Shown here piece after piece: positions 1-64,000 of a DNA stretch of 64,000 bases. Under the pieces are notes generated by a model. The model did not search any database and had not been told where the DNA came from. It worked only from the letters and a program-made list of their open reading frames with translations. Source of the DNA: an uncultured bacterium (GTDB lineage: Bacteria > Myxococcota_A > Polyangia > Polyangiales > Houyiibacteriaceae); the NCBI GenBank assembly GCA_938024995.1, contig CALJDU010000034.1:82046-146045 (forward strand), read 5' to 3'. The first letter of the stretch is position 1; the number at the start of each line of letters is the position of its first letter. The translations under genes were made by a program, and so were the position numbers.

Positions 1-338
1 TCCTGAGCGCGGTCGCCATCACGCGTGTGTTCTGGGTGCTGCTCGGCGCGATCGGGACCAGCGGTCTCGCGATGCTCTTGCTCGCTGACAAGGTATCGGA
101 GTTCCTCGAGAGGAACCGAAAGTACGAGGTGCTGGGTCTCTTCATCCTGCTGATCGTCGGCGTCGTCCTGCTCGGCGAAGGCGGACACGAGGCGCACCTC
201 ACGGTCTTCGGCTACGCGGTCGAGCCGATGAGCAAGATGACGTTCTACTTCTCGATCATCGTCCTCGTCGTGGTCGACGTGTTGCAGACCGGCTACCAGA
301 ACGCGCTTGAGAAGCGAAAGAAGGCGGGCGTCGAGTAG
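1..338 (+). CDS. TerC-family integral membrane protein, C-terminal part (5' end outside window)
   Basis: The frame is open from the first base and ends at TAG 336-338, so this is the 3' part of a longer gene. About 111 residues are visible. They contain two hydrophobic membrane segments, roughly FWVLLGAIGTSGLAMLLL and VLGLFILLIVGVVLLGE, followed by a third near the end (SIIVLVVVDVLQ). The spacing and the GVVLLGEGGHEAH segment resemble the end of TerC/Alx-type membrane proteins, which are linked to tellurite resistance and manganese or other metal-ion homeostasis. A GTG at 27 could be mistaken for a start, but the upstream codons continue the membrane protein. It converges on the DUF3999 gene with only three bases between the two stop codons. 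Family assignment is likely; substrate unknown. Confidence 0.75.
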   Translation, partial: LSAVAITRVFWVLLGAIGTSGLAMLLLADKVSEFLERNRKYEVLGLFILLIVGVVLLGEGGHEAHLTVFGYAVEPMSKMTFYFSIIVLVVVDVLQTGYQNALEKRKKAGVE

Positions 339-341
339 TCC

Positions 342-2384
342 CTACTCGGAAGCGTCGCTTCGCTCTCGGAGCCCCAGCAGATCGACAAGCGGAGCGGCCC
401 TGGGTCGCGGCGCACGTCGTGAGATGAAGACGAACGAAAAGAGCGCGAAGCCGATGGCGGACAAGAGCGCGATCCAGACCCGCATACGCTCTGGGCTGCC
501 CGCGACGACCACTCGAGGCGGTTCGTAGAGCGGGTTTGCGGAGAGCTCGCCCAGCGGCGCGTTGGGCGTCCGGACCGCGAAGACCAAGGCGTGCGCCTCC
601 TCGGGGATCGAAGGAGAGGCGGCCGCGTCCTCGCGACCCACGAGCAGGCGATACTCCCCAGGAGGCGCCGCGACCACCAGGTCCGTGAGCTCCGCCGTCG
701 CCCGGACGCGCAACGCGCTTGGTGCTGAGGCGGCTCCCGTGAGCGTCAGCGTCTGCGTCCCGAGTCGCGCGGGTGCGGTGAGCACCTCGCGGGTCGCCTG
801 GCCTGGGAAGACCGGTCCGCTCGCGAGCCACCGAGGCTCCGGCTGGGTGCGCATCAGTTCAAAGAGCCGCTCGCCGCGGCTGTTCGGGAAGTCGACCTCG
901 GCTGAGATCACGGGGAGGGAGCCGTCGAAGGGGAGCGAGACGGTGTAGTTGTTCCCGGATCGGGCGACGGTGAAGCGGATGACCTGGGTGTCGACCGCGC
1001 GGTCGAGCAGGACGGGGAAAGCGCGACCGCTCCTGTCGACGACGCGTAGGTCGCGCAGATCGGTGCCGAGATGCGCGAGGGTGCGCGGGCGCAATCGAGC
1101 GCGGCTCACGCCCTCCGGAGACTCCGGGACCCGGATGGGTTGCACAAAGCGATACGCGCTCGCGTCGACCACGGGGCCCGCGGTCATCGCGAACGAGAGC
1201 GCAGGCGGCGCGGCGTGCTCGGGGTTGTCTCCGGTCGCGCCGATCCGCGCGCGGGACTCTAGCGAGTCGAGGAGCGGGGCCAATGCGCGGTCGCTTTCCT
1301 GAAAGTCGCCGCTTCGCGCCCGCGCGCCTCCGAAATAGAGAAACATCGGAGCGTCGACCGCCTGAAACGCGATCGCGGGCGCACGCGCGACGAAGCGAAC
1401 GTCGAGGTCATCCGGGGCGCGACCGCTTCGCTCGCTCACGACAACCTCGAGCGAGTCGCCTGTCGCGCGCGCGATCGGAATGGACAGGTCCATCGCTTCC
1501 ACTGGATCCGTCATCCGGTAGACCAGCGCCTCTCCGATCACGCGGCGCTCGCCGCCGTCGTCGACGTCGTACACCGTCACGTTGTTCTTGAAGGCGGTCG
1601 CGCTGCTTCGGATCCGGATCTCGTCGAACACGAACCCGCGCGGTCGAGCGGCTTCCCAGCGAAACTGTCGCGCGCGGCGGTCTCGCCCTTCCTCGCGACT
1701 GCGGATCCGCATCTCGAACGGCGCCTCGTGTGTCGCGACCCGCTCGACGACCTTGAGGGCTGGCTCGAGAAACCCATCGTCGTTCTCGAGGACGAGCCCG
1801 AAGCGGGAGCCCAGCGTGGCGGGGAGCGCGACGCGCATCCGCGCGATGTCCGTGCCTCGCTCGCGGACGCGATAGATCGTCGTCTGCGCGACCTCGTCAC
1901 CGGCTTCGTTGGTCAGCGTCAGCTTCGTCGTGTGGTCGTTTTCAAACGCCGTCGTGAGGACGAGCTCCCAGCCCGTCTCCGGCGCGGCCGGGACGTTGAG
2001 GGTGTACCGCGCGACATAGGGGCCGGGTCGACCGGTTCGCTCAATCCGGCCCAGCGTGAGCGGCGCTTCGCGGAGTGCGGAAGGCCGCCCAACGCTGTCG
2101 ATGACAAAGGGAACCACGCGGGCGTCGGCGGTCATAATCCGCACGTCCGAGAGGTCCGGGCGGCTGTTCGCGAGCACCTCGGGAGGCAGGGGCGCGCGGG
2201 CGACCCCGGCGCTCGCCGTGATCGGCGCGCGAGACTCGAAGAGCCGCGCGAGCTGAGCGTGGGCCGGCGCGGAAGACACACACGCGAGCGTGACGAGAGC
2301 GGTGACGATGGAGAACGGCCGGCGCACTGCGCTGTGTATGTCCGAGACGCGCACGGAAGGAAAGCCCGGTGTCAGAACGCCCAT
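342..2384 (-). CDS. DUF3999-family envelope protein (second paralogue)
   Basis: A 680-residue predicted exported protein. A hydrophobic signal segment ending in APAHA lies around residues 24-43, a long beta-rich extracytoplasmic region follows, and one transmembrane helix (RVWIALLSAIGFALFSFVF) sits near the C terminus with a basic cytoplasmic tail. It shares a recognisable framework with the preceding gene (LPPEVLANSRPDLSDVRI against LSEEVLSEVRPDLSDIRI), so the two are paralogues. DUF3999 proteins are characteristically encoded beside DUF2339 proteins, as here, and their function is unknown. The ATG at 2384 is used; a GTG at 2327 would place the signal peptide right at the N terminus and is a serious alternative. 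It lies 45 bases downstream of its paralogue and is probably in the same operon. Confidence 0.8.
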   Translation of the reverse strand: MGVLTPGFPSVRVSDIHSAVRRPFSIVTALVTLACVSSAPAHAQLARLFESRAPITASAGVARAPLPPEVLANSRPDLSDVRIMTADARVVPFVIDSVGRPSALREAPLTLGRIERTGRPGPYVARYTLNVPAAPETGWELVLTTAFENDHTTKLTLTNEAGDEVAQTTIYRVRERGTDIARMRVALPATLGSRFGLVLENDDGFLEPALKVVERVATHEAPFEMRIRSREEGRDRRARQFRWEAARPRGFVFDEIRIRSSATAFKNNVTVYDVDDGGERRVIGEALVYRMTDPVEAMDLSIPIARATGDSLEVVVSERSGRAPDDLDVRFVARAPAIAFQAVDAPMFLYFGGARARSGDFQESDRALAPLLDSLESRARIGATGDNPEHAAPPALSFAMTAGPVVDASAYRFVQPIRVPESPEGVSRARLRPRTLAHLGTDLRDLRVVDRSGRAFPVLLDRAVDTQVIRFTVARSGNNYTVSLPFDGSLPVISAEVDFPNSRGERLFELMRTQPEPRWLASGPVFPGQATREVLTAPARLGTQTLTLTGAASAPSALRVRATAELTDLVVAAPPGEYRLLVGREDAAASPSIPEEAHALVFAVRTPNAPLGELSANPLYEPPRVVVAGSPERMRVWIALLSAIGFALFSFVFISRRAPRPRAAPLVDLLGLRERSDASE

Positions 2385-2429
2385 GCGAAGGCCGCGATTC
2401 CCGCGTCGCCGATTCTCTTTCGTCGCGCG

Positions 2430-4634
2430 CTACGAGTCGGCTTCCGGGTCTTCGGTCTCACCTCTCCCCGGACCTTCCGAGGTGTCCTGGGCGGCTGCTG
2501 TTTCGCCGGAGGAAGCGGAGGCGGTGGTCACGTCTGCGTCGTCCCTTGTCTCGGCGGCCACTTCGTCAGGCTTCGTTTCGTCGCTGGCGGGCGCCGGCGG
2601 GACCTCGGTGTTCGCCATCCGGAGAGAGACGAACCCGAGCAGCAAGATGGTCGCCAGGAGCGTGCCGAAAAGGAGGAGGTCTTGGCCGCGCTTTCCGTAG
2701 GCCGTGGGCGGCGTGAAGTCGCCATTGGCGACGCGGGGTCCAAGCGTCGCGGGCTCGGCGGGCACCGAGAGCACGAGATCCCGCGCGCGCTCGATCTCGT
2801 AAGTCGGTGTGGACCCCGTCGCGCCGCCGTAGAGGACGCGATATGCGCCCGCCGGGGCCACCAGGTACATGTCGCTCAGCGAGACCACCGCGACCGCCTC
2901 CAAGCGAAGCGGCGCTTCATCTCCGTTGTTCACGTGGAGCTCGACCCCTCCAGCGATACGGCCCACCTCCGACACGATCGTGAGCGGCTCTCGTTCGCCG
3001 GGATCACGCGTCAACGTACCGTCGGCGAGGTACCGCCCCCGAGTCGACGCCTGTCCGCTCTCCTCGCGCTCCTCCGCCGACGCGAGCTCATAGACCTCAT
3101 ACTGACGCGCGATCAATCGCGCATCGCTCTGCAGCTCGATTCGCAACGGCGTCGCGGCCTCGACCGAAGCAGGGTAGCGAAGCGTGTAGACCGTGACGTC
3201 GTCCCGTTGCGTGCTCTCGACCTCCAGGTCGACGCGTTCCTCTGCGACGGCGCGGTCCATCAAGAAGGGCCACTGCTTGTTGTCGCCGTCGATGACCCGA
3301 AGGTGGTGCGCGGCGTTCATCGCGGCCACGTCGAGTCGCACGCGGTGGAGCCCTTCGGTGGCCTCGCCCAAGACGAGGTCTCGTTGATGCGGGAACTCGC
3401 GTGGGTCGACGTCCGCGCCGGCCCGCATCGCGAAGGAGAGCGCAGGCGACGCGTCGAAGTCTGGGTTCGCGACGGGAGCGTCCATCGTCGCGATCGGAAT
3501 CGCGGCGAGTCGGTCCGCGTTTCCGCTGGACGACATCAAGTTGAGCGATTCGAGATCGTATCGCGGAGCGTGCGCGCGGCCGCCTCCGAAGTAGAGCGTG
3601 TTGCTCCCGTCGCTGGCTTGAAAGAGCAGGCTCGGCCGGTTGATAATCGCGGCGACGCGCAGCCCAGAGAGCGCCGGGCTGTCCTCGTTGTCGATGCGAA
3701 TCTCGAGCCGGTCGCCGCTGGCGCGCTGGATGGAGACGGAGAGGTCGTCGCTCGCGAAGGGCGCGGTCACGCGATGAACGGAGTCGTCGGCGAGCTCCCG
3801 GCCCGCTTCATCTCGCTGCCCAGCGGTCAGGCTGCCGAGGTCGCGGACGCGGACGCGGCGATGGAAGACCTCCGAGGAGGTCGCGAGGGTCAGCCGCGAA
3901 GGAACGATCCCGCGCGGTCGACGAACGACCAGGATGCTCGCGTGTTCTTCGGTTCGCTCGGAGAGGATCTCGAGCGGGATCGACATCCGGTCCGCGGTCG
4001 GCGAGGGCACGCGTTCACGCATGACGAAACGCGGCTCCAGATAGGTCGTCTCGCTCGCGATCGTGATCACGACCTCGTTGGGGAGGCCGTCGGGGAGCGG
4101 GATCTCGACGTGGTCGACCACGCCAAAGCGAGTCGGCGCGAACCGGAAAATCGTCCCCTCCGCGATGGAGTCGCCGCTGGTCGATCCCACCGAGATGTTC
4201 GCCACGAAGTCGCGCTGGACGGTCTCGATGCGCAGGTGCTGCGGCGCGCCTTGTGCCGCGGGCGGGACCGCCAAGGTAAAGCGCTCGAGGTGCCGCAGGC
4301 GGTCACGTCGGTCGCGCTGCGCGGACCGGATCTCCACCGAACGAACCGCGGGGCTTCGTAGACGCGGCGCGCCGTCATCGATGACGAACGGGATCGCTTG
4401 ACCCGCGGCGTCGATGATCCGGATGTCACTGAGATCGGGGCGAACCTCGGAGAGCACTTCCTCGCTGAGCGGGAGCCGCGCGAGAACCGGCGCGGTCTCG
4501 ATCTCTGCTCGCATCGGGAAGAGCGGCGCGAGGTCGTCGGCGTTCGCGAGCTGGGCGTCGAGCGTGACGCCCAGGAACAAGCAGAGGGCCGCGCAGAGAC
4601 ATCGAGCGGTGGGGGGAAGGGAGCGCGGGTTCAT
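2430..4634 (-). CDS. DUF3999-family envelope protein (first paralogue)
   Basis: A 734-residue predicted exported protein with an N-terminal signal peptide (about residues 1-36, ending ANA), a long beta-rich extracytoplasmic part, and a C-terminal transmembrane helix (LLLFGTLLATILLLGFVSL) followed by an acidic and Ala/Pro-rich tail. The start is the ATG at 4634, which overlaps the TGA of the DUF2339 gene as ATGA, a sign of translational coupling. The open frame continues upstream antisense-like inside the DUF2339 gene and that part is not real. The DUF2339-DUF3999 pair is a known conserved neighbourhood in Gram-negative bacteria with no established function. I infer that the protein pairs with the polytopic DUF2339 protein in the inner membrane. 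Confidence 0.82.
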   Translation of the reverse strand: MNPRSLPPTARCLCAALCLFLGVTLDAQLANADDLAPLFPMRAEIETAPVLARLPLSEEVLSEVRPDLSDIRIIDAAGQAIPFVIDDGAPRLRSPAVRSVEIRSAQRDRRDRLRHLERFTLAVPPAAQGAPQHLRIETVQRDFVANISVGSTSGDSIAEGTIFRFAPTRFGVVDHVEIPLPDGLPNEVVITIASETTYLEPRFVMRERVPSPTADRMSIPLEILSERTEEHASILVVRRPRGIVPSRLTLATSSEVFHRRVRVRDLGSLTAGQRDEAGRELADDSVHRVTAPFASDDLSVSIQRASGDRLEIRIDNEDSPALSGLRVAAIINRPSLLFQASDGSNTLYFGGGRAHAPRYDLESLNLMSSSGNADRLAAIPIATMDAPVANPDFDASPALSFAMRAGADVDPREFPHQRDLVLGEATEGLHRVRLDVAAMNAAHHLRVIDGDNKQWPFLMDRAVAEERVDLEVESTQRDDVTVYTLRYPASVEAATPLRIELQSDARLIARQYEVYELASAEEREESGQASTRGRYLADGTLTRDPGEREPLTIVSEVGRIAGGVELHVNNGDEAPLRLEAVAVVSLSDMYLVAPAGAYRVLYGGATGSTPTYEIERARDLVLSVPAEPATLGPRVANGDFTPPTAYGKRGQDLLLFGTLLATILLLGFVSLRMANTEVPPAPASDETKPDEVAAETRDDADVTTASASSGETAAAQDTSEGPGRGETEDPEADS

Positions 4635-7600
4635 GAGTTCTCCTTGCGGCGAAAGACGAAGCGTTGGTACGCGATCGAGATGATGAAGAGGGAGACGGCC
4701 AGGCCGACGAGGGAGGCGACGCGATAGAGATCGGTGAGGTTGCCGAGGTCGTAGAGGAAGACCTTCCCGACGGTGAGGACGATGAGCGCGAGACTGGTCC
4801 AGCGAAGCGCAGAGCTGTCCTTCCACATCCCGATCGCGAGGAGGGAGATGCCGTAGAGCGCCCAGCTCAAAGAGAGGATGAGGTCGCGGGCGGGGAGGCG
4901 CTCGAAGGTCACCGTGAGCTCGCGGCCGACCGAGAAGGCGTCGAAGATCGTGAGGTTGATGAAGATGAAGCCGGCGACGATGGCTGCCGCGACGAGCGCG
5001 TTGCCGAGCGACACCTTTGGCAAGAACGACTCGAAGGAGCGCCGACGCGCGACCTCGATCGGGGCGAGCACGCTGTAACCGAAGACCATCGTGACGATCG
5101 GGATGAGGTACGTGTACGAGATCCAGTTGACCAACGGGAAACCGGAGGGCGGGTAGTAGCCGAGCACGTACGGGTTGAGCACGAGCCGAATGAAGACCAC
5201 CGCGTTGAGCGCGAGCGCGAAGTACTTCACGCCCGGGTGGTCGACCTTGCGCCACAAGACCAAGAGCGCGGCGGCCTGAAGCGCCCAGCCGATCGTGATC
5301 CACTGCTTGTCGAGCTGGAGCGGGATCGCGACCGTGAGGAAGCCCATCGCGACGACGGTGGCCCAGATGAACGCTACGCGACGAGTGCGCGAATCGCGAA
5401 CGGTCACGCGTGACGACGCCGCCAAGAGCACACAGAGCGCGCCGAAGGCGACCGGGAGGATGCCGACCGCGCTCATGCCAAACGCTTCGCGGTAGTGGGC
5501 GAGGGAAGGCAAGAACCAAAGCGGCAGCGAGAGCGCGGAGAGGCGCGCGAAACCGGCGGACTCTCGTGCGCGCCGGCCGAGCCAAAGCGGCGACGTGGCG
5601 ACGAGCGCGGCGGTTCCGCACAGCATCGCGAGGGAGAGCTGAGAGCCGCCTTGATGAAAGAGCCCCATCGCTTGCGCGCTCCAGACCGCGAAGGCGACGA
5701 GTCCCGCGGGGAGGCTCATCCCGATCCGTCCGGACGAGAGCAGGCCGATGACCGTGGTCGCGATCAGCGCGCCGTGGAAGAGCAGCCCGGGCATCACCGC
5801 GTTCTGCGGAATCAAGACAAAGTGGAACGCGAAGCCGGCCGCGAAGAGCGCTGCGGAGACGCTCGCGAGCTTCTTCGTCTTGCCGTCGCCGAAGCAGCCG
5901 GCGAGCGAGAACACTGAGAGCATGAGGATCGAGCAGCCGAGGTAGATGGAGCGCGGCGTGAAGCCCGCGTCTCCTCCGCGCGCGAGGTGCACGGCGCCGA
6001 GGAAGACGGCGAGGGCGGGGCCCAGCGCGAGGTGCAGCTCAGGAATGAAGCGCGCGAGGCGCAGCCCAAGAGCGGCGAGGAGCGCGGTCGTGCCAAGGAC
6101 TGCGGGCATCGGGACGCCGCGCGTCATCACCGTCCCCAGCAAGAGCAGCGCGAGCGAGCCGAGCGTCATGATCGCGGACCCCAAGGCGAGGTCGCGCCGG
6201 TCCGACTGGGTGTAACGCGAGAGGCGCTGCGCTGCTTCGGCGTGGAGGTGGAAGAGCACAGAGAGCGCGCTCGCTGCGATCATGAACGGAACCGCGATGG
6301 TTCCAAACGACGCCGAGGTGACGGCACCGAGCAGGATGGCGACCGACGCGGCGGCCGCGGCCAAGGTGGTCCAGCGAAGCGCCGCGTCCCACCAACCGAT
6401 CGCGAAGACACCGAGTGAGAGAACCCCGAGGTAGGCAGCGAGCGTATGGAGCGGGAGCTCAAGGCGCCCGTCGAGCGCGAAGTAGAGCCCGAAGAGGAAC
6501 GGGATCCCGATCGCGGCGACGCGTGTGAAGAGCGCGAGCGCGCTGGCGCTACCAGAGGCCTCGTCATCTTTGTCGCGCGCGAAGACCGCGGGCGCGACCG
6601 CCGCGAAGAGTATGGCGAAGAGCACCGAGATACCCATCCCCATGAGGACGCGGTCCGGACCCATCCGCGCGACGATCCACGTGACCTGATAGACCGAGGT
6701 CGCGAGCAAGCTCAGCATCGCCAGCGCGGGCCAGCGTCGCTTCTGCGCGACGAAGAGCAGCGCCAGGTCGAGAACCAAGAGGTATGCGAAGAGCGGAACC
6801 GGGCGATCGCTGCCCGTCGAGAGAAGAGCGGGAGTCGCGAAGCCGCCGACCAACCCGAGCACCGCGATGGCGATAGAGGGACGATGCATGGAGAGCGCGA
6901 CGCAGGCACCGGTGGTGGCGACCATGAGGGCGCCCGCCGCGAGCGTCGGGAGCACGTCGTAGAGACCACAAGAGGCCCACGCGCTCACGAACAGGATCGC
7001 GCAGCCGGCGCCCGCGACGAAGTTGCTCAGCGTGACGTGGTTGCGCCGGAGCTTGAACTCCGAAACCGCGACCGCGGCGGCACCCGTCGCGAGCCCAATC
7101 ACCACGCGGAGCGTCGGTCCCAGCCAGCCGTGAACGATGGAGTACTGAAAGAGGTAGACCGCCGCGAGCATCAGCACCAACGCGGCACCGGCGCCCATTC
7201 CGCGTACCCCGATCCACTGTTCCCAGCCGAGCGTCTCGCGGTCCGTAGGGCGCGCGGGATCGACGACGTGGGACGGGGCGTGGTCAGCGCCAGTCCGGTG
7301 GTCGGACGTCTTCGTTTTCGTCTTCGCGCCGAAGCGATCGTTTTCGCGCGGGGCGTTGGGGTTCGCCGGGGCGCTAGCGCGACCGCGATCGGGATTCGCG
7401 CGATGCGAGAGGTTGGCCGCGAGGGTTGGCGCGATGTTGCCGGAGGGGGCGCGTTTTGGAGGCGCGACCGGCTCAATGGGGTCGACGCTCGGGTCGACGA
7501 CGGCCGGTTGAATCGCGTCGCGCTCCTCCGCGGCGATGGGGACGCCTACCGTCTCCGGTGCCTCTGCCGGTCGCATCTCAAGCTCCGCCGGCGGCGTCAT

Positions 7601-7852
7601 GCCCGAGACGGGAGCGTCAGCCGCTTTGGTCGCTCCTGCGGGAAGCGCTTGCACGACGGCGCGGAGCTGCTCGAGGTGCGCTTCCAACGTGTTGACACGC
7701 GCTGACAAACCGAACGCCGTCGCGGAGAGCGAGTCCACTTCGCGCTTCAGGTCTTTGGTGGAGCGACGGCCGAGCAGCGCCATCGCGACCACCGAGAAGA
7801 CCGCCGTGAGCGGAAGGCCGCACACCGCCATACCGAAGAAAAATTCGTCCAT
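4631..7852 (-). CDS. DUF2339-family polytopic membrane protein
   Basis: A 1073-residue protein with a short N-terminal membrane segment (VCGLPLTAVFSVVAMALL), a likely coiled coil around residues 30-70 (LKREVDSLSATAFGLSARV), a Pro/Ala/Asp-rich linker of about 150 residues, and then some two dozen hydrophobic helices to the C terminus. This is the architecture of DUF2339 membrane proteins. The start chosen is the ATG at 7852 (MDEFFFG), preceded by a GAGGGGAA ribosome-binding site; the in-frame extension upstream has no such support and reads as non-coding. It is the first gene of a three-gene minus-strand operon with two DUF3999 genes. Its role is unknown, and an envelope function is inferred from topology. 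Confidence 0.85.
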   Translation of the reverse strand: MDEFFFGMAVCGLPLTAVFSVVAMALLGRRSTKDLKREVDSLSATAFGLSARVNTLEAHLEQLRAVVQALPAGATKAADAPVSGMTPPAELEMRPAEAPETVGVPIAAEERDAIQPAVVDPSVDPIEPVAPPKRAPSGNIAPTLAANLSHRANPDRGRASAPANPNAPRENDRFGAKTKTKTSDHRTGADHAPSHVVDPARPTDRETLGWEQWIGVRGMGAGAALVLMLAAVYLFQYSIVHGWLGPTLRVVIGLATGAAAVAVSEFKLRRNHVTLSNFVAGAGCAILFVSAWASCGLYDVLPTLAAGALMVATTGACVALSMHRPSIAIAVLGLVGGFATPALLSTGSDRPVPLFAYLLVLDLALLFVAQKRRWPALAMLSLLATSVYQVTWIVARMGPDRVLMGMGISVLFAILFAAVAPAVFARDKDDEASGSASALALFTRVAAIGIPFLFGLYFALDGRLELPLHTLAAYLGVLSLGVFAIGWWDAALRWTTLAAAAASVAILLGAVTSASFGTIAVPFMIAASALSVLFHLHAEAAQRLSRYTQSDRRDLALGSAIMTLGSLALLLLGTVMTRGVPMPAVLGTTALLAALGLRLARFIPELHLALGPALAVFLGAVHLARGGDAGFTPRSIYLGCSILMLSVFSLAGCFGDGKTKKLASVSAALFAAGFAFHFVLIPQNAVMPGLLFHGALIATTVIGLLSSGRIGMSLPAGLVAFAVWSAQAMGLFHQGGSQLSLAMLCGTAALVATSPLWLGRRARESAGFARLSALSLPLWFLPSLAHYREAFGMSAVGILPVAFGALCVLLAASSRVTVRDSRTRRVAFIWATVVAMGFLTVAIPLQLDKQWITIGWALQAAALLVLWRKVDHPGVKYFALALNAVVFIRLVLNPYVLGYYPPSGFPLVNWISYTYLIPIVTMVFGYSVLAPIEVARRRSFESFLPKVSLGNALVAAAIVAGFIFINLTIFDAFSVGRELTVTFERLPARDLILSLSWALYGISLLAIGMWKDSSALRWTSLALIVLTVGKVFLYDLGNLTDLYRVASLVGLAVSLFIISIAYQRFVFRRKENS

Positions 7853-7969
7853 TGGGTTCCCCTCGCTGCACACATCAGGCCGATAGGGCTGTGCCGCGAC
7901 TTCTGGGAATCTACGGGGGTTTTTCCAGCGAGTCGTGGTTGAAGGCTCAGGTTTTGGGATGGGCTCTGT

Positions 7970-8002
7970 ACATGAAATGTATGTGATGGTGTCATGAAAT
8001 GT
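7970..8002. promoter_or_regulatory. Repeated ACATGAAATGT operator-like sites between divergent genes
   Basis: ACATGAAATGT at 7970-7980 is an inverted repeat (ACAT-gaa-ATGT). A near copy, TCATGAAATGT, occupies 7992-8002, so the centres are 22 bp apart, two helical turns. The sites lie between the DUF2339 operon (start 7852, minus) and the FHA-sigma54 activator gene (start 8072, plus). This arrangement suits a dimeric repressor or activator binding cooperatively. The regulator is unknown. The sites sit closer to the activator gene and may control it. Confidence 0.4.
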
Positions 8003-8071
8003 TCGCGGCAGACGAATGCGGGAGTCGGATCGGACGGACAACGAGCACGTCTGGCTCCCGACAAGCCCAGC

Positions 8072-9559
8072 ATGAAGTCTGATGTCCTCACGCTGCTCGC
8101 GAACGGCCTTCCGGTGCGCGAGTTCTCTTTGGCCTCTCGTCCGTTGGAGGTGGGTCGTCATCCGAGCTGCGACGTGGTCGTCGCGGCGCCTGATGTGAGC
8201 GAGCGAGTGTGCTTCGTTGAGCGGGCGCATGGCTCGGTGTTCGTACGCGCAGTTGTGAGCGGTGGACTCGCGCGACGGGTGACGTTGCCGTTAGGTCACG
8301 ACCTCGCCCTGGGCGCGCGCCACGCTCTTCGCCGGGGACGCCGTGAAGTGACCGCGAGCGCGGTCGAGCGCGCCTCTTCGCCCCGGGATCCGCTGACCTT
8401 GATCTCGCCGCGTGGCCGACGGTTCTCCCTTCTCGCGCCGCTCACGGTCGGCTCGTCGCCGCGCAACGACGTCGTGATCGATGACCCCAACGTGGACGCG
8501 TTTCACTGTCGCTTGGAGCCGACCTACGAAGGAACGGTGTTCGTCCGCGACCTCGGGAGCCGGGACGGCGTTTGGCTCGGTGGCGCGCGGATCGCGAACG
8601 CCGAGATGCGCGGCGGACGACTGACGATCGGGCGTCACGAGATCACGCTGACCGCTTCGCGGGACAATCGGATCGTCCACCGCTCGGACGCCATGCTCAA
8701 CGTCATGGCGAAGATCGAAGCCGCCGCGCGCGTTCGTTGGCCGGTCTTGATCACTGGAGAGAGCGGCGTCGGAAAGGAACTCGTGGCGAACGAGGTCCAT
8801 CGCCTGGGCGCGAAATCCGCCGGGCCGTTCGTCACGATCAACGCGGGCGCGCTCGCGCCGCAGCTCCTCGAGAGCGAGCTTTTTGGACACGAACGCGGGG
8901 CGTTTACCGGAGCCGTCAGTCAGTATCGCGGCGCGTTTGAGCGCGCCGACGGCGGCACCCTTTTTCTCGATGAGGTCGGTGAGCTCTCGCTCGATGCGCA
9001 GCGCCGCTTGCTCCGCGTGCTGGAGACCTGGTCGATTCGAAGGGTGGGCGGAGAGACCGAACGCGCCGTTCAGCTTCGTCTGATCTGCGCGACGCATCGC
9101 GACCTGGTCGAGATGGTGTCGCGCGGGGAATTCCGTGAAGACCTTTACTACCGAATCCATCAGCTCAAGATCGCGGTCCCGCCGCTTCGCCAACGTCCGC
9201 GCGACATCACGCCGCTCGCGGACTCCCTCCTTCAACAGATCAGTGACCAGCTCGGCGCGCGCGAGCTTCACCCGGACGCGGTCACCGCGCTCCTGCGACA
9301 TCGCTGGCCGGGCAACGTCCGAGAGCTCCGTAACGTTCTCCGGGGGGCGGCCGCGCGATGTGAAGGTCGCGTGATTCGGCTTCAGCACATCGAAGAAGCG
9401 ATCGGTCCGCGAGTGAAGCGTACACCTGGGTCATACGCGCTCCATGAGGTCGTCGAGCGATACAACGGCAACGTCTCTGCCGCGGCCCGCGCGCTCGGTA
9501 TCCCGCGGTCAACGTTGCGCGACCATCTTCGACGGCAACCCAGACCGGGCGTGGGTTGA
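8072..9559 (+). CDS. FHA-domain sigma54-dependent transcriptional activator
   Basis: A 495-residue regulator. Residues about 118-195 form an FHA phosphothreonine-binding domain (VGSSPRNDVVIDD, FHCRLEP, DLGSRDGVWLGG). A weaker FHA-like copy precedes it at about 15-90 (LEVGRHPSCDVVV). The AAA+ sigma54-interaction domain follows, with Walker A GESGVGKE at 229-236, the sigma54-contacting GAFTGA loop at 276-281, and Walker B FLDEVGE. The C terminus carries a Fis-type helix-turn-helix (AAARALGIPRSTLRDHL). FHA-linked activators of this type are common in myxobacteria and are thought to be controlled by Ser/Thr kinases. The ATG at 8072 is preferred because it starts just before the first FHA-like segment; an in-frame ATG at 7994 would add 26 unconvincing residues and overlap the operator-like repeats. 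Targets are unknown. Confidence 0.9.
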   Translation: MKSDVLTLLANGLPVREFSLASRPLEVGRHPSCDVVVAAPDVSERVCFVERAHGSVFVRAVVSGGLARRVTLPLGHDLALGARHALRRGRREVTASAVERASSPRDPLTLISPRGRRFSLLAPLTVGSSPRNDVVIDDPNVDAFHCRLEPTYEGTVFVRDLGSRDGVWLGGARIANAEMRGGRLTIGRHEITLTASRDNRIVHRSDAMLNVMAKIEAAARVRWPVLITGESGVGKELVANEVHRLGAKSAGPFVTINAGALAPQLLESELFGHERGAFTGAVSQYRGAFERADGGTLFLDEVGELSLDAQRRLLRVLETWSIRRVGGETERAVQLRLICATHRDLVEMVSRGEFREDLYYRIHQLKIAVPPLRQRPRDITPLADSLLQQISDQLGARELHPDAVTALLRHRWPGNVRELRNVLRGAAARCEGRVIRLQHIEEAIGPRVKRTPGSYALHEVVERYNGNVSAAARALGIPRSTLRDHLRRQPRPGVG

Positions 9560-9662
9560 TCGGCGGACACCGGTGGCCCGCCGCCGGATCCGCCAAAGCC
9601 GACTTCCAAGTGATTGAAATCAGGTCGCGCGCAGTGGGCATGTCCGTTGCTCTCTTCAAAGC

Positions 9663-11237
9663 GTGGCCAACCCACTGCGGATTGATGTTCCGGGCGCGAC
9701 CGTAATGACGACGCGGCGCGTGGCGATGCGCAAGTTCGCGTTTTCGCTGCGGCCGTACACGTTCTCAGTGCGCGGGGACCCGCTCTACAACGGACGCGTT
9801 TGCGGGAACGTGAAGTGCTCCAACCATGGCGAGCGCGAGGCCGCTTGCATGAAAGACGAGGCGAGCGCGTGTCGCGTGAAGGGACGGTTCACGTGCGGAC
9901 CGAAGACATCGGTGACCTTCGACGCACACGAGCTCTATGGCTACGCGTTGGGGCTCGCGCTTTTGGAACACGATGGTTCGCGGGAAGACGAAGAGCGGGC
10001 GGCGGCGAAGAAGCGCGGTGAAGAGAACGTGCCGAACGAGTGGAGCAAGACGCGGCTCTGCGGTGGTGTTCTGATGCCGAACCACGAGCACCTGATCACG
10101 TCGATGGGCTTCGGACACTGCGGCCCGTTCAAGAAAGCGCTCCACGGCGAAGTCGCCAAGGCGTTGCCTGGATTGATGCGACGCGGGCGCATCGAAGCGT
10201 TCCCGAACATTTGGGATGCGCGCAATCCGCACGACATGATCTTGGTCAACGCCGAGGCCGCGCTGAGTCGTCACTTGTACTGCGTGATGAACCCGATGCT
10301 CGCCGGGATGGTTCGCCGCATCGATCGCTACCCTGGGTTTCTGATCCGCGCGAAGCACTGGGGCACGACGCTCCGCTTTCGTCGGCCTCCGATCTACTTC
10401 AGCCAGAAGAAGCCTGACGTCGTGGAAGTGAAAGTCGCTCCGCCGCCGGCGTTGCTCTACATGTGGCGCGGCGATGTGGCGCGGTTGAAAGCGGACGTCA
10501 CGCGACTTGAGCGCGAGCTGGAAGAATCGGTGCGCGTGCGCATCGGCTCGCCCATCGGCGTCAAGAAGCTCCGCCAGCAGCACCCGTGGGACGAGCCCAA
10601 AACGCAGCGCGAATACCACGAGCTGAAAGAAGAGACGCTGGCGCGTTACGTCTACACGGGTTGGCCGCCGCCGAAGGGCGAAGAGAACGGGCACCCGACG
10701 ACCCGCGCGCATGATGAGTGCGTGAGCAACCTTCGCTTGAAGCGCGGGAGCTACGGGAAGGCGCGCCACGGCGAACGTGAGGCGGAGCGATGCGCGACGA
10801 CAACGGAGTCTGGTCGAAGGAGGCGGGACGCGATGCGGTATCCGTTCAGCACACACAAGAAGCGCGTGGAGGACGGAGTCCTCGCGGACGACGGCGCGTG
10901 CTGCGGGCGTCTGATCCGGACGTATGTGGATCCGAATGGGGAGTACGTGCCGTTTGTGGATGACCGCGCTACGGAGGACGCGCAGCGGGACGCGCTTGCG
11001 ATGACGAAGGCGTGGATGGTGGGGCGGATCGAGAAGGCGTGGCCGGAGGGTGCGAGTGCGCAACCTGAGTCGGCGCCTTCTGTCGTTGTGGTGAAGCGAC
11101 GTCGGGACGATGTGCCTGATGGAGAGCTTACGCGTGTGGTTACGACTCGCGATGACTGGACACCCCGCACCGACGACGATGACAACGCCGCAAGTGAGCC
11201 GGATGCTCACGCGCGCCCGCGCCGACCCGATGATTAG
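9663..11237 (+). CDS. REP-associated tyrosine transposase-like protein (Y1/HUH) with long C-terminal extension
   Basis: A 524-residue protein whose first about 230 residues match the plan of Y1 HUH single-strand transposases of the RAYT (TnpA_REP) group: GGVLMPNHEHLI carries the His-x-His metal motif at 141-143, and RHLYCVMNPMLAGMV at 203-217 corresponds to the RYI..NPVRAG motif, making Tyr206 the likely nucleophile. Compared with the usual family there is an insert of about 50 residues containing several cysteines (KCSNHG, ACMKDEASAC, FTCGP), and about 300 extra C-terminal residues that are charged and of unknown function. The GTG at 9663 is used because MANPLRIDVPGA resembles N termini I associate with these proteins. 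A three-copy tandem repeat follows the gene. RAYT proteins act on palindromic REP elements; this one has no visible flanking insertion-sequence ends. Confidence 0.75.
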   Translation: MANPLRIDVPGATVMTTRRVAMRKFAFSLRPYTFSVRGDPLYNGRVCGNVKCSNHGEREAACMKDEASACRVKGRFTCGPKTSVTFDAHELYGYALGLALLEHDGSREDEERAAAKKRGEENVPNEWSKTRLCGGVLMPNHEHLITSMGFGHCGPFKKALHGEVAKALPGLMRRGRIEAFPNIWDARNPHDMILVNAEAALSRHLYCVMNPMLAGMVRRIDRYPGFLIRAKHWGTTLRFRRPPIYFSQKKPDVVEVKVAPPPALLYMWRGDVARLKADVTRLERELEESVRVRIGSPIGVKKLRQQHPWDEPKTQREYHELKEETLARYVYTGWPPPKGEENGHPTTRAHDECVSNLRLKRGSYGKARHGEREAERCATTTESGRRRRDAMRYPFSTHKKRVEDGVLADDGACCGRLIRTYVDPNGEYVPFVDDRATEDAQRDALAMTKAWMVGRIEKAWPEGASAQPESAPSVVVVKRRRDDVPDGELTRVVTTRDDWTPRTDDDDNAASEPDAHARPRRPDD

Positions 11238-11563
11238 GTCAGCACAGCGCGCCGACGAGGGCGAAGCGCGGCTTGGTGGTGGCCCAGGTCGCGCATTGCT
11301 CCGTCCGCGTTGAGGGCGAACTGGAGTGAGAGCGGTTTCGTTTGGCTTGAGTGGAAACGGGATCTTGACCGGCTCAGTTCCTCCACATCACGCGCCCAGA
11401 AAACCGGCTCGCGCCTCGCTCTCGTGATCAGTACCTCGTACCAATTTGAAATCGCGGCGCCTCGCTCTCGTGATCAGTACCTCGTACCAATTTGAAATCG
11501 CGCTTCGCTCTCCTGATCAGTACCTCGTACCAATTTGAAATCGCGACGAGCTCGGAAATTCGC
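11238..11563. repeat. Gene-free 326-bp stretch with three tandem copies of a 43-46 bp repeat
   Basis: No convincing gene lies here. Positions 11411-11545 hold three tandem copies of a repeat whose 32-bp core starts TGATCAGTACCTCG and ends TTTGAAATCGCG. The cores are at 11425-11456, 11471-11502 and 11514-11545, with periods of 46 and 43 bp, and they appear identical; the linkers differ slightly (CGCCTCGCTCTCG against CTTCGCTCTCC). The core contains TGATCA and two GTAC palindromes. The A/T-rich core stands out from its GC-rich surroundings. The block sits between the transposase-like gene and the end of a minus-strand lipoprotein gene. It is a minisatellite-like or element-end array, not CRISPR. 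Confidence 0.85.
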
Positions 11564-13165
11564 CTAGCGCGCGGTTGGAGAGAACTTCATCAGACCCAGC
11601 GTCGGCCGCTTGTCGACCGCGATCATCGTGAGGAGCCCAAGCATGCCAGGGTAGACCGAGCCATCCGGCCCAATGGTCACGCTGGCCGCGGAGTCGTCGG
11701 TGATCGGGTGACGCTCGACGATTTCGCGCGTCGCGCGATCGATGAACAAGAGCTCGCTCTCCGTCGTCGCTGGGAAACGCACCGACAGGATGCGCGCGTC
11801 CGACGACGGGATCCGCGAACCCGTCACGACGAAGTAGTTGTCCGTGACCGTGACGACGGAGGTGTTCTCGAGCTCGTCGGGATACGTGAGTTCCCACGAG
11901 AGCCCGTCTGGGCCGAAGGCGACCAAATCTCGTTCGCCTTCGTACGAGCCAAACTTGAACCCAAGCTCCCAGAACACCGTCGTACCGTCCTCCAAGAGTG
12001 CGGGAGCGCCGGCCATCGGACCCCGCTCCGAGCGTTCACTCACGACCTCCGCGCAGACGTTCGGGTCGTCGTTCGCGTCGGTGTTTGCGTCACACGCGTC
12101 GACGTCAACGAGCTTCACGCGGGTGTCGGCGGTGCGCGGGTTGAGGATCGCGGCCACGCTCGCGCCATCCGCGAAGTTCACATAGCGACCGTCGCGGCTC
12201 ACCGAGGGCGATGTCGCGCTGCCGCCGTTGGTCGGGACGTACCATCCTTTGCTGAGGGTGGGCGCCTCCGCGGTGCCGCCGATCTTTAGCTGCACCAGCG
12301 CGCCGTGTGTGCCGTCGAGTCCCCCGCCAATCGCGTAGAGCTCCCCGCGTGGCGAGACCGCGATCGTGTTGTCACTAAACTCTCCGCCGGCGCCGAGGAA
12401 CGCGCCAAGAAGGTTCCCGGCCATTTCAGGATCGCCGTACACCGACGTGATGTCTTCGCGCGTCGAGTCGGGGAGCATCGTCGTGAGGTCCACCGTCGCG
12501 CTCAACGGGGTCGGCGGCACGAATCCATATTCGTCAGGGATGCTCAGCTCCGCGAGCACCTCTCCGTCCGAGCGACGAACGAGATAGACATCGCCAGTGC
12601 TCGCGATCGTCGCGATGTGTCCGTCCGCGGTGAAGTGAAGCCCGAGCGGCCCCGCGGTCAGTGACTCACCCACCGCTTCGAGATCAAACTCCGTGCGCCA
12701 CCGCTCTTCCCCCGTCGCCGGATCAAGCGAGATCATGAACTGATCGAAAGGCACGTAGAGGTTGCCATCGCTGTCGACCTCCATCGCGCTCGCCGAGATC
12801 GCGGGTGGGTAGCTCTGGCACCAGCGGGTCTCCCCGGTCTGCACGTCGATGGCCCACGCCCGGCAGCCGTCCGGCTCGGGGTTCGTCGTGGTCGCGTACG
12901 TGACGGTACCGTCGGGCGAGAACGTATTCGGCTGGATCAAACCGTGCCCCTTCAGGACGTGCCACTGGAACTGGAAGTCACGGCCCAGCGCGCAGTCGAC
13001 AACATCATCGTTACGGGCGTTCGCGTGAACACCGACATAAGGAATGCCGTCGGGGTACGCGCCGTCCTGCGCAGGTCGACACGGGACATCGATCGGCTCG
13101 GGGTCGCCGCATCCGCTGCTCAGAACGACGATGAACCACAGCCGAAGAAAAGAACGCGCGCTCAT
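11564..13165 (-). CDS. Outer-membrane-type lipoprotein with PQQ-like beta-propeller repeats
   Basis: A 533-residue protein with a lipoprotein signal peptide (lipobox LSSGC, Cys19). The mature part contains blade-like repeats such as WAIDVQTGETRW, MISLDPATGEERWRTEF and VYLVRRSDGEVLAEL, which resemble the outer-strand motifs of PQQ/quinoprotein-type propellers (the BamB-like fold). No catalytic motif was recognised, so a scaffold or binding role is more likely than a PQQ enzyme. The start ATG at 13165 is preceded by GTGGAGAT as ribosome-binding site, and just upstream of that lies a perfect palindrome at 13173-13186. The gene stands alone on the minus strand, with the ECH gene's stop 45 bases upstream. 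Confidence 0.7.
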   Translation of the reverse strand: MSARSFLRLWFIVVLSSGCGDPEPIDVPCRPAQDGAYPDGIPYVGVHANARNDDVVDCALGRDFQFQWHVLKGHGLIQPNTFSPDGTVTYATTTNPEPDGCRAWAIDVQTGETRWCQSYPPAISASAMEVDSDGNLYVPFDQFMISLDPATGEERWRTEFDLEAVGESLTAGPLGLHFTADGHIATIASTGDVYLVRRSDGEVLAELSIPDEYGFVPPTPLSATVDLTTMLPDSTREDITSVYGDPEMAGNLLGAFLGAGGEFSDNTIAVSPRGELYAIGGGLDGTHGALVQLKIGGTAEAPTLSKGWYVPTNGGSATSPSVSRDGRYVNFADGASVAAILNPRTADTRVKLVDVDACDANTDANDDPNVCAEVVSERSERGPMAGAPALLEDGTTVFWELGFKFGSYEGERDLVAFGPDGLSWELTYPDELENTSVVTVTDNYFVVTGSRIPSSDARILSVRFPATTESELLFIDRATREIVERHPITDDSAASVTIGPDGSVYPGMLGLLTMIAVDKRPTLGLMKFSPTAR

Positions 13166-13172
13166 ATCTCCA

Positions 13173-13186
13173 CAATAACGTTATTG
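13173..13186. promoter_or_regulatory. Perfect 14-bp palindrome CAATAACGTTATTG upstream of lipoprotein gene
   Basis: CAATAACGTTATTG is a perfect, A/T-rich palindrome in a very GC-rich region, seven bases upstream of the start codon at 13165. It directly abuts the ribosome-binding site, so a protein bound here would block initiation of the lipoprotein gene. The binding protein is unknown; two TetR-type regulators are encoded nearby. Confidence 0.45.
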
Positions 13187-13210
13187 CCGAGGGAGCGCGA
13201 CCCACTACGC

Positions 13211-13975
13211 CTATCGCTTCTGAAGGAAGGCCGTTACCGCCGCGACATTGGCCTCGGAGCCATAGCGCGCGGCGAGAACATCGTCCTCTTCACGGGTCGC
13301 TTGCAGCAGGGTGCTCTGCTCACCGCGCTTGATGAGTCGGCGACAGTCGGCCACCGCGCCAGGATCGTGCTTCGCGATGTCGCTCGCGATCTTCGCGACG
13401 GCGCCCTCGAGCTCGGCGTCGGGAAACACGCGCGTGACCAGTCCCCACTCTGCGGCGGTCCGAGCGTCGAGCGGCTTCGCGCGCAAGACGAGCTCGTTGG
13501 TGCGCTGCCGCCCGATCAAGCGGGGCAGGGTGAAGGAGCTGCCGAACTCAAGCACCAACGCGAGCTGGACGAAGGGCGTCGTAAACGAGGCGCGTTCGGC
13601 GGCGTAGACCATGTCGAAATGCGGGAGCAAAGTGACGGCCATGCCCACCGCGGGGCCGTTCACCTCGGCGATGAGCGGCTTGGTGACATCGCGGAGCGCG
13701 CGGTCGAGGGTGGTGATGAAGTGGGCGTCGGCAAAGGGAACGCCCGTCTCGCGTGACTCGGCCATCGCGAGGAAAACACTCACATCGACACCGCCCGAGA
13801 ACACAGGGCCGGTTCCGCCCAACACGATGGCCCGCACGGACGGATCGCGGGACGCTTTGAGCAGCGCGTCTTGCAGCTCCTTTGCCACATCGACGCTGAT
13901 CGCGTTCATCTTCTTGGGTCGCGCGAGTCGCAGCGTACGGACGCCGGCGGTGTCGTTCTGAGTGATGTACGTCAT
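13211..13975 (-). CDS. Enoyl-CoA hydratase/isomerase family protein
   Basis: A 254-residue crotonase-fold protein of standard length. Crotonase features include the early RTLRLARPKKMNAIS segment, the oxyanion-hole region GGTGPVFSGGVDV, and the second conserved region KPLIAEVNGPAVGMAVTLL. Acidic residues typical of catalytic hydratases are not clearly placed, so hydratase versus isomerase activity cannot be decided. The start is the ATG at 13975 (MTYITQND), which overlaps the TGA of the TetR gene as ATGA; the in-frame extension upstream lies antisense-like in the TetR gene and is rejected. A role in fatty-acid or CoA-thioester metabolism under control of the coupled TetR protein is inferred. 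Confidence 0.85.
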   Translation of the reverse strand: MTYITQNDTAGVRTLRLARPKKMNAISVDVAKELQDALLKASRDPSVRAIVLGGTGPVFSGGVDVSVFLAMAESRETGVPFADAHFITTLDRALRDVTKPLIAEVNGPAVGMAVTLLPHFDMVYAAERASFTTPFVQLALVLEFGSSFTLPRLIGRQRTNELVLRAKPLDARTAAEWGLVTRVFPDAELEGAVAKIASDIAKHDPGAVADCRRLIKRGEQSTLLQATREEDDVLAARYGSEANVAAVTAFLQKR

Positions 13976-14571
13976 GGACGGAGCCAAACACGGATCGACG
14001 CTTCGAAGGCATCTTTTACGGCCGGCCGTTCGAGGTCCTGCTGAACGGAGAGCGCTTCGTAGGCGGACCAGCATGTGCTCGCGAGGAGCCCAGCTTCGTG
14101 GGCAACGCGAGCGTCGCCGAGCGCCACCAGTTCGGGCTCAAAGAGCCACGAGACCTGGGCCCGCAAAACCGCGCGAAACTGATTGAGCGCGGAAGAGACG
14201 AGATCATTGTCGACCGCCAAAACGAGCGTCGCGCGCCGAACCGGAGTGGCGACTTGGTAGAGCGCGAAGCGTTTTTCGACGAAGACGTTGACGCGTTCGT
14301 CAAACGGAGCGGCGTTGTCGAGGCCGAGAACGACGAGCGGTTGGATGTGCTGCCAGTGCAGCTCATGGACGCGCGCGTAGAGCCCCTCCATGTCTTTGAA
14401 GTGGTGGAACACCAAGCGGAGCGAGACGCCTGCGCGCTTCGCGATGTCCGCGGCGGTCGGGCGGATGTGCCCTTCCATGAGAAGCTCAAAGCCGGCTCGC
14501 GCGACCGCCTGCTTCGACCGGTCACTCCGAAGTGTCCGGCCGTCGACTTTACGTTTGGGGCTCCCGGCCAT
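13972..14571 (-). CDS. TetR-family transcriptional regulator
   Basis: A 199-residue protein with an N-terminal TetR helix-turn-helix (residues about 18-62; TAADIAKRAGVSLRLVFHHF) and a variable all-helical ligand-binding domain. It is translationally coupled to the downstream enoyl-CoA hydratase gene (4-nt overlap) and lies 41 bases after the metal-hydrolase gene on the same strand, so all three may be co-transcribed. Such TetR proteins next to acyl-CoA genes often sense acyl-CoA ligands. The ligand here is unknown. Confidence 0.88.
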   Translation of the reverse strand: MAGSPKRKVDGRTLRSDRSKQAVARAGFELLMEGHIRPTAADIAKRAGVSLRLVFHHFKDMEGLYARVHELHWQHIQPLVVLGLDNAAPFDERVNVFVEKRFALYQVATPVRRATLVLAVDNDLVSSALNQFRAVLRAQVSWLFEPELVALGDARVAHEAGLLASTCWSAYEALSVQQDLERPAVKDAFEASIRVWLRP

Positions 14572-14612
14572 TGGCGGACAATGCCGCGCTCAACGCAGAA
14601 CGCAAGCGGTGG

Positions 14613-15467
14613 TTACGCGGCGCTGGCGGTCACGGCGTCGCGATCCAGAAACGCCGTGGCCAGCTCGTAGTCGTCGACGTCCCAAGGGTGGAAGTCCCGC
14701 GGGAGGTACGTGACGATCGCCTTCCAAAACACGTCCTTCGCGATGCTGCGCGAGGCGCCTCCTTCGACCGAGGTGCGCAGGGTGTCGAGGTCGCGGCGGA
14801 GATCCGCAAACGTGAGCCCATCTTGCTTCAGGAGCGTCGCGGTCCCCCAGGCCCAGTAGAAGGAGAGCAGGGCGCAAGCGATCGCCATACCGGCCATCCG
14901 GAGCGAGTAGCTCGGGTTGACGCGTTGCAGGACGTCGAACGCGACCGCCTTGTGTTCGATCTCTTCCGCGGCGTGCCAGAGCAGCAGCTCCCGCATGCGA
15001 TCGTCGGCCTGCTCAAAGAGCGCATCATCGAACGCGTTGTGCGCCATCACCGCGGTGAAGTGTTCGGTCGCGGCGGTCGCGGAGAGCCGCAGCGCAGGAG
15101 GCGCGAGCTTCTCAATGAAGCGCATCGACGCTTCGTACTGTTTGAGGAAAGGCGCCACCTCAAACCCTTGCTCGGTCAGGAACTCGTTGAAGCGATCATG
15201 TTCCCGCGCATGCGCGCCTTCCTGTCCAAAGAAGCCGCGGACCTGCGCGACCAACTCGGGGTCATCTTGGATGAGGTCGAGGTAGTGGCGGACACTTCGC
15301 ACGAAGAACCGCTCGCCTGCGGGGAAGAGCATGTTGACCCCGTTGCTGATGTGGGTCGCGACGGCGCTCTTGGCGTACCAGTACTTGGGCACTCCCGAGA
15401 AATCGAAGCGGCGCTTCCGGATGGTGGGCATGGCGTCAGCAGCGTGCGTGTGCGTGGAGGTCGGCAT
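14613..15467 (-). CDS. Predicted metal-dependent hydrolase (COG3687/PF10118-type)
   Basis: A 284-residue mostly helical protein. Three conserved metal-ligand motifs are visible: GQEGAHAREH near residue 95-105, ATEHFTAVMAH near 135-145, and WHAAEEIEHKAVAFDV near 165-180. These Glu/His motifs are characteristic of the COG3687 family, which is predicted to be a di-metal (probably di-iron, ferritin-like) enzyme and is often encoded next to TetR regulators and lipid genes. The start ATG at 15467 has a good AAGGAA ribosome-binding site; a second in-frame ATG twelve codons later is possible. The gene is divergent from a second TetR gene, with operator-like repeats between them. The substrate is unknown; a hydrophobic or lipid substrate is inferred from context. 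Confidence 0.78.
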   Translation of the reverse strand: MPTSTHTHAADAMPTIRKRRFDFSGVPKYWYAKSAVATHISNGVNMLFPAGERFFVRSVRHYLDLIQDDPELVAQVRGFFGQEGAHAREHDRFNEFLTEQGFEVAPFLKQYEASMRFIEKLAPPALRLSATAATEHFTAVMAHNAFDDALFEQADDRMRELLLWHAAEEIEHKAVAFDVLQRVNPSYSLRMAGMAIACALLSFYWAWGTATLLKQDGLTFADLRRDLDTLRTSVEGGASRSIAKDVFWKAIVTYLPRDFHPWDVDDYELATAFLDRDAVTASAA

Positions 15468-15489
15468 GATGTTTTCCTTGTTGACCGCG

Positions 15490-15537
15490 GTTCAATAGGA
15501 AGGTGAGTCCATATTGAACACGAGTCAATAGGAAGGT
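15490..15537. promoter_or_regulatory. TetR-type operator candidate: GTTCAATA inverted and direct repeats
   Basis: GTTCAATA (15490-15497) and TATTGAAC (15512-15519) form a perfect 8-bp inverted repeat with a 14-bp spacer. In addition TCAATAGGAAGGT occurs twice as a direct repeat at 15492-15504 and 15525-15537, 33 bp apart (three turns). The cluster lies 23-70 bases upstream of the metal-hydrolase start and about 95 bases upstream of the divergent TetR start. It is the natural operator candidate for that TetR protein controlling both genes. Confidence 0.55.
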
Positions 15538-15630
15538 AGAACGAGGTTTCTAGATGGACGTAAGCGTTGGAAATGTTGAGGTTTGTGCTTGTGGACGTGG
15601 CATCGCGGACAACCGCCTTAGGTTGGTAAG

Positions 15631-16251
15631 GTGAGCGGCAAAAAGGATCAGCGCCAGCGGCGAAGCGTCGAAGAGCGACGTGCTCAGCTGGTCACGCTCG
15701 CGACCGCGATGTTTGCCGACCGTGCCTACGACGACATCTCCATTGGGGAGATCGCGCAGGCCGCGGGGATCTCCAAGGGCCTCCTCTATCACTACTTCCC
15801 AAGCAAGAGAGCGTTCTTCGCGGCGGCCGTGAAGCACGCGGCGCAAGAGCTTCTCGCGGCGACCGCGCTCCCGGACTTGGTTCCGGGAACGCTCAACTTG
15901 GAGGCGATGCGCCGCTCGCTGGACGCTTACCTTCGTTACGTCGAGGAGCGCGCACCGTCGTACCGCTTTCTGTTGCGCGGCGGCGACCCGGAGCTGACCG
16001 CGATCGTCGACGACACGCGAAAGCAGTTCCTCGACCGCATCCTCCTGCAGGTTGGGACGACGGTGGACGACGCGGTGATCCGGAGCCTCGCGCGGGGGTG
16101 GGTTGGCTTTGTGGAGTGCGCGAGCCTGGACTGGCTCGAACACGGCGACATGACGCGTGCCGAGCTCACCACGATCCTGACGCAGGCCTGCTTTGGGGTC
16201 TTCTCGGGCGCGATGATGGCGCGGCCCCACGGCGAGGTGAACTCGGGGTGA
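15631..16251 (+). CDS. TetR/AcrR-family transcriptional regulator
   Basis: A 206-residue protein with a clear TetR DNA-binding domain (residues about 12-60; ISIGEIAQAAGISKGLLYHYFPSKRAFF). The C-terminal domain is helical and of the size usual for the family. The start is the GTG at 15631. It is divergent from the metal-hydrolase gene, and the repeats at 15490-15537 are the likely operator, suggesting repression of both directions. Its TGA overlaps the GTG of the downstream murein endopeptidase gene (GTGA at 16248-16251), so the two are probably co-translated, although no functional link is obvious. Confidence 0.9.
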   Translation: MSGKKDQRQRRSVEERRAQLVTLATAMFADRAYDDISIGEIAQAAGISKGLLYHYFPSKRAFFAAAVKHAAQELLAATALPDLVPGTLNLEAMRRSLDAYLRYVEERAPSYRFLLRGGDPELTAIVDDTRKQFLDRILLQVGTTVDDAVIRSLARGWVGFVECASLDWLEHGDMTRAELTTILTQACFGVFSGAMMARPHGEVNSG

Positions 16252-17387
16252 CGCACAAGGTGGCGATCGCGTTTGCGCTGCTCCTTATCGGTTGTGCCGA
16301 TGAAGCGCTGCTGCGGTCCTCGCCATCGGTTCCCACCCCACCTCGTGTTCCGGTGGTTGAACCTCCGAGCGAACCTCTTGTGCAGGAACGTATCCCAGAA
16401 CGAGATGAGCCGGCCGGGGGGGAAGACGAAAGACCGCGCGTGTCCGCCGAGGTGACCCTTGAGCATCAGCTTCAACGCGCCGAGGTCGAAGCCGAGCCAC
16501 GCGAACCTGAGCCGCTCGACCTCTCGCCGTCGCGCACACGGTCGGTCGGTAGCCCAACCTTTGGTGACCTCGATGGGGCGGTCGCGCTGCCGTTCCGGGG
16601 AGACGGTTTTCGGTTCAACCCGAGACGTCGTCCAGAGGCGCGCTTCGGGACCGTCGAGACTATCGGCGCGTTGATGCGCGCTGCCGCGGTCGTGTCGCGC
16701 GAGCTCGGTGGAGAGCTGACCGTCAACGACATCGGCTTCGCGCACGGAGGTCCGATCTCGGGTCACGGCTCCCACCAATCAGGACGCGACGTCGACACGC
16801 TCTTCTACTTGCTCGATGCGAACGGCGACCCGATGCCGTCGGTCGGCGCGCCGCTGGATCGCGCGGGGGAAGGCGTCGACTTCAAGGAGCTACCGGATCC
16901 CTCCGACGACGTTCCCGTCACGATCGACCTCGCGCGGAACTGGCGTTTTCTTCAAGCATTGATCGAGGATGAAGAGGCCGCGCTGCAGCGGATCTTTGTC
17001 GCGGAACATCTCCGGACGCTCTTGCTGCGGCACGCGAGGAGAAGCGGAGCGACCCGCGCCACCGTTGCGCGGTTCGCCGAGATGACGTGTCAGCCGAGCT
17101 ATCCACATGACGATCACTTTCACTTCCGCTTCTTTTGCGCGGTCGACGACATCACGTCCGCGGGCTGCCTCGACTCACCGCCGATCTACCCATGGCGCCG
17201 CGCCGCGCTGCGTGCACTTGGAACGCGACCGCGGCGGGCCGGTCCCCAGCGTCGGCGCGCGGAAGTGACGACCGCGGCGGACGCGCGCACGGCTGCAGGT
17301 CCCATGGATCAGGCGGTTGTCGATTGGTTGGCGCGCCGCGAGGCGTGGATGCGCCGCCCGCGACCCGGCCGTCGTTACTGCCGTTAG
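16248..17387 (+). CDS. Penicillin-insensitive murein endopeptidase-like lipoprotein (MepA/M74 type)
   Basis: A 379-residue protein starting at the GTG overlapping the previous stop. The first residues form a lipoprotein signal (lipobox LLIGC, Cys16), followed by a Pro/Glu-rich linker of about 110 residues. The catalytic part carries the zinc motifs of peptidase family M74: GHGSHQSGRDVD starting at residue 172 (His and Asp ligands) and HDDHFHFR starting at His287. MepA enzymes cleave D-Ala-meso-DAP cross-links in peptidoglycan. The lipoprotein anchor and the basic, low-complexity C-terminal tail (about 50 residues, Arg/Ala-rich) differ from the E. coli enzyme. The stop codon forms the first bases of a 27-bp inverted repeat. 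Confidence 0.82.
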   Translation: MTHKVAIAFALLLIGCADEALLRSSPSVPTPPRVPVVEPPSEPLVQERIPERDEPAGGEDERPRVSAEVTLEHQLQRAEVEAEPREPEPLDLSPSRTRSVGSPTFGDLDGAVALPFRGDGFRFNPRRRPEARFGTVETIGALMRAAAVVSRELGGELTVNDIGFAHGGPISGHGSHQSGRDVDTLFYLLDANGDPMPSVGAPLDRAGEGVDFKELPDPSDDVPVTIDLARNWRFLQALIEDEEAALQRIFVAEHLRTLLLRHARRSGATRATVARFAEMTCQPSYPHDDHFHFRFFCAVDDITSAGCLDSPPIYPWRRAALRALGTRPRRAGPQRRRAEVTTAADARTAAGPMDQAVVDWLARREAWMRRPRPGRRYCR

Positions 17388-17469
17388 AGCGTGATTCGAG
17401 ATAGGTGGGTGATTCGGTGTTGAGGTGGGCGGCGGCGAAGCGCGCCCGCCTATCTCGAATCGCGCTCTA
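17385..17469. repeat. 27-bp-arm inverted repeat (hairpin/REP-like) after the endopeptidase gene
   Basis: The left arm 17385-17411 begins TAGAGCGTGATTCGAGATAG and the right arm 17443-17469 ends with its complement. Twenty-four of 27 positions pair exactly, and the other three are T against C, i.e. G-U pairs when transcribed. The 31-base centre is GC-rich. The left arm starts on the stop codon of the upstream gene. It could act as a terminator or mRNA-stabilising stem but lacks a T-run. It may be a dispersed palindromic repeat, since a segment at 48545-48600 begins with a similar TTAGAGCGTG and contains GAAGCGCGCC like the centre here. Confidence 0.8.
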
Positions 17470-17548
17470 GCGAGCCCGAAGTTGGGTTCGCGCGGACACA
17501 CTTGAACGGTGGATTTCGCGCTTGCGCTGCACTCCGATACACTGAGGC

Positions 17549-19138
17549 GTGCAACGCGCTCAGCGTCTCCGCGCCACCTTCGGGGTACTGGTGTTCGTGA
17601 TCACCACCGTGGCGATGGGGTGTTCGGTCGATCGGTCCCCGCTCGGCCCCGCAGACAGTGGCCGGACCCGAACCGGTTGCGCGACGGACGAAGACTGCGG
17701 GGACGGGATCAGCTGTACCGCCGACGTCTGCCGAGAGCGCGAGTGCATCCATCTCCCCGAAGACGAGGCGTGCGGTGAACAGGAAGAGTGCACGCTCGAG
17801 GGGTGCGTGCGGCTGCCGTGCGATCCTTCGCGCTGCGAGCTCGGCCCCTGCGAGACCGCGACCTGCGAAGGTGACGTGTGCGTTGTGCGGCCGGGTTGCT
17901 CCGCTTCGGAGTGTTGCGTCGAGGGCGCGTGCCTCAACTGCGATGACGGGAACTCATGCACCGAAGACATTTGCTCGGAGCGAGAGGGCGGGCGTTGTGA
18001 GTACGTCGCGACGGGGGCCGGGGGCGACTGCGAGACAGGCGATTTCTGCGAACTGGGCGAGTGCCGCGGGCGAAGCTGTGAGGTCGTGGGCGAGCGCTGT
18101 TCGGGTGAGCTCGTCTGCAACCCCGACGATCGCGTCTGCGTAGGGTGTCGCTCAAGCTCGGACTGTCCTGACGAAGAAGTCACGCCCTTTGGCCCCTGTG
18201 AGTTCGACGCTTTCTGCGACAGCGAGGGCACGAAGTCGCGCACGGTGACCACCTACGACTGTGCGGGCGACACGTGCGTCTCCACCGCTCGCATCGACGT
18301 CGTCGCGTGCACGCGACCCGACCGCGATGGAACCTCCTGTGGCTTCTCGATGACCGACCCCTGGTCCGGCTGTGAGTTCGACGGAGAGTGCGCCGAGCTC
18401 ACCGACGACGAGATCCAAGAGATGCGAAATGAAGTCTGCCAACGCGGCGAATGCGTCGTCGTTCGCACGACTGCCACGCGCTCGTGTTCGCGAGATACCG
18501 ATGGTCGCGCTTGCGCCCCGATGGACCGGTGCGCGATGACCGCCGCGTGCACGGACGGCACCTGCGAGGCAACCGCCATGGTCGCGTGTCCCGACCTGAC
18601 ACCGAGCGACTGCACCGCACCCGCGTGCGACCCGGCGACGGGCGCGTGTGTGCCGGCGCCTGTTGCCGACGGCTTGCCGTGCAGCCTCGCCGACCGCTGC
18701 ATGGCGGGCGGGACCTGCACCGCGGGAGTGTGCGGCGGCGGAACGCCGATGGACTGCGACGATGACAACGTCTGCACGGCCGATGCCTGCAGCGACGGGG
18801 TCTGCGTCTACGAGGCGCGAGACGGCGCCGCGTGCGGCGGACCCGGCTGCGCCGCAAGGACGTGTGTCGGCTCCACATGTGGCGAGAGGGTCGGCTGTTC
18901 GCCGAGCGAAGAGGTCTGTCACATCAGCACCTGCGACGAGGTGTCGGGAGAGTGCGACTCGGCGGAGGCGGAAGACGGCGCGCCGTGTCGCATCTGCGGC
19001 GTCGAGAGCCGCTGCGATGGTGGAGAGTGCTACGACTCGTGCCCCGACAGCTGCACCGCTCCGGGAGGCGGAGACTGTGACAGCTGCGGGTGCGACGAGG
19101 AAGCCGGCGCGTGTGGCTGCCTCGACGGTCCTGACTGA
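17549..19138 (+). CDS. Cysteine-rich secreted lipoprotein
   Basis: A 529-residue protein starting with GTG at 17549, with a lipoprotein signal peptide (VAMGC, Cys25). The mature part is extremely rich in cysteine, with repeated short units such as CATDEDCGDGISCTADVC, CDDGNSCTEDIC and CDDDNVCTADACSDGVC, i.e. the C-x-D-G/D-N-x-C-T-x-D-x-C type found in many large myxobacterial surface proteins. These presumably form stacked disulfide-bonded modules on the cell surface. No enzymatic motif was seen. It stands alone between the inverted repeat and the convergent acyl-CoA dehydrogenase genes. Surface adhesion or structural roles are guesses from composition. Confidence 0.75.
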   Translation: MQRAQRLRATFGVLVFVITTVAMGCSVDRSPLGPADSGRTRTGCATDEDCGDGISCTADVCRERECIHLPEDEACGEQEECTLEGCVRLPCDPSRCELGPCETATCEGDVCVVRPGCSASECCVEGACLNCDDGNSCTEDICSEREGGRCEYVATGAGGDCETGDFCELGECRGRSCEVVGERCSGELVCNPDDRVCVGCRSSSDCPDEEVTPFGPCEFDAFCDSEGTKSRTVTTYDCAGDTCVSTARIDVVACTRPDRDGTSCGFSMTDPWSGCEFDGECAELTDDEIQEMRNEVCQRGECVVVRTTATRSCSRDTDGRACAPMDRCAMTAACTDGTCEATAMVACPDLTPSDCTAPACDPATGACVPAPVADGLPCSLADRCMAGGTCTAGVCGGGTPMDCDDDNVCTADACSDGVCVYEARDGAACGGPGCAARTCVGSTCGERVGCSPSEEVCHISTCDEVSGECDSAEAEDGAPCRICGVESRCDGGECYDSCPDSCTAPGGGDCDSCGCDEEAGACGCLDGPD

Positions 19139-19147
19139 GGGAGTCGG

Positions 19148-20266
19148 CTAGCTCGTGAACGCGTCACGTGCGGCGAAGCGCTTCACGTGATGGGTCGAGT
19201 CTCCAAAGAGACCCGAGAGCGCCTGCATGCGCTTGAAGTAGAGCCCGATGTCATGCTCGTCGGTCACGCCCACGCCGCCATGGAGCTGCACCGCTTCGCG
19301 GCTGACCTTCTGTCCGCTCTGTCCGAGCAAGTGCTTGGCGGCGCTCACCGACGCGCGACGTGATTCGTCATCGTCGTTGTCGACCTGGTCATAGGCCTCG
19401 AGCCCGATGGAGCCGAGGAGCTGGACCTCGACGAACATCTCGACCGCGCGGTGCTGAAGCGCCTGGAAGAAGCCGATCGGGACGCCGAACTGCTCGCGCG
19501 TCTTGAGGTACTCCACCGTCACGTCCAGCATGCGCTGCGCGACGCCGTTGCCTTCCGCGACCGCCGCTGTCGCGGCGTAGTCGAGGACGCGATCCAGAAT
19601 CGCCTCACCATCCGTCGTGAGCACCGCGCCGGGCGCGACCTGCGCGCCGGTGAGCTTCACCCAACCGGCGTGGCGTCCGTCGATCGCGCGGACGCGAGTG
19701 ATCTCGACGCCGTCGGCCTTGGGATCTACGACGAACAAGCCCACACCGTCGTCGGTCTTCGCGCTGCACACGATGTGGTCCGCGGCGTGCGCGCCGAGGG
19801 CGAAGATCTTCTCGCCGTTGAGCACGTACCCGTCGGCGTTCTTCTCTGCCGTCGCGGTCGCGCTCGTTCCATAGCGCGAACCGCGCTCCGCGTAGGCGAG
19901 CGCCAGGGTCTGCTCCCCCGCAATCATTTTGGGCAGGTACGCCGCGTGCTGCTCCGCGTTGCCCGCGCGCAGGATGGTCATCCCGCCGAGGACGACGCTG
20001 GAGAGGAAGGGCTCAGGGACGAGGTTCTTGCCGAGCTCCTGGAGCACGATGCAGACGTCCGCGAACGTTCCGCCGAATCCGTCGACCGACTCGGGGAAGG
20101 GGAGGGAGAGCCAACCGAGCTCCCCCATCTCGCGCCACATCTTCTTGTCGTAACCAGCGTCGCTGTCGCGGAGCTCGCGGAAACGCTCCACAGGCGAGCG
20201 CTGCTTGACGAAATCGGCGACGCTCTGGCGGAGCATCTCTTGCTCTTCGGTGAGATCGAAATCCAT
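19148..20266 (-). CDS. Acyl-CoA dehydrogenase, downstream subunit of a tandem pair
   Basis: A 372-residue acyl-CoA dehydrogenase. The start is the ATG at 20266 (MDFDLTEEQEMLRQS), whose A is shared with the TAA stop of the upstream gene (TAATG). The N-terminal helical domain, middle beta domain (LALAYAERGSRYGT) and C-terminal helical domain with AVQLHGGVGVTDEHDIGLYF are all present. It is shorter and more divergent than its partner. Overlapping pairs of acyl-CoA dehydrogenase genes resemble those encoding heteromeric enzymes for bulky substrates such as steroid side chains in actinobacteria, so a heteromer with the product of the upstream gene is plausible. The substrate is not known. Confidence 0.88.
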   Translation of the reverse strand: MDFDLTEEQEMLRQSVADFVKQRSPVERFRELRDSDAGYDKKMWREMGELGWLSLPFPESVDGFGGTFADVCIVLQELGKNLVPEPFLSSVVLGGMTILRAGNAEQHAAYLPKMIAGEQTLALAYAERGSRYGTSATATAEKNADGYVLNGEKIFALGAHAADHIVCSAKTDDGVGLFVVDPKADGVEITRVRAIDGRHAGWVKLTGAQVAPGAVLTTDGEAILDRVLDYAATAAVAEGNGVAQRMLDVTVEYLKTREQFGVPIGFFQALQHRAVEMFVEVQLLGSIGLEAYDQVDNDDDESRRASVSAAKHLLGQSGQKVSREAVQLHGGVGVTDEHDIGLYFKRMQALSGLFGDSTHHVKRFAARDAFTS

Positions 20267-21477
20267 TACTTCGCTCCCTTCGGCGCGCGCTTCGGCGGCT
20301 TGGTCGGCAAGCCCAAAATGAGCTTGGAGATGATGTTCTTTTGAATCTCGCTGCTGCCGGCGTAGATGGTGGTCGCGCGGTTGTAGCAAAAGGACGAACC
20401 GACCCATTGCTCGATCGCGGGGACCACGCCTTCTTCGTTAAACCAGGCGAGCGCGTTGTGTCCCATGAGCTCCATGCAGAGCTCGTCAAGCTCCTGCACG
20501 AGGACGCTCCCGACGAGCTTGAGGATCGAGCTCTCCGGCCCCGGGTGCTTGCCCTTTTGCTGCTCCGCGAGGGCGCGGTAGTTCGTCATCTGGTGCGCGC
20601 GGAGCCGCATCTCCAGCGCGGCGAGTCGCTCACGCCAGCGCGGGTCATCGATGAGCGGCGCACCGTTGTCGAAGGTGTTGGCCGCGATGCGCTTCGCGAG
20701 CCGGAGCGTGCGCTGTGCTTGTCCAACGCCCGCGACCAACGTTCGCTCGTGACCGAGCAGCGCCTTCGCGAGACCCCAGCCACCGTTGAGCGGTCCGAGC
20801 AGGTTCTCTTTCGGCACCTTCACCTCTTCGAAGAAGGTGTCAGCGAACGCGGGCGTGTTGCCGAGCGTGAGCATAGGCTTGGCCTCGACGCCTGGCGCGT
20901 CCATCGGGATCAGCAAAAACGAGATGCCCGCTTGCTTCTTCACGGTCTCGTCGGTGCGGACCAAGCAGAAGATCCAGTCGGCGTGCTGCGCGTAGGTCGT
21001 CCAGGTCTTTTGCCCTGTTACGACGAAGTGATCGCCCTTGTCGACCGCGCGCGTCCGCAGCGACGCGAGATCACTTCCCGCGTTCGGCTCGCTGTAGCCC
21101 TGGCACCAGATCTCTTCGCCGGAGAGGATCTTGGGGAGGAAGCGTGCCTTCTGCGCGTCGGTGCCGAAACGTTGAATGAGCGGGCCGACCATCGCGAGGC
21201 CGAACGGCGACAGGACCGGCGCGCCCGCGAGCTCAAGCTCCTCCGACAAGATGAAGCGCTTGGTCGCCGTGAACCCCGGACCGCCAAACTCCTCCGGCCA
21301 GCCCCACGCGACCCACCCCTTGTTGAAGAGGATCTTGTGCCACTCCATGATCTCGTCGTGCGTGAAGTGCGCCGCGGCGTCCGCCTTGGCTTTGATGTGG
21401 GGCGGCATCGCCGAGTGAATGAAGGCGCGCGCTTCTTCTCGAAAGGCGCGCTCGTCGGCTGAAAAAGACAGGTCCAT
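20266..21477 (-). CDS. Acyl-CoA dehydrogenase, upstream subunit of a tandem pair
   Basis: A 403-residue acyl-CoA dehydrogenase of normal length starting at the ATG at 21477 (MDLSFSADERAFREEARAF). Typical features are EEFGGPGFTATKRFILSEEL, the FAD/substrate segment WCQGYSEPNAGSDLASLRT, FVVTGQKTWTTYAQHADW, and the C-terminal FAD-binding RATTIYAGSSEIQKNI. The enzyme would oxidise an acyl-CoA to the enoyl-CoA, passing electrons to ETF. It is coupled by a one-base overlap to the second acyl-CoA dehydrogenase gene. The upstream in-frame extension reads through the neighbouring divergent gene region and is rejected. Confidence 0.9.
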   Translation of the reverse strand: MDLSFSADERAFREEARAFIHSAMPPHIKAKADAAAHFTHDEIMEWHKILFNKGWVAWGWPEEFGGPGFTATKRFILSEELELAGAPVLSPFGLAMVGPLIQRFGTDAQKARFLPKILSGEEIWCQGYSEPNAGSDLASLRTRAVDKGDHFVVTGQKTWTTYAQHADWIFCLVRTDETVKKQAGISFLLIPMDAPGVEAKPMLTLGNTPAFADTFFEEVKVPKENLLGPLNGGWGLAKALLGHERTLVAGVGQAQRTLRLAKRIAANTFDNGAPLIDDPRWRERLAALEMRLRAHQMTNYRALAEQQKGKHPGPESSILKLVGSVLVQELDELCMELMGHNALAWFNEEGVVPAIEQWVGSSFCYNRATTIYAGSSEIQKNIISKLILGLPTKPPKRAPKGAK

Positions 21478-21550
21478 AGCGGGCGGCAGTGTACGTCTTT
21501 TGCGTCGCTGCTCCGTGTGGAACCGCAGAGCGCCGGGTAGACTCCGGCGG

Positions 21551-22075
21551 ATGCCGTGCCGAACCCTCTTGTACGTGATCCTCACTGTGTTCAGCTCGCT
21601 CCTCGCCGCGTGTGGAAGCGCTGAGCGCGCACCCGTGCCGGTCTCCGCGCGAGCCGCGAGCGAACCGTTGGCGCAAGAGGTCCCCGCGATCACGACCGTG
21701 GGGACCCCGACCACGGCGAGCGTGACGCACCAGGTCGTCTTCTCCAACGTTCGATCGGTTCCGCGATGCTTCTACTTCAGCGGCCCCGACGTGCCGGAAG
21801 CCGACATCCGCGACCGTTTCCCAGTCGCGGCGTCACTGGAACGCGATGGTGAGCTCAACGTGCTGCGCTTCTCTTCGTCGGCTGTGTTCCGAGGGGCGGA
21901 GGGCCAGCCGCTTGAGCGGGTGACGACCTACGAGTACCAAGGCAAATGGAGCATCACGGAACGCATCGTGATGACGAGCGCGACGACGGGGTCCTATTCC
22001 TACGAGGAGTGTCACCTCGACGCCGTGGGATGCCCCGGTAACTGCACGCTCACCGCGGACTTGACGTTGCAGTAG
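21551..22075 (+). CDS. Small lipoprotein of unknown function
   Basis: A 174-residue protein beginning at the ATG at 21551, with a clear lipoprotein signal peptide (SSLLAACGS, lipobox Cys21). The mature domain of about 120 residues contains four further cysteines (CFYF, CHLDAVGCPGNC) and alternating polar/hydrophobic strands, compatible with a small disulfide-bonded beta domain. No family was recognised. Upstream in-frame codons back to 21419 run antisense to the acyl-CoA dehydrogenase start and are not counted. Its 3' end overlaps the 3' end of the convergent TlpA-like gene by 26 bases. Confidence 0.6.
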   Translation: MPCRTLLYVILTVFSSLLAACGSAERAPVPVSARAASEPLAQEVPAITTVGTPTTASVTHQVVFSNVRSVPRCFYFSGPDVPEADIRDRFPVAASLERDGELNVLRFSSSAVFRGAEGQPLERVTTYEYQGKWSITERIVMTSATTGSYSYEECHLDAVGCPGNCTLTADLTLQ

Positions 22076-22562
22076 CGGCCGTCGCGAGCAGCGCGTCACG
22101 CGCTTCGTCGAACGCGCTCGTTCCTTGGCCAAAGTAACGAACCTCTCCATCGCTCACGACCACGAAGGTCGGGACCACACGCGCGGCCCATCGGATCGCG
22201 GTTCGTCCCGTACATTGCCCTGCGCGAGTGTCACCGAGGTCGGCGACGTGGGGGCGGATGAGAGACCGTCGTTCGTGGCTGAGGAGGAGGACGTCGACCC
22301 CCGGTCGAGACGCGAGCGCGGGGAGCGCTGGAAGGACATCCGCACACGAGCGGCACCAGCTCGCGAAGAACATGATCAACGTCGGTCGGTCGCGTAGCGT
22401 CAGCGCCTCGCCGTCCATGGACCGCGCGCGAAATTCCTCCGGGGCACGCTGACCCAGCGTGAGCGCCAAGGGGCGCGCGATACGATCCTGTGCGCTCCGA
22501 TCTTGTGCGTTCGCCCCGGTCGTGACCAGAAGGAGGAGCGTCAGGAGGTGCGCGGCACGCAT
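22050..22562 (-). CDS. TlpA-like thioredoxin-fold protein, exported
   Basis: A 170-residue protein with an N-terminal signal peptide (LLTLLLLVTTGANA). The mature part is a TlpA/ResA-like thioredoxin fold with the redox motif WCRSC (Cys70 and Cys73) in MFFASWCRSCADVLPALPAL, and a cis-proline region VVPTFVVVSDGEVRYFG. Such proteins reduce or oxidise disulfides in the periplasm, for example in cytochrome c maturation or for secreted cysteine-rich proteins. The ATG at 22562 is preferred over a GTG at 22577. Given the large number of cysteine-rich surface proteins in the window, a general thiol-redox role is plausible but not shown. Confidence 0.8.
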   Translation of the reverse strand: MRAAHLLTLLLLVTTGANAQDRSAQDRIARPLALTLGQRAPEEFRARSMDGEALTLRDRPTLIMFFASWCRSCADVLPALPALASRPGVDVLLLSHERRSLIRPHVADLGDTRAGQCTGRTAIRWAARVVPTFVVVSDGEVRYFGQGTSAFDEARDALLATAATATSSPR

Positions 22563-22618
22563 ACTCCGGCTTAGCACGCCGCGTTGACGCCGAGCGAGGC
22601 CGCGGCGACGATGCGACC

Positions 22619-23056
22619 ATGCCGCTTCGCGCCGCCCTCTTCGCGCTGACCCTCGTTTCTGCGTTTCGCTTCTGTGGGGATGACGAGCCGGTTCCCGTTC
22701 CCGAAGCCTCGGCTCCGACCGAGCCCGCGGCCGTCGCGCCGACCGAGCCAGAGCTTCCGCCCATTCCGCCTCCCGTCATCGAGACGGAGGGCACGATGTG
22801 CGAGCGCGCCTACGCCGGCGTCCTGCAGAAAATCGAGAACGTCCGGAACCACCCCGCCGCCGCCGCGATGATGCCGCATCTGCCGGAGCCGCCACCGCGT
22901 GAGCGCTTCTTGGAAGGGTGCGGGCTGTTGCCGGAGGAGATGCAGGAGTGTCTCCATCCCGACTACGCAGGCGCACACACGGCGGAGTGTCAGAGCCGTC
23001 GTGATCGCGTCGATGTGGAGGTGCTCCGTCGCGCGATGGCGATCGTCGCGCCATGA
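22619..23056 (+). CDS. Small exported protein at the head of the vWA/tubulin-like locus
   Basis: A 145-residue protein with an N-terminal hydrophobic signal (LRAALFALTLVSAFRFCGDDE); a cysteine follows, but the lipobox is poor (Phe at -1). A Pro/Glu/Val-rich linker of about 30 residues follows, then a domain of about 85 residues with conserved-looking cysteines (MCERAYAG, GCGLLP, ECLHPDY, ECQSRR). No family was recognised. Its TGA overlaps the ATG of the vWA gene (ATGA at 23053-23056), so the two are translationally coupled and the small protein is probably a periplasmic partner of the vWA protein. Confidence 0.6.
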   Translation: MPLRAALFALTLVSAFRFCGDDEPVPVPEASAPTEPAAVAPTEPELPPIPPPVIETEGTMCERAYAGVLQKIENVRNHPAAAAMMPHLPEPPPRERFLEGCGLLPEEMQECLHPDYAGAHTAECQSRRDRVDVEVLRRAMAIVAP

Positions 23057-25515
23057 ATCAGAAACTCGCGGCATACATATGCGTCTTGGCCGCGCTCTCG
23101 TTCGGCGCGCCGGCGATGGCCTCTGCGCAGGCCTCTTACGGTCAGTACCTGGTGATCATCGACGACTCGGGATCGATGGATCAATCCGATCCGCGACACC
23201 TCGTCGTGATGGCCTCTCTCGCGCTCGCGGCGGGACTGGAAGACGGTGACCAGGTGATGCTCGCGGGCCTCAACGAGCTCGCGCGTGGCGAGGTCGCGGG
23301 GCCGCGCTTCGTTTCGCCTCGCGTTTTGCTGGCGGGACGAGACGGCGCAGAGGGACCGCGCCCGCTCACCGGCCCGAGGCCCACGCGCCTGGGCGCGCAC
23401 CGCGGGAACACACCTTGTCGCGACGCGCTCGATCGCGCGAAGACGGTCTTGAACGCGGTCGCCTCCGCCGGTGCGCCGCAGACGCTCTTGTTGCTCACGG
23501 ATGGAGCGTGCTCTGGTTCCGTCGCCCGCGCGGCGGACTGGCTGCAGGACATACGAAGCGCCCGCGAGGATCGCTTTCGCTTTGTGCTCTTGATGCGAGA
23601 AGGGCGGGCGCGTCCGGATCGTCGCTTGCTTGAGTACGCCCGCCGAACTGGATGGGAAGGCGAAGCGTCCGTGAGCTTTGACGCGCGCGCTCTGCTCCGC
23701 GCCTTTGCCGATGTGCTCTCCTTCAGCCGCGGCCTTCGCTACGATGATGGCGGCCGCGTCGGTCTCGAGCGAACCTTCGCGGGTGCCCGCGCGGTCCGCT
23801 CGCTGGCGATCAGTGAGCAGCCGATCGAGCGCATCGGACTCGAACGCGTCGCGCGAAGCGGCGCGACCCCCATCACGGGCGGGCCAACGTTTCGGGAGCT
23901 GACACATGGGTGGAGCTTCCGCGTCGCGTCGGGCGCGCCGTCCGATGAGCCGTTCGCGGTCCGCTCAGGATCGCCAGGGGTCGAGGTGCTGGTGATCCCG
24001 GTGTACGGACGACTCACGATCGAGGCGGTCGTGGGTCGATGCAACGTCACCACCGCGCCGCCGTTCCCGTGGACCACCGAGCGCGCGGTCCGGGCCGGGC
24101 AGCCAGCCTGCGCGTGGGCGCGACTCGTCGGCGATGGCGGCGAGACGATCATGCCCGGGAGCTCTTTCGAGTTCGAGATGGAGCTGTGCGATGACTGGTC
24201 CTGCGAGACCGCCAGCGCGATGCAGCCGAGCGGCGACGGAACGTTCAACGCGCAGCTCGGTTCGTTTCCTGAAGGACGGCACGAGCGCGCGTTTCGAGCA
24301 CGCGGGGGCGCGCTGGCGTTTCCGGTCAAGGCGCGCCGCGGGTTCGCCTCGGTGACGTTCGGGATTCACCAGGTCACGCGACAGAGCGCCCCGAGCCTCC
24401 CCATCGAATCGGTAGAGCTGGGCGAGCTGCCGAAAGAGACGAGCGATGAGCTCGGCTTGGTCGTCCGTGGATCCTATCCCGCGGGGACCCGCGCGGCCTT
24501 GAGCTGCGACGCCTCAGATGGCGCGGCGTCGGCGTGTCTGCGTTGCGAGCTGGAAGGGCCCAGCTCGGTCACGTTGCAAGACCAGATGAACCTGCAGGTT
24601 CGCGTGACCGCCGATCCATTTTGTGACGCGGTGAGCGGGCAGGGCGACCGCGCGCTCCCCTTTACGGTCTCGCTGCGCATCGCGCCCGACTCCGCGGTGA
24701 TCGCGCCGTACGTTCTCCCGATCCGCGGCGCCCTGCGCTACGCCAACGCGGCACCCGTTTCGGTCGAGGTGGTTGGCGGAAGCGAAACGAGCGCCGCGGT
24801 AGTCGTGCCCGGACCGCTGGCGCAAAGTGACGTCAGCGCGGAGGTCGCGTTCGACAAGCGCGGGCTCAACGTCACCGCGGTCGCGCCTGGGACGCTGCGC
24901 GCGAACGCGGAGACGCGCACGGTCGAGGTGACGCTCAACGCCGAAGCGAGCGATTGCTGCAGCCCCGGGACCTACGAAGGTGTGCTCTCCCTCCGCACCG
25001 GCGAATCGGTCGGACACGTTCCGGTCTCGGTGACCGTGACGGATCCGGGGTGGTGGATCTGCCCGGGCAAGAAAATCTTGCGTTGGCTCATCGCGGTGCT
25101 GTTCACGTTGCTGCTTATCTGGGTCGTCCGCGGCTTCCTGACCCCGGCGAAGTTCCGCGACGGCTCGGTGTTGCTCTACGCGGAGTCACACAAAGCGCTC
25201 ACCTCGCTCCGTGATGGCGATGATGGGTGGCGACTCCTCAAGCGCTTCACCGAGACCCACCGCGGGTTTCGGAAAGACGCGACCCTGCACCTGGGCGGAC
25301 GCGAGGCGCCCTTGCCCTCGCTCAAGCGGCAGCCAGACGACGCGCAGATCGTGGCGCAATCGGGCGGAAGCGCGACCTTGTTTGTGACCGGTCCGACCAT
25401 CGAACGATTCACTGAGTCGAAGGGCTGGCACGAGCTGGAGCCAGGCGAGTATCCGGTTCCCAACAAGGTGACGCTTCGCCGGGGTGATGAGGTCTACGTG
25501 CAGTTTCGGCGATGA
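23053..25515 (+). CDS. Periplasmic vWA-domain protein with a single transmembrane helix
   Basis: An 820-residue protein. A signal peptide (residues about 1-26, ending ASAQA) is followed by a von Willebrand A domain with the MIDAS motif DDSGSMD at 37-43 and LLLLTDGACSG further on. Then come about 400 residues of beta-rich, Ig-like sequence, a transmembrane helix at about 675-697 (LIAVLFTLLLIWVVRGFL), and a cytoplasmic C-terminal domain of about 120 residues ending in GDEVYVQFRR. Metal-dependent vWA domains bind protein ligands, so this protein could link a periplasmic ligand to a cytoplasmic partner. It is coupled to the small gene before it and lies 143 bases upstream of the tubulin-like gene. 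I infer that it is a membrane component of that system. Confidence 0.82.
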   Translation: MNQKLAAYICVLAALSFGAPAMASAQASYGQYLVIIDDSGSMDQSDPRHLVVMASLALAAGLEDGDQVMLAGLNELARGEVAGPRFVSPRVLLAGRDGAEGPRPLTGPRPTRLGAHRGNTPCRDALDRAKTVLNAVASAGAPQTLLLLTDGACSGSVARAADWLQDIRSAREDRFRFVLLMREGRARPDRRLLEYARRTGWEGEASVSFDARALLRAFADVLSFSRGLRYDDGGRVGLERTFAGARAVRSLAISEQPIERIGLERVARSGATPITGGPTFRELTHGWSFRVASGAPSDEPFAVRSGSPGVEVLVIPVYGRLTIEAVVGRCNVTTAPPFPWTTERAVRAGQPACAWARLVGDGGETIMPGSSFEFEMELCDDWSCETASAMQPSGDGTFNAQLGSFPEGRHERAFRARGGALAFPVKARRGFASVTFGIHQVTRQSAPSLPIESVELGELPKETSDELGLVVRGSYPAGTRAALSCDASDGAASACLRCELEGPSSVTLQDQMNLQVRVTADPFCDAVSGQGDRALPFTVSLRIAPDSAVIAPYVLPIRGALRYANAAPVSVEVVGGSETSAAVVVPGPLAQSDVSAEVAFDKRGLNVTAVAPGTLRANAETRTVEVTLNAEASDCCSPGTYEGVLSLRTGESVGHVPVSVTVTDPGWWICPGKKILRWLIAVLFTLLLIWVVRGFLTPAKFRDGSVLLYAESHKALTSLRDGDDGWRLLKRFTETHRGFRKDATLHLGGREAPLPSLKRQPDDAQIVAQSGGSATLFVTGPTIERFTESKGWHELEPGEYPVPNKVTLRRGDEVYVQFRR

Positions 25516-25658
25516 AGCCGGTCACGTTTGCTCATCGCGATGCGCGGTTTGTGGGGCCACAGAAGGAGCCGCCTTCACGGCGACTCCGGCACCCGCAGGC
25601 GCCCCCTTCATAGTATTGTGCGCTCGCTCGCCCACGCGGGCCCAACCAAGGGAAAAAG

Positions 25659-28600
25659 ATGCCGATCAAGATCATGCCCGGAGAAGTCACGCCGACCCTT
25701 TTTGTCGGCTTGGGGGGCTCCGGCGGCAAAGCCATCGCGCGGATCGCTAAGCGCTTGCGCGAGACGCCGGAGTGGGAGCTCAAGTATCGCGACCTCGTTC
25801 GCTTCGTCGCGATCGATACCAACGCCGCCGACCTTGCCCGGCTCCGCAAAGGATCGCGGACCCAAGGCCACGTCGACAGCACGATCACGATCAGTGACTT
25901 CGACAAGGTGGAGTTCACCAAGCTCCGGCGCGGCGAGATGTTCGCGCAGGCCGACGACTACTTCACGCAGTGGGTCCACCCTTGGTACCGCTTCCGTGAA
26001 GAGAGCGGCGCCGGCGCCGGGCAGATTCGGATCGAGAGCCGCTTGGGCTTCTTCCGAAGCGTCGAGGTCGGAGAGGTCACTCGACAGCTCGGCGACCTCA
26101 TCGCGGGCATGCGCAACCACAGCCACGGGATGCGTCGACACGGCGCGCCTCTGCAGGTCTTCGTGTACTTCTCGACGGCGGGCGGAACCGGGAGCGGCGC
26201 GTTTCTCCCGATCGCGTATCTCCTGCGTGACTTGATCGGCGACAAGGCCGCGCGCCTCTTTGGGTTCGCGATTCTCCCAGACGCGTTCGAGTCCGTGGTC
26301 GGCATGAACCGCGACGGCACGCTCGCCAACGGGTACGCCGCGCTCAAAGAGTGCGAGCACTTGATGCGGCTCGACACACAAGGGCAGGGGGTCGAGGACG
26401 CGATCCCGTTCCACTACGACCCGCGTAACAAGGGCAAGCGCGAGGTGCGGCGGCGTCCGTACGACTTGCTCTATCTCGTCGACCGCCCTGAGAGTTTCAG
26501 CGTGGGCAACGTCGGCGAGGCGCTGAGCGACGCGACCTACGTTCAGATCTTCTCGCCCATCCTCGGTGATCAACAAGCGGACTACGACAACTACACCAAG
26601 GAGAGCCGCGCGCTCTTCCCGGAAGAGCTCGGGAGCGCCGGGTACACCGCGTTCTACGGCACGCTCGGCGCATCGGTGTTGGTTCTCCCGCGCCAGGATC
26701 TGCTCGCCTACTGCGCGCGGCGCTACGCGGCGACCTCGGTGCGCAAGTACCTCTTGCTCGACGATCCGATGCTGGTCAGCGAAGAGCAGCGCGAGCGCTT
26801 CAAGCAATTCGCGATCGACCGTGATGAGCTCGAGGCGCTCAGCCCCGAGGTGCGCGCGGAGCGGATCGACGAGTCGTTTCAGCAGAAGATGGATCTCCTC
26901 GCGGAACAGGATCGCGAAGGCGGCGTCTGGAAGCGCCTCCTCACGATTCGCGACACCGCGGCGCAGAAGCTCGCCGATACGCTCTCGGCGGTGGAGGAAG
27001 ATCTCCGCGGACAGGTCGCCTCCATTCGAGAGATCAGCGCGGACCGGATCCTCGACGACCAGTGGACCCCGGCGACGACGGTCAATGCGCTCAACCGTGA
27101 GGTCGCGGGGGCGCGTGAGCGAACGACCGCGCGGCTCGGTGTGCTCCTCAAGCAAGTCGAAGCGGGAGACTGGTGGAGCGACTTCTTGGCCCACGCGGGG
27201 CCCGACGCCGCGCCCGAGCTCAACCCGTATGAACAGCGCTACGTCTTGATTCACTTCCGCAAGGCTGCGGGCGCGCTCGCGAGCGAGAAGCTCGACGAGA
27301 TCGGAGATCAGGTCTCGCGTCTTCGAGGCGAAGCGGACCTCGGTCGTGAGTCCCGCTTCCGAAGCGAGATGGACGCGCACGCCGCCGAGATCAAGAAGAC
27401 CTACGGCGGATGGGACAAGCTCATCACGCGAAAAGACAAGGACTTCGAGGCGGCGCGGGATCGCGCGGTCGCGACCTTCAACGAGTACGTCGACAAGGCG
27501 CGCGCGCTCCTCATCAAATCTGCGCTCGTCGAGCTGCTCGGCTCGCTCGGGCGGGGCGCAGACGCGATGCGCGGCAGCTTCCGAAACATCGAGAGCTCCG
27601 CCGGTCGTCTCGCTACGGAGCTCGAAGAGAAAGCGCGGCGCTTCGAGTTCGATGGCGGCGCGGACGCCCGGAGCCAGAGCAATGACTACCTCCTCGACGT
27701 CGAGGTGCTTCAGCACCCCTCAGGACGAATGCGTTTCTGGAGCTGGTACTACGAGGACCAGGTTCGGACCCGCCCAGAGTCGGGAGACCAACAGCAGGTG
27801 CTGGACGCGGTCCGCGACGCGCTTCGTCCTCGCTTCGACGACCGCGGTCGCGCGATCAAGCGAACGGCGCGTGAGCTGATCGGGGACGTCGAGTCTTCGC
27901 TGGTTCGGGTCGCGGAGGCGTTCCTTGGAAAGCAGATCCTCGGAGACCCAACGTCCGACGATCCCTTCGAGAAGGCGGGGCTGCGTCTCGACGACGCGCT
28001 CGCGCTTGAGGCGCGCTATTACGCGCTCTTCACGGAGGACCCGCGTCGCGATACCCGCGCCGCGCTCAAACCACACGCTCCGCTCGCGCCGTCGACCATC
28101 GCCGGTGAGGAGAACTCGGCGCGCTACATGCGCCGCAAGCTCGACGCGGCGCTCGCGAAGGCGCAGCCGCTGACGCGCTACAGTCCGGAGTCGAAAACGA
28201 CCATCAAGCACGCCGACATGCTCCTCGTGGGGCTCGCGGATTCGCTCTCGCGCGGACCGCTCGGGAAGATGCTGAGCGAGGCGACCTACGGCGTCTCTTC
28301 CGATGTCATCGAGGACTGGCACGACGCGGATCGCGTGGTCTTCTATCGCTCGATCCTCGGTGTGCCGCTCTACTGCTTCCCGCACGTGAACACCGACATG
28401 CTTCACGCTTACCAGCGGTTTCAGGCGCAGCCGGACGCGGCGTGGCCGCTTCACATCGACACGAACTGGGAGCAGCTCCAAGACCTGGACCCCACAGCCG
28501 CGCGCCGCGCGATTTTGGCGCGCGGGGAACGAGAGCGCCTCGCCGTGGGAGCACTCGCGCTCGGGCTCGCGGAGGGCACCGTGATCGAAGAAGCGGGAGC

Positions 28601-28913
28601 GTATTCCTTGGTTCTCTCTGGGGCGAAGGTCGCCCTCGCGAACGGCCCGCTGGAGGCAGCGCGCGCGATGCTCGCGCTCGAGGAAGGAAAGCCGACGGTC
28701 TACGATCTCGCGGTGTCTCCGTTGATCGATTCGGCGCGCCACGCGACCGAGTCGCAGGAGATCCGCGGGACGCTGAACGAAACCGCGGCCTCGTGGTCAG
28801 AAGCGTGCGTCAAGCTCGAGCTGCTGGACAAACGCGACGCCGGGCAGGAGCGCCTCTATGCGCAGCTTCGGGAAGCGTCCGCGCACCTCAAACAGCTCGC
28901 CACGTTGCGCTAG
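25659..28913 (+). CDS. FtsZ/tubulin-superfamily protein, Tubulin_2 (FtsZl-2) type
   Basis: A 1084-residue protein. The N-terminal domain shows tubulin-superfamily GTPase motifs: a glycine loop LFVGLGGSGGKAIARIAKRL (T1-like, residues 14-33), FVAIDTNAADL (T2-like), and the diagnostic T4 signature STAGGTGSGAF with GGTGSG at 175-180, followed by a Rossmann-type strand LFGFAILPDAF. The remaining about 750 residues are mostly helical and charged, far longer than FtsZ. This matches the giant tubulin-like proteins of the FtsZl-2/Tubulin_2 family, which were predicted to act in membrane remodelling and are typically encoded near vWA proteins. The start ATG at 25659 has an AGGGA ribosome-binding site. 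It would bind GTP and may polymerise; no polymer-specific residue assignments are possible by eye. Confidence 0.85.
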   Translation: MPIKIMPGEVTPTLFVGLGGSGGKAIARIAKRLRETPEWELKYRDLVRFVAIDTNAADLARLRKGSRTQGHVDSTITISDFDKVEFTKLRRGEMFAQADDYFTQWVHPWYRFREESGAGAGQIRIESRLGFFRSVEVGEVTRQLGDLIAGMRNHSHGMRRHGAPLQVFVYFSTAGGTGSGAFLPIAYLLRDLIGDKAARLFGFAILPDAFESVVGMNRDGTLANGYAALKECEHLMRLDTQGQGVEDAIPFHYDPRNKGKREVRRRPYDLLYLVDRPESFSVGNVGEALSDATYVQIFSPILGDQQADYDNYTKESRALFPEELGSAGYTAFYGTLGASVLVLPRQDLLAYCARRYAATSVRKYLLLDDPMLVSEEQRERFKQFAIDRDELEALSPEVRAERIDESFQQKMDLLAEQDREGGVWKRLLTIRDTAAQKLADTLSAVEEDLRGQVASIREISADRILDDQWTPATTVNALNREVAGARERTTARLGVLLKQVEAGDWWSDFLAHAGPDAAPELNPYEQRYVLIHFRKAAGALASEKLDEIGDQVSRLRGEADLGRESRFRSEMDAHAAEIKKTYGGWDKLITRKDKDFEAARDRAVATFNEYVDKARALLIKSALVELLGSLGRGADAMRGSFRNIESSAGRLATELEEKARRFEFDGGADARSQSNDYLLDVEVLQHPSGRMRFWSWYYEDQVRTRPESGDQQQVLDAVRDALRPRFDDRGRAIKRTARELIGDVESSLVRVAEAFLGKQILGDPTSDDPFEKAGLRLDDALALEARYYALFTEDPRRDTRAALKPHAPLAPSTIAGEENSARYMRRKLDAALAKAQPLTRYSPESKTTIKHADMLLVGLADSLSRGPLGKMLSEATYGVSSDVIEDWHDADRVVFYRSILGVPLYCFPHVNTDMLHAYQRFQAQPDAAWPLHIDTNWEQLQDLDPTAARRAILARGERERLAVGALALGLAEGTVIEEAGAYSLVLSGAKVALANGPLEAARAMLALEEGKPTVYDLAVSPLIDSARHATESQEIRGTLNETAASWSEACVKLELLDKRDAGQERLYAQLREASAHLKQLATLR

Positions 28914-28928
28914 AAATACTCGTTCCCC

Positions 28929-31385
28929 GTGAGCAGCGCGAGCGCGATCGTGGTGGGGTTGGGAGCGTTCGGCGAAGACGTCGGGCGTCGCCTCGCTCGC
29001 GAACGCGCGTCGCTCCCTGAGCGTGAGCCGATCACGCTCGTGCTCGCGGGCGGCGCGATCGATCCGCGAGCACTCGCCGATGAGGTCGCGAATCGCGCGC
29101 GCGCGATTCTCAGTCACGCGCGGCAACGTGTTCGCCGGGACGCGCCCGGCGGCGACGGGCAAACGCAGCTCCACATCTTCGTCCTGGGTCACCTCGGCGA
29201 AGAGTCGGTGCGCGGTCAGATTCAGCCAGCCCTCCGCGCGATCGAGGCGGAGCTGTTCGCGCGCTTCGCGCCGATCTTCGAGCGCTATCGGACCCACGAG
29301 CAGCGGAACCTGGTCGTGTTGCCGCTCCTCGCGATGCCGCACCCCGCGTCGCATGAGCGCGGAACCGTGATCTCCAAGTCTGTTCGTCAGCTCGCGGCAG
29401 CCGTCGCGGAGACCCCTCCGCGCGAGCGCGCGGTCCCGCAGATCTACATCATCGAAGACGTCGCGGAGTTCTCGGTCTTGTCCGAGGACGAGCTCGGCGC
29501 GTGCGTTCGCAACTTCGCGACGCTGATGCTCGAGTCGCTCGACGCGGTCCCGCAAGTGAACCTGCTCCTGTACGGACGGCAGCCGAACGAACCGCTCGCC
29601 ACGTTTATCTGCGCCGTCGCGGAGCTCCCGCGCGCGAAGCTGAGGCGCTACGCGGTGAACCGCGTGGCGCTTGAGCTGCTCGACGCGGTTCATGACGCGC
29701 CGCGCGACACCCTTCAGCTGTCTGAGCTCGATCTCTTGGAGGAGGTCGAGCTCGCCGCGCTGACGCCTGAGGACGAGTCCGAGGATGACGTTCGCGAGCT
29801 GCTCTCGCGCTACGCGCCAGACCTGACGCCGACCGCGCCGCCGCGTTGGTTCGAGCGCGGCGAGTCGATCGCTGCGCGCTATGGACCCGACCCCGGTGAC
29901 CCTTCGAGCGATGACGCCGAGCCGCCCGCGGCTCCGCCGGTCGGTTTCGCGCTGGCGAAAATGGAGGCCGTCGAGGCGTCTTGGCGCGTGCTCCAGCGCA
30001 GGCGCTTTGACGACGTCATCGCGGAGGAGCGGAGCGCGATTGAGAAGGCCCGCGACGGTCTCCTGGAGCGGGTTCGTTCTCGCGTGGACCGCGCGATGTT
30101 TGAGTCTCTCGCGCCGGAGTCGTTTCGCGAGGCCGCGGAGCTCGTGACCAAGATGCGGCGCGGCGTGTCCGAGCGTTTGGAGGAAGCGGTCCGGCTGCGC
30201 GATGAGACCCAGCCGGCGCCGCCGCCCTCGTTCGACGCCTTTCGCTCTTCTCACGCCGCGCTCTTGGATGAAGCGAGGCGAAAGCTCGACCTCCCGCGCG
30301 TCACCTTCTACGGAGCGCTCATCATCGCCGCCGCGGTCGCGATCCTGCCCACGTTGCTCTGGGCTCTCGCGGACCTGCGCGGCGTTCCCCAGGACGGTCC
30401 GTGGTGGGAACCGCTCCTACGTGAACGCGGACAATGGACGGCGGCGTTTCTGGGGCTCTCGCTCTTCGCGATCCCGCTCGGGGTTCGCTTCAAGAATCAC
30501 GTCGACAAGGTGCTCGCGAGCTGGCGGCAGATGTGGAGCGACCTCGCGGACACCATGCACGCCGAGACCGACTCCGTGCAGGCCTACTTCGCGACGCGAC
30601 TGCAGCTGGCGCGTCGCGTCGCGCGCGTCGACGCGTTGCTGGCGGTGGAGTCGAGCCTCGCGCGCGATGAAGAGCGGCTCACGCTTTTGGATCGCGCGGT
30701 CCGCCGTGCACGCGCGACACTGCTCGAGGAGAACCAGCGCCTCGGCGTCTCGCGAAAGGACGGGCGCGACGATCTCACGGGGCTGACGGCGGTAGGACAC
30801 GAGAGCTTGGTCGAGCCGCTGATCGCGGAGCGCGCGTTGAGCTCGCTTCGAGACGCGCTGCCAGAGGAGAGCCGTGAGGCCCGGATCCGCGATCTCCTCG
30901 ACAAGCTCGCGCGCGAACATGACTACCGTTCGCGCTGGCGGGAGGAGGTCCCGTTCACCGCGATGGAGACGCTGCGCGCCGCGGCGGAAGGTCACGCGAC
31001 CCCGCTCGCGGAGTGGGACCCCTTCAATGACCCAACGAGCGCGGACGGCACCGCCGATCGGATCGCGCGCTTCGTTCGGGGTCAGGCGCGCTCGCTCAAG
31101 GTCGCGCTCAACTTCTCCGGGTACGAGAGCCGCGACCCGACCGGGATCACGCTCGCGATGCGCGGGGAAGCGATCGTGCCGGCGGCGGCGCTCTCGCGGG
31201 TGTCGCGTTTGCTTCAAGACGAGGGCGCGGCGGGCCGACAAATCCCGCTTCACGAGGGAAGCGATCCCGACCGCGCGTACTACGTCGTCGCGATCGCCGA
31301 CATCGCGACGTCCGCGATTCCGTCGCTCTCCAGTGGGCTTCAGGGCGAGCTCCTCTTCGAGATCGAGCGCGGGAGCGAACGGTGA
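28929..31385 (+). CDS. Membrane-anchored protein with a degenerate tubulin-like N-terminal domain
   Basis: An 818-residue protein starting with GTG at 28929, 15 bases after the tubulin-like gene. Its N terminus, AIVVGLGAFGEDVGRRLARE (residues 6-25), parallels the glycine loop of its neighbour. A later strand-loop-strand (LHIFVLGHLGEESVRGQ then NLVVLPLLAMP) occupies the place of the GGTGSG region but lacks that motif. Two transmembrane helices lie at about 460-482 and 503-520, with about 300 residues of charged, helical sequence after them. I interpret it as a paralogous, probably non-hydrolysing tubulin-like subunit tethered to the membrane; this is inference and the similarity is weak. Its TGA overlaps the GTG of the next gene (31382-31385), showing co-translation with the helicase-like protein. 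Confidence 0.6.
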   Translation: MSSASAIVVGLGAFGEDVGRRLARERASLPEREPITLVLAGGAIDPRALADEVANRARAILSHARQRVRRDAPGGDGQTQLHIFVLGHLGEESVRGQIQPALRAIEAELFARFAPIFERYRTHEQRNLVVLPLLAMPHPASHERGTVISKSVRQLAAAVAETPPRERAVPQIYIIEDVAEFSVLSEDELGACVRNFATLMLESLDAVPQVNLLLYGRQPNEPLATFICAVAELPRAKLRRYAVNRVALELLDAVHDAPRDTLQLSELDLLEEVELAALTPEDESEDDVRELLSRYAPDLTPTAPPRWFERGESIAARYGPDPGDPSSDDAEPPAAPPVGFALAKMEAVEASWRVLQRRRFDDVIAEERSAIEKARDGLLERVRSRVDRAMFESLAPESFREAAELVTKMRRGVSERLEEAVRLRDETQPAPPPSFDAFRSSHAALLDEARRKLDLPRVTFYGALIIAAAVAILPTLLWALADLRGVPQDGPWWEPLLRERGQWTAAFLGLSLFAIPLGVRFKNHVDKVLASWRQMWSDLADTMHAETDSVQAYFATRLQLARRVARVDALLAVESSLARDEERLTLLDRAVRRARATLLEENQRLGVSRKDGRDDLTGLTAVGHESLVEPLIAERALSSLRDALPEESREARIRDLLDKLAREHDYRSRWREEVPFTAMETLRAAAEGHATPLAEWDPFNDPTSADGTADRIARFVRGQARSLKVALNFSGYESRDPTGITLAMRGEAIVPAAALSRVSRLLQDEGAAGRQIPLHEGSDPDRAYYVVAIADIATSAIPSLSSGLQGELLFEIERGSER

Positions 31386-34300
31386 TCGAGAGCGTCGTGT
31401 GCATGCTCGCGCAGCTCGGGATTGAGCTCCGGTCGATGGGCGTGATGGTCGCGGCGGTGGTCGCGACGGTCGTCTTCTTCATCTTCCTGTTGGTGCGCCG
31501 GATGGTCGGGACGCGGCGAATGAAGGAAGACGCGCCGCTGGGAACCGCGCCGTGGGTCTACGCGGGCGGGCTCGCGATCGCGGTCTACACCTTCGCGCGC
31601 GTGATCGATCCACTGCTCGCCTCCCGCTTGGCCCGGCCCTCGGACATTCCCGTCGAGCGGTTCGAGCGGATCTCGTGGTTCGAGTGGCAGCTCCTCGGCG
31701 ATAGCTTCGCGCGAGCGCTCCTCCCGCTCGCGGATCAACTCGCGGTCGCGATTTTGGTGCACCTCGTTCTCTGGTCGCTGACCATCGCGTTCTTGCGGAC
31801 CGTCTTGGTCTTTCTGCATCCTCACGCGCGGTACTCGACCCCGCCAAACGAGCTGCCGTGGTTCTACCGCTACACCGGCGCGGTCACCGCGAGGCGCCCG
31901 GACGACCGCTTTCGGAGCTGGATGCGTCGCGTCGTGCTGAACGCGATCCCGCTCCTCTATTTGGTTGGTTGGCTGATGGCGTCCAGCGCGGCAGACGCAG
32001 GGGGGCAGACGCACTCCATCGCCTGCGGCGGAGCACCTCAGATCGAGTCGCTCACACCCGCGATGGATGAAGAGCTCGCGCGCGCGCTCGACGGCCTCAG
32101 CGGTCAACCACCCGACTCGACGCCGCCGTCCGCGAGGGCGGCAGAGGAGGCTCGCGAATTCGTCGATAGCTTCGCGGTGCACGGCGTCGGGAGCGCGCTC
32201 TTGCCAAGCGGGGTCGGTCCCGCGCCCGGAACGTTCGTCTTGATCGCGCTCTTTCTCCTGCTGATGACCGCGCACCTCCTCGCGGAAGGTCGCCCTCCGG
32301 CGAGCGACGAAGAGCAGGAAGAAGAAGAGACCGACGACGAAGAGGAGGAGCACGCGCCTCACCCAGCGCCGCTGGCGAAACTGGGCGACGCGATACGCGA
32401 GCGCATCCCATCCGCGCAGCTCGCCGCGCTCACGCGGGAACTCTCGTTTGCCGGAGAGCGCGCGTCGTTCCCGGAGGCGATGAGCCCGCTCGTTCGTGAG
32501 CTCTTCGATGCCCTGGCTGGCGGAGAGGAGCTCTACACACACCAAGCCGAGCTCTTGACGCATCTCTGCGATGTCTGGCGGATGGAATCGCTCGTCTCGC
32601 GCGGTGAGACGCCGCGCCTTGATGAAGAGGCGCTCGCGTCGCCGATCAAACGGAGCGACGCTTCTCCCCACGCCTTGCTCGCGACGGCGGAGGGCTCCGG
32701 TCGCACGACCGCCGCGATGCTCGCGGTGATGCATCTGCACTTGGACCGCGGCGCGACGAGCTTGGTCGTGCTGCGAGAGCGGAGCGACGCGCGCGAGTGG
32801 GCCGAGAACCTCCGGCGGGCGCTGGTCTCCTCATCGACGCGCTGGAACATCGAGGTCGCGGTCGCCGGGGATGATCTCGCCGCATCGCTCCTCGCCGGGA
32901 AGACGCCCGCGGTCGTCGTGGCGGCGCTCGATGAGCTCGAGCAGTCGGTATTGGGCGACGCCCGCACCGATGAGTTCTTCCAGCGCTTGGGCTTGATCGT
33001 GGCCGATGATCTCGACGGCTTCTTTGGCGTCGCCGAGATGCATCTCCATCTCGTGATGCGCCGTCTCTGGGCGCTGCTCGATCATCGGCACGACGCCCCG
33101 TACCCCCCCGTGTTGATCGCGACGCTCGCGCCAGGACCCGACGTCGACGTTTGGGCGCGCCACATCCTCGCGGCGCCGCTTCGGGTGTTCGACGAGGACG
33201 CTGCGCCGCGGTCGGAGCGGGTCATCGTGCGACAAGCGGACCTCGTTGACGGGCGAGGTCAGTCGCTCTCGCTTCGGGCCATCGCCGAGGCGTGTTCCGA
33301 AGCGAAGATCCCGTGGCACTTGCGCTTCGCTGGAGACGTCGCGCGACGTCGTCGCCCCGCGGAGCTGGAGCTGTCGCGGCTCCGTCGGCACCACGTCGAC
33401 GATCCCAAGTTCGCGGAAGTGGTCCTGATCGAGGGGCCTTTCTTTGAGGTCCGACGCGAGGTCTCGCGCTTGTGCCACGCGGGTCTCGCGGTCGAGGGGC
33501 CCGTCGTTCTCGTGATGGATCCACCGGCGGAAGAAGAGGTCGCCTTTCATGAAGAAGCGGTCGACGCGGAAGCGCGCGAGCTCTTGGCGTCCCTCCCGCG
33601 TTCGCTCCCGCTCGCCGAACCGGATCTGCTCCGTCAGCGACACTTCGACCGCGCCCTCGGCCGGGAGCAAGACGTGGAGGCGCTGCAGCGTCGCTTCGGG
33701 CGGGACTTCGTCGATCGAACCCTCGATCACCTGGACGAGCTCGGGAAGCTGAGCTTCCGAAAGGTGCACTACTTCGATCCGCGCGCCGACGACGCCCGCT
33801 CTCGATCATTGGTACGCGCGGTCGGGGAAGAGGGCATCGGCGAGCCCATCGATTCGCGCTGCGTTTCGGAAGCGGCCGATTGCATCGATCTCGTCGACAC
33901 CGGGACGTCTGATGTCGTCGGCCGCTTGGATCGCGCCACCGCGATCGCGCATCTCCCGCCCGGCGCGGTCACCTTGTTGCCGACGGGCCGCTTCGTCATC
34001 CAAGCCGAGGAGAACGGCGCGCTCCCCGCCGAGCACGCGCCCGAGCCTCGGAAGACCGTGAGCCAACGCTTCGTGAGCGTCGAGCTCCCGGCGGACGTGG
34101 AGTGGTCCGAACGGCAGCTCGGTGGACGCCCAGTGCGGGTCGCGGTGAGTCGTGGAGTCGTCACCGAGACGCTTCTCGGCATGCGAACTTACGACCGCCT
34201 CGCGCAACTGGTGGAGCAGCGCGCCTACGAAGCGCCGCTCCGCGCGGAGTACGGGACGCAGCTCTGTTTGGTTCGCTGCGGGCTGCCGCGTGAGAACGCT

Positions 34301-35329
34301 TTTGCGCCGCTGGGCCGGGAAGGGCTGGCGGCGCTCGTCGCGGCGCTCCGTCTCGCGCTTCCCTCGTATCTGCGGGGAGGGCGCGGGCTCATCGACGTCG
34401 CGTCGGTGCCGCTCGAGGTGGGTCACGAAGCCTCCGCGCCCTACCTGGTCTTCTTTGATCGCACGCCTGGCGCGAGCGGGTTCGCGAACCATCTCTTTCA
34501 GCGCGGTTTGAAGGACGCCTTTCGCCTCGCGCGTCTCGTGTTGGAGCGACTGGTCGGCGAAGAGCGCGACCGATTGCGCAGCCTCTACTCGTTCGCGGAA
34601 CAAGAGTCGCTCGACGCGCCGGAGGCGCTCCGCTTTCTCGACTACGCGCTTGACCCGGTCCTCGTCCGGCGCGCCGCGCGGCGACTTGGGCCGCGGAGCG
34701 CGTACACGGAGGGCGAGGGCACGGCGGGCGACCTCGGCCGCCTCTGGGTGTCGAAGACCGGGCGGACGGACGACCTGGTGTGGACGCGTCACGAGTTCTT
34801 CGCGCCCGCGCCGCTGCCGCCGCATACTCAGGAGGCGGGCCAGGTGTTCTTCGACTTCGCCGTCGAGCGGCGCGCGATCCTTCAGTCGATCCGCGCGGCC
34901 GCGGACGCGGGAGTTCCCCCGCGTCCGGTCGCGCCGCGTGACGCGAAGGAATGGTCCGCGACACACGCTCCGCTCGTGTCGACCGATGCGCTCACGCCCT
35001 TCGTCGCGACGCTCCAAGAGCTGACCGGTGACGGTTATGTGGACGCTGTGCTCCGCTTGGTCGCCGCGATCCCGACGTCGCAGAAGACGCTCTCCGCCAC
35101 GCAACGCGCACCGCTCGCGGTGCTCTGTCGCCGCGTTGCCGACGCCGACGCGAAGGTAGTCTTGGCGGTCGCGCTCCTTCGCGGAGCAGCGAACCCGGAG
35201 GTCACCGTCGACGACGAAGGCGTGCTCCTGACCGTCACCATCGAGAGCGGGCGAGAGACGTTCGACCTCGCGCTCGGTCCCGCGCTGCACATCGCGACGC
35301 CACGGGGCGACCTCGCGGTTTTGAGCTGA
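31382..35329 (+). CDS. Membrane-embedded, degenerate YprA/MrfA/Hrq1-like SF2 helicase homologue
   Basis: A 1315-residue protein. About five hydrophobic helices span residues 18-300 (for example 19-38, 58-75, 115-145, 184-200 and 283-301), followed by a very acidic linker (308-324). The rest follows the plan of DUF1998-containing helicases: a motif-I region with GSGRTT (438-443) instead of GSGKT, motif II DDLD (542-545) instead of DExH, a motif-III-like ATLAPG (580-585), a winged-helix-like part (about 760-800), the DRATAIAHLPPGAVTLLPTGRF segment typical before DUF1998 (850-871), and a DUF1998-like FFDRTPGASGFANHLF (1024-1039). The motif VI arginine element (QRxGRxGR) appears as SRLCHAGL (695-702). 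ATP-driven unwinding therefore looks unlikely. It starts with GTG overlapping the previous gene. Confidence 0.7.
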   Translation: MIESVVCMLAQLGIELRSMGVMVAAVVATVVFFIFLLVRRMVGTRRMKEDAPLGTAPWVYAGGLAIAVYTFARVIDPLLASRLARPSDIPVERFERISWFEWQLLGDSFARALLPLADQLAVAILVHLVLWSLTIAFLRTVLVFLHPHARYSTPPNELPWFYRYTGAVTARRPDDRFRSWMRRVVLNAIPLLYLVGWLMASSAADAGGQTHSIACGGAPQIESLTPAMDEELARALDGLSGQPPDSTPPSARAAEEAREFVDSFAVHGVGSALLPSGVGPAPGTFVLIALFLLLMTAHLLAEGRPPASDEEQEEEETDDEEEEHAPHPAPLAKLGDAIRERIPSAQLAALTRELSFAGERASFPEAMSPLVRELFDALAGGEELYTHQAELLTHLCDVWRMESLVSRGETPRLDEEALASPIKRSDASPHALLATAEGSGRTTAAMLAVMHLHLDRGATSLVVLRERSDAREWAENLRRALVSSSTRWNIEVAVAGDDLAASLLAGKTPAVVVAALDELEQSVLGDARTDEFFQRLGLIVADDLDGFFGVAEMHLHLVMRRLWALLDHRHDAPYPPVLIATLAPGPDVDVWARHILAAPLRVFDEDAAPRSERVIVRQADLVDGRGQSLSLRAIAEACSEAKIPWHLRFAGDVARRRRPAELELSRLRRHHVDDPKFAEVVLIEGPFFEVRREVSRLCHAGLAVEGPVVLVMDPPAEEEVAFHEEAVDAEARELLASLPRSLPLAEPDLLRQRHFDRALGREQDVEALQRRFGRDFVDRTLDHLDELGKLSFRKVHYFDPRADDARSRSLVRAVGEEGIGEPIDSRCVSEAADCIDLVDTGTSDVVGRLDRATAIAHLPPGAVTLLPTGRFVIQAEENGALPAEHAPEPRKTVSQRFVSVELPADVEWSERQLGGRPVRVAVSRGVVTETLLGMRTYDRLAQLVEQRAYEAPLRAEYGTQLCLVRCGLPRENAFAPLGREGLAALVAALRLALPSYLRGGRGLIDVASVPLEVGHEASAPYLVFFDRTPGASGFANHLFQRGLKDAFRLARLVLERLVGEERDRLRSLYSFAEQESLDAPEALRFLDYALDPVLVRRAARRLGPRSAYTEGEGTAGDLGRLWVSKTGRTDDLVWTRHEFFAPAPLPPHTQEAGQVFFDFAVERRAILQSIRAAADAGVPPRPVAPRDAKEWSATHAPLVSTDALTPFVATLQELTGDGYVDAVLRLVAAIPTSQKTLSATQRAPLAVLCRRVADADAKVVLAVALLRGAANPEVTVDDEGVLLTVTIESGRETFDLALGPALHIATPRGDLAVLS

Positions 35330-35446
35330 CCAGACCCGTTGTAGCGGGTGTGCCCGGCATGCTGCTTTTGGATGTGTTTCGATGCTGCTGAAAGCATCGT
35401 GCTTTCTCGTGCTCGTGAAGCGTACGTTTTTACTCGGTTTTCTTCA

Positions 35447-35506
35447 TGGTCTGCGTTTTGCAAAACAAGTCCCTCATCAGGTTCAGAAACTCTTACTGAA
35501 CCCTGA
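35447..35506 (+). promoter_or_regulatory. Possible sigma54 promoter and leader hairpin before the second vWA gene
   Basis: The 236-base gap 35330-35565 is A/T-rich for this genome. TGGTCTGCGTTTTGCA at 35447-35462 has the GG/GC spacing and the TTGCA of a sigma54 -12/-24 promoter but only a partial -24 element. Just downstream, 35477-35506 folds into a 10-bp stem (TCAGGTTCAG with CTGAACCCTGA, one bulged base). Two smaller hairpins lie at 35334-35349 (ACCCG/CGGGT) and 35380-35399 (CGATGCT/AGCATCG) and may end the upstream transcript. The vWA gene has an AAGAAGGAA ribosome-binding site. The promoter call is tentative. Confidence 0.35.
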
Positions 35507-35565
35507 CGGGCCACCGCGCGGTTCTGTGGCTCTTTGTTCTTGTTCGCACTCAAGAAGGAAACGCC

Positions 35566-36987
35566 ATGTTCAAGAAGTCTCCCCGCCGTCCCCAAACCCG
35601 TCGATCCCGTCGTCGTACCCAGACCCTCCTCGCGGCGTTCGCCTGCGTCGGGCTGGCGTGCGGCGGGAGCGTCCTGCTCAACTCCGCCGAGCCGACAGAA
35701 GAAGAGACAACCGCGCGCACGTCGGAGGCAGGCTCCGCGAGCGAAACGGCACCGAGTGCCGCGTTCCAGGCGCCTGGGATCGAGGGGGAGCTCGCGTTGT
35801 CGCAGAGCGAAGTGTTCGGCGCGGAACAGATCTTCGCGCGTTTACGCTTGCGCGGGACGGGCGCAGAAGACGTCTCCATGCCGACCGCGATTTCGGTGGT
35901 CTTGGACGTCTCCGGATCGATGAGCGGAGGGAAGATCGCGCAGGCGAAGCGTTCGCTTCTGTCTTTGGTCGAGCGCATGGGAGACCAGGACCTGATCGCC
36001 GTGACCACCTACAGCGACGCGGCGGTGAGCGTGGTCCCGATGAGCCCCGTCCGGTCGGTCCGCGCGGCCTTTCCTCAGATCGTCGCCGGCATCACCGTGC
36101 GCGGCGGCACGAACATCCCGTCCGGCTTGAACGCGGGAGGCGACGCGCTCGCTACCGTCGGGGCCAACTTCGCGCGGCGCATCGTGCTCTTGTCAGACGG
36201 TGTCGACGGCTCGGGTCAAGCGCCATCGACGGTCGCGCGTGCGGTCCGCGCGCGCTCACGCGGCGCGGCCATCTCGTCTCTGGGGATCGGTACCGACTAC
36301 GACGAGAACTTCCTCATGCAGATCGCGGACGCGGGGAACGGGAACTACGAGTTCTTGGCGACCCCGAGCCTGCTCGCCTCGTTCCTCGACAAAGAGCTGG
36401 CCTCGGCGCGCACGACCGCCGCGCGCGCATTGAACGTCGCGCTCTCGCTCCCGACAGGCGTCACCATCGCTCGCGTCTACGGCGCGGAGCACGTTGGAAA
36501 CACGCTGTCCCTGGGGTCGCTCTCGAGCGGAGAGGATCGGCAGGTCGTGGTCGCGCTTCGCGCGGAGAAGCCGGATGGGGCGATCGGGGCACAGCTGAGC
36601 TTCCTCGGACCGGACGGAGACACGCGCTCGGCCGCGGCCTCGATTCCGCTGGCGACCGCTACGTCGGTGGAGGCGGCGGTCGCCTCGCGCGACCTCGTCG
36701 TTCACGCCGAGACGCACGCCGTCGCGATCGACGCGCAGCAGCGCGAGGCCATTACGCAGTGGCGGAGCGGGAACGCGCGCGCCGCCGCGGCGCAGGCGAT
36801 GGCGAACGCGGCGGCGCTGGAGCAGCTCGCGGAAGCGGCGCCCACCCCTGCGCTGCGCCGTCAGATCGCGGAGTACCAGCGAGACGCGACGACCTTTGGT
36901 CAGGTCAGCGCGATGTCGTCTCGAGGCGCCGCGTACGGCCTTAGCTCGAACGCGAGCCGTCGTCGTCGCGCGCGGAGCGCACGTTGA
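35566..36987 (+). CDS. vWA-domain lipoprotein
   Basis: A 473-residue protein. The N terminus is unusually basic (MFKKSPRRPQTRRSRRR) before a hydrophobic stretch and a lipobox-like GLACGG (Cys32). A Glu/Thr/Ala linker precedes a complete von Willebrand A domain with MIDAS residues DVSGSMS (Asp114), RGGTNIPSG (Thr182) and LLSDG (Asp211). It is followed by a beta-rich segment and an Ala-rich helical C terminus. The arrangement resembles batA/YfbK-type vWA proteins. It lies 236 bases after the helicase-like gene and overlaps the following membrane-protein gene, so those last two genes form their own transcription unit. A link to the tubulin-like system is inferred from position and the shared vWA theme. 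Confidence 0.8.
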   Translation: MFKKSPRRPQTRRSRRRTQTLLAAFACVGLACGGSVLLNSAEPTEEETTARTSEAGSASETAPSAAFQAPGIEGELALSQSEVFGAEQIFARLRLRGTGAEDVSMPTAISVVLDVSGSMSGGKIAQAKRSLLSLVERMGDQDLIAVTTYSDAAVSVVPMSPVRSVRAAFPQIVAGITVRGGTNIPSGLNAGGDALATVGANFARRIVLLSDGVDGSGQAPSTVARAVRARSRGAAISSLGIGTDYDENFLMQIADAGNGNYEFLATPSLLASFLDKELASARTTAARALNVALSLPTGVTIARVYGAEHVGNTLSLGSLSSGEDRQVVVALRAEKPDGAIGAQLSFLGPDGDTRSAAASIPLATATSVEAAVASRDLVVHAETHAVAIDAQQREAITQWRSGNARAAAAQAMANAAALEQLAEAAPTPALRRQIAEYQRDATTFGQVSAMSSRGAAYGLSSNASRRRRARSAR

Positions 36988-37775
36988 GCGCCGCGCTTCG
37001 GGCGATCCCGCTCTTGTTGTTGCCGGCGCTGGTCGTGCACGTGACCGACGCGCTCTCGCCGATGGTGGCGGGGCTCGTGATCGTCACGCTCTTCGTCGTC
37101 GCGACGGTCGCGCTCGAAGGCCTGGAGCCCACCTCGCTCATCCTCGGCGCCGCTGCCGGGGTGTGCGCCAGCACAGGAATGGGCGCGGCGACCGCGATAG
37201 GTCTCTCCTTGGTCTTCGCGACTCGCTCGTCCCGCGCGCGGTCGCTCGGGTCGGCGCTGTTGCTCTCGGGCTTCGGGTGCTTCGTGTCTGCGGCGGCGGT
37301 GACGTTGGTCGTGCGGTTCAGTCATGCGCCGACGCTGCCGCGCTGGACCGCGCTCGCGATGGCCTCGTTGATGCTCCTCGGGCCCCTCGTGTGGATCGTG
37401 GATGACCGGATCGCGGTCTCGCTCCGTCGGAGCGCGCGCGCGGTGGGCGGGGTCAGCCGCCGCGCCTTGCTCCGCGGTCTCGCGCTGCGCCGTCGTGAAC
37501 AGCCGCTCCTCCCGCGCGCCTCGCGGCGCCAGCTCGAGAGCGCCTGGAGATCTTTTGCGCGGCTCGGGGAAGCGGCGGCGGACAATGACAAGCTCGGGGC
37601 GCAGCTCGCGCTTCACGCGCGGGCGCTCACCAACGCGCACCGCGCCGCGATGGACGTCTCCGCCTATCGGGCGGGCATCGGCGAGAGCGGGTTCACCATC
37701 GATGGTGATCTCTGCGCAGAGGCGAGCGCGCTGCGCGAGGTGACCCAAGCCGCGATGACCCAAGCCGCGATGTAG
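36984..37775 (+). CDS. Small polytopic membrane protein with helical C-terminal domain
   Basis: A 263-residue protein starting with TTG at 36984, overlapping the vWA stop codon by four bases (TTGA). About four to five transmembrane helices occupy residues 1-150 (RAIPLLLLPALVVHV, PMVAGLVIVTLFVVATVAL, SLILGAAAGVCASTGMG, LGSALLLSGFGCFVSAAAV, TALAMASLMLLGPLVWIV). They are followed by a basic, helical cytoplasmic part of about 110 residues. The last residues repeat (MTQAAMTQAAM), reflecting a 15-bp tandem duplication at the DNA level. No family was recognised. The overlap suggests it is a membrane partner of the vWA lipoprotein. Confidence 0.65.
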   Translation: MSAALRAIPLLLLPALVVHVTDALSPMVAGLVIVTLFVVATVALEGLEPTSLILGAAAGVCASTGMGAATAIGLSLVFATRSSRARSLGSALLLSGFGCFVSAAAVTLVVRFSHAPTLPRWTALAMASLMLLGPLVWIVDDRIAVSLRRSARAVGGVSRRALLRGLALRRREQPLLPRASRRQLESAWRSFARLGEAAADNDKLGAQLALHARALTNAHRAAMDVSAYRAGIGESGFTIDGDLCAEASALREVTQAAMTQAAM

Positions 37776-37782
37776 CCGCGGC

Positions 37783-38739
37783 TCAAACGGCGATTCGTTC
37801 CAAGAGGAAGAACACCCCGAGGATCCCGATCGGGTAAGGGAGCGCCCGCGTGAAAACGCGCGGCGCTTCTTTGCTCACGCGAGCCAGCAAGAGCGCGACC
37901 ACGGCGAGCGCCAAAACGAAGGCGAGCTGACCAAGCTCCACCCCGACGTTGAACCCGAAGAGGGCGAGCGGCGTGTACCCCCCGAGCTCCTTGAGCGCAC
38001 CCGCGAAACCGAAGCCGTGGAGCAGCCCGAAGAGACCCGCGATGAGATAGGTGCGCTCTCGGGTAAGGGTCGGTCGATCTTTGTGCGCGAGCTCGAGGGC
38101 GACGATGATCAGAGAGAGCGCGATGCATGCCTCGACCGGTCGCGGGGGGAGCGAGAAGGACAAGAGCGCGGACGCCCCGAGCGTCACGCTGTGCCCGAGC
38201 GTGAACGCGGTGATGCTCGCGAGGAGCGCGCGGAAGCTCTTTCGTTCCCACGCGAAGAGGGCGAGCGCCATCACGAAGAGCAGATGATCGAACCCCGTCG
38301 CGATGTGTTCGATGCCGAGTCGAACATAGGGAATCAAGCCGAGCTCGGAGTCGACCAAGTTGATGGTGGGATGCCGGGCGGTGAGCAAGCGCGGGTCTTC
38401 GTCTTCGAGGTGCAAGAGCACCTGCGCGTCGTCCGCGATGTCGGCGATCCCGAACTCGCCGACCAGGCCGTCCTCGCACCGAACCGGGACGCGGAGCCGA
38501 ACACCGTTGCGGGTCGGCTGGCGTGACGGCGCTCCGGCCTGGCAGGCGTCTGGGAACACCAAGGACGCGGAGGTGGGCGCGCTCTCGTCCCCCGAGTACC
38601 GCAGCTGCAAGACGAACTCGGTCTCCGAAAGCGCGTCGATCTGCAGGACGCCAAAGCTCAGCGGGTGGGCGTTTCCAAGTGACGGGAAGAGGAGGACGGT
38701 CGCGACGCTGATGCCAACGCACGTGAGGAACCACCGCAC
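37783..38739 (-). CDS. HupE/UreJ-2 family membrane protein
   Basis: A 318-residue protein starting with GTG at 38739. It has a signal peptide, an extracytoplasmic beta domain of about 130 residues (LSFGVLQIDALSETEFVLQL), and then six to seven transmembrane helices with the family motifs GIEHIATGFDHLLFVMAL, AFTLGHSVTLG and FGLLHGFGFAGAL. These histidine-containing motifs are typical of HupE/UreJ-like proteins, some of which transport nickel or cobalt. The two-domain form with an exported N-terminal domain is common and its substrate is not established. The GTG overlaps the TAG of the peptidyl-prolyl isomerase gene, a frequent pairing for this family. Confidence 0.85.
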   Translation of the reverse strand: MRWFLTCVGISVATVLLFPSLGNAHPLSFGVLQIDALSETEFVLQLRYSGDESAPTSASLVFPDACQAGAPSRQPTRNGVRLRVPVRCEDGLVGEFGIADIADDAQVLLHLEDEDPRLLTARHPTINLVDSELGLIPYVRLGIEHIATGFDHLLFVMALALFAWERKSFRALLASITAFTLGHSVTLGASALLSFSLPPRPVEACIALSLIIVALELAHKDRPTLTRERTYLIAGLFGLLHGFGFAGALKELGGYTPLALFGFNVGVELGQLAFVLALAVVALLLARVSKEAPRVFTRALPYPIGILGVFFLLERIAV

Positions 38740-39515
38740 TACTCGGCTCCGCGCGAGAGCTCGTACTTCGTGATCAGCGCGGCCGCGGCTTCTTCATACG
38801 CCGCTTCGGCGCGCTCTCGTCGGAGGTCTCGCCGCGTCTCTCGTTTCGCCTCATCAAACGTCAGCGGACGACTCGGGACTCTTTCGGTCACGCGGACGCG
38901 GTGCCATCCGAAGCTGCTCTCGATCGGTTCGCTGGCCTGGTCGACCTCGAGCGCGCCGACCGAGCTGGCGAAGCGCGGGCCGTAGTAGTCCGCGAGGGTG
39001 CGCGTGAGGGCGCCTTCGATCTGTCTACCGCGGGGGAAAGGATCCCCTTCATCATCCAGGTCGGCCGCGCGGCGTTCTGCAGACGGATCAGCGCGGCGAA
39101 AGAACGCATGCTCGAACGTCGTCGTGCCGTCGCGCGTGTATTGGTCGCGATGCGCGTCGTAGTACGCGCGGAGCTCTTCGTCGGTCGGTGGCTCCGGCTC
39201 GGAGAGGCCGCGCAGCAGGAGCTCCATCTTTTGGATCAGGCGTCGCCTCACGATCGCGTCTCCTTGATCCAGCCCGAGGCTCTGCGCTTCCCGCACGAGC
39301 GCTTCTTCTCGGAGGTAGGCCGCGCTAACATCGTCTGCGCTGACATCTCGCCCGGTGCGCTGTCGATGCAGCGACCGCAGCTCTTCGATCATCGCGGGCC
39401 CAAGGTCGACCTGGGTGCGACGATCAGGCGCTTCCTCGGTTCCGCGTAGCGCGAAGAAGAGAGCGCCGCCGAGAATGACGAACCAGAGCAGCGGTTCTGA
39501 CAGGGCGCGCTTCAC
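38739..39515 (-). CDS. Membrane-anchored parvulin-like peptidyl-prolyl isomerase
   Basis: A 258-residue protein with one N-terminal transmembrane helix (LLWFVILGGALFFAL) and a periplasmic PpiC/SurA-like region: an SurA_N-like helical segment (EALVREAQSLGLDQGDAIVRRRLIQKMELLL), the linker TDEELRAYYDAHRDQY, and a degenerate parvulin domain ending in SSFGWHRVRVTERV. It would assist folding of exported proteins, perhaps the neighbouring HupE-like protein. It starts with GTG at 39515 overlapping the enoyl-CoA hydratase stop by four bases and ends overlapping the HupE-like start, so three genes are tightly coupled. Confidence 0.82.
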   Translation of the reverse strand: MKRALSEPLLWFVILGGALFFALRGTEEAPDRRTQVDLGPAMIEELRSLHRQRTGRDVSADDVSAAYLREEALVREAQSLGLDQGDAIVRRRLIQKMELLLRGLSEPEPPTDEELRAYYDAHRDQYTRDGTTTFEHAFFRRADPSAERRAADLDDEGDPFPRGRQIEGALTRTLADYYGPRFASSVGALEVDQASEPIESSFGWHRVRVTERVPSRPLTFDEAKRETRRDLRRERAEAAYEEAAAALITKYELSRGAE

Positions 39516-40288
39516 TGGCCCGTGAACACCGCTTCACGCCGCTCCAGAAAGGACCGGAGCCCTTCGGCTGCGTCGTCGGTCTCCATCAACGATCGCGCCT
39601 GCGCCAAGAGGTGTTCGCGGGCAGCGGCTTCACCTTCCAGCATCGTCGTGCGGGAGGAGGCGAGGGTGGCCTGAACGCCCAGAGGCGCGCGCTTGGCGAT
39701 CGTCTGCGCGAGCTCGAGGGCGCGCGGTCTCAGCGACTCAGGCGTCGTGACCTCTTGGACCAAACCGATGCGATGTGCCTCCGCGGCGTCAAAGATGTCA
39801 CCGGTTAGCAACCACTTCATCGCGTTGCCCCAGCCCGCGACCTGCGGCAGCCGAATGGTCGCGCCGCCGAACGGAAAGATGCCGCGACAGATCTCGATCT
39901 GACCGAAGCGCGTTCCCTCCGCGGCGAGGCGCACATCCGCCGCGAGGAGGAGCTCGATGCCGATCGTGAGACACCAGCCTTGAACCGCCATCAGCAGCGG
40001 CTTTGTGCGCGCGCGCCCATGAAGCGAGAGCGGATCCACGGAACCTTTCGGGAAGAGGGGGGCTCCGTTCTTGACCGCGGGTCCCACTTCTCCCAGGTCC
40101 AGCCCGGCGGTGAAATGGTCGCCGTTCGCCGTCAGGAGAGCACAGCGAAGCGAGTCGTCCTCTTCAAAGGTCGTCATCGCGATCGAGAGCTCGTTGAGCA
40201 TCGCCAAGTCGAAGGCGTTGTGTTTCTCAGCGCGGTTCAGCGTGATCTCGAAGACGTGCCCGTGCGTGGTGGTCTCGACTCGTTCCAT
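39512..40288 (-). CDS. Enoyl-CoA hydratase/isomerase family protein (crotonase)
   Basis: A 258-residue crotonase-fold protein starting at the ATG at 40288 (MERVETTTHGHVFEITLNRAEK is its N terminus, given in part). It shows LNRAEKHNAFDLAML, the oxyanion region LTANGDHFTAGLDLGEV and KPLLMAVQGWCLTIGIELLLAADVRLAA. Family members act in beta-oxidation or related CoA-ester chemistry; the exact reaction cannot be read from motifs. It is first in a minus-strand operon with the isomerase and HupE-like genes. The divergent SRCR-protein gene begins 140 bases away, so the gap 40289-40427 must carry both promoters, though no strong promoter sequence was recognised. Confidence 0.87.
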   Translation of the reverse strand: MERVETTTHGHVFEITLNRAEKHNAFDLAMLNELSIAMTTFEEDDSLRCALLTANGDHFTAGLDLGEVGPAVKNGAPLFPKGSVDPLSLHGRARTKPLLMAVQGWCLTIGIELLLAADVRLAAEGTRFGQIEICRGIFPFGGATIRLPQVAGWGNAMKWLLTGDIFDAAEAHRIGLVQEVTTPESLRPRALELAQTIAKRAPLGVQATLASSRTTMLEGEAAAREHLLAQARSLMETDDAAEGLRSFLERREAVFTGQ

Positions 40289-40427
40289 GTCGCAGTTCTC
40301 GCACGTGACACCTGCAAGCAACAACCTCAGTTGAGTGGTGTGAGTAAACCGACCTGCGCGCCGGTGACCTCTCTGTCACGGTGCCGCGTTCGTCCGTTGG
40401 GGGCGATATTGGAGAGATGGAATTAGA

Positions 40428-42677
40428 ATGACTTATCGTGCAATTGGGATAGCGCTGGTGGGGATCCTCGCCTTGGGCTGCGGGGACGACGACACCGGTG
40501 CTGGTGATACAGACATCGCGACCGACACTGGCGGGACGGACACGAACACGGGACCGATCTGCGGTGACGGGTTCTTGGACTCCACTGAAGAGTGCGACGG
40601 CACCGACCTCGGCGGCGCGAGCTGCACGGACCTCGGATCGACCGGCGGTACCCTCGCGTGCAACAGCGACTGCACCTTCGACAAGTCCGGTTGCGAGACC
40701 GAGGCCTGCGGCAACGGCACCATCGACGCCGGCGAAGAGTGCGACGGCGTGCTCATGGCCGACGACACCTGCATGGCGCGTGGTTTTACGTCGGGTCGCC
40801 TGACCTGCTTGCCCGACTGCACCGTCAGCACCTTGGAGTGCTTGGCCTGCGGTAACGGAACCGTCGATGACGGCGAGGACTGCGACAGCGCCGACCTCGG
40901 CGGCGAGACCTGTGTCTCCCTCGGCATGGGCTTCACCGGCGGAACGCTCGGCTGCGACGCGGCGTGCGCGTTCGACGTCGCGAGCTGCGAGTCGGACAAC
41001 TGCGGGAACGGGATCGTCGATGACGGCGAAGACTGTGATGGCGCGGATATCGGCGGGAGCTCGTGCGCGGACGTTGGGTTCGTCGGCGGCACGCTCGCGT
41101 GCGACTCGGAGTGTCGCTTCGACTCCTCCACTTGCACCAACTGTGGCAACGGGACCATCGACGGAACCGAAATGTGCGACACGTCGGACTTCGGCGGTAC
41201 CACCTGCGCGACCGTCGGCGGCGGCTTCACGGGTGGTGACCTCTCCTGTACCGCGGAGTGCATGATCGACCCAAGCGCCTGCACCACCGCGGTCTGCGGA
41301 AACGGAATGATGGACGCCGGCGAGGCCTGCGATGACGGCAACACAGAGAGCGACGATGGTTGCTCCGACGCCTGCGCGCTCGAGACCGGCTACACCTGCG
41401 AGGGTACGCCGAGCGAGTGCGCACCGGAGTGCGGAGACGGGATGATCATCGCTCCGGAAGAGTGCGACGGCACCGAGTTCGGCGGCGAGACCTGCGTCTC
41501 CCGTGGGTTCCTCAGCGGTGACCTGACGTGTGGTCGTCGGTGCCGAATTCAGACGACCAGCTGCGTGGAGTCGGACTGCGGCAACGGGACCCTCGACGAC
41601 GACGAGACCTGCGACGATGGCAACACGGAGAACAACGATGGGTGCTCGAGCGAGTGCCTGGTTGAGCCCACGTTCGATCTGCCCGTTCGTCTCCGCAACG
41701 GCGACGGAAGCAACCACGGAATGGTTGAGGTCCGCTACGATGGGGAGTGGCGCTGGGTGTGCGATGACATCCCCGCGACGACCGCGACGACGGTCGCGCT
41801 CAACAACTTCGCGAACGTTGTTTGCAATCAGCTCGGCTACACGGGAACCGGCCACGAAGCGATTACGAGGTTTGGTGGTGGCGCCGGTGAACCCGCGATG
41901 GACGACGTCAACTGCACCGGCGGCGAATCCTCTCTCGCGCAGTGCGAGTTTGCGGGCTGGGAACGAAACAACTGCACCGGCGGCGAAGCGGTCGGCGTGC
42001 GTTGCGTTCCGGGTGACGGTGACATCCGCCTCACCGACGGTCCGCACGGAATGGACGGCCGCATGCAGGCCTTTACCGGGGGGGCTTGGGGTGAAGTCTG
42101 TGACGACATCGTCGAGGGCTGGTCGAGCGATCTCGGGTACACCCCGACGACCGTCTGTCAGCAGCTCGGCTACAAGGACGGTGAGTTCGTCGGCACCTAC
42201 GACGCACCGACCGACGACTTCGCGTGGGACGGTCTCAACTGCACGGGCACGGAGACGCGGGTCAGCGATTGTCCTCGATCCAGCTTCGAGAACTGCGTGG
42301 CCAGCGAGGGCGCAGGGTTCCGCTGCACCACGTGGGACGAAGGGGACGCGCGCTTGGTCGGCGGAACGGCTCGAAACCGCGGACAGGTTGAGATCCTCCA
42401 CAACGGCGTTTGGGGAACGGTCTGCGACGACAAGCTTGAGCCCTTCCGAGCTGACGCAGCGCTTCGTGATGGTTTCACGAGCGTGGTCTGCGGAGAGCTC
42501 GGGTTCTCTGGAACCGGAATGTGGCTCGAGACGGGCAGCGACGGCACTGGGCCGATTTGGCTCGACGAGGTCATGTGCGCTGGTGGTGAGACGAGCTTGA
42601 TGAGCTGCCCGGCAGATGACTGGGGTGTCAACGATTGCTCCCATGGCGAGGACAGCGGCGTCATCTGCACGCCTTGA
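40428..42677 (+). CDS. Lipoprotein with myxobacterial Cys-rich repeats and three SRCR domains
   Basis: A 749-residue surface protein. A lipoprotein signal (ILALGCG, Cys18) is followed by a Thr/Asp linker and about eight to nine Cys-rich units of about 40 residues with the pattern CGNGTIDAGEECDG..LGG..C, including two of the CDDGNTESDDGCS myxo-disulfide type. The C-terminal 330 residues are three scavenger-receptor cysteine-rich (SRCR) domains starting near residues 417, 529 and 638; signatures are NHGMVEVRYDGEWRWVCDD, GRMQAFTGGAWGEVCDD and NRGQVEILHNGVWGTVCDD, each followed by VC.QLGY/ELGF and a late C..GE..L..C. SRCR domains bind ligands in animals. Its ligand here is unknown. A strong terminator at 42699-42729 ends this unit. 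Confidence 0.88.
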   Translation: MTYRAIGIALVGILALGCGDDDTGAGDTDIATDTGGTDTNTGPICGDGFLDSTEECDGTDLGGASCTDLGSTGGTLACNSDCTFDKSGCETEACGNGTIDAGEECDGVLMADDTCMARGFTSGRLTCLPDCTVSTLECLACGNGTVDDGEDCDSADLGGETCVSLGMGFTGGTLGCDAACAFDVASCESDNCGNGIVDDGEDCDGADIGGSSCADVGFVGGTLACDSECRFDSSTCTNCGNGTIDGTEMCDTSDFGGTTCATVGGGFTGGDLSCTAECMIDPSACTTAVCGNGMMDAGEACDDGNTESDDGCSDACALETGYTCEGTPSECAPECGDGMIIAPEECDGTEFGGETCVSRGFLSGDLTCGRRCRIQTTSCVESDCGNGTLDDDETCDDGNTENNDGCSSECLVEPTFDLPVRLRNGDGSNHGMVEVRYDGEWRWVCDDIPATTATTVALNNFANVVCNQLGYTGTGHEAITRFGGGAGEPAMDDVNCTGGESSLAQCEFAGWERNNCTGGEAVGVRCVPGDGDIRLTDGPHGMDGRMQAFTGGAWGEVCDDIVEGWSSDLGYTPTTVCQQLGYKDGEFVGTYDAPTDDFAWDGLNCTGTETRVSDCPRSSFENCVASEGAGFRCTTWDEGDARLVGGTARNRGQVEILHNGVWGTVCDDKLEPFRADAALRDGFTSVVCGELGFSGTGMWLETGSDGTGPIWLDEVMCAGGETSLMSCPADDWGVNDCSHGEDSGVICTP

Positions 42678-42698
42678 TCGTTCGACGATCTTGAGACG

Positions 42699-42729
42699 AA
42701 AGGACGCCAGTACGCTGGCGTCCTTTTTT
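42699..42729 (+). terminator. Rho-independent terminator
   Basis: AAAGGACGCCAG (42699-42710) pairs with CTGGCGTCCTTT (42715-42726) over 12 bp with a four-base loop, and is followed by a run of T. It lies 21 bases after the first SRCR-protein gene. It separates the two paralogous genes into distinct transcription units. Confidence 0.95.
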
Positions 42730-42794
42730 CTTGGGGGTTACGCGACACAAAGAACTCGCTGTTGCGCGTTCTCACCTGAACGTGGAATCTGTGC

Positions 42795-45020
42795 TTGATG
42801 CGTACCTTTTCTTTGCGTTGCTTGCTCCTTCTCATGTTCATCGTGGGGGGCTGCGCGGTCGGCGGCGGCGGCGGAGACCTCGACACCGGTCCGCGCTTCG
42901 ACACGTCACCGTCCACCTGCGGAAACGGTTCCCTCGAGCCCGCCGAAGAGTGCGACGGCGACAACCTGGCCGGCGCGACCTGCGAAGCGTTCGGTTTCTC
43001 CGGCGGCGTCCTCACCTGCCGGCTGGACTGCATCCTCGACAAGTCCGACTGCGAGGTCGACGACTGCGGCAACGGCTCGCTCGAGAGCGGCGAAGACTGC
43101 GATGGCGTCAACCTCGGCGGCGCGACGTGCGAAGCGCGCGGGTACACCGGCGGGACCCTCAGCTGTGCCGCGTGTCGGTACGACGAAACAGGGTGCACCT
43201 CATGTGGCAACGGCGTCATCGACAGCGGCGAAGAGTGCGATGGTACGGCGCTCGGAGCGGCCAGCTGCAGCTCGCGTGGCTTCAGCGGAGGCACGCTTTT
43301 GTGCGACGGCCGCTGCGGGTTCGATGAGAGCGGCTGCACGGACGCGAGCTGCGGAAACGGGCGCCGCGACGAAGGCGAAGACTGCGATGGCGCGGACCTC
43401 GGGGGATCATCATGTGCCGACGCGGGCTTCGTGATGGGTACCCTCGCGTGCAACGCGACGTGCGGGTTCGACACCAGCGCGTGCCGTAACTGTGGCAACG
43501 GGCGGGTCGACGCCGGGGAAGAGTGCGACGCAGCGGACCTGGGAGGCGCGGATTGTTCCGCGCGCGGGTTCACCGGCGGCACCCTCGCGTGCACCGCCGA
43601 CTGCGCGTTCAACGAGTCGGGCTGTACCAGCTCGTCATGCGGCGACGGGATGCTGGAGTCGGGCGAAGACTGCGACGACGGAGGCACGACGCCGGGTGAT
43701 GGATGCAGCGCGAGCTGCCGCGTGGAGGCGGGCTTTGACTGCACCGGGTCACCGTCGAGCTGCGCGCCGCGGTGCGGAGACGGGATGGTCGTCGCGGGCG
43801 AGGAGTGTGACGGGAGCGCGCTCGCCGGTGAGACCTGTGCGAGCCGCGGCTTCGAGAGCGGAACCCTCGCCTGCCGGACCTGCACCTTCGACACTTCGGG
43901 TTGCGTCGCGGCGAGCTCGTGTGGCGATGGCACGATTGACGATGGTGAAGAGTGCGACGATGGCGGCACCGCCGCGTTTGATGGATGCGGCGCCGACTGC
44001 CAGGTCGAGCCGACGTTCCACCTCCCGGTTCGACTGCGCGGCGGCGAGGGCAGCAACCACGGCAAGGTCGAGGTGTTTTACGAGAGCACCTGGCGAGACG
44101 TGTGCGATGACGTGCCCGGGAACCTCTCCACGGCCGCGGGCCGCGACGCCTTCGCGAACGTCGTATGCCGACAGCTTGGCTACACCGGTTCGGGTCATGA
44201 GGCGACGCTTGGGTTCGGCGGGTTCGGGGGCGGTTCCGGCATGCCGGTCATGGACGACGTCGACTGCACCGGGAGCGAAGACACGCTCGCGCAGTGCGAC
44301 TTCGCGGGATGGAACGTGGAAGACTGCGGATCGGGAGAGGCGATCGGCGTGCGATGTGCACCGGGCGAAGGAGACATCCGCTTGGTTGACGGGCCGTCGG
44401 GGTTGGAAGGGCGTCTTCAGATCTTCCACAGCGGTTCGTGGGGCGAGGTCTGCGACGACTTCATCAACATCACGGAGACGTACTACGGCGCGGAAACGGT
44501 GTGTCATCAGCTCGGCTACACCGGCGGCACCTTCATCGGTAGCTACGACGCGCCCAGCTCCGACTTCATCTTGGACAACGTCCGGTGCGGCGGAACCGAG
44601 CTTCGTATCGAAGACTGTCCGGCCAACGCCTGGGGCGACGAGAACTGCGGCGCGACCGAGGGCGCTGGGTTCTCGTGCACGGTCCATCGCGATGGAGATT
44701 CGAGACTGGTCACGACCAGCGCGCGGAACCGTGGTCGGGTGGAAGTGCTCCACAACAACATCTGGGGCACGTTCTGTGATGATGGCATCACCTCGGGGAC
44801 GAGCCGAGACAACTTTGTCCGAGTGGGCTGTCGTGAGCTCGGTTTCGGCACCGACGGCCTCTTGCTCACGTCCGGCTTCGATGACGGAGTCGATCCGACT
44901 TGGCGAGACGATGTGCGCTGCGGGACCTTCGAGGGCCGGCTCTCATCCTGTCCAGCCGCAGATTGGGGCGTCGAGAATTGCAGTCACTTTGAGGACGTAG
45001 GGCTCAACTGCACCCCATGA
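42795..45020 (+). CDS. Second lipoprotein with Cys-rich repeats and three SRCR domains
   Basis: A 741-residue paralogue of the preceding protein with the same order of parts: lipoprotein signal (FIVGGC, Cys20), short linker, about eight units of the CGNGSLEPAEECDGDNLAG type including CDDGGTTPGDGCSASC, and three SRCR domains starting near residues 409, 525 and 632 (NHGKVEVFYESTWRDVCDD, GRLQIFHSGSWGEVCDD, NRGRVEVLHNNIWGTFCDD). It arose by tandem duplication and has diverged, since many repeat units and loops differ. It has its own upstream region (42730-42794) after a terminator. Probably displayed on the cell surface; no enzymatic motif. Confidence 0.88.
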   Translation: MMRTFSLRCLLLLMFIVGGCAVGGGGGDLDTGPRFDTSPSTCGNGSLEPAEECDGDNLAGATCEAFGFSGGVLTCRLDCILDKSDCEVDDCGNGSLESGEDCDGVNLGGATCEARGYTGGTLSCAACRYDETGCTSCGNGVIDSGEECDGTALGAASCSSRGFSGGTLLCDGRCGFDESGCTDASCGNGRRDEGEDCDGADLGGSSCADAGFVMGTLACNATCGFDTSACRNCGNGRVDAGEECDAADLGGADCSARGFTGGTLACTADCAFNESGCTSSSCGDGMLESGEDCDDGGTTPGDGCSASCRVEAGFDCTGSPSSCAPRCGDGMVVAGEECDGSALAGETCASRGFESGTLACRTCTFDTSGCVAASSCGDGTIDDGEECDDGGTAAFDGCGADCQVEPTFHLPVRLRGGEGSNHGKVEVFYESTWRDVCDDVPGNLSTAAGRDAFANVVCRQLGYTGSGHEATLGFGGFGGGSGMPVMDDVDCTGSEDTLAQCDFAGWNVEDCGSGEAIGVRCAPGEGDIRLVDGPSGLEGRLQIFHSGSWGEVCDDFINITETYYGAETVCHQLGYTGGTFIGSYDAPSSDFILDNVRCGGTELRIEDCPANAWGDENCGATEGAGFSCTVHRDGDSRLVTTSARNRGRVEVLHNNIWGTFCDDGITSGTSRDNFVRVGCRELGFGTDGLLLTSGFDDGVDPTWRDDVRCGTFEGRLSSCPAADWGVENCSHFEDVGLNCTP

Positions 45021-45090
45021 GTCCGCTGGACCAACTGACCTCTTGACCACCCCTCCCGAGCTGGATATTACGCACCGCCGGAACCCCGGA

Positions 45091-45163
45091 GGGTTGTTAG
45101 CTCAGTTGGTAGAGCAGTGGGCTTTTAACCCATCTGTCGTGGGTTCGAGCCCCACACGACCCA
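45091..45163 (+). tRNA. tRNA-Lys (anticodon TTT)
   Basis: A 73-base cloverleaf. The acceptor arm GGGTTGT pairs with ACGACCC (one G-U pair) and the discriminator A is at 45163. D arm GCTC/GAGC; anticodon stem GTGGG/CCCAT with loop CTTTTAA, so the anticodon TTT is at 45124-45126. The T arm contains GGTTCGAGCCC. CCA is not encoded (the next bases are CCT). Confidence 0.96.
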
Positions 45164-45212
45164 CCTCGCTTTGATTTTTCGTTCGTTCTTTCTTACTTCA
45201 ACATGGCTTCCT

Positions 45213-45288
45213 GTCCCCATCGTCTAGTGGTCCAGGACCCCGCCCTTTCACGGCGGTAACCGGGGTTCGAACCCCCGTGGGGACGCCA
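45213..45288 (+). tRNA. tRNA-Glu (anticodon TTC)
   Basis: A 76-base gene including an encoded CCA at 45286-45288. The acceptor arm GTCCCCA pairs with TGGGGAC. The anticodon stem CCGCC/GGCGG encloses CTTTCAC, with anticodon TTC at 45247-45249. T-loop GGTTCGAAC is present. It lies 49 bases after tRNA-Lys and is followed directly by a strong terminator, so the two tRNAs are probably one transcript. Confidence 0.97.
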
Positions 45289-45290
45289 CG

Positions 45291-45327
45291 CGCCGCCTTC
45301 GCTCAGAGAGTGAAGGCGGCGTTTTTA
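45291..45327 (+). terminator. Rho-independent terminator after the tRNA pair
   Basis: CGCCGCCTTC (45291-45300), continuing GCTC, pairs with GTGAAGGCGGCG (45310-45321) around a short loop, followed by TTTTTATTT. It starts two bases after the tRNA-Glu CCA end. Confidence 0.95.
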
Positions 45328-45462
45328 TTTCGTGTTCACGCCAGCAGCGCTTCGATCGCGGACATGAGCGCGGCGCACTCCAAGGCGCGTCGGGAGAGGC
45401 CAGGCGTTGTCAAAGAAGACATCGTCGAGCGCAGAGTGTGATGAGACGCGCTCGCTCGCACG

Positions 45463-46542
45463 TTGCCGCGCGACCTCGAATCAGATGCAGCTTCGGCTGT
45501 GCGTGCTTACCTTCGCGCCGTGAAGTCTGAGACGACCGTTCTTCCGCACAAGTACGTAAGCTCGTTGGCCTTCACGCCCGACGATTCGCTCGTGGATTGG
45601 GTGGGCGGTGGTTGTCGCTATCTCCTCGACGGTGAGGTCATCGATCGCCCGCGCCGCTACGCCTACGCGTTTGACGCGGTCACGCTGTCGCCGAGCGGTG
45701 ACGTCGCGGTCATCTACACGCGCCATCAAACCAAAGGGCTCCTCTTGCACAAGGGCGAGGTGCTCCGCGAGCTCGATCGAAGCTACTACCAGGCCGCGTC
45801 GTTTGAGTATCCGATCTGTCTCTTCGAGCGCGCCGGGCGCACGCTGCTCGCCCATTGCCCGCGTGGGTACAATCGTCTCGATATCGAAGACGCGCTCACG
45901 GGAGAGCTGTTGACGGCGCGGCCGGACGACGCAGAGCGCGCCGACTTCTTTCACTCACGCTTGGCCGCGAGCCCCAACGGGAAGCGACTGATCAGCGCGG
46001 GGTGGGTGTGGCAGCCGTGGGACGTGGTCTCGACCTTCGAGGTCGACGCGTGTCTCGCGGACCCGAACTTGCTCGACGTCCAGGGAGGGAGCCTCCCCAG
46101 CTGTCCGAACATGTGCGCGGAAGAGGGGTCTGCCACGTGGCTTGATGACGATGTGCTTTGCGTCGCGGCGGGCGATGAGCTCGATCAAGAAACGCTCGAC
46201 GAGTACGCGGCAGATGGAGACGTGCCGGAGCTCTTACCGAACGGCCTGGTCTCGTTCGACTTGAACACACGCGAGATCCTCTCGCGGACCGTGCTCGCGA
46301 AGCCCGCGGGCGTCATGCATCGCGTCGACCGCGACCACGTGTTCTCGTTCTTTGAGCATCCGAAGGTGATCCGCGTCTCCGACGGAGCGATTCTTCAGTC
46401 GTGGCCGGACCTCGCGACCGGAAAGCAGCAGAGCAGCATCTCGCGGGAAGACGGCGTGCCGATCCTCGCGGTCGATCCCCACGCTTCGCGTTTCGCGGTT
46501 CATCACGACGACGCGATTCATGTCGTCACCGTCACGCTCTAG
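45463..46542 (+). CDS. WD40/beta-propeller-like protein of unknown function
   Basis: A protein of up to 359 residues with repeated strand patterns typical of a beta-propeller: SSLAFTPDDSLVDWVGGGCRY, VTLSPSGDVAVIYTRH, SRLAASPNGKRLISAGW and GLVSFDLNTREILSRTVL. There is no signal peptide, so it should be cytoplasmic. The TTG at 45463 opens the frame, but GTG codons at 45499 and 45520 are equally possible starts and no ribosome-binding site decides. No enzymatic residues are evident. It stands alone between the tRNA terminator and the DEAD-box gene. The 134 bases before it (45328-45462) contain nothing recognisable. Confidence 0.65.
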   Translation: MPRDLESDAASAVRAYLRAVKSETTVLPHKYVSSLAFTPDDSLVDWVGGGCRYLLDGEVIDRPRRYAYAFDAVTLSPSGDVAVIYTRHQTKGLLLHKGEVLRELDRSYYQAASFEYPICLFERAGRTLLAHCPRGYNRLDIEDALTGELLTARPDDAERADFFHSRLAASPNGKRLISAGWVWQPWDVVSTFEVDACLADPNLLDVQGGSLPSCPNMCAEEGSATWLDDDVLCVAAGDELDQETLDEYAADGDVPELLPNGLVSFDLNTREILSRTVLAKPAGVMHRVDRDHVFSFFEHPKVIRVSDGAILQSWPDLATGKQQSSISREDGVPILAVDPHASRFAVHHDDAIHVVTVTL

Positions 46543-46653
46543 CGCGGAACGACGCGTGACGTGATCACGAGTGAGTCGTTCGGAATGCGCTCATCCGGAC
46601 GGTTCCGTCGCTTTTCACTTGCGCCGACCCTCGAACACTGCGACGCCCCCGCC

Positions 46654-48048
46654 ATGAACTTCCAAGAGCTTGGTCTGAGCGCGCCGCTCCTTAAGGCGGT
46701 CACCGAGGCCGGCTACACCACCCCGACTCCGATTCAGGCAAAGGCCATCCCGCCGGCGCTTGAGGGCCGCGACGTGCTCGGCTGCGCGCAGACGGGCACC
46801 GGTAAGACCGCCGGCTTCGGCCTGCCGCTGCTGCAGCGGCTCGACGAGAAGGCCGGCGAGGAGACCACCATCCGCGCGCTGGTGCTGACGCCAACGCGCG
46901 AGCTGGCGGCTCAAATCGGCGCGAGCTTCGCGACCTACGGCAAGCACCTGGAGCTGTGGCACACGGTCATCTTCGGCGGCGTGAAAGACAAGCCGCAGAT
47001 CAGAGAGCTCGAGAAGGGCATCGACGCGTTGGTCGCGACGCCCGGGCGCTTGCTCGACCTGATGAACCGGGGACACGTGGACCTGGAAGACGTCGAGGTC
47101 TTCGTCCTCGACGAAGCGGACCGGATGCTCGACATGGGCTTCCTGCCGGATGTGCGTCGCGTCATCAAGGCGCTCCCGACCAAGCGGCAGACGTTGTTCT
47201 TTTCGGCGACCATGCCGACCGAGATTCGGCGCTTGGCGGAGGACATGCTCGTCGATCCGGTCAGCGTCGCGGTGGCGCCGATCTCGTCGACCGCGGACAA
47301 GGTCACGCAGAAGGTCTACTTCGTCGACAAGGCGAAGAAGCGGCGCCTCTTGGTCGATCTGCTCAAGGCGGAAGAGGTCGTGCACACGCTCGTCTTCACG
47401 CGAACCAAGCACGGCGCTAACCGAGTCGTGAAGCAGCTCGGACAGGCCGGCATCGAGGCCGCCGCCATTCACGGCAACAAGTCTCAGAACGCACGAACGC
47501 GCGCGCTCAACGGTTTCCGCTCTGGAGACATCAGCGTTCTCGTCGCGACGGACATCGCGGCCCGCGGCATCGACGTCGAGGGCATCACCCACGTGATCAA
47601 TTTTGATCTCCCGAACATCTCCGAGACCTATGTCCACCGCATCGGCCGGACCGCGCGCGCGGGCGCGTCAGGGATCGCGCTCTCGTTCTGCGAAGAAGAA
47701 GAGCGCGCGTATCTCGTGGACATCGAGCGACTGATTCAGCAGCACCTTGAGCGCGTCGAAGATCACGATCACCCGCCGAGCCAACCGCTCCCCGCGATGA
47801 CCGATCTCGCGAGCAAGCGACGCCCCGTAAAGGGGCGCTCGGGCGGCGGCGGACGTGGACGCTCGGGCGGCGGACGCGGACGCTCTGGCGGAGGTCGCCG
47901 CGGCGGCGGTGGCGGTGGCGGTGGCGGACGTTCTGGCGGCGGAGGTCGCGGCGGACGTTCCGGTGGCGGCGGCGGACGTTCCGGTGGCGGTCGCTCGGGT
48001 GGTGGAGGCGGACGTTCGGGCGGGGGTCGCTCCGGCGGCAACCGCTAG
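46654..48048 (+). CDS. rhlE: DEAD-box RNA helicase, RhlE type, with Gly/Ser/Arg-rich tail
   Basis: A 464-residue ATP-dependent RNA helicase starting at ATG 46654 ([16 protein letters not shown]). All core motifs are visible: Q motif [11 protein letters not shown], motif I AQTGTGKT (45-52), Ia PTRELAAQ, Ib ATPGR, motif II DEAD (153-156), motif [27 protein letters not shown] and [12 protein letters not shown]. These match RhlE-like proteins acting in ribosome assembly and RNA turnover. From about residue 390 the protein becomes a low-complexity tail of RSGGG and GGRG units, which in such helicases promotes RNA binding and sometimes phase separation. Short DNA repeats continue across the stop codon. 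Confidence 0.92.
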
Positions 48049-48077
48049 CAGCAACCGCTAGCAGCAACCGATAGGCA
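48039..48077. repeat. Three tandem 13-bp repeats spanning the RhlE stop codon
   Basis: CAACCGCTAGCAG occurs in tandem starting at the last codons of the helicase gene, the third copy being altered (CAACCGATAGGCA). The stop codon TAG lies within the first unit, so slippage here would add stop codons, not residues. It looks like recent replication slippage. Confidence 0.7.
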
Positions 48078-48099
48078 GCGACCGGCAGCGCCACGTCCG

Positions 48100-48531
48100 C
48101 TAGCGGTCGTCCGTCACTCCCGGCGGACACGGCGGCGGGCTGTCGTCGGCGCTGTGCACGATCTCGATGAGCAACCGCCGCGTCGAGGCGTCGAGCGCGC
48201 CGACCCAGGCCGTGTCTCCCCGACAACCCGCGAGATACCGCGCGTCGGAGGTGAGCTCCGGTGGTGGGTGCACAAAGGGGATCCCGTTCGCGGGGGGCTC
48301 GAGCGCCAGGTCGTTCAGCAGCATCGCTTCCCCCTCGCTCACCTCCAGGACGAGCACAGTCGCGAAGAAGGTCGGCTCTCTGCGCTCGATCACTTTCGCG
48401 GAGGAGAGGCCGAGCCCCGTGTGCGCCCGCGCGAACGAGAGGCCCGGGCTGTAGGCATAGAGAAGCGCGGCGGCCAAGCCCGCGAGGAGCATCACGACGA
48501 CCGCGACCGCGATGAGGAGTTTCTTGGACAT
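48100..48531 (-). CDS. Single-pass membrane protein of unknown function
   Basis: A 143-residue protein with one N-terminal transmembrane helix after a short basic start (MSKKLLIAVAVVVMLLAGLA). The extracytoplasmic part of about 110 residues is likely beta-rich (TFFATVLVLEVSEGEAMLL), contains two cysteines and a Pro-rich end. No family was recognised. It is convergent with the RhlE gene, 51 bases from it. Size, anchor and absence of shadow-like composition support it being a real gene. Confidence 0.55.
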   Translation of the reverse strand: MSKKLLIAVAVVVMLLAGLAAALLYAYSPGLSFARAHTGLGLSSAKVIERREPTFFATVLVLEVSEGEAMLLNDLALEPPANGIPFVHPPPELTSDARYLAGCRGDTAWVGALDASTRRLLIEIVHSADDSPPPCPPGVTDDR

Positions 48532-48542
48532 GGCACGTTGTA

Positions 48543-48638
48543 CCTTAGAGCGTGGATTGAGCGGCGGCGGATGACGCAGGAGGTGCGAGGTCGTCGCGCG
48601 AAGCGCGCCTGCGCGTTTTTCAACAGCCTGCTAGCGCT
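48543..48638. repeat. Intergenic repeat-like segment with TTAGAGCGTG and CAACAGCCTGCTAG ends
   Basis: The gap between the LysR-type gene and the small membrane-protein gene begins with TTAGAGCGTGGATTGAG, resembling the left arm of the inverted repeat at 17385-17469, and contains GCGCGAAGCGCGCC, resembling that repeat's centre. It ends with a T-run and CAACAGCCTGCTAGCGC, in which CTA is the stop codon of the LysR-type gene on the other strand. The right arm is not a clean match, so this may be a degraded copy. Confidence 0.4.
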
Positions 48639-49521
48639 GCGCGTCGCGAATCGTCTCGCTCAACGAGGTGAGGGCGGGTCCCAGCGGAGAGGTGCGTCGC
48701 CAAATCGTCACCAGGGTTCGCCGCGGCCGTGACATGATCGGGCGCGTCTCGATCCCCGCTCGGGTCGCCTCCAATGGGATGGCTAAGGTGGGCAGCAGCG
48801 TGACGCCGGCCCCTTGGGCGACCAGCTGCACGAGCGTCGTGAGACTCGTCGCGCGGTACGCGCCTTCCTTCACATTCGCGAACTTGCAGTACGCCAGCGC
48901 CTGGTCGCGCAGGCAGTGCCCCTCGTCCAACAGCAACGTCGGCTCGCTCATCAAGTCTTCGTCTTGAGCGATGTCGTGCGCCAGCAGTGGGTGCGACGGC
49001 GGCGCGGCGACGACGAACTCATCCTCCATGATCACCGCGTGATCGACGTCCCCGAGCTCGGCTTCCAGCGCGAGGACCGCTCCGTCGAGTTCTCCTTGTG
49101 CGAGCTTGGCGCAGAGGGACTCGGTCTTGTCTTCGTGCCAGTGAATCGTGAGCGCGGGGTGAGCCTCGCGAATGTGACGTGAGCAGGCTGGGAGGAGATA
49201 GGGCGCGATGGTCGGGATCACGCCTAGGCGAAGAACGCCGCGCAACGGGTCATCGCTCGGCGTGACTTGCCGAAGCGCGTCGGCATCGAGGAGCAAGCGC
49301 GCCGCGCGTTCCAAGAAAGGCGCCGCGGTGGGGAGCACCATCACCTTGCGCTTGGAGCGCTCGAAGAGCGGGAAGCCGATGGCGTTCTCGAGCTCTGCGA
49401 CTTGTGCGCTCAGCGACGGCTGCGAGACGAAGCAACGTTCCGCCGCGCCGCGGAACGAGAGGGTCTCCGCGACGACGACGGCGTACTGGAGCTGGCGAAG
49501 CGAAAAGGGGTGTTTGCGCAT
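48631..49521 (-). CDS. oxyR: OxyR-type LysR-family transcriptional regulator
   Basis: A 296-residue LysR-type regulator with the N-terminal winged helix-turn-helix (SFRGAAERCFVSQPSLSAQV) and a substrate-binding-type effector domain. The effector domain contains LDEGHCLRDQALAYC, the OxyR peroxide-sensing loop, with Cys203 as the peroxidatic and Cys212 as the resolving cysteine. Both redox cysteines are present, so peroxide sensing by disulfide formation is very likely. No catalase, peroxidase or Dps gene lies next to it in this window, so its targets are elsewhere. The start ATG at 49521 begins directly before the conserved HTH region. Confidence 0.9.
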   Translation of the reverse strand: MRKHPFSLRQLQYAVVVAETLSFRGAAERCFVSQPSLSAQVAELENAIGFPLFERSKRKVMVLPTAAPFLERAARLLLDADALRQVTPSDDPLRGVLRLGVIPTIAPYLLPACSRHIREAHPALTIHWHEDKTESLCAKLAQGELDGAVLALEAELGDVDHAVIMEDEFVVAAPPSHPLLAHDIAQDEDLMSEPTLLLDEGHCLRDQALAYCKFANVKEGAYRATSLTTLVQLVAQGAGVTLLPTLAIPLEATRAGIETRPIMSRPRRTLVTIWRRTSPLGPALTSLSETIRDAQR

Positions 49522-49592
49522 CGCGCGCAGGGTCGCATTCCGCGGGCCACGTGTGCGCTTTCTTTTGTCTCAGCGCGGCCGGTGAGTCGAAG

Positions 49593-50174
49593 TCACGAGT
49601 GCCGACCCACGCGGTCCGCGAGGAGCACTGAATGCGCGACGGCTGCGCGGAACGCCTCGATCTCCTCGTCGCCAGTCGGCGCGTCGCGGCCAGTGAAGAT
49701 CAGCTGCGCGCCACCCATCGTCAGGTAGTTCGCGCCGATGTCGACGAGTCGAGCGTAGATATCGGTCGGGAGCAACGACGTCACGAGCTCCGCCGACGGA
49801 CCATCTTCGCGGTGCGTCATGATGCCATCCGGCGTCGCGCTAATGAGGGTGCGCCCGTCGAAGTCGGCGAGGGACTTGCCGCCTACGCGGTACGCCGCGA
49901 CCACCGCGGGCGGGAGCGGCTCGCGGGTCTCTACACGGATGGTGGTCGCGAGAGAAGGGTGCACTTCGCACACGACCCGCCGCTGGTTCACGTTCGCGTG
50001 GACGATGGGACCGCCCGCATCGATCAGTTGACCGCCCAAGGCGAACGCGATGCGCTCTCCGGCCTCCCTGACGCGTTGGTCCTGTCGGGAGCCTTGCTTT
50101 CGTTCCTTCAAGAAGAACCATTGTCCGACCGCGAGCGCGACCGCTGCGGTGATGATGAGAAGGGAGAGATCCAC
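49593..50174 (-). CDS. Membrane-anchored protein of unknown function
   Basis: A 193-residue protein with a short N-terminal transmembrane helix (LLIITAAVALAVGQWFFL) followed by a charged region and an alpha/beta cytoplasmic domain. The domain shows no recognised motif; features include GGQLIDAGGPIVHANVNQRRV and TPDGIMTHREDGPSAELV. It lies 71 bases upstream of the OxyR-type gene on the same strand but no coupling is apparent. The long hydrophobic start and normal codon pattern support a real gene. Confidence 0.55.
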   Translation of the reverse strand: MDLSLLIITAAVALAVGQWFFLKERKQGSRQDQRVREAGERIAFALGGQLIDAGGPIVHANVNQRRVVCEVHPSLATTIRVETREPLPPAVVAAYRVGGKSLADFDGRTLISATPDGIMTHREDGPSAELVTSLLPTDIYARLVDIGANYLTMGGAQLIFTGRDAPTGDEEIEAFRAAVAHSVLLADRVGRHS

Positions 50175-50226
50175 GCGGCCTTAGGGTACGTCGAAACGCG
50201 ACGCGGCGCAGCTTCCGAGCGGAACG

Positions 50227-50667
50227 CTAGGCTTCCTCAAAGAGATAGGGCGCGAGAAGCGCTTCGAATCCTTGGGCCGCCCCTTGTTCGTGACACCAAA
50301 CAATGGCCTCCGCGCGCGTACGAACGATCGAGAGCGCGATCTTCGTCGGGAGCAGCCATGTCATCGCGCGACCCAACCCGCTCGCGACCCGGCCGCGCGC
50401 GATGAGGACGGCGCCGTCCACCCGAGAACGACTGTTGCGAGCGACGTCCGCGAGTCGCTTTCTCCGGGAGGCGTTGGACCCGCTCGAATGAACGAAGTCA
50501 TAGACCACGATCACGGGGAGCGGGACGTCCTCGCTGAGCGTGTTCATCAGCGCTGAGAACGAGTCGTCGGAGGTGTCCTTCTGCTGAATCCAGACGACCC
50601 TCCCGATCACGACAACGCGCGCTCCGGGGACGTCCAGCTTGAGCACTGGGTTCACCGGCGGGGCCAC
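50227..50667 (-). CDS. STAS-like or SpoIIAA-like small protein, function unknown
   Basis: A 146-residue soluble protein starting with GTG at 50667. The pattern of an initial two-strand sheet (ARVVVIGRVVWIQQ), a central LPVIVVYDFVHSSGS strand with following helix, and a late GAVLIARGRVASGLGRAM resembles the STAS/SpoIIAA-like fold used in anti-sigma antagonism or regulation. I cannot assign it securely. The neighbouring gene 53 bases downstream on the same strand is the membrane-anchored protein ending at 49593. Confidence 0.5.
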   Translation of the reverse strand: MAPPVNPVLKLDVPGARVVVIGRVVWIQQKDTSDDSFSALMNTLSEDVPLPVIVVYDFVHSSGSNASRRKRLADVARNSRSRVDGAVLIARGRVASGLGRAMTWLLPTKIALSIVRTRAEAIVWCHEQGAAQGFEALLAPYLFEEA

Positions 50668-50800
50668 GTGGCTCGTCGCCCCAGCTCGTTTCGCGCGTGA
50701 ACGCCCATCGTCAAAGCAGGGTAGAGGCTACCCGTGTTCATCGGGAATCAAGCGACCGTCAAACCTCCATCGGGGCTAAGCCGATTCGCGCCGCCTGGGC

Positions 50801-50824
50801 GCCCCGAGCCCGAGCTCGGGGCGA
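50801..50824. terminator. Perfect 10-bp hairpin, possible terminator of the RRM gene
   Basis: CGCCCCGAGC (50801-50810) and GCTCGGGGCG (50815-50824) pair perfectly with a four-base loop. It lies 12 bases beyond the stop codon of the RRM gene on the minus strand. No T-run follows in that direction, so termination efficiency is uncertain. Confidence 0.5.
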
Positions 50825-50835
50825 CCGTTTAGACG

Positions 50836-51084
50836 CTACGCGGAGAGGGACCAGTTCGCGTCCACGAGGTCTGCGACGATCTCTTCGTCTTCGATCTCGA
50901 TGCCGGAGAGGTCAGAACACGCGTGCTCCGCCTCCCAAGCTGTCGTGAAGAGGACCCAAGCGATGCGCTCGCCGTTGACTCGCTCCGTGAACACGTCGTC
51001 GATCTCCCCATACTCCGCGCAGAGGGTGAAGATATCCTCTTCGTCGTAGTCGTGGGGTAGGTGCCGAATTCGAATGGTACGCAT
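50836..51084 (-). CDS. Small RRM-domain RNA-binding protein
   Basis: An 82-residue protein that is essentially one RNA-recognition motif: beta1/RNP2 TIRIRHLPHDYDEEDIFTLC, helix 1, and beta3/RNP1 RIAWVLFTTAWEAEHAC. The usual aromatic RNP1 residues are only partly kept (Trp, Phe). Bacterial single-RRM proteins resemble cyanobacterial Rbp proteins, which respond to stress. The start ATG at 51084 has a perfect AGGAGG ribosome-binding site at 51091-51096. Transcription very likely starts from the sigma54 promoter at 51114-51130, directly after the activator gene, so the RRM protein appears to be a dedicated target of a sigma54 activator, possibly the adjacent one. Confidence 0.85.
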   Translation of the reverse strand: MRTIRIRHLPHDYDEEDIFTLCAEYGEIDDVFTERVNGERIAWVLFTTAWEAEHACSDLSGIEIEDEEIVADLVDANWSLSA

Positions 51085-51113
51085 ACCGAACCTCCTGTGT
51101 GCGCCTCTCGTTT

Positions 51114-51130
51114 TGCAACGACGATGCCAG
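51114..51130 (-). promoter_or_regulatory. Sigma54 (-24/-12) promoter of the RRM gene
   Basis: On the minus strand the sequence is CTGGCATCGTCGTTGCA. This matches the sigma54 consensus TGGCACG-N4-TTGCA with the correct spacing between the GG and GC elements. The predicted start of transcription is about 51103, seven bases before the AGGAGG ribosome-binding site and 19 before the ATG. The promoter begins five bases after the stop codon of the sigma54-activator gene. Confidence 0.85.
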
Positions 51131-51134
51131 GTGG

Positions 51135-52481
51135 CTACGAGACGTTTTCTTTTTGGCCGCGCTGGGTCAGGTCCTTCATCGAGACGCCCCATTCCCGAAG
51201 TCGGTATTGGATCTTGCGGCGACTGATTCCGAGCACCTTCGAGGCGCCTTGAATCGTACCCACGCTTTGCAGAGTGCGGAGTATCGCCCATCGCTCGAGC
51301 GCCGCGAGGCTGACGCCGGGGACCATCAGCGCGAGCTCCTCTTCGTTGGTGGGGACCTCTGCGATGGGAAGGTCGGCGACGGTGATGAGGTCTCCTTCGC
51401 ACATCACGACCGCCGTCTCGATCGCGTTGCGAAGCGCTCGCACGTTGCCCGGCCAGGTGTGCAAAAGTAGCGCTCGCCGCGCGTCGTCATCAAAGCCGCG
51501 GATCTCCACGTCGTTCTCTTGCGCGAGCTCTGCCAGGAAGTGGTTCGCGAGGACCATGATGTCGCTCGGTCGGACGCGTAGCGGTGGCACGGTGAGTCGC
51601 ACGACGTTCAGTCGGTAGAAGAGATCCTCTCGAAACTGCCCATCCGCGACCATCGCCTGAAGGTCGCGGTTGCTCGCCGCGACGACCCGCACGTCCACTT
51701 TGACCGGTGTATCGCCTCCGACTCGTTCGAACTCTCTCTCTTGAAGAAAGCGGAGAAGCTTGACCTGGGTCATCGGGGGGACCTCGCTGATCTCATCGAG
51801 GAAGAGCGTGCCGCCGTGGGCTCGCTCAAAACGCCCCATCCGCCGCGCGACCGCGCCAGTGAACGCGCCGCGCTCGTGCCCAAAGAGCTCGGACTCAAGC
51901 AGATGAGAGGAGAGCGCCGAGCAGTTGAGCTTGATGAACGGTCCTTTGACTCGCTTGGAGTTCCGGTGAATGGCGGCCGCGATCATTTCCTTGCCGGTCC
52001 CGGTCTCGCCGAAGATCCAAACGGTCGCGCGGCTCTTCGCGACTTGGCTGACCTGCTTGAGCAAGCGGATCATGACAGGGTGCGAGCCAACGATTCCGCT
52101 GAAGTCGTCGAGGTCGAGGCGCTCGAAGGCGGCGCGCTGGGCCCTCTGTGCCGCGCGCTTGCTCTTAGGGCGCTGCGCGAGCCGGGCCAAGAGCGACGTC
52201 AGCACGGCGGGGCGGACATCGGGCGGAACACACGCATCGGCGCCGTTTTTGTACGCCTCGCTGATCGCGTCTTGGGTCAGCACGACGATCCCCACGTCGC
52301 CTGCGGCGTCTCGAAGCGATGCGCAGTTCGGGTCGTCGGTGATGATGAGATCCGGAGACGAGACCATGATGGCGTCCACGGCAGCCCTCGCGTCGTCGAA
52401 GCGATCCACCAAGAACCGTTCCCGGAGCGCGTCCTCCGGAGCGCGTGACGCGATCAAAAAAACATGGGAGCGCTGGCCCAT
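51135..52481 (-). CDS. Sigma54-dependent activator with degenerate receiver domain
   Basis: A 448-residue NtrC-family protein. Residues 1-100 form a receiver-like domain (PDLIITDDP with Asp49 in the phospho-acceptor position) but the acidic pair near the N terminus and the conserved lysine are missing, so normal phosphorylation is doubtful. The AAA+ domain is intact: Walker A GETGTGKE (158-165), GAFTGA (205-210), FLDEISE and ASNRDL. A Fis-type helix-turn-helix ends the protein ([19 protein letters not shown]). It lies directly upstream of a sigma54-driven RRM gene on the same strand and is divergent from the ATP-grasp operon, so either may be its target. No histidine kinase is adjacent. Confidence 0.9.
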
Positions 52482-52654
52482 CCGCGAATCATGCCCGGGC
52501 GCGCAAGAACTGCCATCTCAAAGCAGCACGTGCGCATATTTTTCACGTCTGCGAGAAGCCGCTTCTTGTGGGGCGTCGCCCCGCCTTGTCGAAGCTTCCC
52601 CAAGACAATCGTCGCCGGCTCTGTCTGGCGCGCGGTGTGCAAAGCGCGGCGAAC

Positions 52655-53535
52655 ATGAACGTCGTCGTCCTCGGTCGCACGAAGGCCAACCCCTCCACCG
52701 CGAACCTCGTGAACGCGCTAACCGAGAGACAGGTCACGTGCGCGTGGCTGGATCCTCTCCAGACATCGGTGGCCGTTGGCGATCCGCGGCTTCGCTCGGA
52801 GGGACGTCGCCTGCCGCCCCCGGACGCGGTCGTCGCGCGGATCGACCAAGGCGCCACGGACCACGCCTCGGTGCTTCTCGAGCACCTCGAGTCACAGGGC
52901 GTTCCGACATTTCCCTCTGCGGCGAGTCTACGGCTCTCGCGCCACAAAGGGCGCACCTTGATGGCGCTTAGCGCGGCAGGAATCGACGTCCCAGAGTCGA
53001 TCTGTCTTCGGTCGACCGAAGTCGACCAGGTGATCGATGACATCACGGGGTTGCCCATCATCCTGAAGACGGCGCGAGGCAAAGGTGGCGAGGGGGTGTT
53101 TCTGGCGGAGTCCCGTGGAACCGCGCGAGCGATCGCGGCGTGGGTTGAGCGAGATGGTGGCCAGCTCATCGCGCAGCGCTTCGTCGAGGAGAGCCGTGGG
53201 GTCGATGTCCGTGTCTTCGTGGTTGGTGAGCGTGCGCTCGGCGCGGTTCGTCGCTGCGCGCAGTCGCCTGGCGAATACCGAAGCAACATCAACGTTGGGG
53301 GCGCCGCGACGCGCTTCCCGTTGAACGACACCGTGGCGTCGCTCGCGGTGCGGAGCGCCCAAGCGCTAGGGCTCCCATTCGCAGGGGTCGACATCTTGAT
53401 GTCCCACCGCGGCCCGCTGGTGATCGAGGTTAACTCCGCGCCAGGGATCAACGGATTTTCGCGCGACTCGGGGATCGACGCGGCGGGCGCTCTCGCCGAC
53501 TTCATCACTGCGCATCTCGCTGGAGCGCGGGTCGC

Positions 53536-53539
<4 letters not shown>
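52655..53539 (+). CDS. RimK-type ATP-grasp ligase
   Basis: A 294-residue ATP-grasp enzyme starting at ATG 52655 (MNVVVLGRTKANPSTANLV). It has the RimK/GshB order: an N-terminal preATP-grasp domain with PPPDAVVARID, LPIILKTARGKGGEGVFLAE as the glycine-rich ATP loop, LIAQRFVEESRGVDVRVFVVGERALGAV, RSNINVGGAATRF, and the metal-binding GPLVIEVNSAPGINGF. RimK-type enzymes ligate amino acids, often glutamate, to carboxyl groups of peptides or metabolites. Its TGA overlaps the GTG of the next ATP-grasp-like gene (53536), and an AstE/AspA-type hydrolase gene follows. The three gene products most likely act on one amide-linked compound. Confidence 0.88.
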
Positions 53540-54971
<1,432 letters not shown>

Positions 54972-54972
<1 letters not shown>

Positions 54973-55964
54973 TGGACGCTCCTCTACAGGTTGATCGCCT
55001 CGACGTCGCGTCTCTTGCGCGCGGCGCGGTGCACCGTCTCGAGATCGCGCTCATGGAGGCGGCAGACGGAAGCCCGATCGCGCTCCCGACCTTGGTAGCC
55101 CGCGGCGCGCGTGAGGGGCCGGTCTTTGGTTTGACCGCGGCGGTTCACGGGAACGAGCTGAACGGGATCCCGGTGATCCACCAGCTCTTCGCGGGCCTTG
55201 ACGTCAAGAACCTGCGAGGCACGGTCGTCGCGGTCATCGTCGTGAACGTTCCCGGGTACAAAGCGTGGCGACGAACCGTCGATCGCACGATTGATCTGAA
55301 CACCGTGTTCCCTGGGCGTGCCCGAGGGAGCTTTCCCGAGGTCTACGCGAATCGTGTCATCAAGCGGATCGCGAGCGGCTTCGATCGCCTTTGCGACCTT
55401 CACACGGCCAGCTTTGGTCGCGTGAACTCGTTCTACGTTCGTGCCGACATGGACAACCCTGTGACGCGCCGGATGGCGTTCCTGTTGCGGCCACAGATCG
55501 TCCTGCACAACCCGCCGTCCGATCGCACGCTCCGTGGCGCTGTCGCCAAGCGCGGGATCCCGGCGGTCACGCTCGAGATCGGAGACCCGCAGCGCTTTCA
55601 GCCGGAGATGGTCCGCTCCGCGCTCAGTGGGGTACGTCGTTTGCTGGCGGAGGCCGGCATGATCGCGAGACGCAAAGCGCCGGCGTTCGCGCCGCCGGTG
55701 ATCTGCGACCGCTCCGCGTGGATGTATGCGGACCGGGGCGGGCTCTTGCGGGTGCACCCGGCGCTCGGTGACAGCGTGTCAAAGGGCGACAAAGTCGCGA
55801 CGCTCTACTCGCTCTATGGCGACGAGCTGAAGCGATACGCCGCGCCGCATGACGGTGTGGTGATCGGGAAGAGCGCGAACCCCGCCGGACCAGCGGGATC
55901 ACGTATCCTCCACCTCGGTCGCCGTGCGCCGGTGGAGCGGTTCTCGCTCAGGGGCGTGGAGTGA
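54972..55964 (+). CDS. AstE/AspA-type zinc-dependent deacylase (succinylglutamate desuccinylase/aspartoacylase family)
   Basis: A 330-residue protein starting at ATG 54972. The M14-like zinc ligands are AVHGNELNG (His59 and Glu62) and CDLHTA (His144), and DLNTVFPG (108-115) corresponds to the family DLNRxFPG. The C-terminal part includes a beta-rich lid with a biotinyl-like DRGGLLRVHPALGDSVSKGDKVATLYSLYG segment (given in parts). Relatives remove an acyl group from an N-acyl amino acid. Located after two ATP-grasp-type ligases, it may process the product of ligation or recycle it. It is the last of the overlapping genes; the next coding region begins about 100 bases later. Confidence 0.86.
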
Positions 55965-56061
55965 AGCGCGCGTAGAGCGGGACGGATGAAAGCAGAGGGG
56001 TGAAGCGACCGAATCGCGTTTCACTAAGGCAAATCCTCTCGTCTTGAGGCACCCTCCGCGC

Positions 56062-57684
56062 GTGATTCGGCTCGACCACATCGGCAAGGCGCACGGGCGT
56101 CAGGTCCTCTTTTTCGATTCCTCGATGGGCGTCTTTCGCGGCGACACGATCGGGCTCGTCGGTCCGAACGGGGCCGGTAAGTCGACGATCTTGCGCATGA
56201 TCGTTTCCGAAGAGGAGCCGGATGACGGAACCATCATCGTCGAGAAGAACGTGAGCGTCGGTTACTTCCGGCAGGACGTCGGCGAGATGAAGGGGCGCTC
56301 GGTTCTCGAGGAGACCATCGCGGGCGCTGGCGAAGTGGCGACAATCAAAGGCGAGCTGGACGCGCTTGAAGCGAAGATGATCGATCCGGCGTTCGCGGAC
56401 GAAATGGCCGAACTCCTCGAGCGCTACGGCGATGTCCAGGGACGCTTCGAGGAGCTCGGCGGCTATGGCGTGGAGGCGAAGGCGCAAGAGATCCTCGCGG
56501 GTCTCGGCTTCTCCGAAGACCGCGTGTCCGGAGACGTCGGGGCGCTCTCGGGGGGATGGAAGATGCGGGTCGCGCTCGCGCGGATCCTGTTGATGGGGCC
56601 CGACGTGCTCTTGCTCGATGAGCCGACCAACCACCTCGACCTGGAGTCGATCTTGTGGCTCGAAGGGTTCCTCAAGCAGTTCGACGGCGCCATCGTGATG
56701 ACGAGCCATGATCGCGAGTTCATGAACCGGCTCGTCACGAAAATTGTCGACATCGACGGAGGTCAGCTGACGACCTACACGGGCGACTACGAGTTCTACG
56801 TGCAGCAGCGCGCGCTCGGAGAGAAGCAACAAGAGGCGGCCTTCGCGCGGCAAGAGGCGATGCTCAAAAAGGAGCGCGAGTTCATCGCGCGTTTCAAGGC
56901 GCGGGCGAGTCACGCCGCGCAGGTTCAGTCGCGCGTGAAGAAGCTCGAAAAGATCGACACGTTGGAGCCACCGAAGAAGCGCCGCGTGGTGCGCTTTCAG
57001 TTTAAGGAGCCGAAGCGCTCGGGTGACGATGTCGCGAAGCTGGCGAAGGTGCGCAAGGCGTTCGGCGAACATGTCATCTACGACGAGTTCGATTTTCTCG
57101 TCCGGCGGCAGGAGCGCTGGTGCGTCATGGGACAGAACGGCGCGGGCAAGTCGACGCTGCTCAAGATGGTCTCCGGAGAGTCTGCCCCCGACGACGGCCG
57201 CGTCGCGGTCGGGCCAAGCGTGACGATGGCGTACTTCGCGCAACACGCGATGGATGTGCTCGACGGAACGCTCTCGGTGGTCCAGACGATCGAGCGCGCC
57301 TACCCGATGGCTTCCGTCGGCGCGCTCAAGACCTTGCTCGGCGCGTTTGGTTTCTCGGGCGCCGATGCCGACAAGAAGGTCGGCCTGCTCTCGGGCGGCG
57401 AGAAGTCGCGCTTAGTGCTCGCGCGGATGCTCTATGCGTCGCCGAATTTTCTCGTCCTCGATGAGCCGACCAACCATTTGGACCTGGGGACCAAGGAGAT
57501 GCTCATGGAGGCGCTCGCGGGATATGGCGGCACGATGCTCTTCGTCTCCCACGATCGCGCCTTTCTCTCCGCGGTCGCGAATCGCGTTCTCGAGCTCACG
57601 CCCCAAGGCGCGGTCCTCTACGGCGGCGGCTACGACGAGTACGTGGCGCAAGCGGGACACGAAGCGCCTGGGATGCGCGCCTAG
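56062..57684 (+). CDS. ABC-F family ATPase
   Basis: A 540-residue protein with two ABC ATPase domains and no membrane part. Domain 1: Walker A GPNGAGKST, signature LSGGWKMRVALARIL, Walker B LLLDEPTNHLDL. Domain 2: GQNGAGKST, LSGGEKSRLVLARML and LVLDEPTNHLDL. A charged helical linker (about residues 235-310) separates them. ABC-F proteins act on the ribosome, as translation factors (EttA/Uup/YbiT types) or antibiotic-resistance factors; without clear resistance features a housekeeping role is more likely. The GTG at 56062 (encoding the start of MIRLDHIGKAHG) is preferred to the TTG at 56044. A shared TAGTG junction couples it to the DUF1697 gene. Confidence 0.92.
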   Translation: MIRLDHIGKAHGRQVLFFDSSMGVFRGDTIGLVGPNGAGKSTILRMIVSEEEPDDGTIIVEKNVSVGYFRQDVGEMKGRSVLEETIAGAGEVATIKGELDALEAKMIDPAFADEMAELLERYGDVQGRFEELGGYGVEAKAQEILAGLGFSEDRVSGDVGALSGGWKMRVALARILLMGPDVLLLDEPTNHLDLESILWLEGFLKQFDGAIVMTSHDREFMNRLVTKIVDIDGGQLTTYTGDYEFYVQQRALGEKQQEAAFARQEAMLKKEREFIARFKARASHAAQVQSRVKKLEKIDTLEPPKKRRVVRFQFKEPKRSGDDVAKLAKVRKAFGEHVIYDEFDFLVRRQERWCVMGQNGAGKSTLLKMVSGESAPDDGRVAVGPSVTMAYFAQHAMDVLDGTLSVVQTIERAYPMASVGALKTLLGAFGFSGADADKKVGLLSGGEKSRLVLARMLYASPNFLVLDEPTNHLDLGTKEMLMEALAGYGGTMLFVSHDRAFLSAVANRVLELTPQGAVLYGGGYDEYVAQAGHEAPGMRA

Positions 57685-58223
57685 TGGCGCGGTATGTCGC
57701 GCTCCTGCGCGGGATCAACGTGGGCGGCAAGCGTCGCGTCTTGATGAAGGAGCTGCGCGGGCTCTGCGAGGACCTCGGCTTCACCGCGCCCGCGACCTAT
57801 CTCCAGAGCGGAAACCTCGTGCTCAGCGCGGAGCAGAATACGGCGACGGTCGCCCACGTATTGCAGGAGGGCATCGCGGAGCGTTTCGGGCACGCCGACG
57901 TTCCGGTCTTGGTCTTCTCGGCGCGGTCGTATCGGGCGATGGCGAAGGCGCATCCCTTCGAGGGCAAAGGCGCGGATCCAAAGGCGCTCCACGTTGTCTT
58001 CCTCGCGAAGAAACCCAGCGCCGCGCAGGTCCGCGAGGTTCAGGCGGTCTCCTCGGGCGACGATGAGGTCTCGTTCGACAAGCGCGCGGCCTACCTGCAT
58101 CTCCCGCGCGGGGTCGCGAAGACGAAGCTGAGCCAGACGCTCTTCGAGAAGAAGCTGAAGATGACCGCGACTGGGCGGAACTGGAAAACCACGCGAGCGC
58201 TCCTCGACCTGCTCGTGGGTTGA
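57684..58223 (+). CDS. DUF1697-family protein
   Basis: A 179-residue protein with the family hallmarks at the N terminus, YVALLRGINVGGKRRVLMKEL and ATYLQSGNLVLSAE, and at the end, KLSQTLFEKKLKMTATGRNWKTT. Length is typical. The function of DUF1697 is not established. It starts with a GTG that shares bases with the TAG of the ABC-F gene, so the two are co-translated. It converges on the ATP-grasp gene 20 bases further on. Confidence 0.9.
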   Translation: MARYVALLRGINVGGKRRVLMKELRGLCEDLGFTAPATYLQSGNLVLSAEQNTATVAHVLQEGIAERFGHADVPVLVFSARSYRAMAKAHPFEGKGADPKALHVVFLAKKPSAAQVREVQAVSSGDDEVSFDKRAAYLHLPRGVAKTKLSQTLFEKKLKMTATGRNWKTTRALLDLLVG

Positions 58224-58242
58224 GCGGGTCCACGGCGTCCAC

Positions 58243-59109
58243 TCAGACGAGCGCGCGGTAGAGCTCGCGGGGGTCCATCTGCTCGGGGAGGCGGACGACC
58301 TCGAGCGCGTTCAGCTCCATCACGCAGAGCCGTCCGTCTCGCCTGCGCGCGAGGTCGACACAGAAGTGCTCGAGTCCGACGCGCCGAACCACCTCCGGTA
58401 TGAGCTCAAGCGCTCGGTCGGTGAGTCGGTCCACGTCGAGGTCGTGGTAGGGCGCGTGGGCGGCGACCTCGCCGTTGACGACCGCGACGCGATGCTCTTC
58501 TGTGATCACGCGGCGACCCTCTCGGTAGGGGAGCGGCTTCAGGTCGATGAACTCGCGGACGGCGTACCCGCCCGAGAAGAGGTCGCCACGGACCGCCTTG
58601 AGCGTTCGCAAAATCGCGAGGAAGTCGTCATCGGAGGCGCCTTCCGGGATGAAGCACGCGCCTTCCCAGTCTTCCTTGGCGGACTTGAGGTGGTCACGGA
58701 CGAAGAGCGGTCGCGTCAACGTCTTCGCGAGCTCGAGCGCGAGTTCCGGAGCGTCATCTTCGGTGCAGACCGTGCGCGGCGTGAGGTCGCCGAGCTCGTC
58801 AACCCAGCGCGGCAAGTACATCGCGTTCGCGTACGCCTCGGGATCGCTCAGGAGCGTGACGCCGTGCTCAAAGCAGACCTCAAAGACCGTCGCGTATTCG
58901 TCTTCGCTCAGGATGAAGGAACGGAGCAGCGCCGGGCCGGGAGCCATCCCCTCGAGGTCTCGGCCGTCAGCCTCCATGAGCCGTTCAAGGGTCGCGACGG
59001 CGAACTCGATGTGAAGCTCCTCGAGCGCATCGATCTCGCGATCGAAGCCGTCGATTTCGTCCTGTTCGACGTGGGAGCGAGCGAAGAGGACGCGCGTTTC
59101 GGTCGGCAT
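58243..59109 (-). CDS. ATP-grasp domain protein (R2K/DUF4343-like)
   Basis: A 288-residue protein starting at ATG 59109 (MPTETRVLFARSHVEQDE). The ATP-grasp landmarks are short and divergent: PLFVRDHLKSAKEDWEGACF in the nucleotide-binding position, YAVREFIDLKPL, EEHRVAVVNGEV, and HFCVDLARRRDGRLCVMELN at the metal-binding end. This order suits the R2K clade formerly called DUF4343, seen in bacteria and phages and of largely unknown substrate. It is separate from the other ATP-grasp operon and convergent with DUF1697. An inverted repeat at 59148-59173 lies just upstream. Confidence 0.72.
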   Translation of the reverse strand: MPTETRVLFARSHVEQDEIDGFDREIDALEELHIEFAVATLERLMEADGRDLEGMAPGPALLRSFILSEDEYATVFEVCFEHGVTLLSDPEAYANAMYLPRWVDELGDLTPRTVCTEDDAPELALELAKTLTRPLFVRDHLKSAKEDWEGACFIPEGASDDDFLAILRTLKAVRGDLFSGGYAVREFIDLKPLPYREGRRVITEEHRVAVVNGEVAAHAPYHDLDVDRLTDRALELIPEVVRRVGLEHFCVDLARRRDGRLCVMELNALEVVRLPEQMDPRELYRALV

Positions 59110-59147
59110 GGCCGCGCAACATGTGTCGTCGAAACGAGAGTGCACGT

Positions 59148-59173
59148 GGAAACCGGCGACCCGCGCGGTTTCC
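59148..59173. promoter_or_regulatory. Inverted repeat GGAAACCG/CGGTTTCC upstream of ATP-grasp gene
   Basis: GGAAACCG (59148-59155) and CGGTTTCC (59166-59173) form a perfect 8-bp inverted repeat with a 10-bp spacer. It is 39-64 bases upstream of the R2K ATP-grasp start on the minus strand and about 95 bases upstream of the plus-strand small secreted protein. It could be an operator for either gene. Confidence 0.4.
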
Positions 59174-59239
59174 GCATGAACATTGCGGGATCAGCACGGG
59201 GAGGCGCGGCGAACGGGTCGCTTCGCGCTCAATTCAGTT

Positions 59240-59255
59240 CGGCACGCGAGTTGCT
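59240..59255 (+). promoter_or_regulatory. Sigma54-like promoter before the small secreted protein gene
   Basis: CGGCACGCGAGTTGCT matches the sigma54 consensus at every conserved position except the first T, with correct spacing. The predicted transcription start (about 59266) falls only three bases before the ATG and would leave out the AAAGGGG ribosome-binding site, which argues against use as a simple promoter for that start codon. It is therefore a candidate only. Confidence 0.4.
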
Positions 59256-59268
59256 CTGACAAAGGGGC

Positions 59269-59553
59269 ATGAACAACTCGAACCTTCTCTCCGTCCTCGC
59301 CCTTGTTCTCTTCTCCAGCGCGGCGCTCGTGGTCGCGCAGCCGCCAGGTCGACGCGGCCCTCCGCCTGAAGCCATCGAGGCCTGTGAGGGCCAAGAGGAG
59401 GGCGCCTCCTGTTCCTTCGCGGGGCGTCGCGGAGACACGCTCTCCGGGACCTGCCGTTCGCCTCACGACGAGAGCGCGCTGGCTTGTGTGCCCGAGGGAC
59501 ACGAGCGTCGCGAGCGAGGCGAGGGGGAGCGAGGTCGCCGCGGAGGACGGTGA
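59269..59553 (+). CDS. Small secreted cysteine-containing protein
   Basis: A 94-residue protein with a clear signal peptide (LLSVLALVLFSSAALVVAQ). The mature part has four cysteines in the pattern EACEGQEEGASCSF, GTCRS and ACVPEG, and a very basic Arg/Glu/Gly tail. I associate this EAC-x-G-x-x-EG-x-x-C pattern with small secreted proteins in myxobacteria, but know no function. An AAAGGGG ribosome-binding site precedes the ATG. Its stop abuts the stop of the NtrC-type regulator gene, and the arrangement (small periplasmic protein next to a sigma54 two-component system) recalls ZraP/ZraSR, without sequence similarity being claimed. Confidence 0.7.
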   Translation: MNNSNLLSVLALVLFSSAALVVAQPPGRRGPPPEAIEACEGQEEGASCSFAGRRGDTLSGTCRSPHDESALACVPEGHERRERGEGERGRRGGR

Positions 59554-60870
59554 CTACTGCAGGCCGTAGGTCTTGAGCTTCTCGTAAAGCGTGCGGAGCC
59601 CGATCCCGAGGTGCTCCGCGGCTTTTCGGCGGTTACCTCCGAAGTGCAAGAGCGCGCGACGAATCGCTTCGCGCTCGACCTCTTCCATCGTCGGGACCGC
59701 GCCGCCGGCTCCGCTCACTGCGCGTTGGATGAGCATCAAGTCATTGACGCCGATCACGTCGCCCTCGGCCATGATCGCCGAACGCTCGAGGACGTTGGAG
59801 AGCTCGCGGATGTTCCCTGTGAATCGCGTCGTCGCGAGCAAGGCCTCGGCGTCCGGTTCCAGCGTGAGAGCGGCTCGGCCGAGCGCGCGGCAGGCACGCT
59901 CGAGCAAGACCTCGGCGAGTCTCGGGATGTCCTCGGGGCGCTCAGAGAGCGAGGGCAACCGCACCGGGAAGACCGCGAGGCGATGGTAGAGGTCCTCGCG
60001 GAACTCTCCTGCGTCGATCATCGCGAGGAGGTCGCGGTTGCTCGCCGCGATGAAGCGAACGTCTGCCGCGATCGACTCCGACCCGCCGACCCGCTCAAAC
60101 GTTCTCTCTTGCAGCACGCGGAGCATGCGCGCCTGCAGCGCGGGCTTGAGCTCACCGACCTCATCGAGGAAGAACGTCCCGCCGTTGGAGAGCTCGATGC
60201 GCCCCTTCTTCCGTGCGGTCGCCCCCGTGAAGGCTCCCTTCTCGTGACCGAAGAGCTCGGACTCAAGCAAGGTCTCCGAGAGGGAGGCGCAGTTGATCGC
60301 GACGAATGGGCCGCTCGCGCGATCGCTCCAAGCGTGAACGGAACGCGCGGCGACCTCTTTGCCCGTCCCGCTCTCGCCCGAGAGCAGGACGGTGGCTTTC
60401 GTTTTCGCGACCCGCCGAAGCGACGCGACGACGCGCTCCATCGCGGGCGCACCGTAGGTCAGCTGCGGAAGGCGAGCGTCCGCGTGGTCGTTGATCTGCT
60501 GGCGCGCGAGCGCTCTGCCGACGAGGTCGCGAAGCGCGGCGGGAGACGACACCGGCTTCTCGAGAAACTCGAAGGCGCCTAGCTTCATCGCTTCCACCGC
60601 GACGTCGACCGAGCCGTGCGCGGTGAGCACGATGATCACCGGTCGCGAGCCTCCGGGGTGCGCGCAGACGCTCCGGACGAGGTCGAGGCCGCCCCGCCCG
60701 GGCATTCGAAGATCGGTCAGGACGACCTGGTAGGAGTGCTCTCGAAGGCGCGCCTCTGCTTCGTCCACGTTCGACGCCGTCGTGACGACGCGTTGGTTCG
60801 CCGAGAGCGCGTCCGCGAGGAAGGTGCGGATCCCTTCTTCATCATCAACCACTAAGATCCGCTCACTCAT
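59554..60870 (-). CDS. NtrC-family response regulator
   Basis: A 438-residue regulator starting at ATG 60870 with an AAGAAGGAA ribosome-binding site. The receiver domain is complete: acidic pair VVDDEE, phospho-acceptor Asp53 (LTDLRMPG), the LTAHGS Thr position, and Lys105 (LEKP). The AAA+ domain has GESGTGKE (165-172) and GAFTGA (212-217), and the C terminus a Fis-type helix-turn-helix ([16 protein letters not shown]). It overlaps the preceding histidine-kinase gene by eight bases, forming a standard two-component pair that activates sigma54 promoters. Its own operon has a sigma54-type promoter, suggesting autoactivation. Confidence 0.93.
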
Positions 60871-62095
60871 CTCGATTCCTTCTTGCTGTGAGGACAAAGC
60901 GCGCGCCGCCGCCGTCGCGGTTCTCCGCGGTGATCGTACCCCCATGCGCTTCGGCGATCCGGAGCGCGACGGCGAGGCCAAGGCCGGTGCCACGTGTTCG
61001 CGAGGTGACAAAGGGGTCGAAGAGGCGCTCCCGGATGGACTCGTCGATCCCGTGCCCACGGTCGTCCACTTGGAACCTGAGGACGTCGCGGGTTGTCGTC
61101 ACGGAGATCGACACCTCGCCTTCGCCGGCCTGCAGCGCGTTCTCCATAAGGTTGGCCAGCGCTTGCCGAAGCCGCGGGGCGTCGAATGGCCAGCTGCCGG
61201 GAGCGTCGTTCGTGACGAGCTTGACCCGTGGCTCTCCGTCGCGAACGTCTTCCACGAGCGCGACCGGATCGCGGTCCGCGATGGCGATGTCGCCCGACCG
61301 CAAAAAGGTGAGCAGGTCCGAGGTCAGCGCTTCGAGCCGAATCGCTTCGGTGACGATGCGGCGCGCGCGGGATCGATCTCGCTCTTCGGAGGCGTCTTCG
61401 ACGAGGAGCTGCGCGTGTCCTTTGAGCGAGGTGAGCGGGTTGCGGATCTCGTGGGCGAGGGTCGCGGACATTTCTCCGAGCATCGCGAGCCGCTTTTGCT
61501 TCTCGAGCATCAGCGACTGCGCCTTTGCGCGACCGAGCGCGCGCCAACCCACGAGAAGCGTGAGGAGGAGCGCGAAGAGGACGAACACCCCACCAATGAG
61601 TTGCCGTTGGGCCGCGATCGCGAGCTCTGTCCAGGCGAGCGGCTCGAACTCAATGACGACGTGATCGAAGCGCGGTCCGATCGGTGGATGGCCGAGGTGC
61701 GGGGGCGGCGGTGGTCGCAGAGGCAGCGGTCGGGCGCTTCCGCGAACGCGATCGGACCGTATCAGAAGGTCACCCGGGCGCAGATGTTGCCGCATGAGCG
61801 CGGTGCCGGCTTCGACGGGCGCTTGGCGAGCGGGTCCGGGCCGAGACTCGAGCGCGACGTAGCGAAGCCCATCGGCGTGTTGGTCCGCGAGGACCTCCTC
61901 AAGCGACTCCGCCGTGGGTTCGTCCGGGAGCCGTAAGCGAATCGCGGAGAAGAGCGCGTCCGCTTGCCCGCGGATCACGCTCTCGGCCGCGGCTTGGGTC
62001 GCGCGGTATTGCGCCCCAACCACGAAGACTAGCGCCGTGCTCGCGAGGACCACGACCGCGACGAGGATCCCGCGCGGTGACCCGAACGCGTTCAT
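60863..62095 (-). CDS. Sensor histidine kinase
   Basis: A 410-residue membrane kinase starting at ATG 62095. Two transmembrane helices (about 9-28 and 167-184) enclose a periplasmic sensor region of about 135 residues with a Pro-rich [16 protein letters not shown] stretch. The cytoplasmic part has the dimerisation H-box [18 protein letters not shown] (His215), the N box [13 protein letters not shown]1 DRGHGID and G2 [18 protein letters not shown]. The signal is unknown; the exposed Pro/His-rich periplasmic segment might bind metal, which is only a guess. The gene is translated together with the NtrC-type regulator (8-base overlap). Confidence 0.92.
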
Positions 62096-62126
62096 CGCTT
62101 TCCGTTGCCCACTATCCAAGCGTACG

Positions 62127-62142
62127 TGCAATCGCGGTGCCG
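62127..62142 (-). promoter_or_regulatory. Sigma54 (-24/-12) promoter of the histidine kinase/regulator operon
   Basis: On the minus strand CGGCACCGCGATTGCA fits the sigma54 consensus TGGCACG-N4-TTGCA with correct GG-to-GC spacing and two mismatches (first T and the G after CAC). The predicted start at about 62116 lies some 21 bases before the ATG at 62095, leaving room for the GGAAAG ribosome-binding site. The promoted operon encodes an NtrC-type activator, consistent with positive autoregulation. Confidence 0.6.
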
Positions 62143-62195
62143 ATGCGAAGCGACCTATAAGTTGGCGCCGTCAGGATGATGGCTGGCTGCAGGCG

Positions 62196-62211
62196 CCGCA
62201 GTGTACTGCGG
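62196..62211. terminator. Hairpin after the EP-repeat lipoprotein gene
   Basis: CCGCAG (62196-62201) and CTGCGG (62206-62211) form a perfect 6-bp stem with a TGTA loop. It lies 26-42 bases past the stop codon of the minus-strand lipoprotein gene. No T-run follows, so it is a weak terminator candidate. Confidence 0.35.
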
Positions 62212-62237
62212 AAACCGCACGCTGCTTCCGTTGGACC

Positions 62238-63272
<1,035 letters not shown>

Positions 63273-63375
63273 GCCCGCCAATAGAGCGAAGCGCGTGCCA
63301 ACCAAGGAAGGCCTGTTTTTAGAGCGTTTCGGAGCGCGATGACACACGCGCGGTCCACCTGGAACCGCGGGCGTT

Positions 63376-64000
63376 CTACTCGACGGTCCAGTGAACGACG
63401 ACCGGATCGTCCTCCAGCGCGACGACGACGTTTCCGCTGCCGATCGTGAAGCTCGAGGAGCTGGTCTCGGCACGGTACGTCGAAGGTACGCCAACCGCGA
63501 CGGGGTCCCCGGCGTCCACCACGCGAACGGTCTCCAGCGTGATGTCGCTTCGGGCGCTGACGTCGAGCGCCTGCACGACGTTGTAGGTCCCGAGGTTGCT
63601 TCCGCCGGCGTCGAGCACGACCACGACCCCGCCGCGCTCGAGGAACTCGGTGATGGCCGCGCTGAAGAGCGTTCCCAAACGCGCGAGCTCTGCGTCGTCG
63701 GCGTCCGCTTGTGCGGAGACGATGAGCAGGTTTCGCCCGACCAGTGAACCGGTCACGAGCTGCGCGGGAACGGAGCGGTCTCGGTACGTAAACCCGGAGC
63801 TCGCGGCGACGTCGGTGATCGCCGCGTCTACGCCGCGGAGCGAAGAGGGACGCGCGTCTCCTTCGAAGACCAGGCCCCGAACGTCATCGCCGGCCAGTCC
63901 GGCGGCGTTTCCGACGATGCGGTCCATGCCGACGCGGCTCTCCCGAAAGTCGTGACCGATGAGCACCAGTTCGCCGGGGCCGGTCTCGCAGGTTCCGTCG
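63376..64000 (-). CDS. Surface or secreted protein, C-terminal part (5' end outside window)
   Basis: At least 208 residues, open to the right edge of the window. The visible start [20 protein letters not shown] suggests that a Cys-rich C-x-DGTCE-type spacer precedes a domain of about 190 residues. That domain has alternating strands and helices: [55 protein letters not shown], and resembles a flavodoxin/glutamine-amidotransferase-like or ThuA-like fold used by some surface proteins, an inference from strand pattern only. A GTG at 63966 could be read as a start but the codons upstream continue the same protein. Confidence 0.6.

Follow-up and report, generated by a model that had tools for sequence, protein, structure and literature searches.

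A conserved Myxococcota gene module around a Tubulin_2 GTPase with a putative membrane-anchored pseudo-tubulin and a predicted helicase-derived membrane protein

Gene layout at the locus

The stretch of DNA analyzed here (the window, 64,000 nucleotides of contig CALJDU010000034.1 from an uncultured member of the Houyiibacteriaceae) carries seven plus-strand open reading frames (ORFs) within positions 22619 to 37775 (Table 1). The original prediction had described a seven-gene membrane system with three overlaps and a 15-base gap, and the ORFs, overlaps, and gap were all found: the overlaps are of 4 bases each (23053-23056, 31382-31385, and 36984-36987), and the 15-base gap (28914-28928) separates the TUB and TUB2 genes. 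Co-expression of most members is a prediction from this gene layout. The vWA-TM gene is separated from the TUB gene by 143 bases, and the HEL gene from the vWA lipoprotein gene by 236 bases that are AT-richer and contain hairpin/T-run sequences.

Table 1. Positions of the ORFs in the window and the evidence for their identity
Feature	Coordinates	Strand	Basis or remark
Small ORF, 145 aa	22619..23056	+	Doubtful; outside the conserved core
vWA-TM	23053..25515	+	MIDAS and TM segment; homologues beside TUB in most loci
TUB, FtsZl1-type GTPase	25659..28913	+	PF13809 match and GTP loops
TUB2, putative degenerate tubulin-like protein with TM hairpin	28929..31385	+	Profile-profile comparison, AlphaFold2/Foldseek, TM segments
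HEL, predicted membrane-anchored MrfA/DUF1998-derived helicase-like protein	31382..35329	+	Profile, AlphaFold2/Foldseek, motif table
vWA lipoprotein-like gene	35566..36987	+	VWA match (E = 2e-15); lineage-specific accessory at most
Polytopic protein, 5 TM segments	36984..37775	+	4-base overlap with the vWA lipoprotein gene; lineage-specific

None of the fetched loci contains a homologue of the small ORF, which also lacks a Pfam match. An overlapping antisense ORF (22571-23074) is equally plausible, codon-position GC failing to distinguish the two, and the proposed small exported protein is doubtful. Among the fetched loci, the vWA lipoprotein gene was found at the same position only in the nearest relative (L044/L084), as was a homologue of the polytopic protein by profile search, so that this pair, which had been counted as members, recurs in one relative only and lies behind the 236-base gap. 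Because the outer genes are not conserved, the seven-gene extent of the system was rejected, whereas the four central genes stand as a real, conserved unit.

The four central proteins

The vWA-TM protein starts with a hydrophobic, signal-like segment, followed by a predicted extracytoplasmic vWA domain with the MIDAS motif DDSGSM, a β-rich region, one TM helix (about residues 679 to 697), and a cytosolic tail of ~125 amino acids in which an RGF motif is conserved (tail alignment). Its homologues next to TUB share the MIDAS pattern DxSxS. An FHA identity for the tail found no support (hhalign score, 11.5).

TUB matches PF13809 over residues 14 to 361 (E = 2.5e-52; 178.7 bits against a cutoff of 27). 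This 1,084-amino-acid protein extends by more than 700 amino acids beyond the domain at its C terminus, where it has no Pfam family, and it has no TM segment. The T4 loop reads AGGTGSG in the window and (A/C)GGTGSG in 40 of 40 aligned loci, and the T1 loop GG.G is likewise conserved among the aligned loci. TUB is the sole PF13809 gene of this genome, which encodes a canonical FtsZ elsewhere. It had been proposed to be of the FtsZl2 type. FtsZl1 proteins are expected to have an extended coiled coil and an α-helical C-terminal domain. FtsZl2 proteins have no coiled coil, a C-terminal α/β region of about 300 amino acids, and no conserved neighbors (PMC2875224). TUB combines a PF13809 match above the cutoff with the GTP loop GGTG(S/T)G and a conserved neighboring vWA gene, all FtsZl1 traits, and the FtsZl2 label is ruled out by the PF13809 match, the length of the protein, and its conserved neighbors. 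Since PF13809 is joined to a long C-terminal extension, TUB is assigned by sequence to FtsZl1, correcting the earlier label.

Because Pfam and PDB sequence searches gave no relatives of TUB2, this protein was tested by profile-profile comparison, structure prediction, and controls. It has a putative tubulin-like head, a helical region, a TM hairpin (about residues 460 to 520), and a C-terminal domain. Against the TUB profile, hhalign gave an E value of 3.7e-5, a probability of 71%, and a score of 46.8, compared with at most 18.7 for controls. Foldseek searches with the AlphaFold2 model (pLDDT, 84) returned FtsZ/tubulin structures with probabilities mostly of 0.84 to 1.0 and E values of 0.01 to 0.2; the FtsZ/γ-tubulin matches reached probabilities of about 0.96 to 1.0, yet their E values exceeded 0.001. 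The T4 glycine loop is missing, with LGHLGEES at this place in the window and no GGTG there in 28 homologues. Together, these comparisons offer weak to moderate support for a tubulin-like fold.

HEL consists of an N-terminal multi-TM base (about residues 1 to 300) followed by a superfamily 2 (SF2) helicase-like region. Its profile matches MrfA (PDB 6znp) with an E value of 2e-20, and its AlphaFold2 model (pLDDT, 84) matches the same structure in Foldseek (E = 1.1e-30; TMt, 0.63), the match spanning 845 alignment columns, nearly the whole modeled region. The motor motifs in the window are both noncanonical, with Walker A being GSGRTT (lysine replaced by arginine) and motif II being DDLD. Across the family, the Walker A lysine is kept in a minority of members (some clades), the DExx glutamate is replaced in nearly all, a full DELH box is present only in L061, and some loci (L055, L058, L101, and L109 among them) have no recognizable motifs. 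The match to the MZB domain is below the Pfam cutoff, and the alignment of homologues has no conserved cysteine cluster in this C-terminal region. HEL has an MrfA-like fold and lacks the Walker A lysine, DExH box, and zinc-binding cysteines of an active MrfA-family helicase. By sequence and model, HEL is a membrane protein derived from an MrfA/YprA (DUF1998) helicase, with motor motifs that decay across the family.

Conservation of the core and relation to known systems

Among the 27 named-genome loci having enough flank, the order and strand of vWA-TM, TUB, TUB2, and HEL are complete in 19, with HEL present in 24 and TUB2 in 25. TUB was found in 20 of 20 HEL-positive Myxococcota genomes, compared with 61 of 284 overall (2.6e-15, a value that ignores shared ancestry), and strong HEL matches are confined to genomes with TUB. 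The trees of TUB, TUB2, and HEL are congruent (r = 0.91 to 0.96), with 19 to 22 of 29 splits in common. Plesiocystis pacifica has vWA-TM, TUB, and TUB2 together with no adjoining HEL, and a TUB-positive Plesiocystis-type genome (G255) carries HEL on a different contig (C137). In seven loci a kinase gene lies directly 3' of HEL, and in one clade PP2C and vWA-FHA genes lie upstream of the module. By gene order and sequence comparison, we conclude that these four genes are a conserved unit recurring across many Myxococcota. The neighborhood comparison supports the predicted multi-gene membrane system, in which a Tubulin_2 GTPase is accompanied by a vWA protein, another tubulin-like protein, and a degenerate helicase, because this core is conserved across the phylum. 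The condition that would have refuted the prediction, a gene set found together in no other genome, did not hold.

Part of this module belongs to a known theme. Makarova and Koonin predicted membrane remodeling for FtsZl1 in 2010, so that the proposed remodeling with vWA partners had been foreseen for FtsZl1 (PMC2875224). The FtsZl1-vWA systems described there share with the module the PF13809 domain and GTP loop of TUB, an adjoining vWA TM gene, and, in sibling loci, kinases, and Plesiocystis is in their sequence set. They differ in that most other associated families have no recognizable domains, and the main text names neither a TM pseudo-tubulin nor an MrfA-derived membrane protein. Tubulin-vWA combinations were also among the conflict systems predicted in 2020 (Kaur et al.; PMC7159879). 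These DO-GTPase/GAP1-N2 systems resemble the module in having tubulin domains followed by a coiled-coil or helical region at the C terminus, a pair of tubulin genes (in Firmicutes), a TM protein with an extracellular vWA domain, and a kinase/PP2C/vWA theme; in contrast, the window module has no DO-GTPase or GAP1 (Pfam), its second tubulin is GTP-loop-less and membrane anchored, and a helicase-derived component is present. MrfA/YprA shares the fold of the HEL helicase-like region but not its multi-TM base, mostly noncanonical Walker A and motif II, or absence of a conserved MZB cysteine cluster. In Synechocystis, the sll0445-sll0447 cluster also places a Tubulin_2 gene in an envelope-linked setting, with FtsA-like and DivIC-like partners and no reported vWA, TUB2, or HEL (PMC9880817).

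The doubling of the tubulin and the helicase had both been called unusual. Because the FtsZl1-vWA link and doubled tubulins, the latter in Firmicutes (PMC7159879), were already published, what stands as unusual is the putative membrane pseudo-tubulin and the helicase derivative, neither of which we found described in the parts of the literature covered here. A membrane protein in which the SF2 motor motifs have been lost would represent an unusual shift from helicase to structural component.

Possible roles of the module

The reading that we favor, which falls a little short of being probable, is a four-gene, FtsZl1-type system whose products form a tubulin platform at the inner membrane, on its cytoplasmic side, that responds to signals and organizes the envelope or a surface machine. 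The vWA protein would bind an envelope or extracellular ligand via its metal site and signal via its cytosolic tail, while TUB would assemble beneath the membrane in a GTP-dependent manner. TUB2 might serve as membrane anchor and as nucleator or cap for TUB through tubulin-tubulin contact, and HEL, instead of working as a processive helicase, might act as a scaffold or conformational switch in the membrane. Where the kinase/PP2C/FHA set flanks the module, Ser/Thr phosphorylation would provide an input. Such an assembly could remodel the inner membrane or position an envelope-spanning surface machine (pilus or secretion apparatus). The conserved order, HEL-TUB co-occurrence, congruent trees, kept GTP loop, features of TUB2 and HEL, flanking kinase, PP2C, and vWA-FHA genes, and the earlier prediction of membrane remodeling for FtsZl1 argue for this platform. 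Against it count the T6-H7 elements of FtsZl1, which Makarova and Koonin could not place (PMC2875224), the scanned flanks of the window, in which no pilus, secretion, or motility gene was identified, and the related tubulin-vWA systems that have been proposed to act in conflict (PMC7159879) or linked to CRISPR loci (PMC10910872). A hint comes from Synechocystis Sll0445, a distant Tubulin_2 relative that co-fractionates with pilus assembly proteins and whose mutant is impaired in phototaxis (PMC9880817); by analogy, it is the only experimental pointer to an envelope or surface role.

More broadly, and somewhat more tentatively, the four proteins could form a distinct bacterial membrane cytoskeleton made of an active tubulin-like GTPase, a membrane-anchored dead tubulin, a motorless helicase subunit, and an outward vWA sensor. 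A structural or signaling role at the inner membrane for HEL, derived from a DNA repair-type helicase, would be part of this. The module supplies a named, conserved minimal gene set for the FtsZl1/Tubulin_2 proteins, which are widespread in bacteria and archaea, with folds given to some parts, and it yields claims that can be tested (that TUB2 anchors TUB at the membrane and that HEL is a former helicase now serving as a scaffold) along with named strains containing the full set.

A serious rival to the platform, although an unlikely one, is a membrane-based conflict system, anti-phage or abortive, in which HEL would sense foreign nucleic acid and the tubulin and TM proteins would perturb the membrane. 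DUF1998 members of the helicase family from which HEL derives occur in the defense systems DISARM and Druantia. Neighborhoods with tubulin and vWA-TM genes account for roughly half of the GAP1-N2 conflict loci predicted in Firmicutes and Actinobacteria, and Kaur et al. report an enrichment of systems of this kind among multicellular bacteria (PMC7159879). CRISPR loci have been associated with vWA systems that also include a kinase, a phosphatase, tubulin, and TM proteins (PMC10910872). A Csm6-HEPN-like gene follows the look-alike operon of Alteribacter (L157), and in Thermus oshimai a vWA-tubulin pair is followed by a BrxL/exonuclease/RecQ run. However, the seven window proteins have no PADLOC match, bar a weak, chance-level AAA-Csx3 match of the lipoprotein, and none has DO-GTPase or GAP1 by Pfam search. 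The 25 PADLOC families listed each match 8 of 100 flanking genes, which equals the generic protein kinase count, and the other flanking genes among the matches listed are mostly metabolic. The part trees agree and the members are conserved at deep divergence, unlike those of fast-shuffling defense loci, and the decayed motor motifs of HEL also speak against a conflict role. No relative occurs in viral contigs and HEL is absent from plasmids, where only distant PF13809 relatives were found; a mobile or viral origin was rejected on the same grounds.

Less probable still is that HEL retains nucleotide-dependent handling of nucleic acid, with the complex transporting DNA or RNA at the membrane or holding it there, for uptake, export, or attachment of the chromosome. 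The MrfA-like fold across nearly all of the modeled region, the membrane anchor of HEL, the Walker A lysine of some clades, and the DELH box of L061 would suit such a role, but the arginine in the window's Walker A motif, the replaced DExx glutamate in nearly all members, the unrecognizable motifs of several loci, and the MZB region devoid of a zinc-binding cysteine cluster do not, and no competence or nuclease gene was seen conserved beside the module.

That TUB and vWA-TM make up the whole system, with TUB2 and HEL as incidental neighbors kept by gene order, is the least probable alternative: P. pacifica lacks an adjoining HEL and many nonmyxobacterial FtsZl1 loci have no recognizable TUB2 or HEL, but the Plesiocystis-type genome has HEL elsewhere, strong HEL matches are found just in TUB-positive genomes, the trees agree, and a HEL relative occurs in the same layout in Azospirillum.

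The core layout may extend beyond the Myxococcota. A TUB2 relative was undetectable by profile in Azospirillum or Alteribacter, where only length and TM placement agree. Alteribacter (Bacillota) has a look-alike four-gene layout, in which a weak HEL match (E = 0.0098) is not claimed as a relative; in Azospirillum, TUB, a 710-amino-acid TM protein, the HEL relative, and a vWA gene are arranged similarly to the core.

The conserved gene set

The seven genes that the original prediction had joined in one membrane system were all located on the same strand, in the positions and with the overlaps proposed (see the table). TUB, the gene for a Tubulin_2 GTPase, is the sole PF13809 gene in the 6.8-Mb assembly, which encodes a normal FtsZ elsewhere, and among named relatives, Sandaracinus-type Myxococcota are closest (72% identity in TUB).

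Coordinates of genes in the window and of gene runs at other loci, with Pfam results
Feature	Location	Position	Strand	Pfam
Small ORF	window	22619-23056	+	no match
vWA-TM	window	23053-25515	+	vWA, below threshold
TUB	window	25659-28913	+	PF13809 Tubulin_2, E 2.5e-52
TUB2	window	28929-31385	+	no match
HEL	window	31382-35329	+	DEAD, E 7e-6; MZB, below threshold
vWA lipoprotein	window	35566-36987	+	clear vWA match
Polytopic protein	window	36984-37775	+	
Two adjoining large proteins	window	40428-42677, 42795-45020		each three SRCR matches and DUF4215 repeats
Tandem vWA-TM-type paralogues	L109	880-7444		
Tandem vWA-TM-type paralogues	L129	708-5345		
Csm6-HEPN-like gene	L157, Alteribacter natronophilus	19356-20849		
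Tubulin_2 gene run	L163, Thermus oshimai megaplasmid	5703-19029		

For each protein, a profile was built and mapped onto the regions surrounding TUB homologues in Myxococcota (40 loci) and onto 79 loci of named genomes (fetched loci carry L numbers). Of the named loci, 27 have upstream sequence of 3 kb or more and downstream sequence of 8 kb or more; 19 of these contain vWA-TM, TUB, TUB2 (a degenerate membrane-anchored tubulin-like protein), and HEL (an MrfA/DUF1998-derived membrane protein) in this order on one strand; HEL is present in 24 and TUB2 in 25. Full sets occur, for example, in Sandaracinus (L084), Enhygromyxa salina (L094), Archangium (L129 and L139), Polyangium (L144, L146, and L147), and a Thermoanaerobaculum metagenome-assembled genome labeled Acidobacteriota (L119). 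In Lujinxingia vulgaris (L116), TUB, TUB2, and HEL are present and vWA-TM was not detected. In a phylum-wide search, HEL was found at an E value of 1e-12 or better in 20 of 269 genomes, all 20 of them TUB positive (the TUB-positive list comprises 61 of 284 genomes), a co-occurrence with a naive hypergeometric probability of 2.6e-15, which ignores shared ancestry. A Plesiocystis-type genome (G255) carries TUB and HEL on separate contigs, so that the pair is kept in the genome even when unlinked. The trees of TUB, TUB2, and HEL agree over 32 loci (r, 0.91, 0.91, and 0.96; 19 to 22 of 29 splits common). The four genes are a real, deeply conserved variant of the FtsZl1-vWA kind. On the G255 contigs (C237 and C137; L050 and L091), HEL lies apart from vWA-TM, TUB, and TUB2, and a different 511-amino-acid gene follows TUB2.

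No homologue of the small ORF was found in the fetched loci, and an antisense ORF is equally good. Only the nearest relative (L044/L084) has the vWA lipoprotein and polytopic genes at this position, and a 236-base gap with hairpin/T-run sequences lies between them and HEL. The window also encodes two large proteins with matches to scavenger receptor cysteine-rich (SRCR) domains, which are best known from animals.

Properties of the four proteins

The T4 GTP-binding loop of TUB reads (A/C)GGTGSG in 40 of 40 aligned loci, and the T1 loop is conserved. TUB had been labeled FtsZl-2, a group without a coiled coil and without conserved neighbors according to Makarova and Koonin (PMC2875224); by their definitions it is instead FtsZl1, because it combines a PF13809-type domain with a long C-terminal part.

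Sequence library searches with TUB2 returned nothing. A profile of 58 TUB2 N-terminal regions aligned with the TUB profile from the T1 region to the conserved end of the domain (E value, 3.7e-5; score, 46.8; probability, 71%), with four controls (reversed TUB2, HEL, vWA, and the TUB2 C terminus) scoring 18.7 or less. The AlphaFold2 model (pLDDT, 84) matched FtsZ, TubZ, and tubulins in Foldseek with probabilities of ~0.84 to 1.0; since the E values were 0.01 to 0.2, the fold assignment needs profile and structure together. The T4 glycine loop is absent from the homologue alignment, and a transmembrane (TM) hairpin near the middle is conserved. In one family of loci (f27 and Lujinxingia; L060, L061, L080, and L116), TUB2 has ~1,300 to 1,400 amino acids, ~500 more than in the window clade, and the TM pair has moved to ~890 to 990; the extra part in L116 has no Pfam match.

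The HEL profile matched MrfA/YprA (6znp) with an E value of 2e-20, and MrfA crystal structures were the best structural matches (E value, 1.1e-30; TMt, 0.63; 845 columns) to a model of residues 281 to 1315 (pLDDT, 84). In the N-terminal 300 residues, several TM segments are predicted (six for the window protein). Motor motifs differ between clades: GK(T/S) is found in L060, L061, L080, L116, L119, L124, L144, and others, the window clade has GSGRTT as Walker A, and DELH occurs in L061 only, with DD or other pairs at other loci; at loci such as L055, L058, L101, and L109, Walker A is unalignable and motif II unrecognizable. The homologue alignment contains no conserved cysteine cluster in the MZB region. 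We infer that HEL is a helicase fold that has lost its motor and is retained in a complex; it may still bind ATP to some degree.

Essentially all homologues of vWA-TM that contain a vWA domain retain the MIDAS motif DxSxS, and an RGF(Y/R) motif is conserved in the tail. Some loci have two or three paralogues with a common TM-and-tail part and differing outer regions, an arrangement compatible with receptors that have a cytosolic docking tail in common. In the tandem arrays of L109 and L129 (two or three genes), some paralogues have only the TM and cytosolic tail in common, the outer parts being divergent. The tail was also considered as a forkhead-associated (FHA) domain, to which it has no detectable similarity.

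Partner genes and possible role

PP2C-type genes lie upstream in one clade (L104, L105, L108, L109, L111, L128, and Archangium), part of which also has an upstream vWA-FHA gene, and a Ser/Thr kinase cluster gene directly follows or overlaps the HEL end at seven loci (L126, L127, L129, L130, L133, L136, and L139). These neighbors fit the kinase link reported for FtsZl1.

The only experimental data on Tubulin_2 proteins that we found in the literature concern Synechocystis Sll0445, which co-fractionates with proteins of pilus assembly and of the photosystems and whose mutant is impaired in phototaxis (PMC9880817). For FtsZl1, Makarova and Koonin argued for membrane remodeling, and a reviewer of their paper favored transport or signaling (PMC2875224). 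We tentatively rank first a role of the four-gene module as an envelope or surface-machine platform. A defense system, our second choice, is a less likely but serious alternative: tubulin-vWA-GTPase sets have been placed among conflict systems by Kaur et al. (PMC7159879), and Altae-Tran et al. reported tubulin/vWA/kinase/phosphatase sets near CRISPR loci (PMC10910872), but the platform is placed before it because the flanking genes identified at Myxococcota loci are mostly metabolic and, for 100 flanking genes compared with PADLOC, the 25 families among the matches listed appear to be generic kinase matches. We found no description of the membrane-anchored pseudo-tubulin or the membrane-embedded helicase derivative; the family list in the supplement to Makarova and Koonin's 2010 paper may hold both without domain names.

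Loci beyond Myxococcota

In Azospirillum ramasamyi, a plasmid carries TUB and, after it, genes for a 710-amino-acid TM protein and for a 1,118-amino-acid protein with N-terminal TM segments that matches HEL (E value, 1.4e-5 in hmmsearch and 7e-6 in hhalign), then a vWA gene. Alteribacter has a four-gene layout that is similar in sizes and in the placement of TM segments; its HEL signal is only weak (E value, 0.0098). No significant TUB2 or HEL match was obtained with these profiles at the Microcystis, Ignavibacteria, Symbiobacteriaceae, and Thermus loci. In Alteribacter natronophilus, the Csm6-HEPN-like gene lies immediately downstream of the look-alike vWA/tubulin/TM/HEL-like operon. The Thermus oshimai megaplasmid encodes, in one run, TROVE-vWA, vWA-TM, Tubulin_2, a 677-amino-acid protein, BrxL, an exonuclease, and a RecQ-type helicase.
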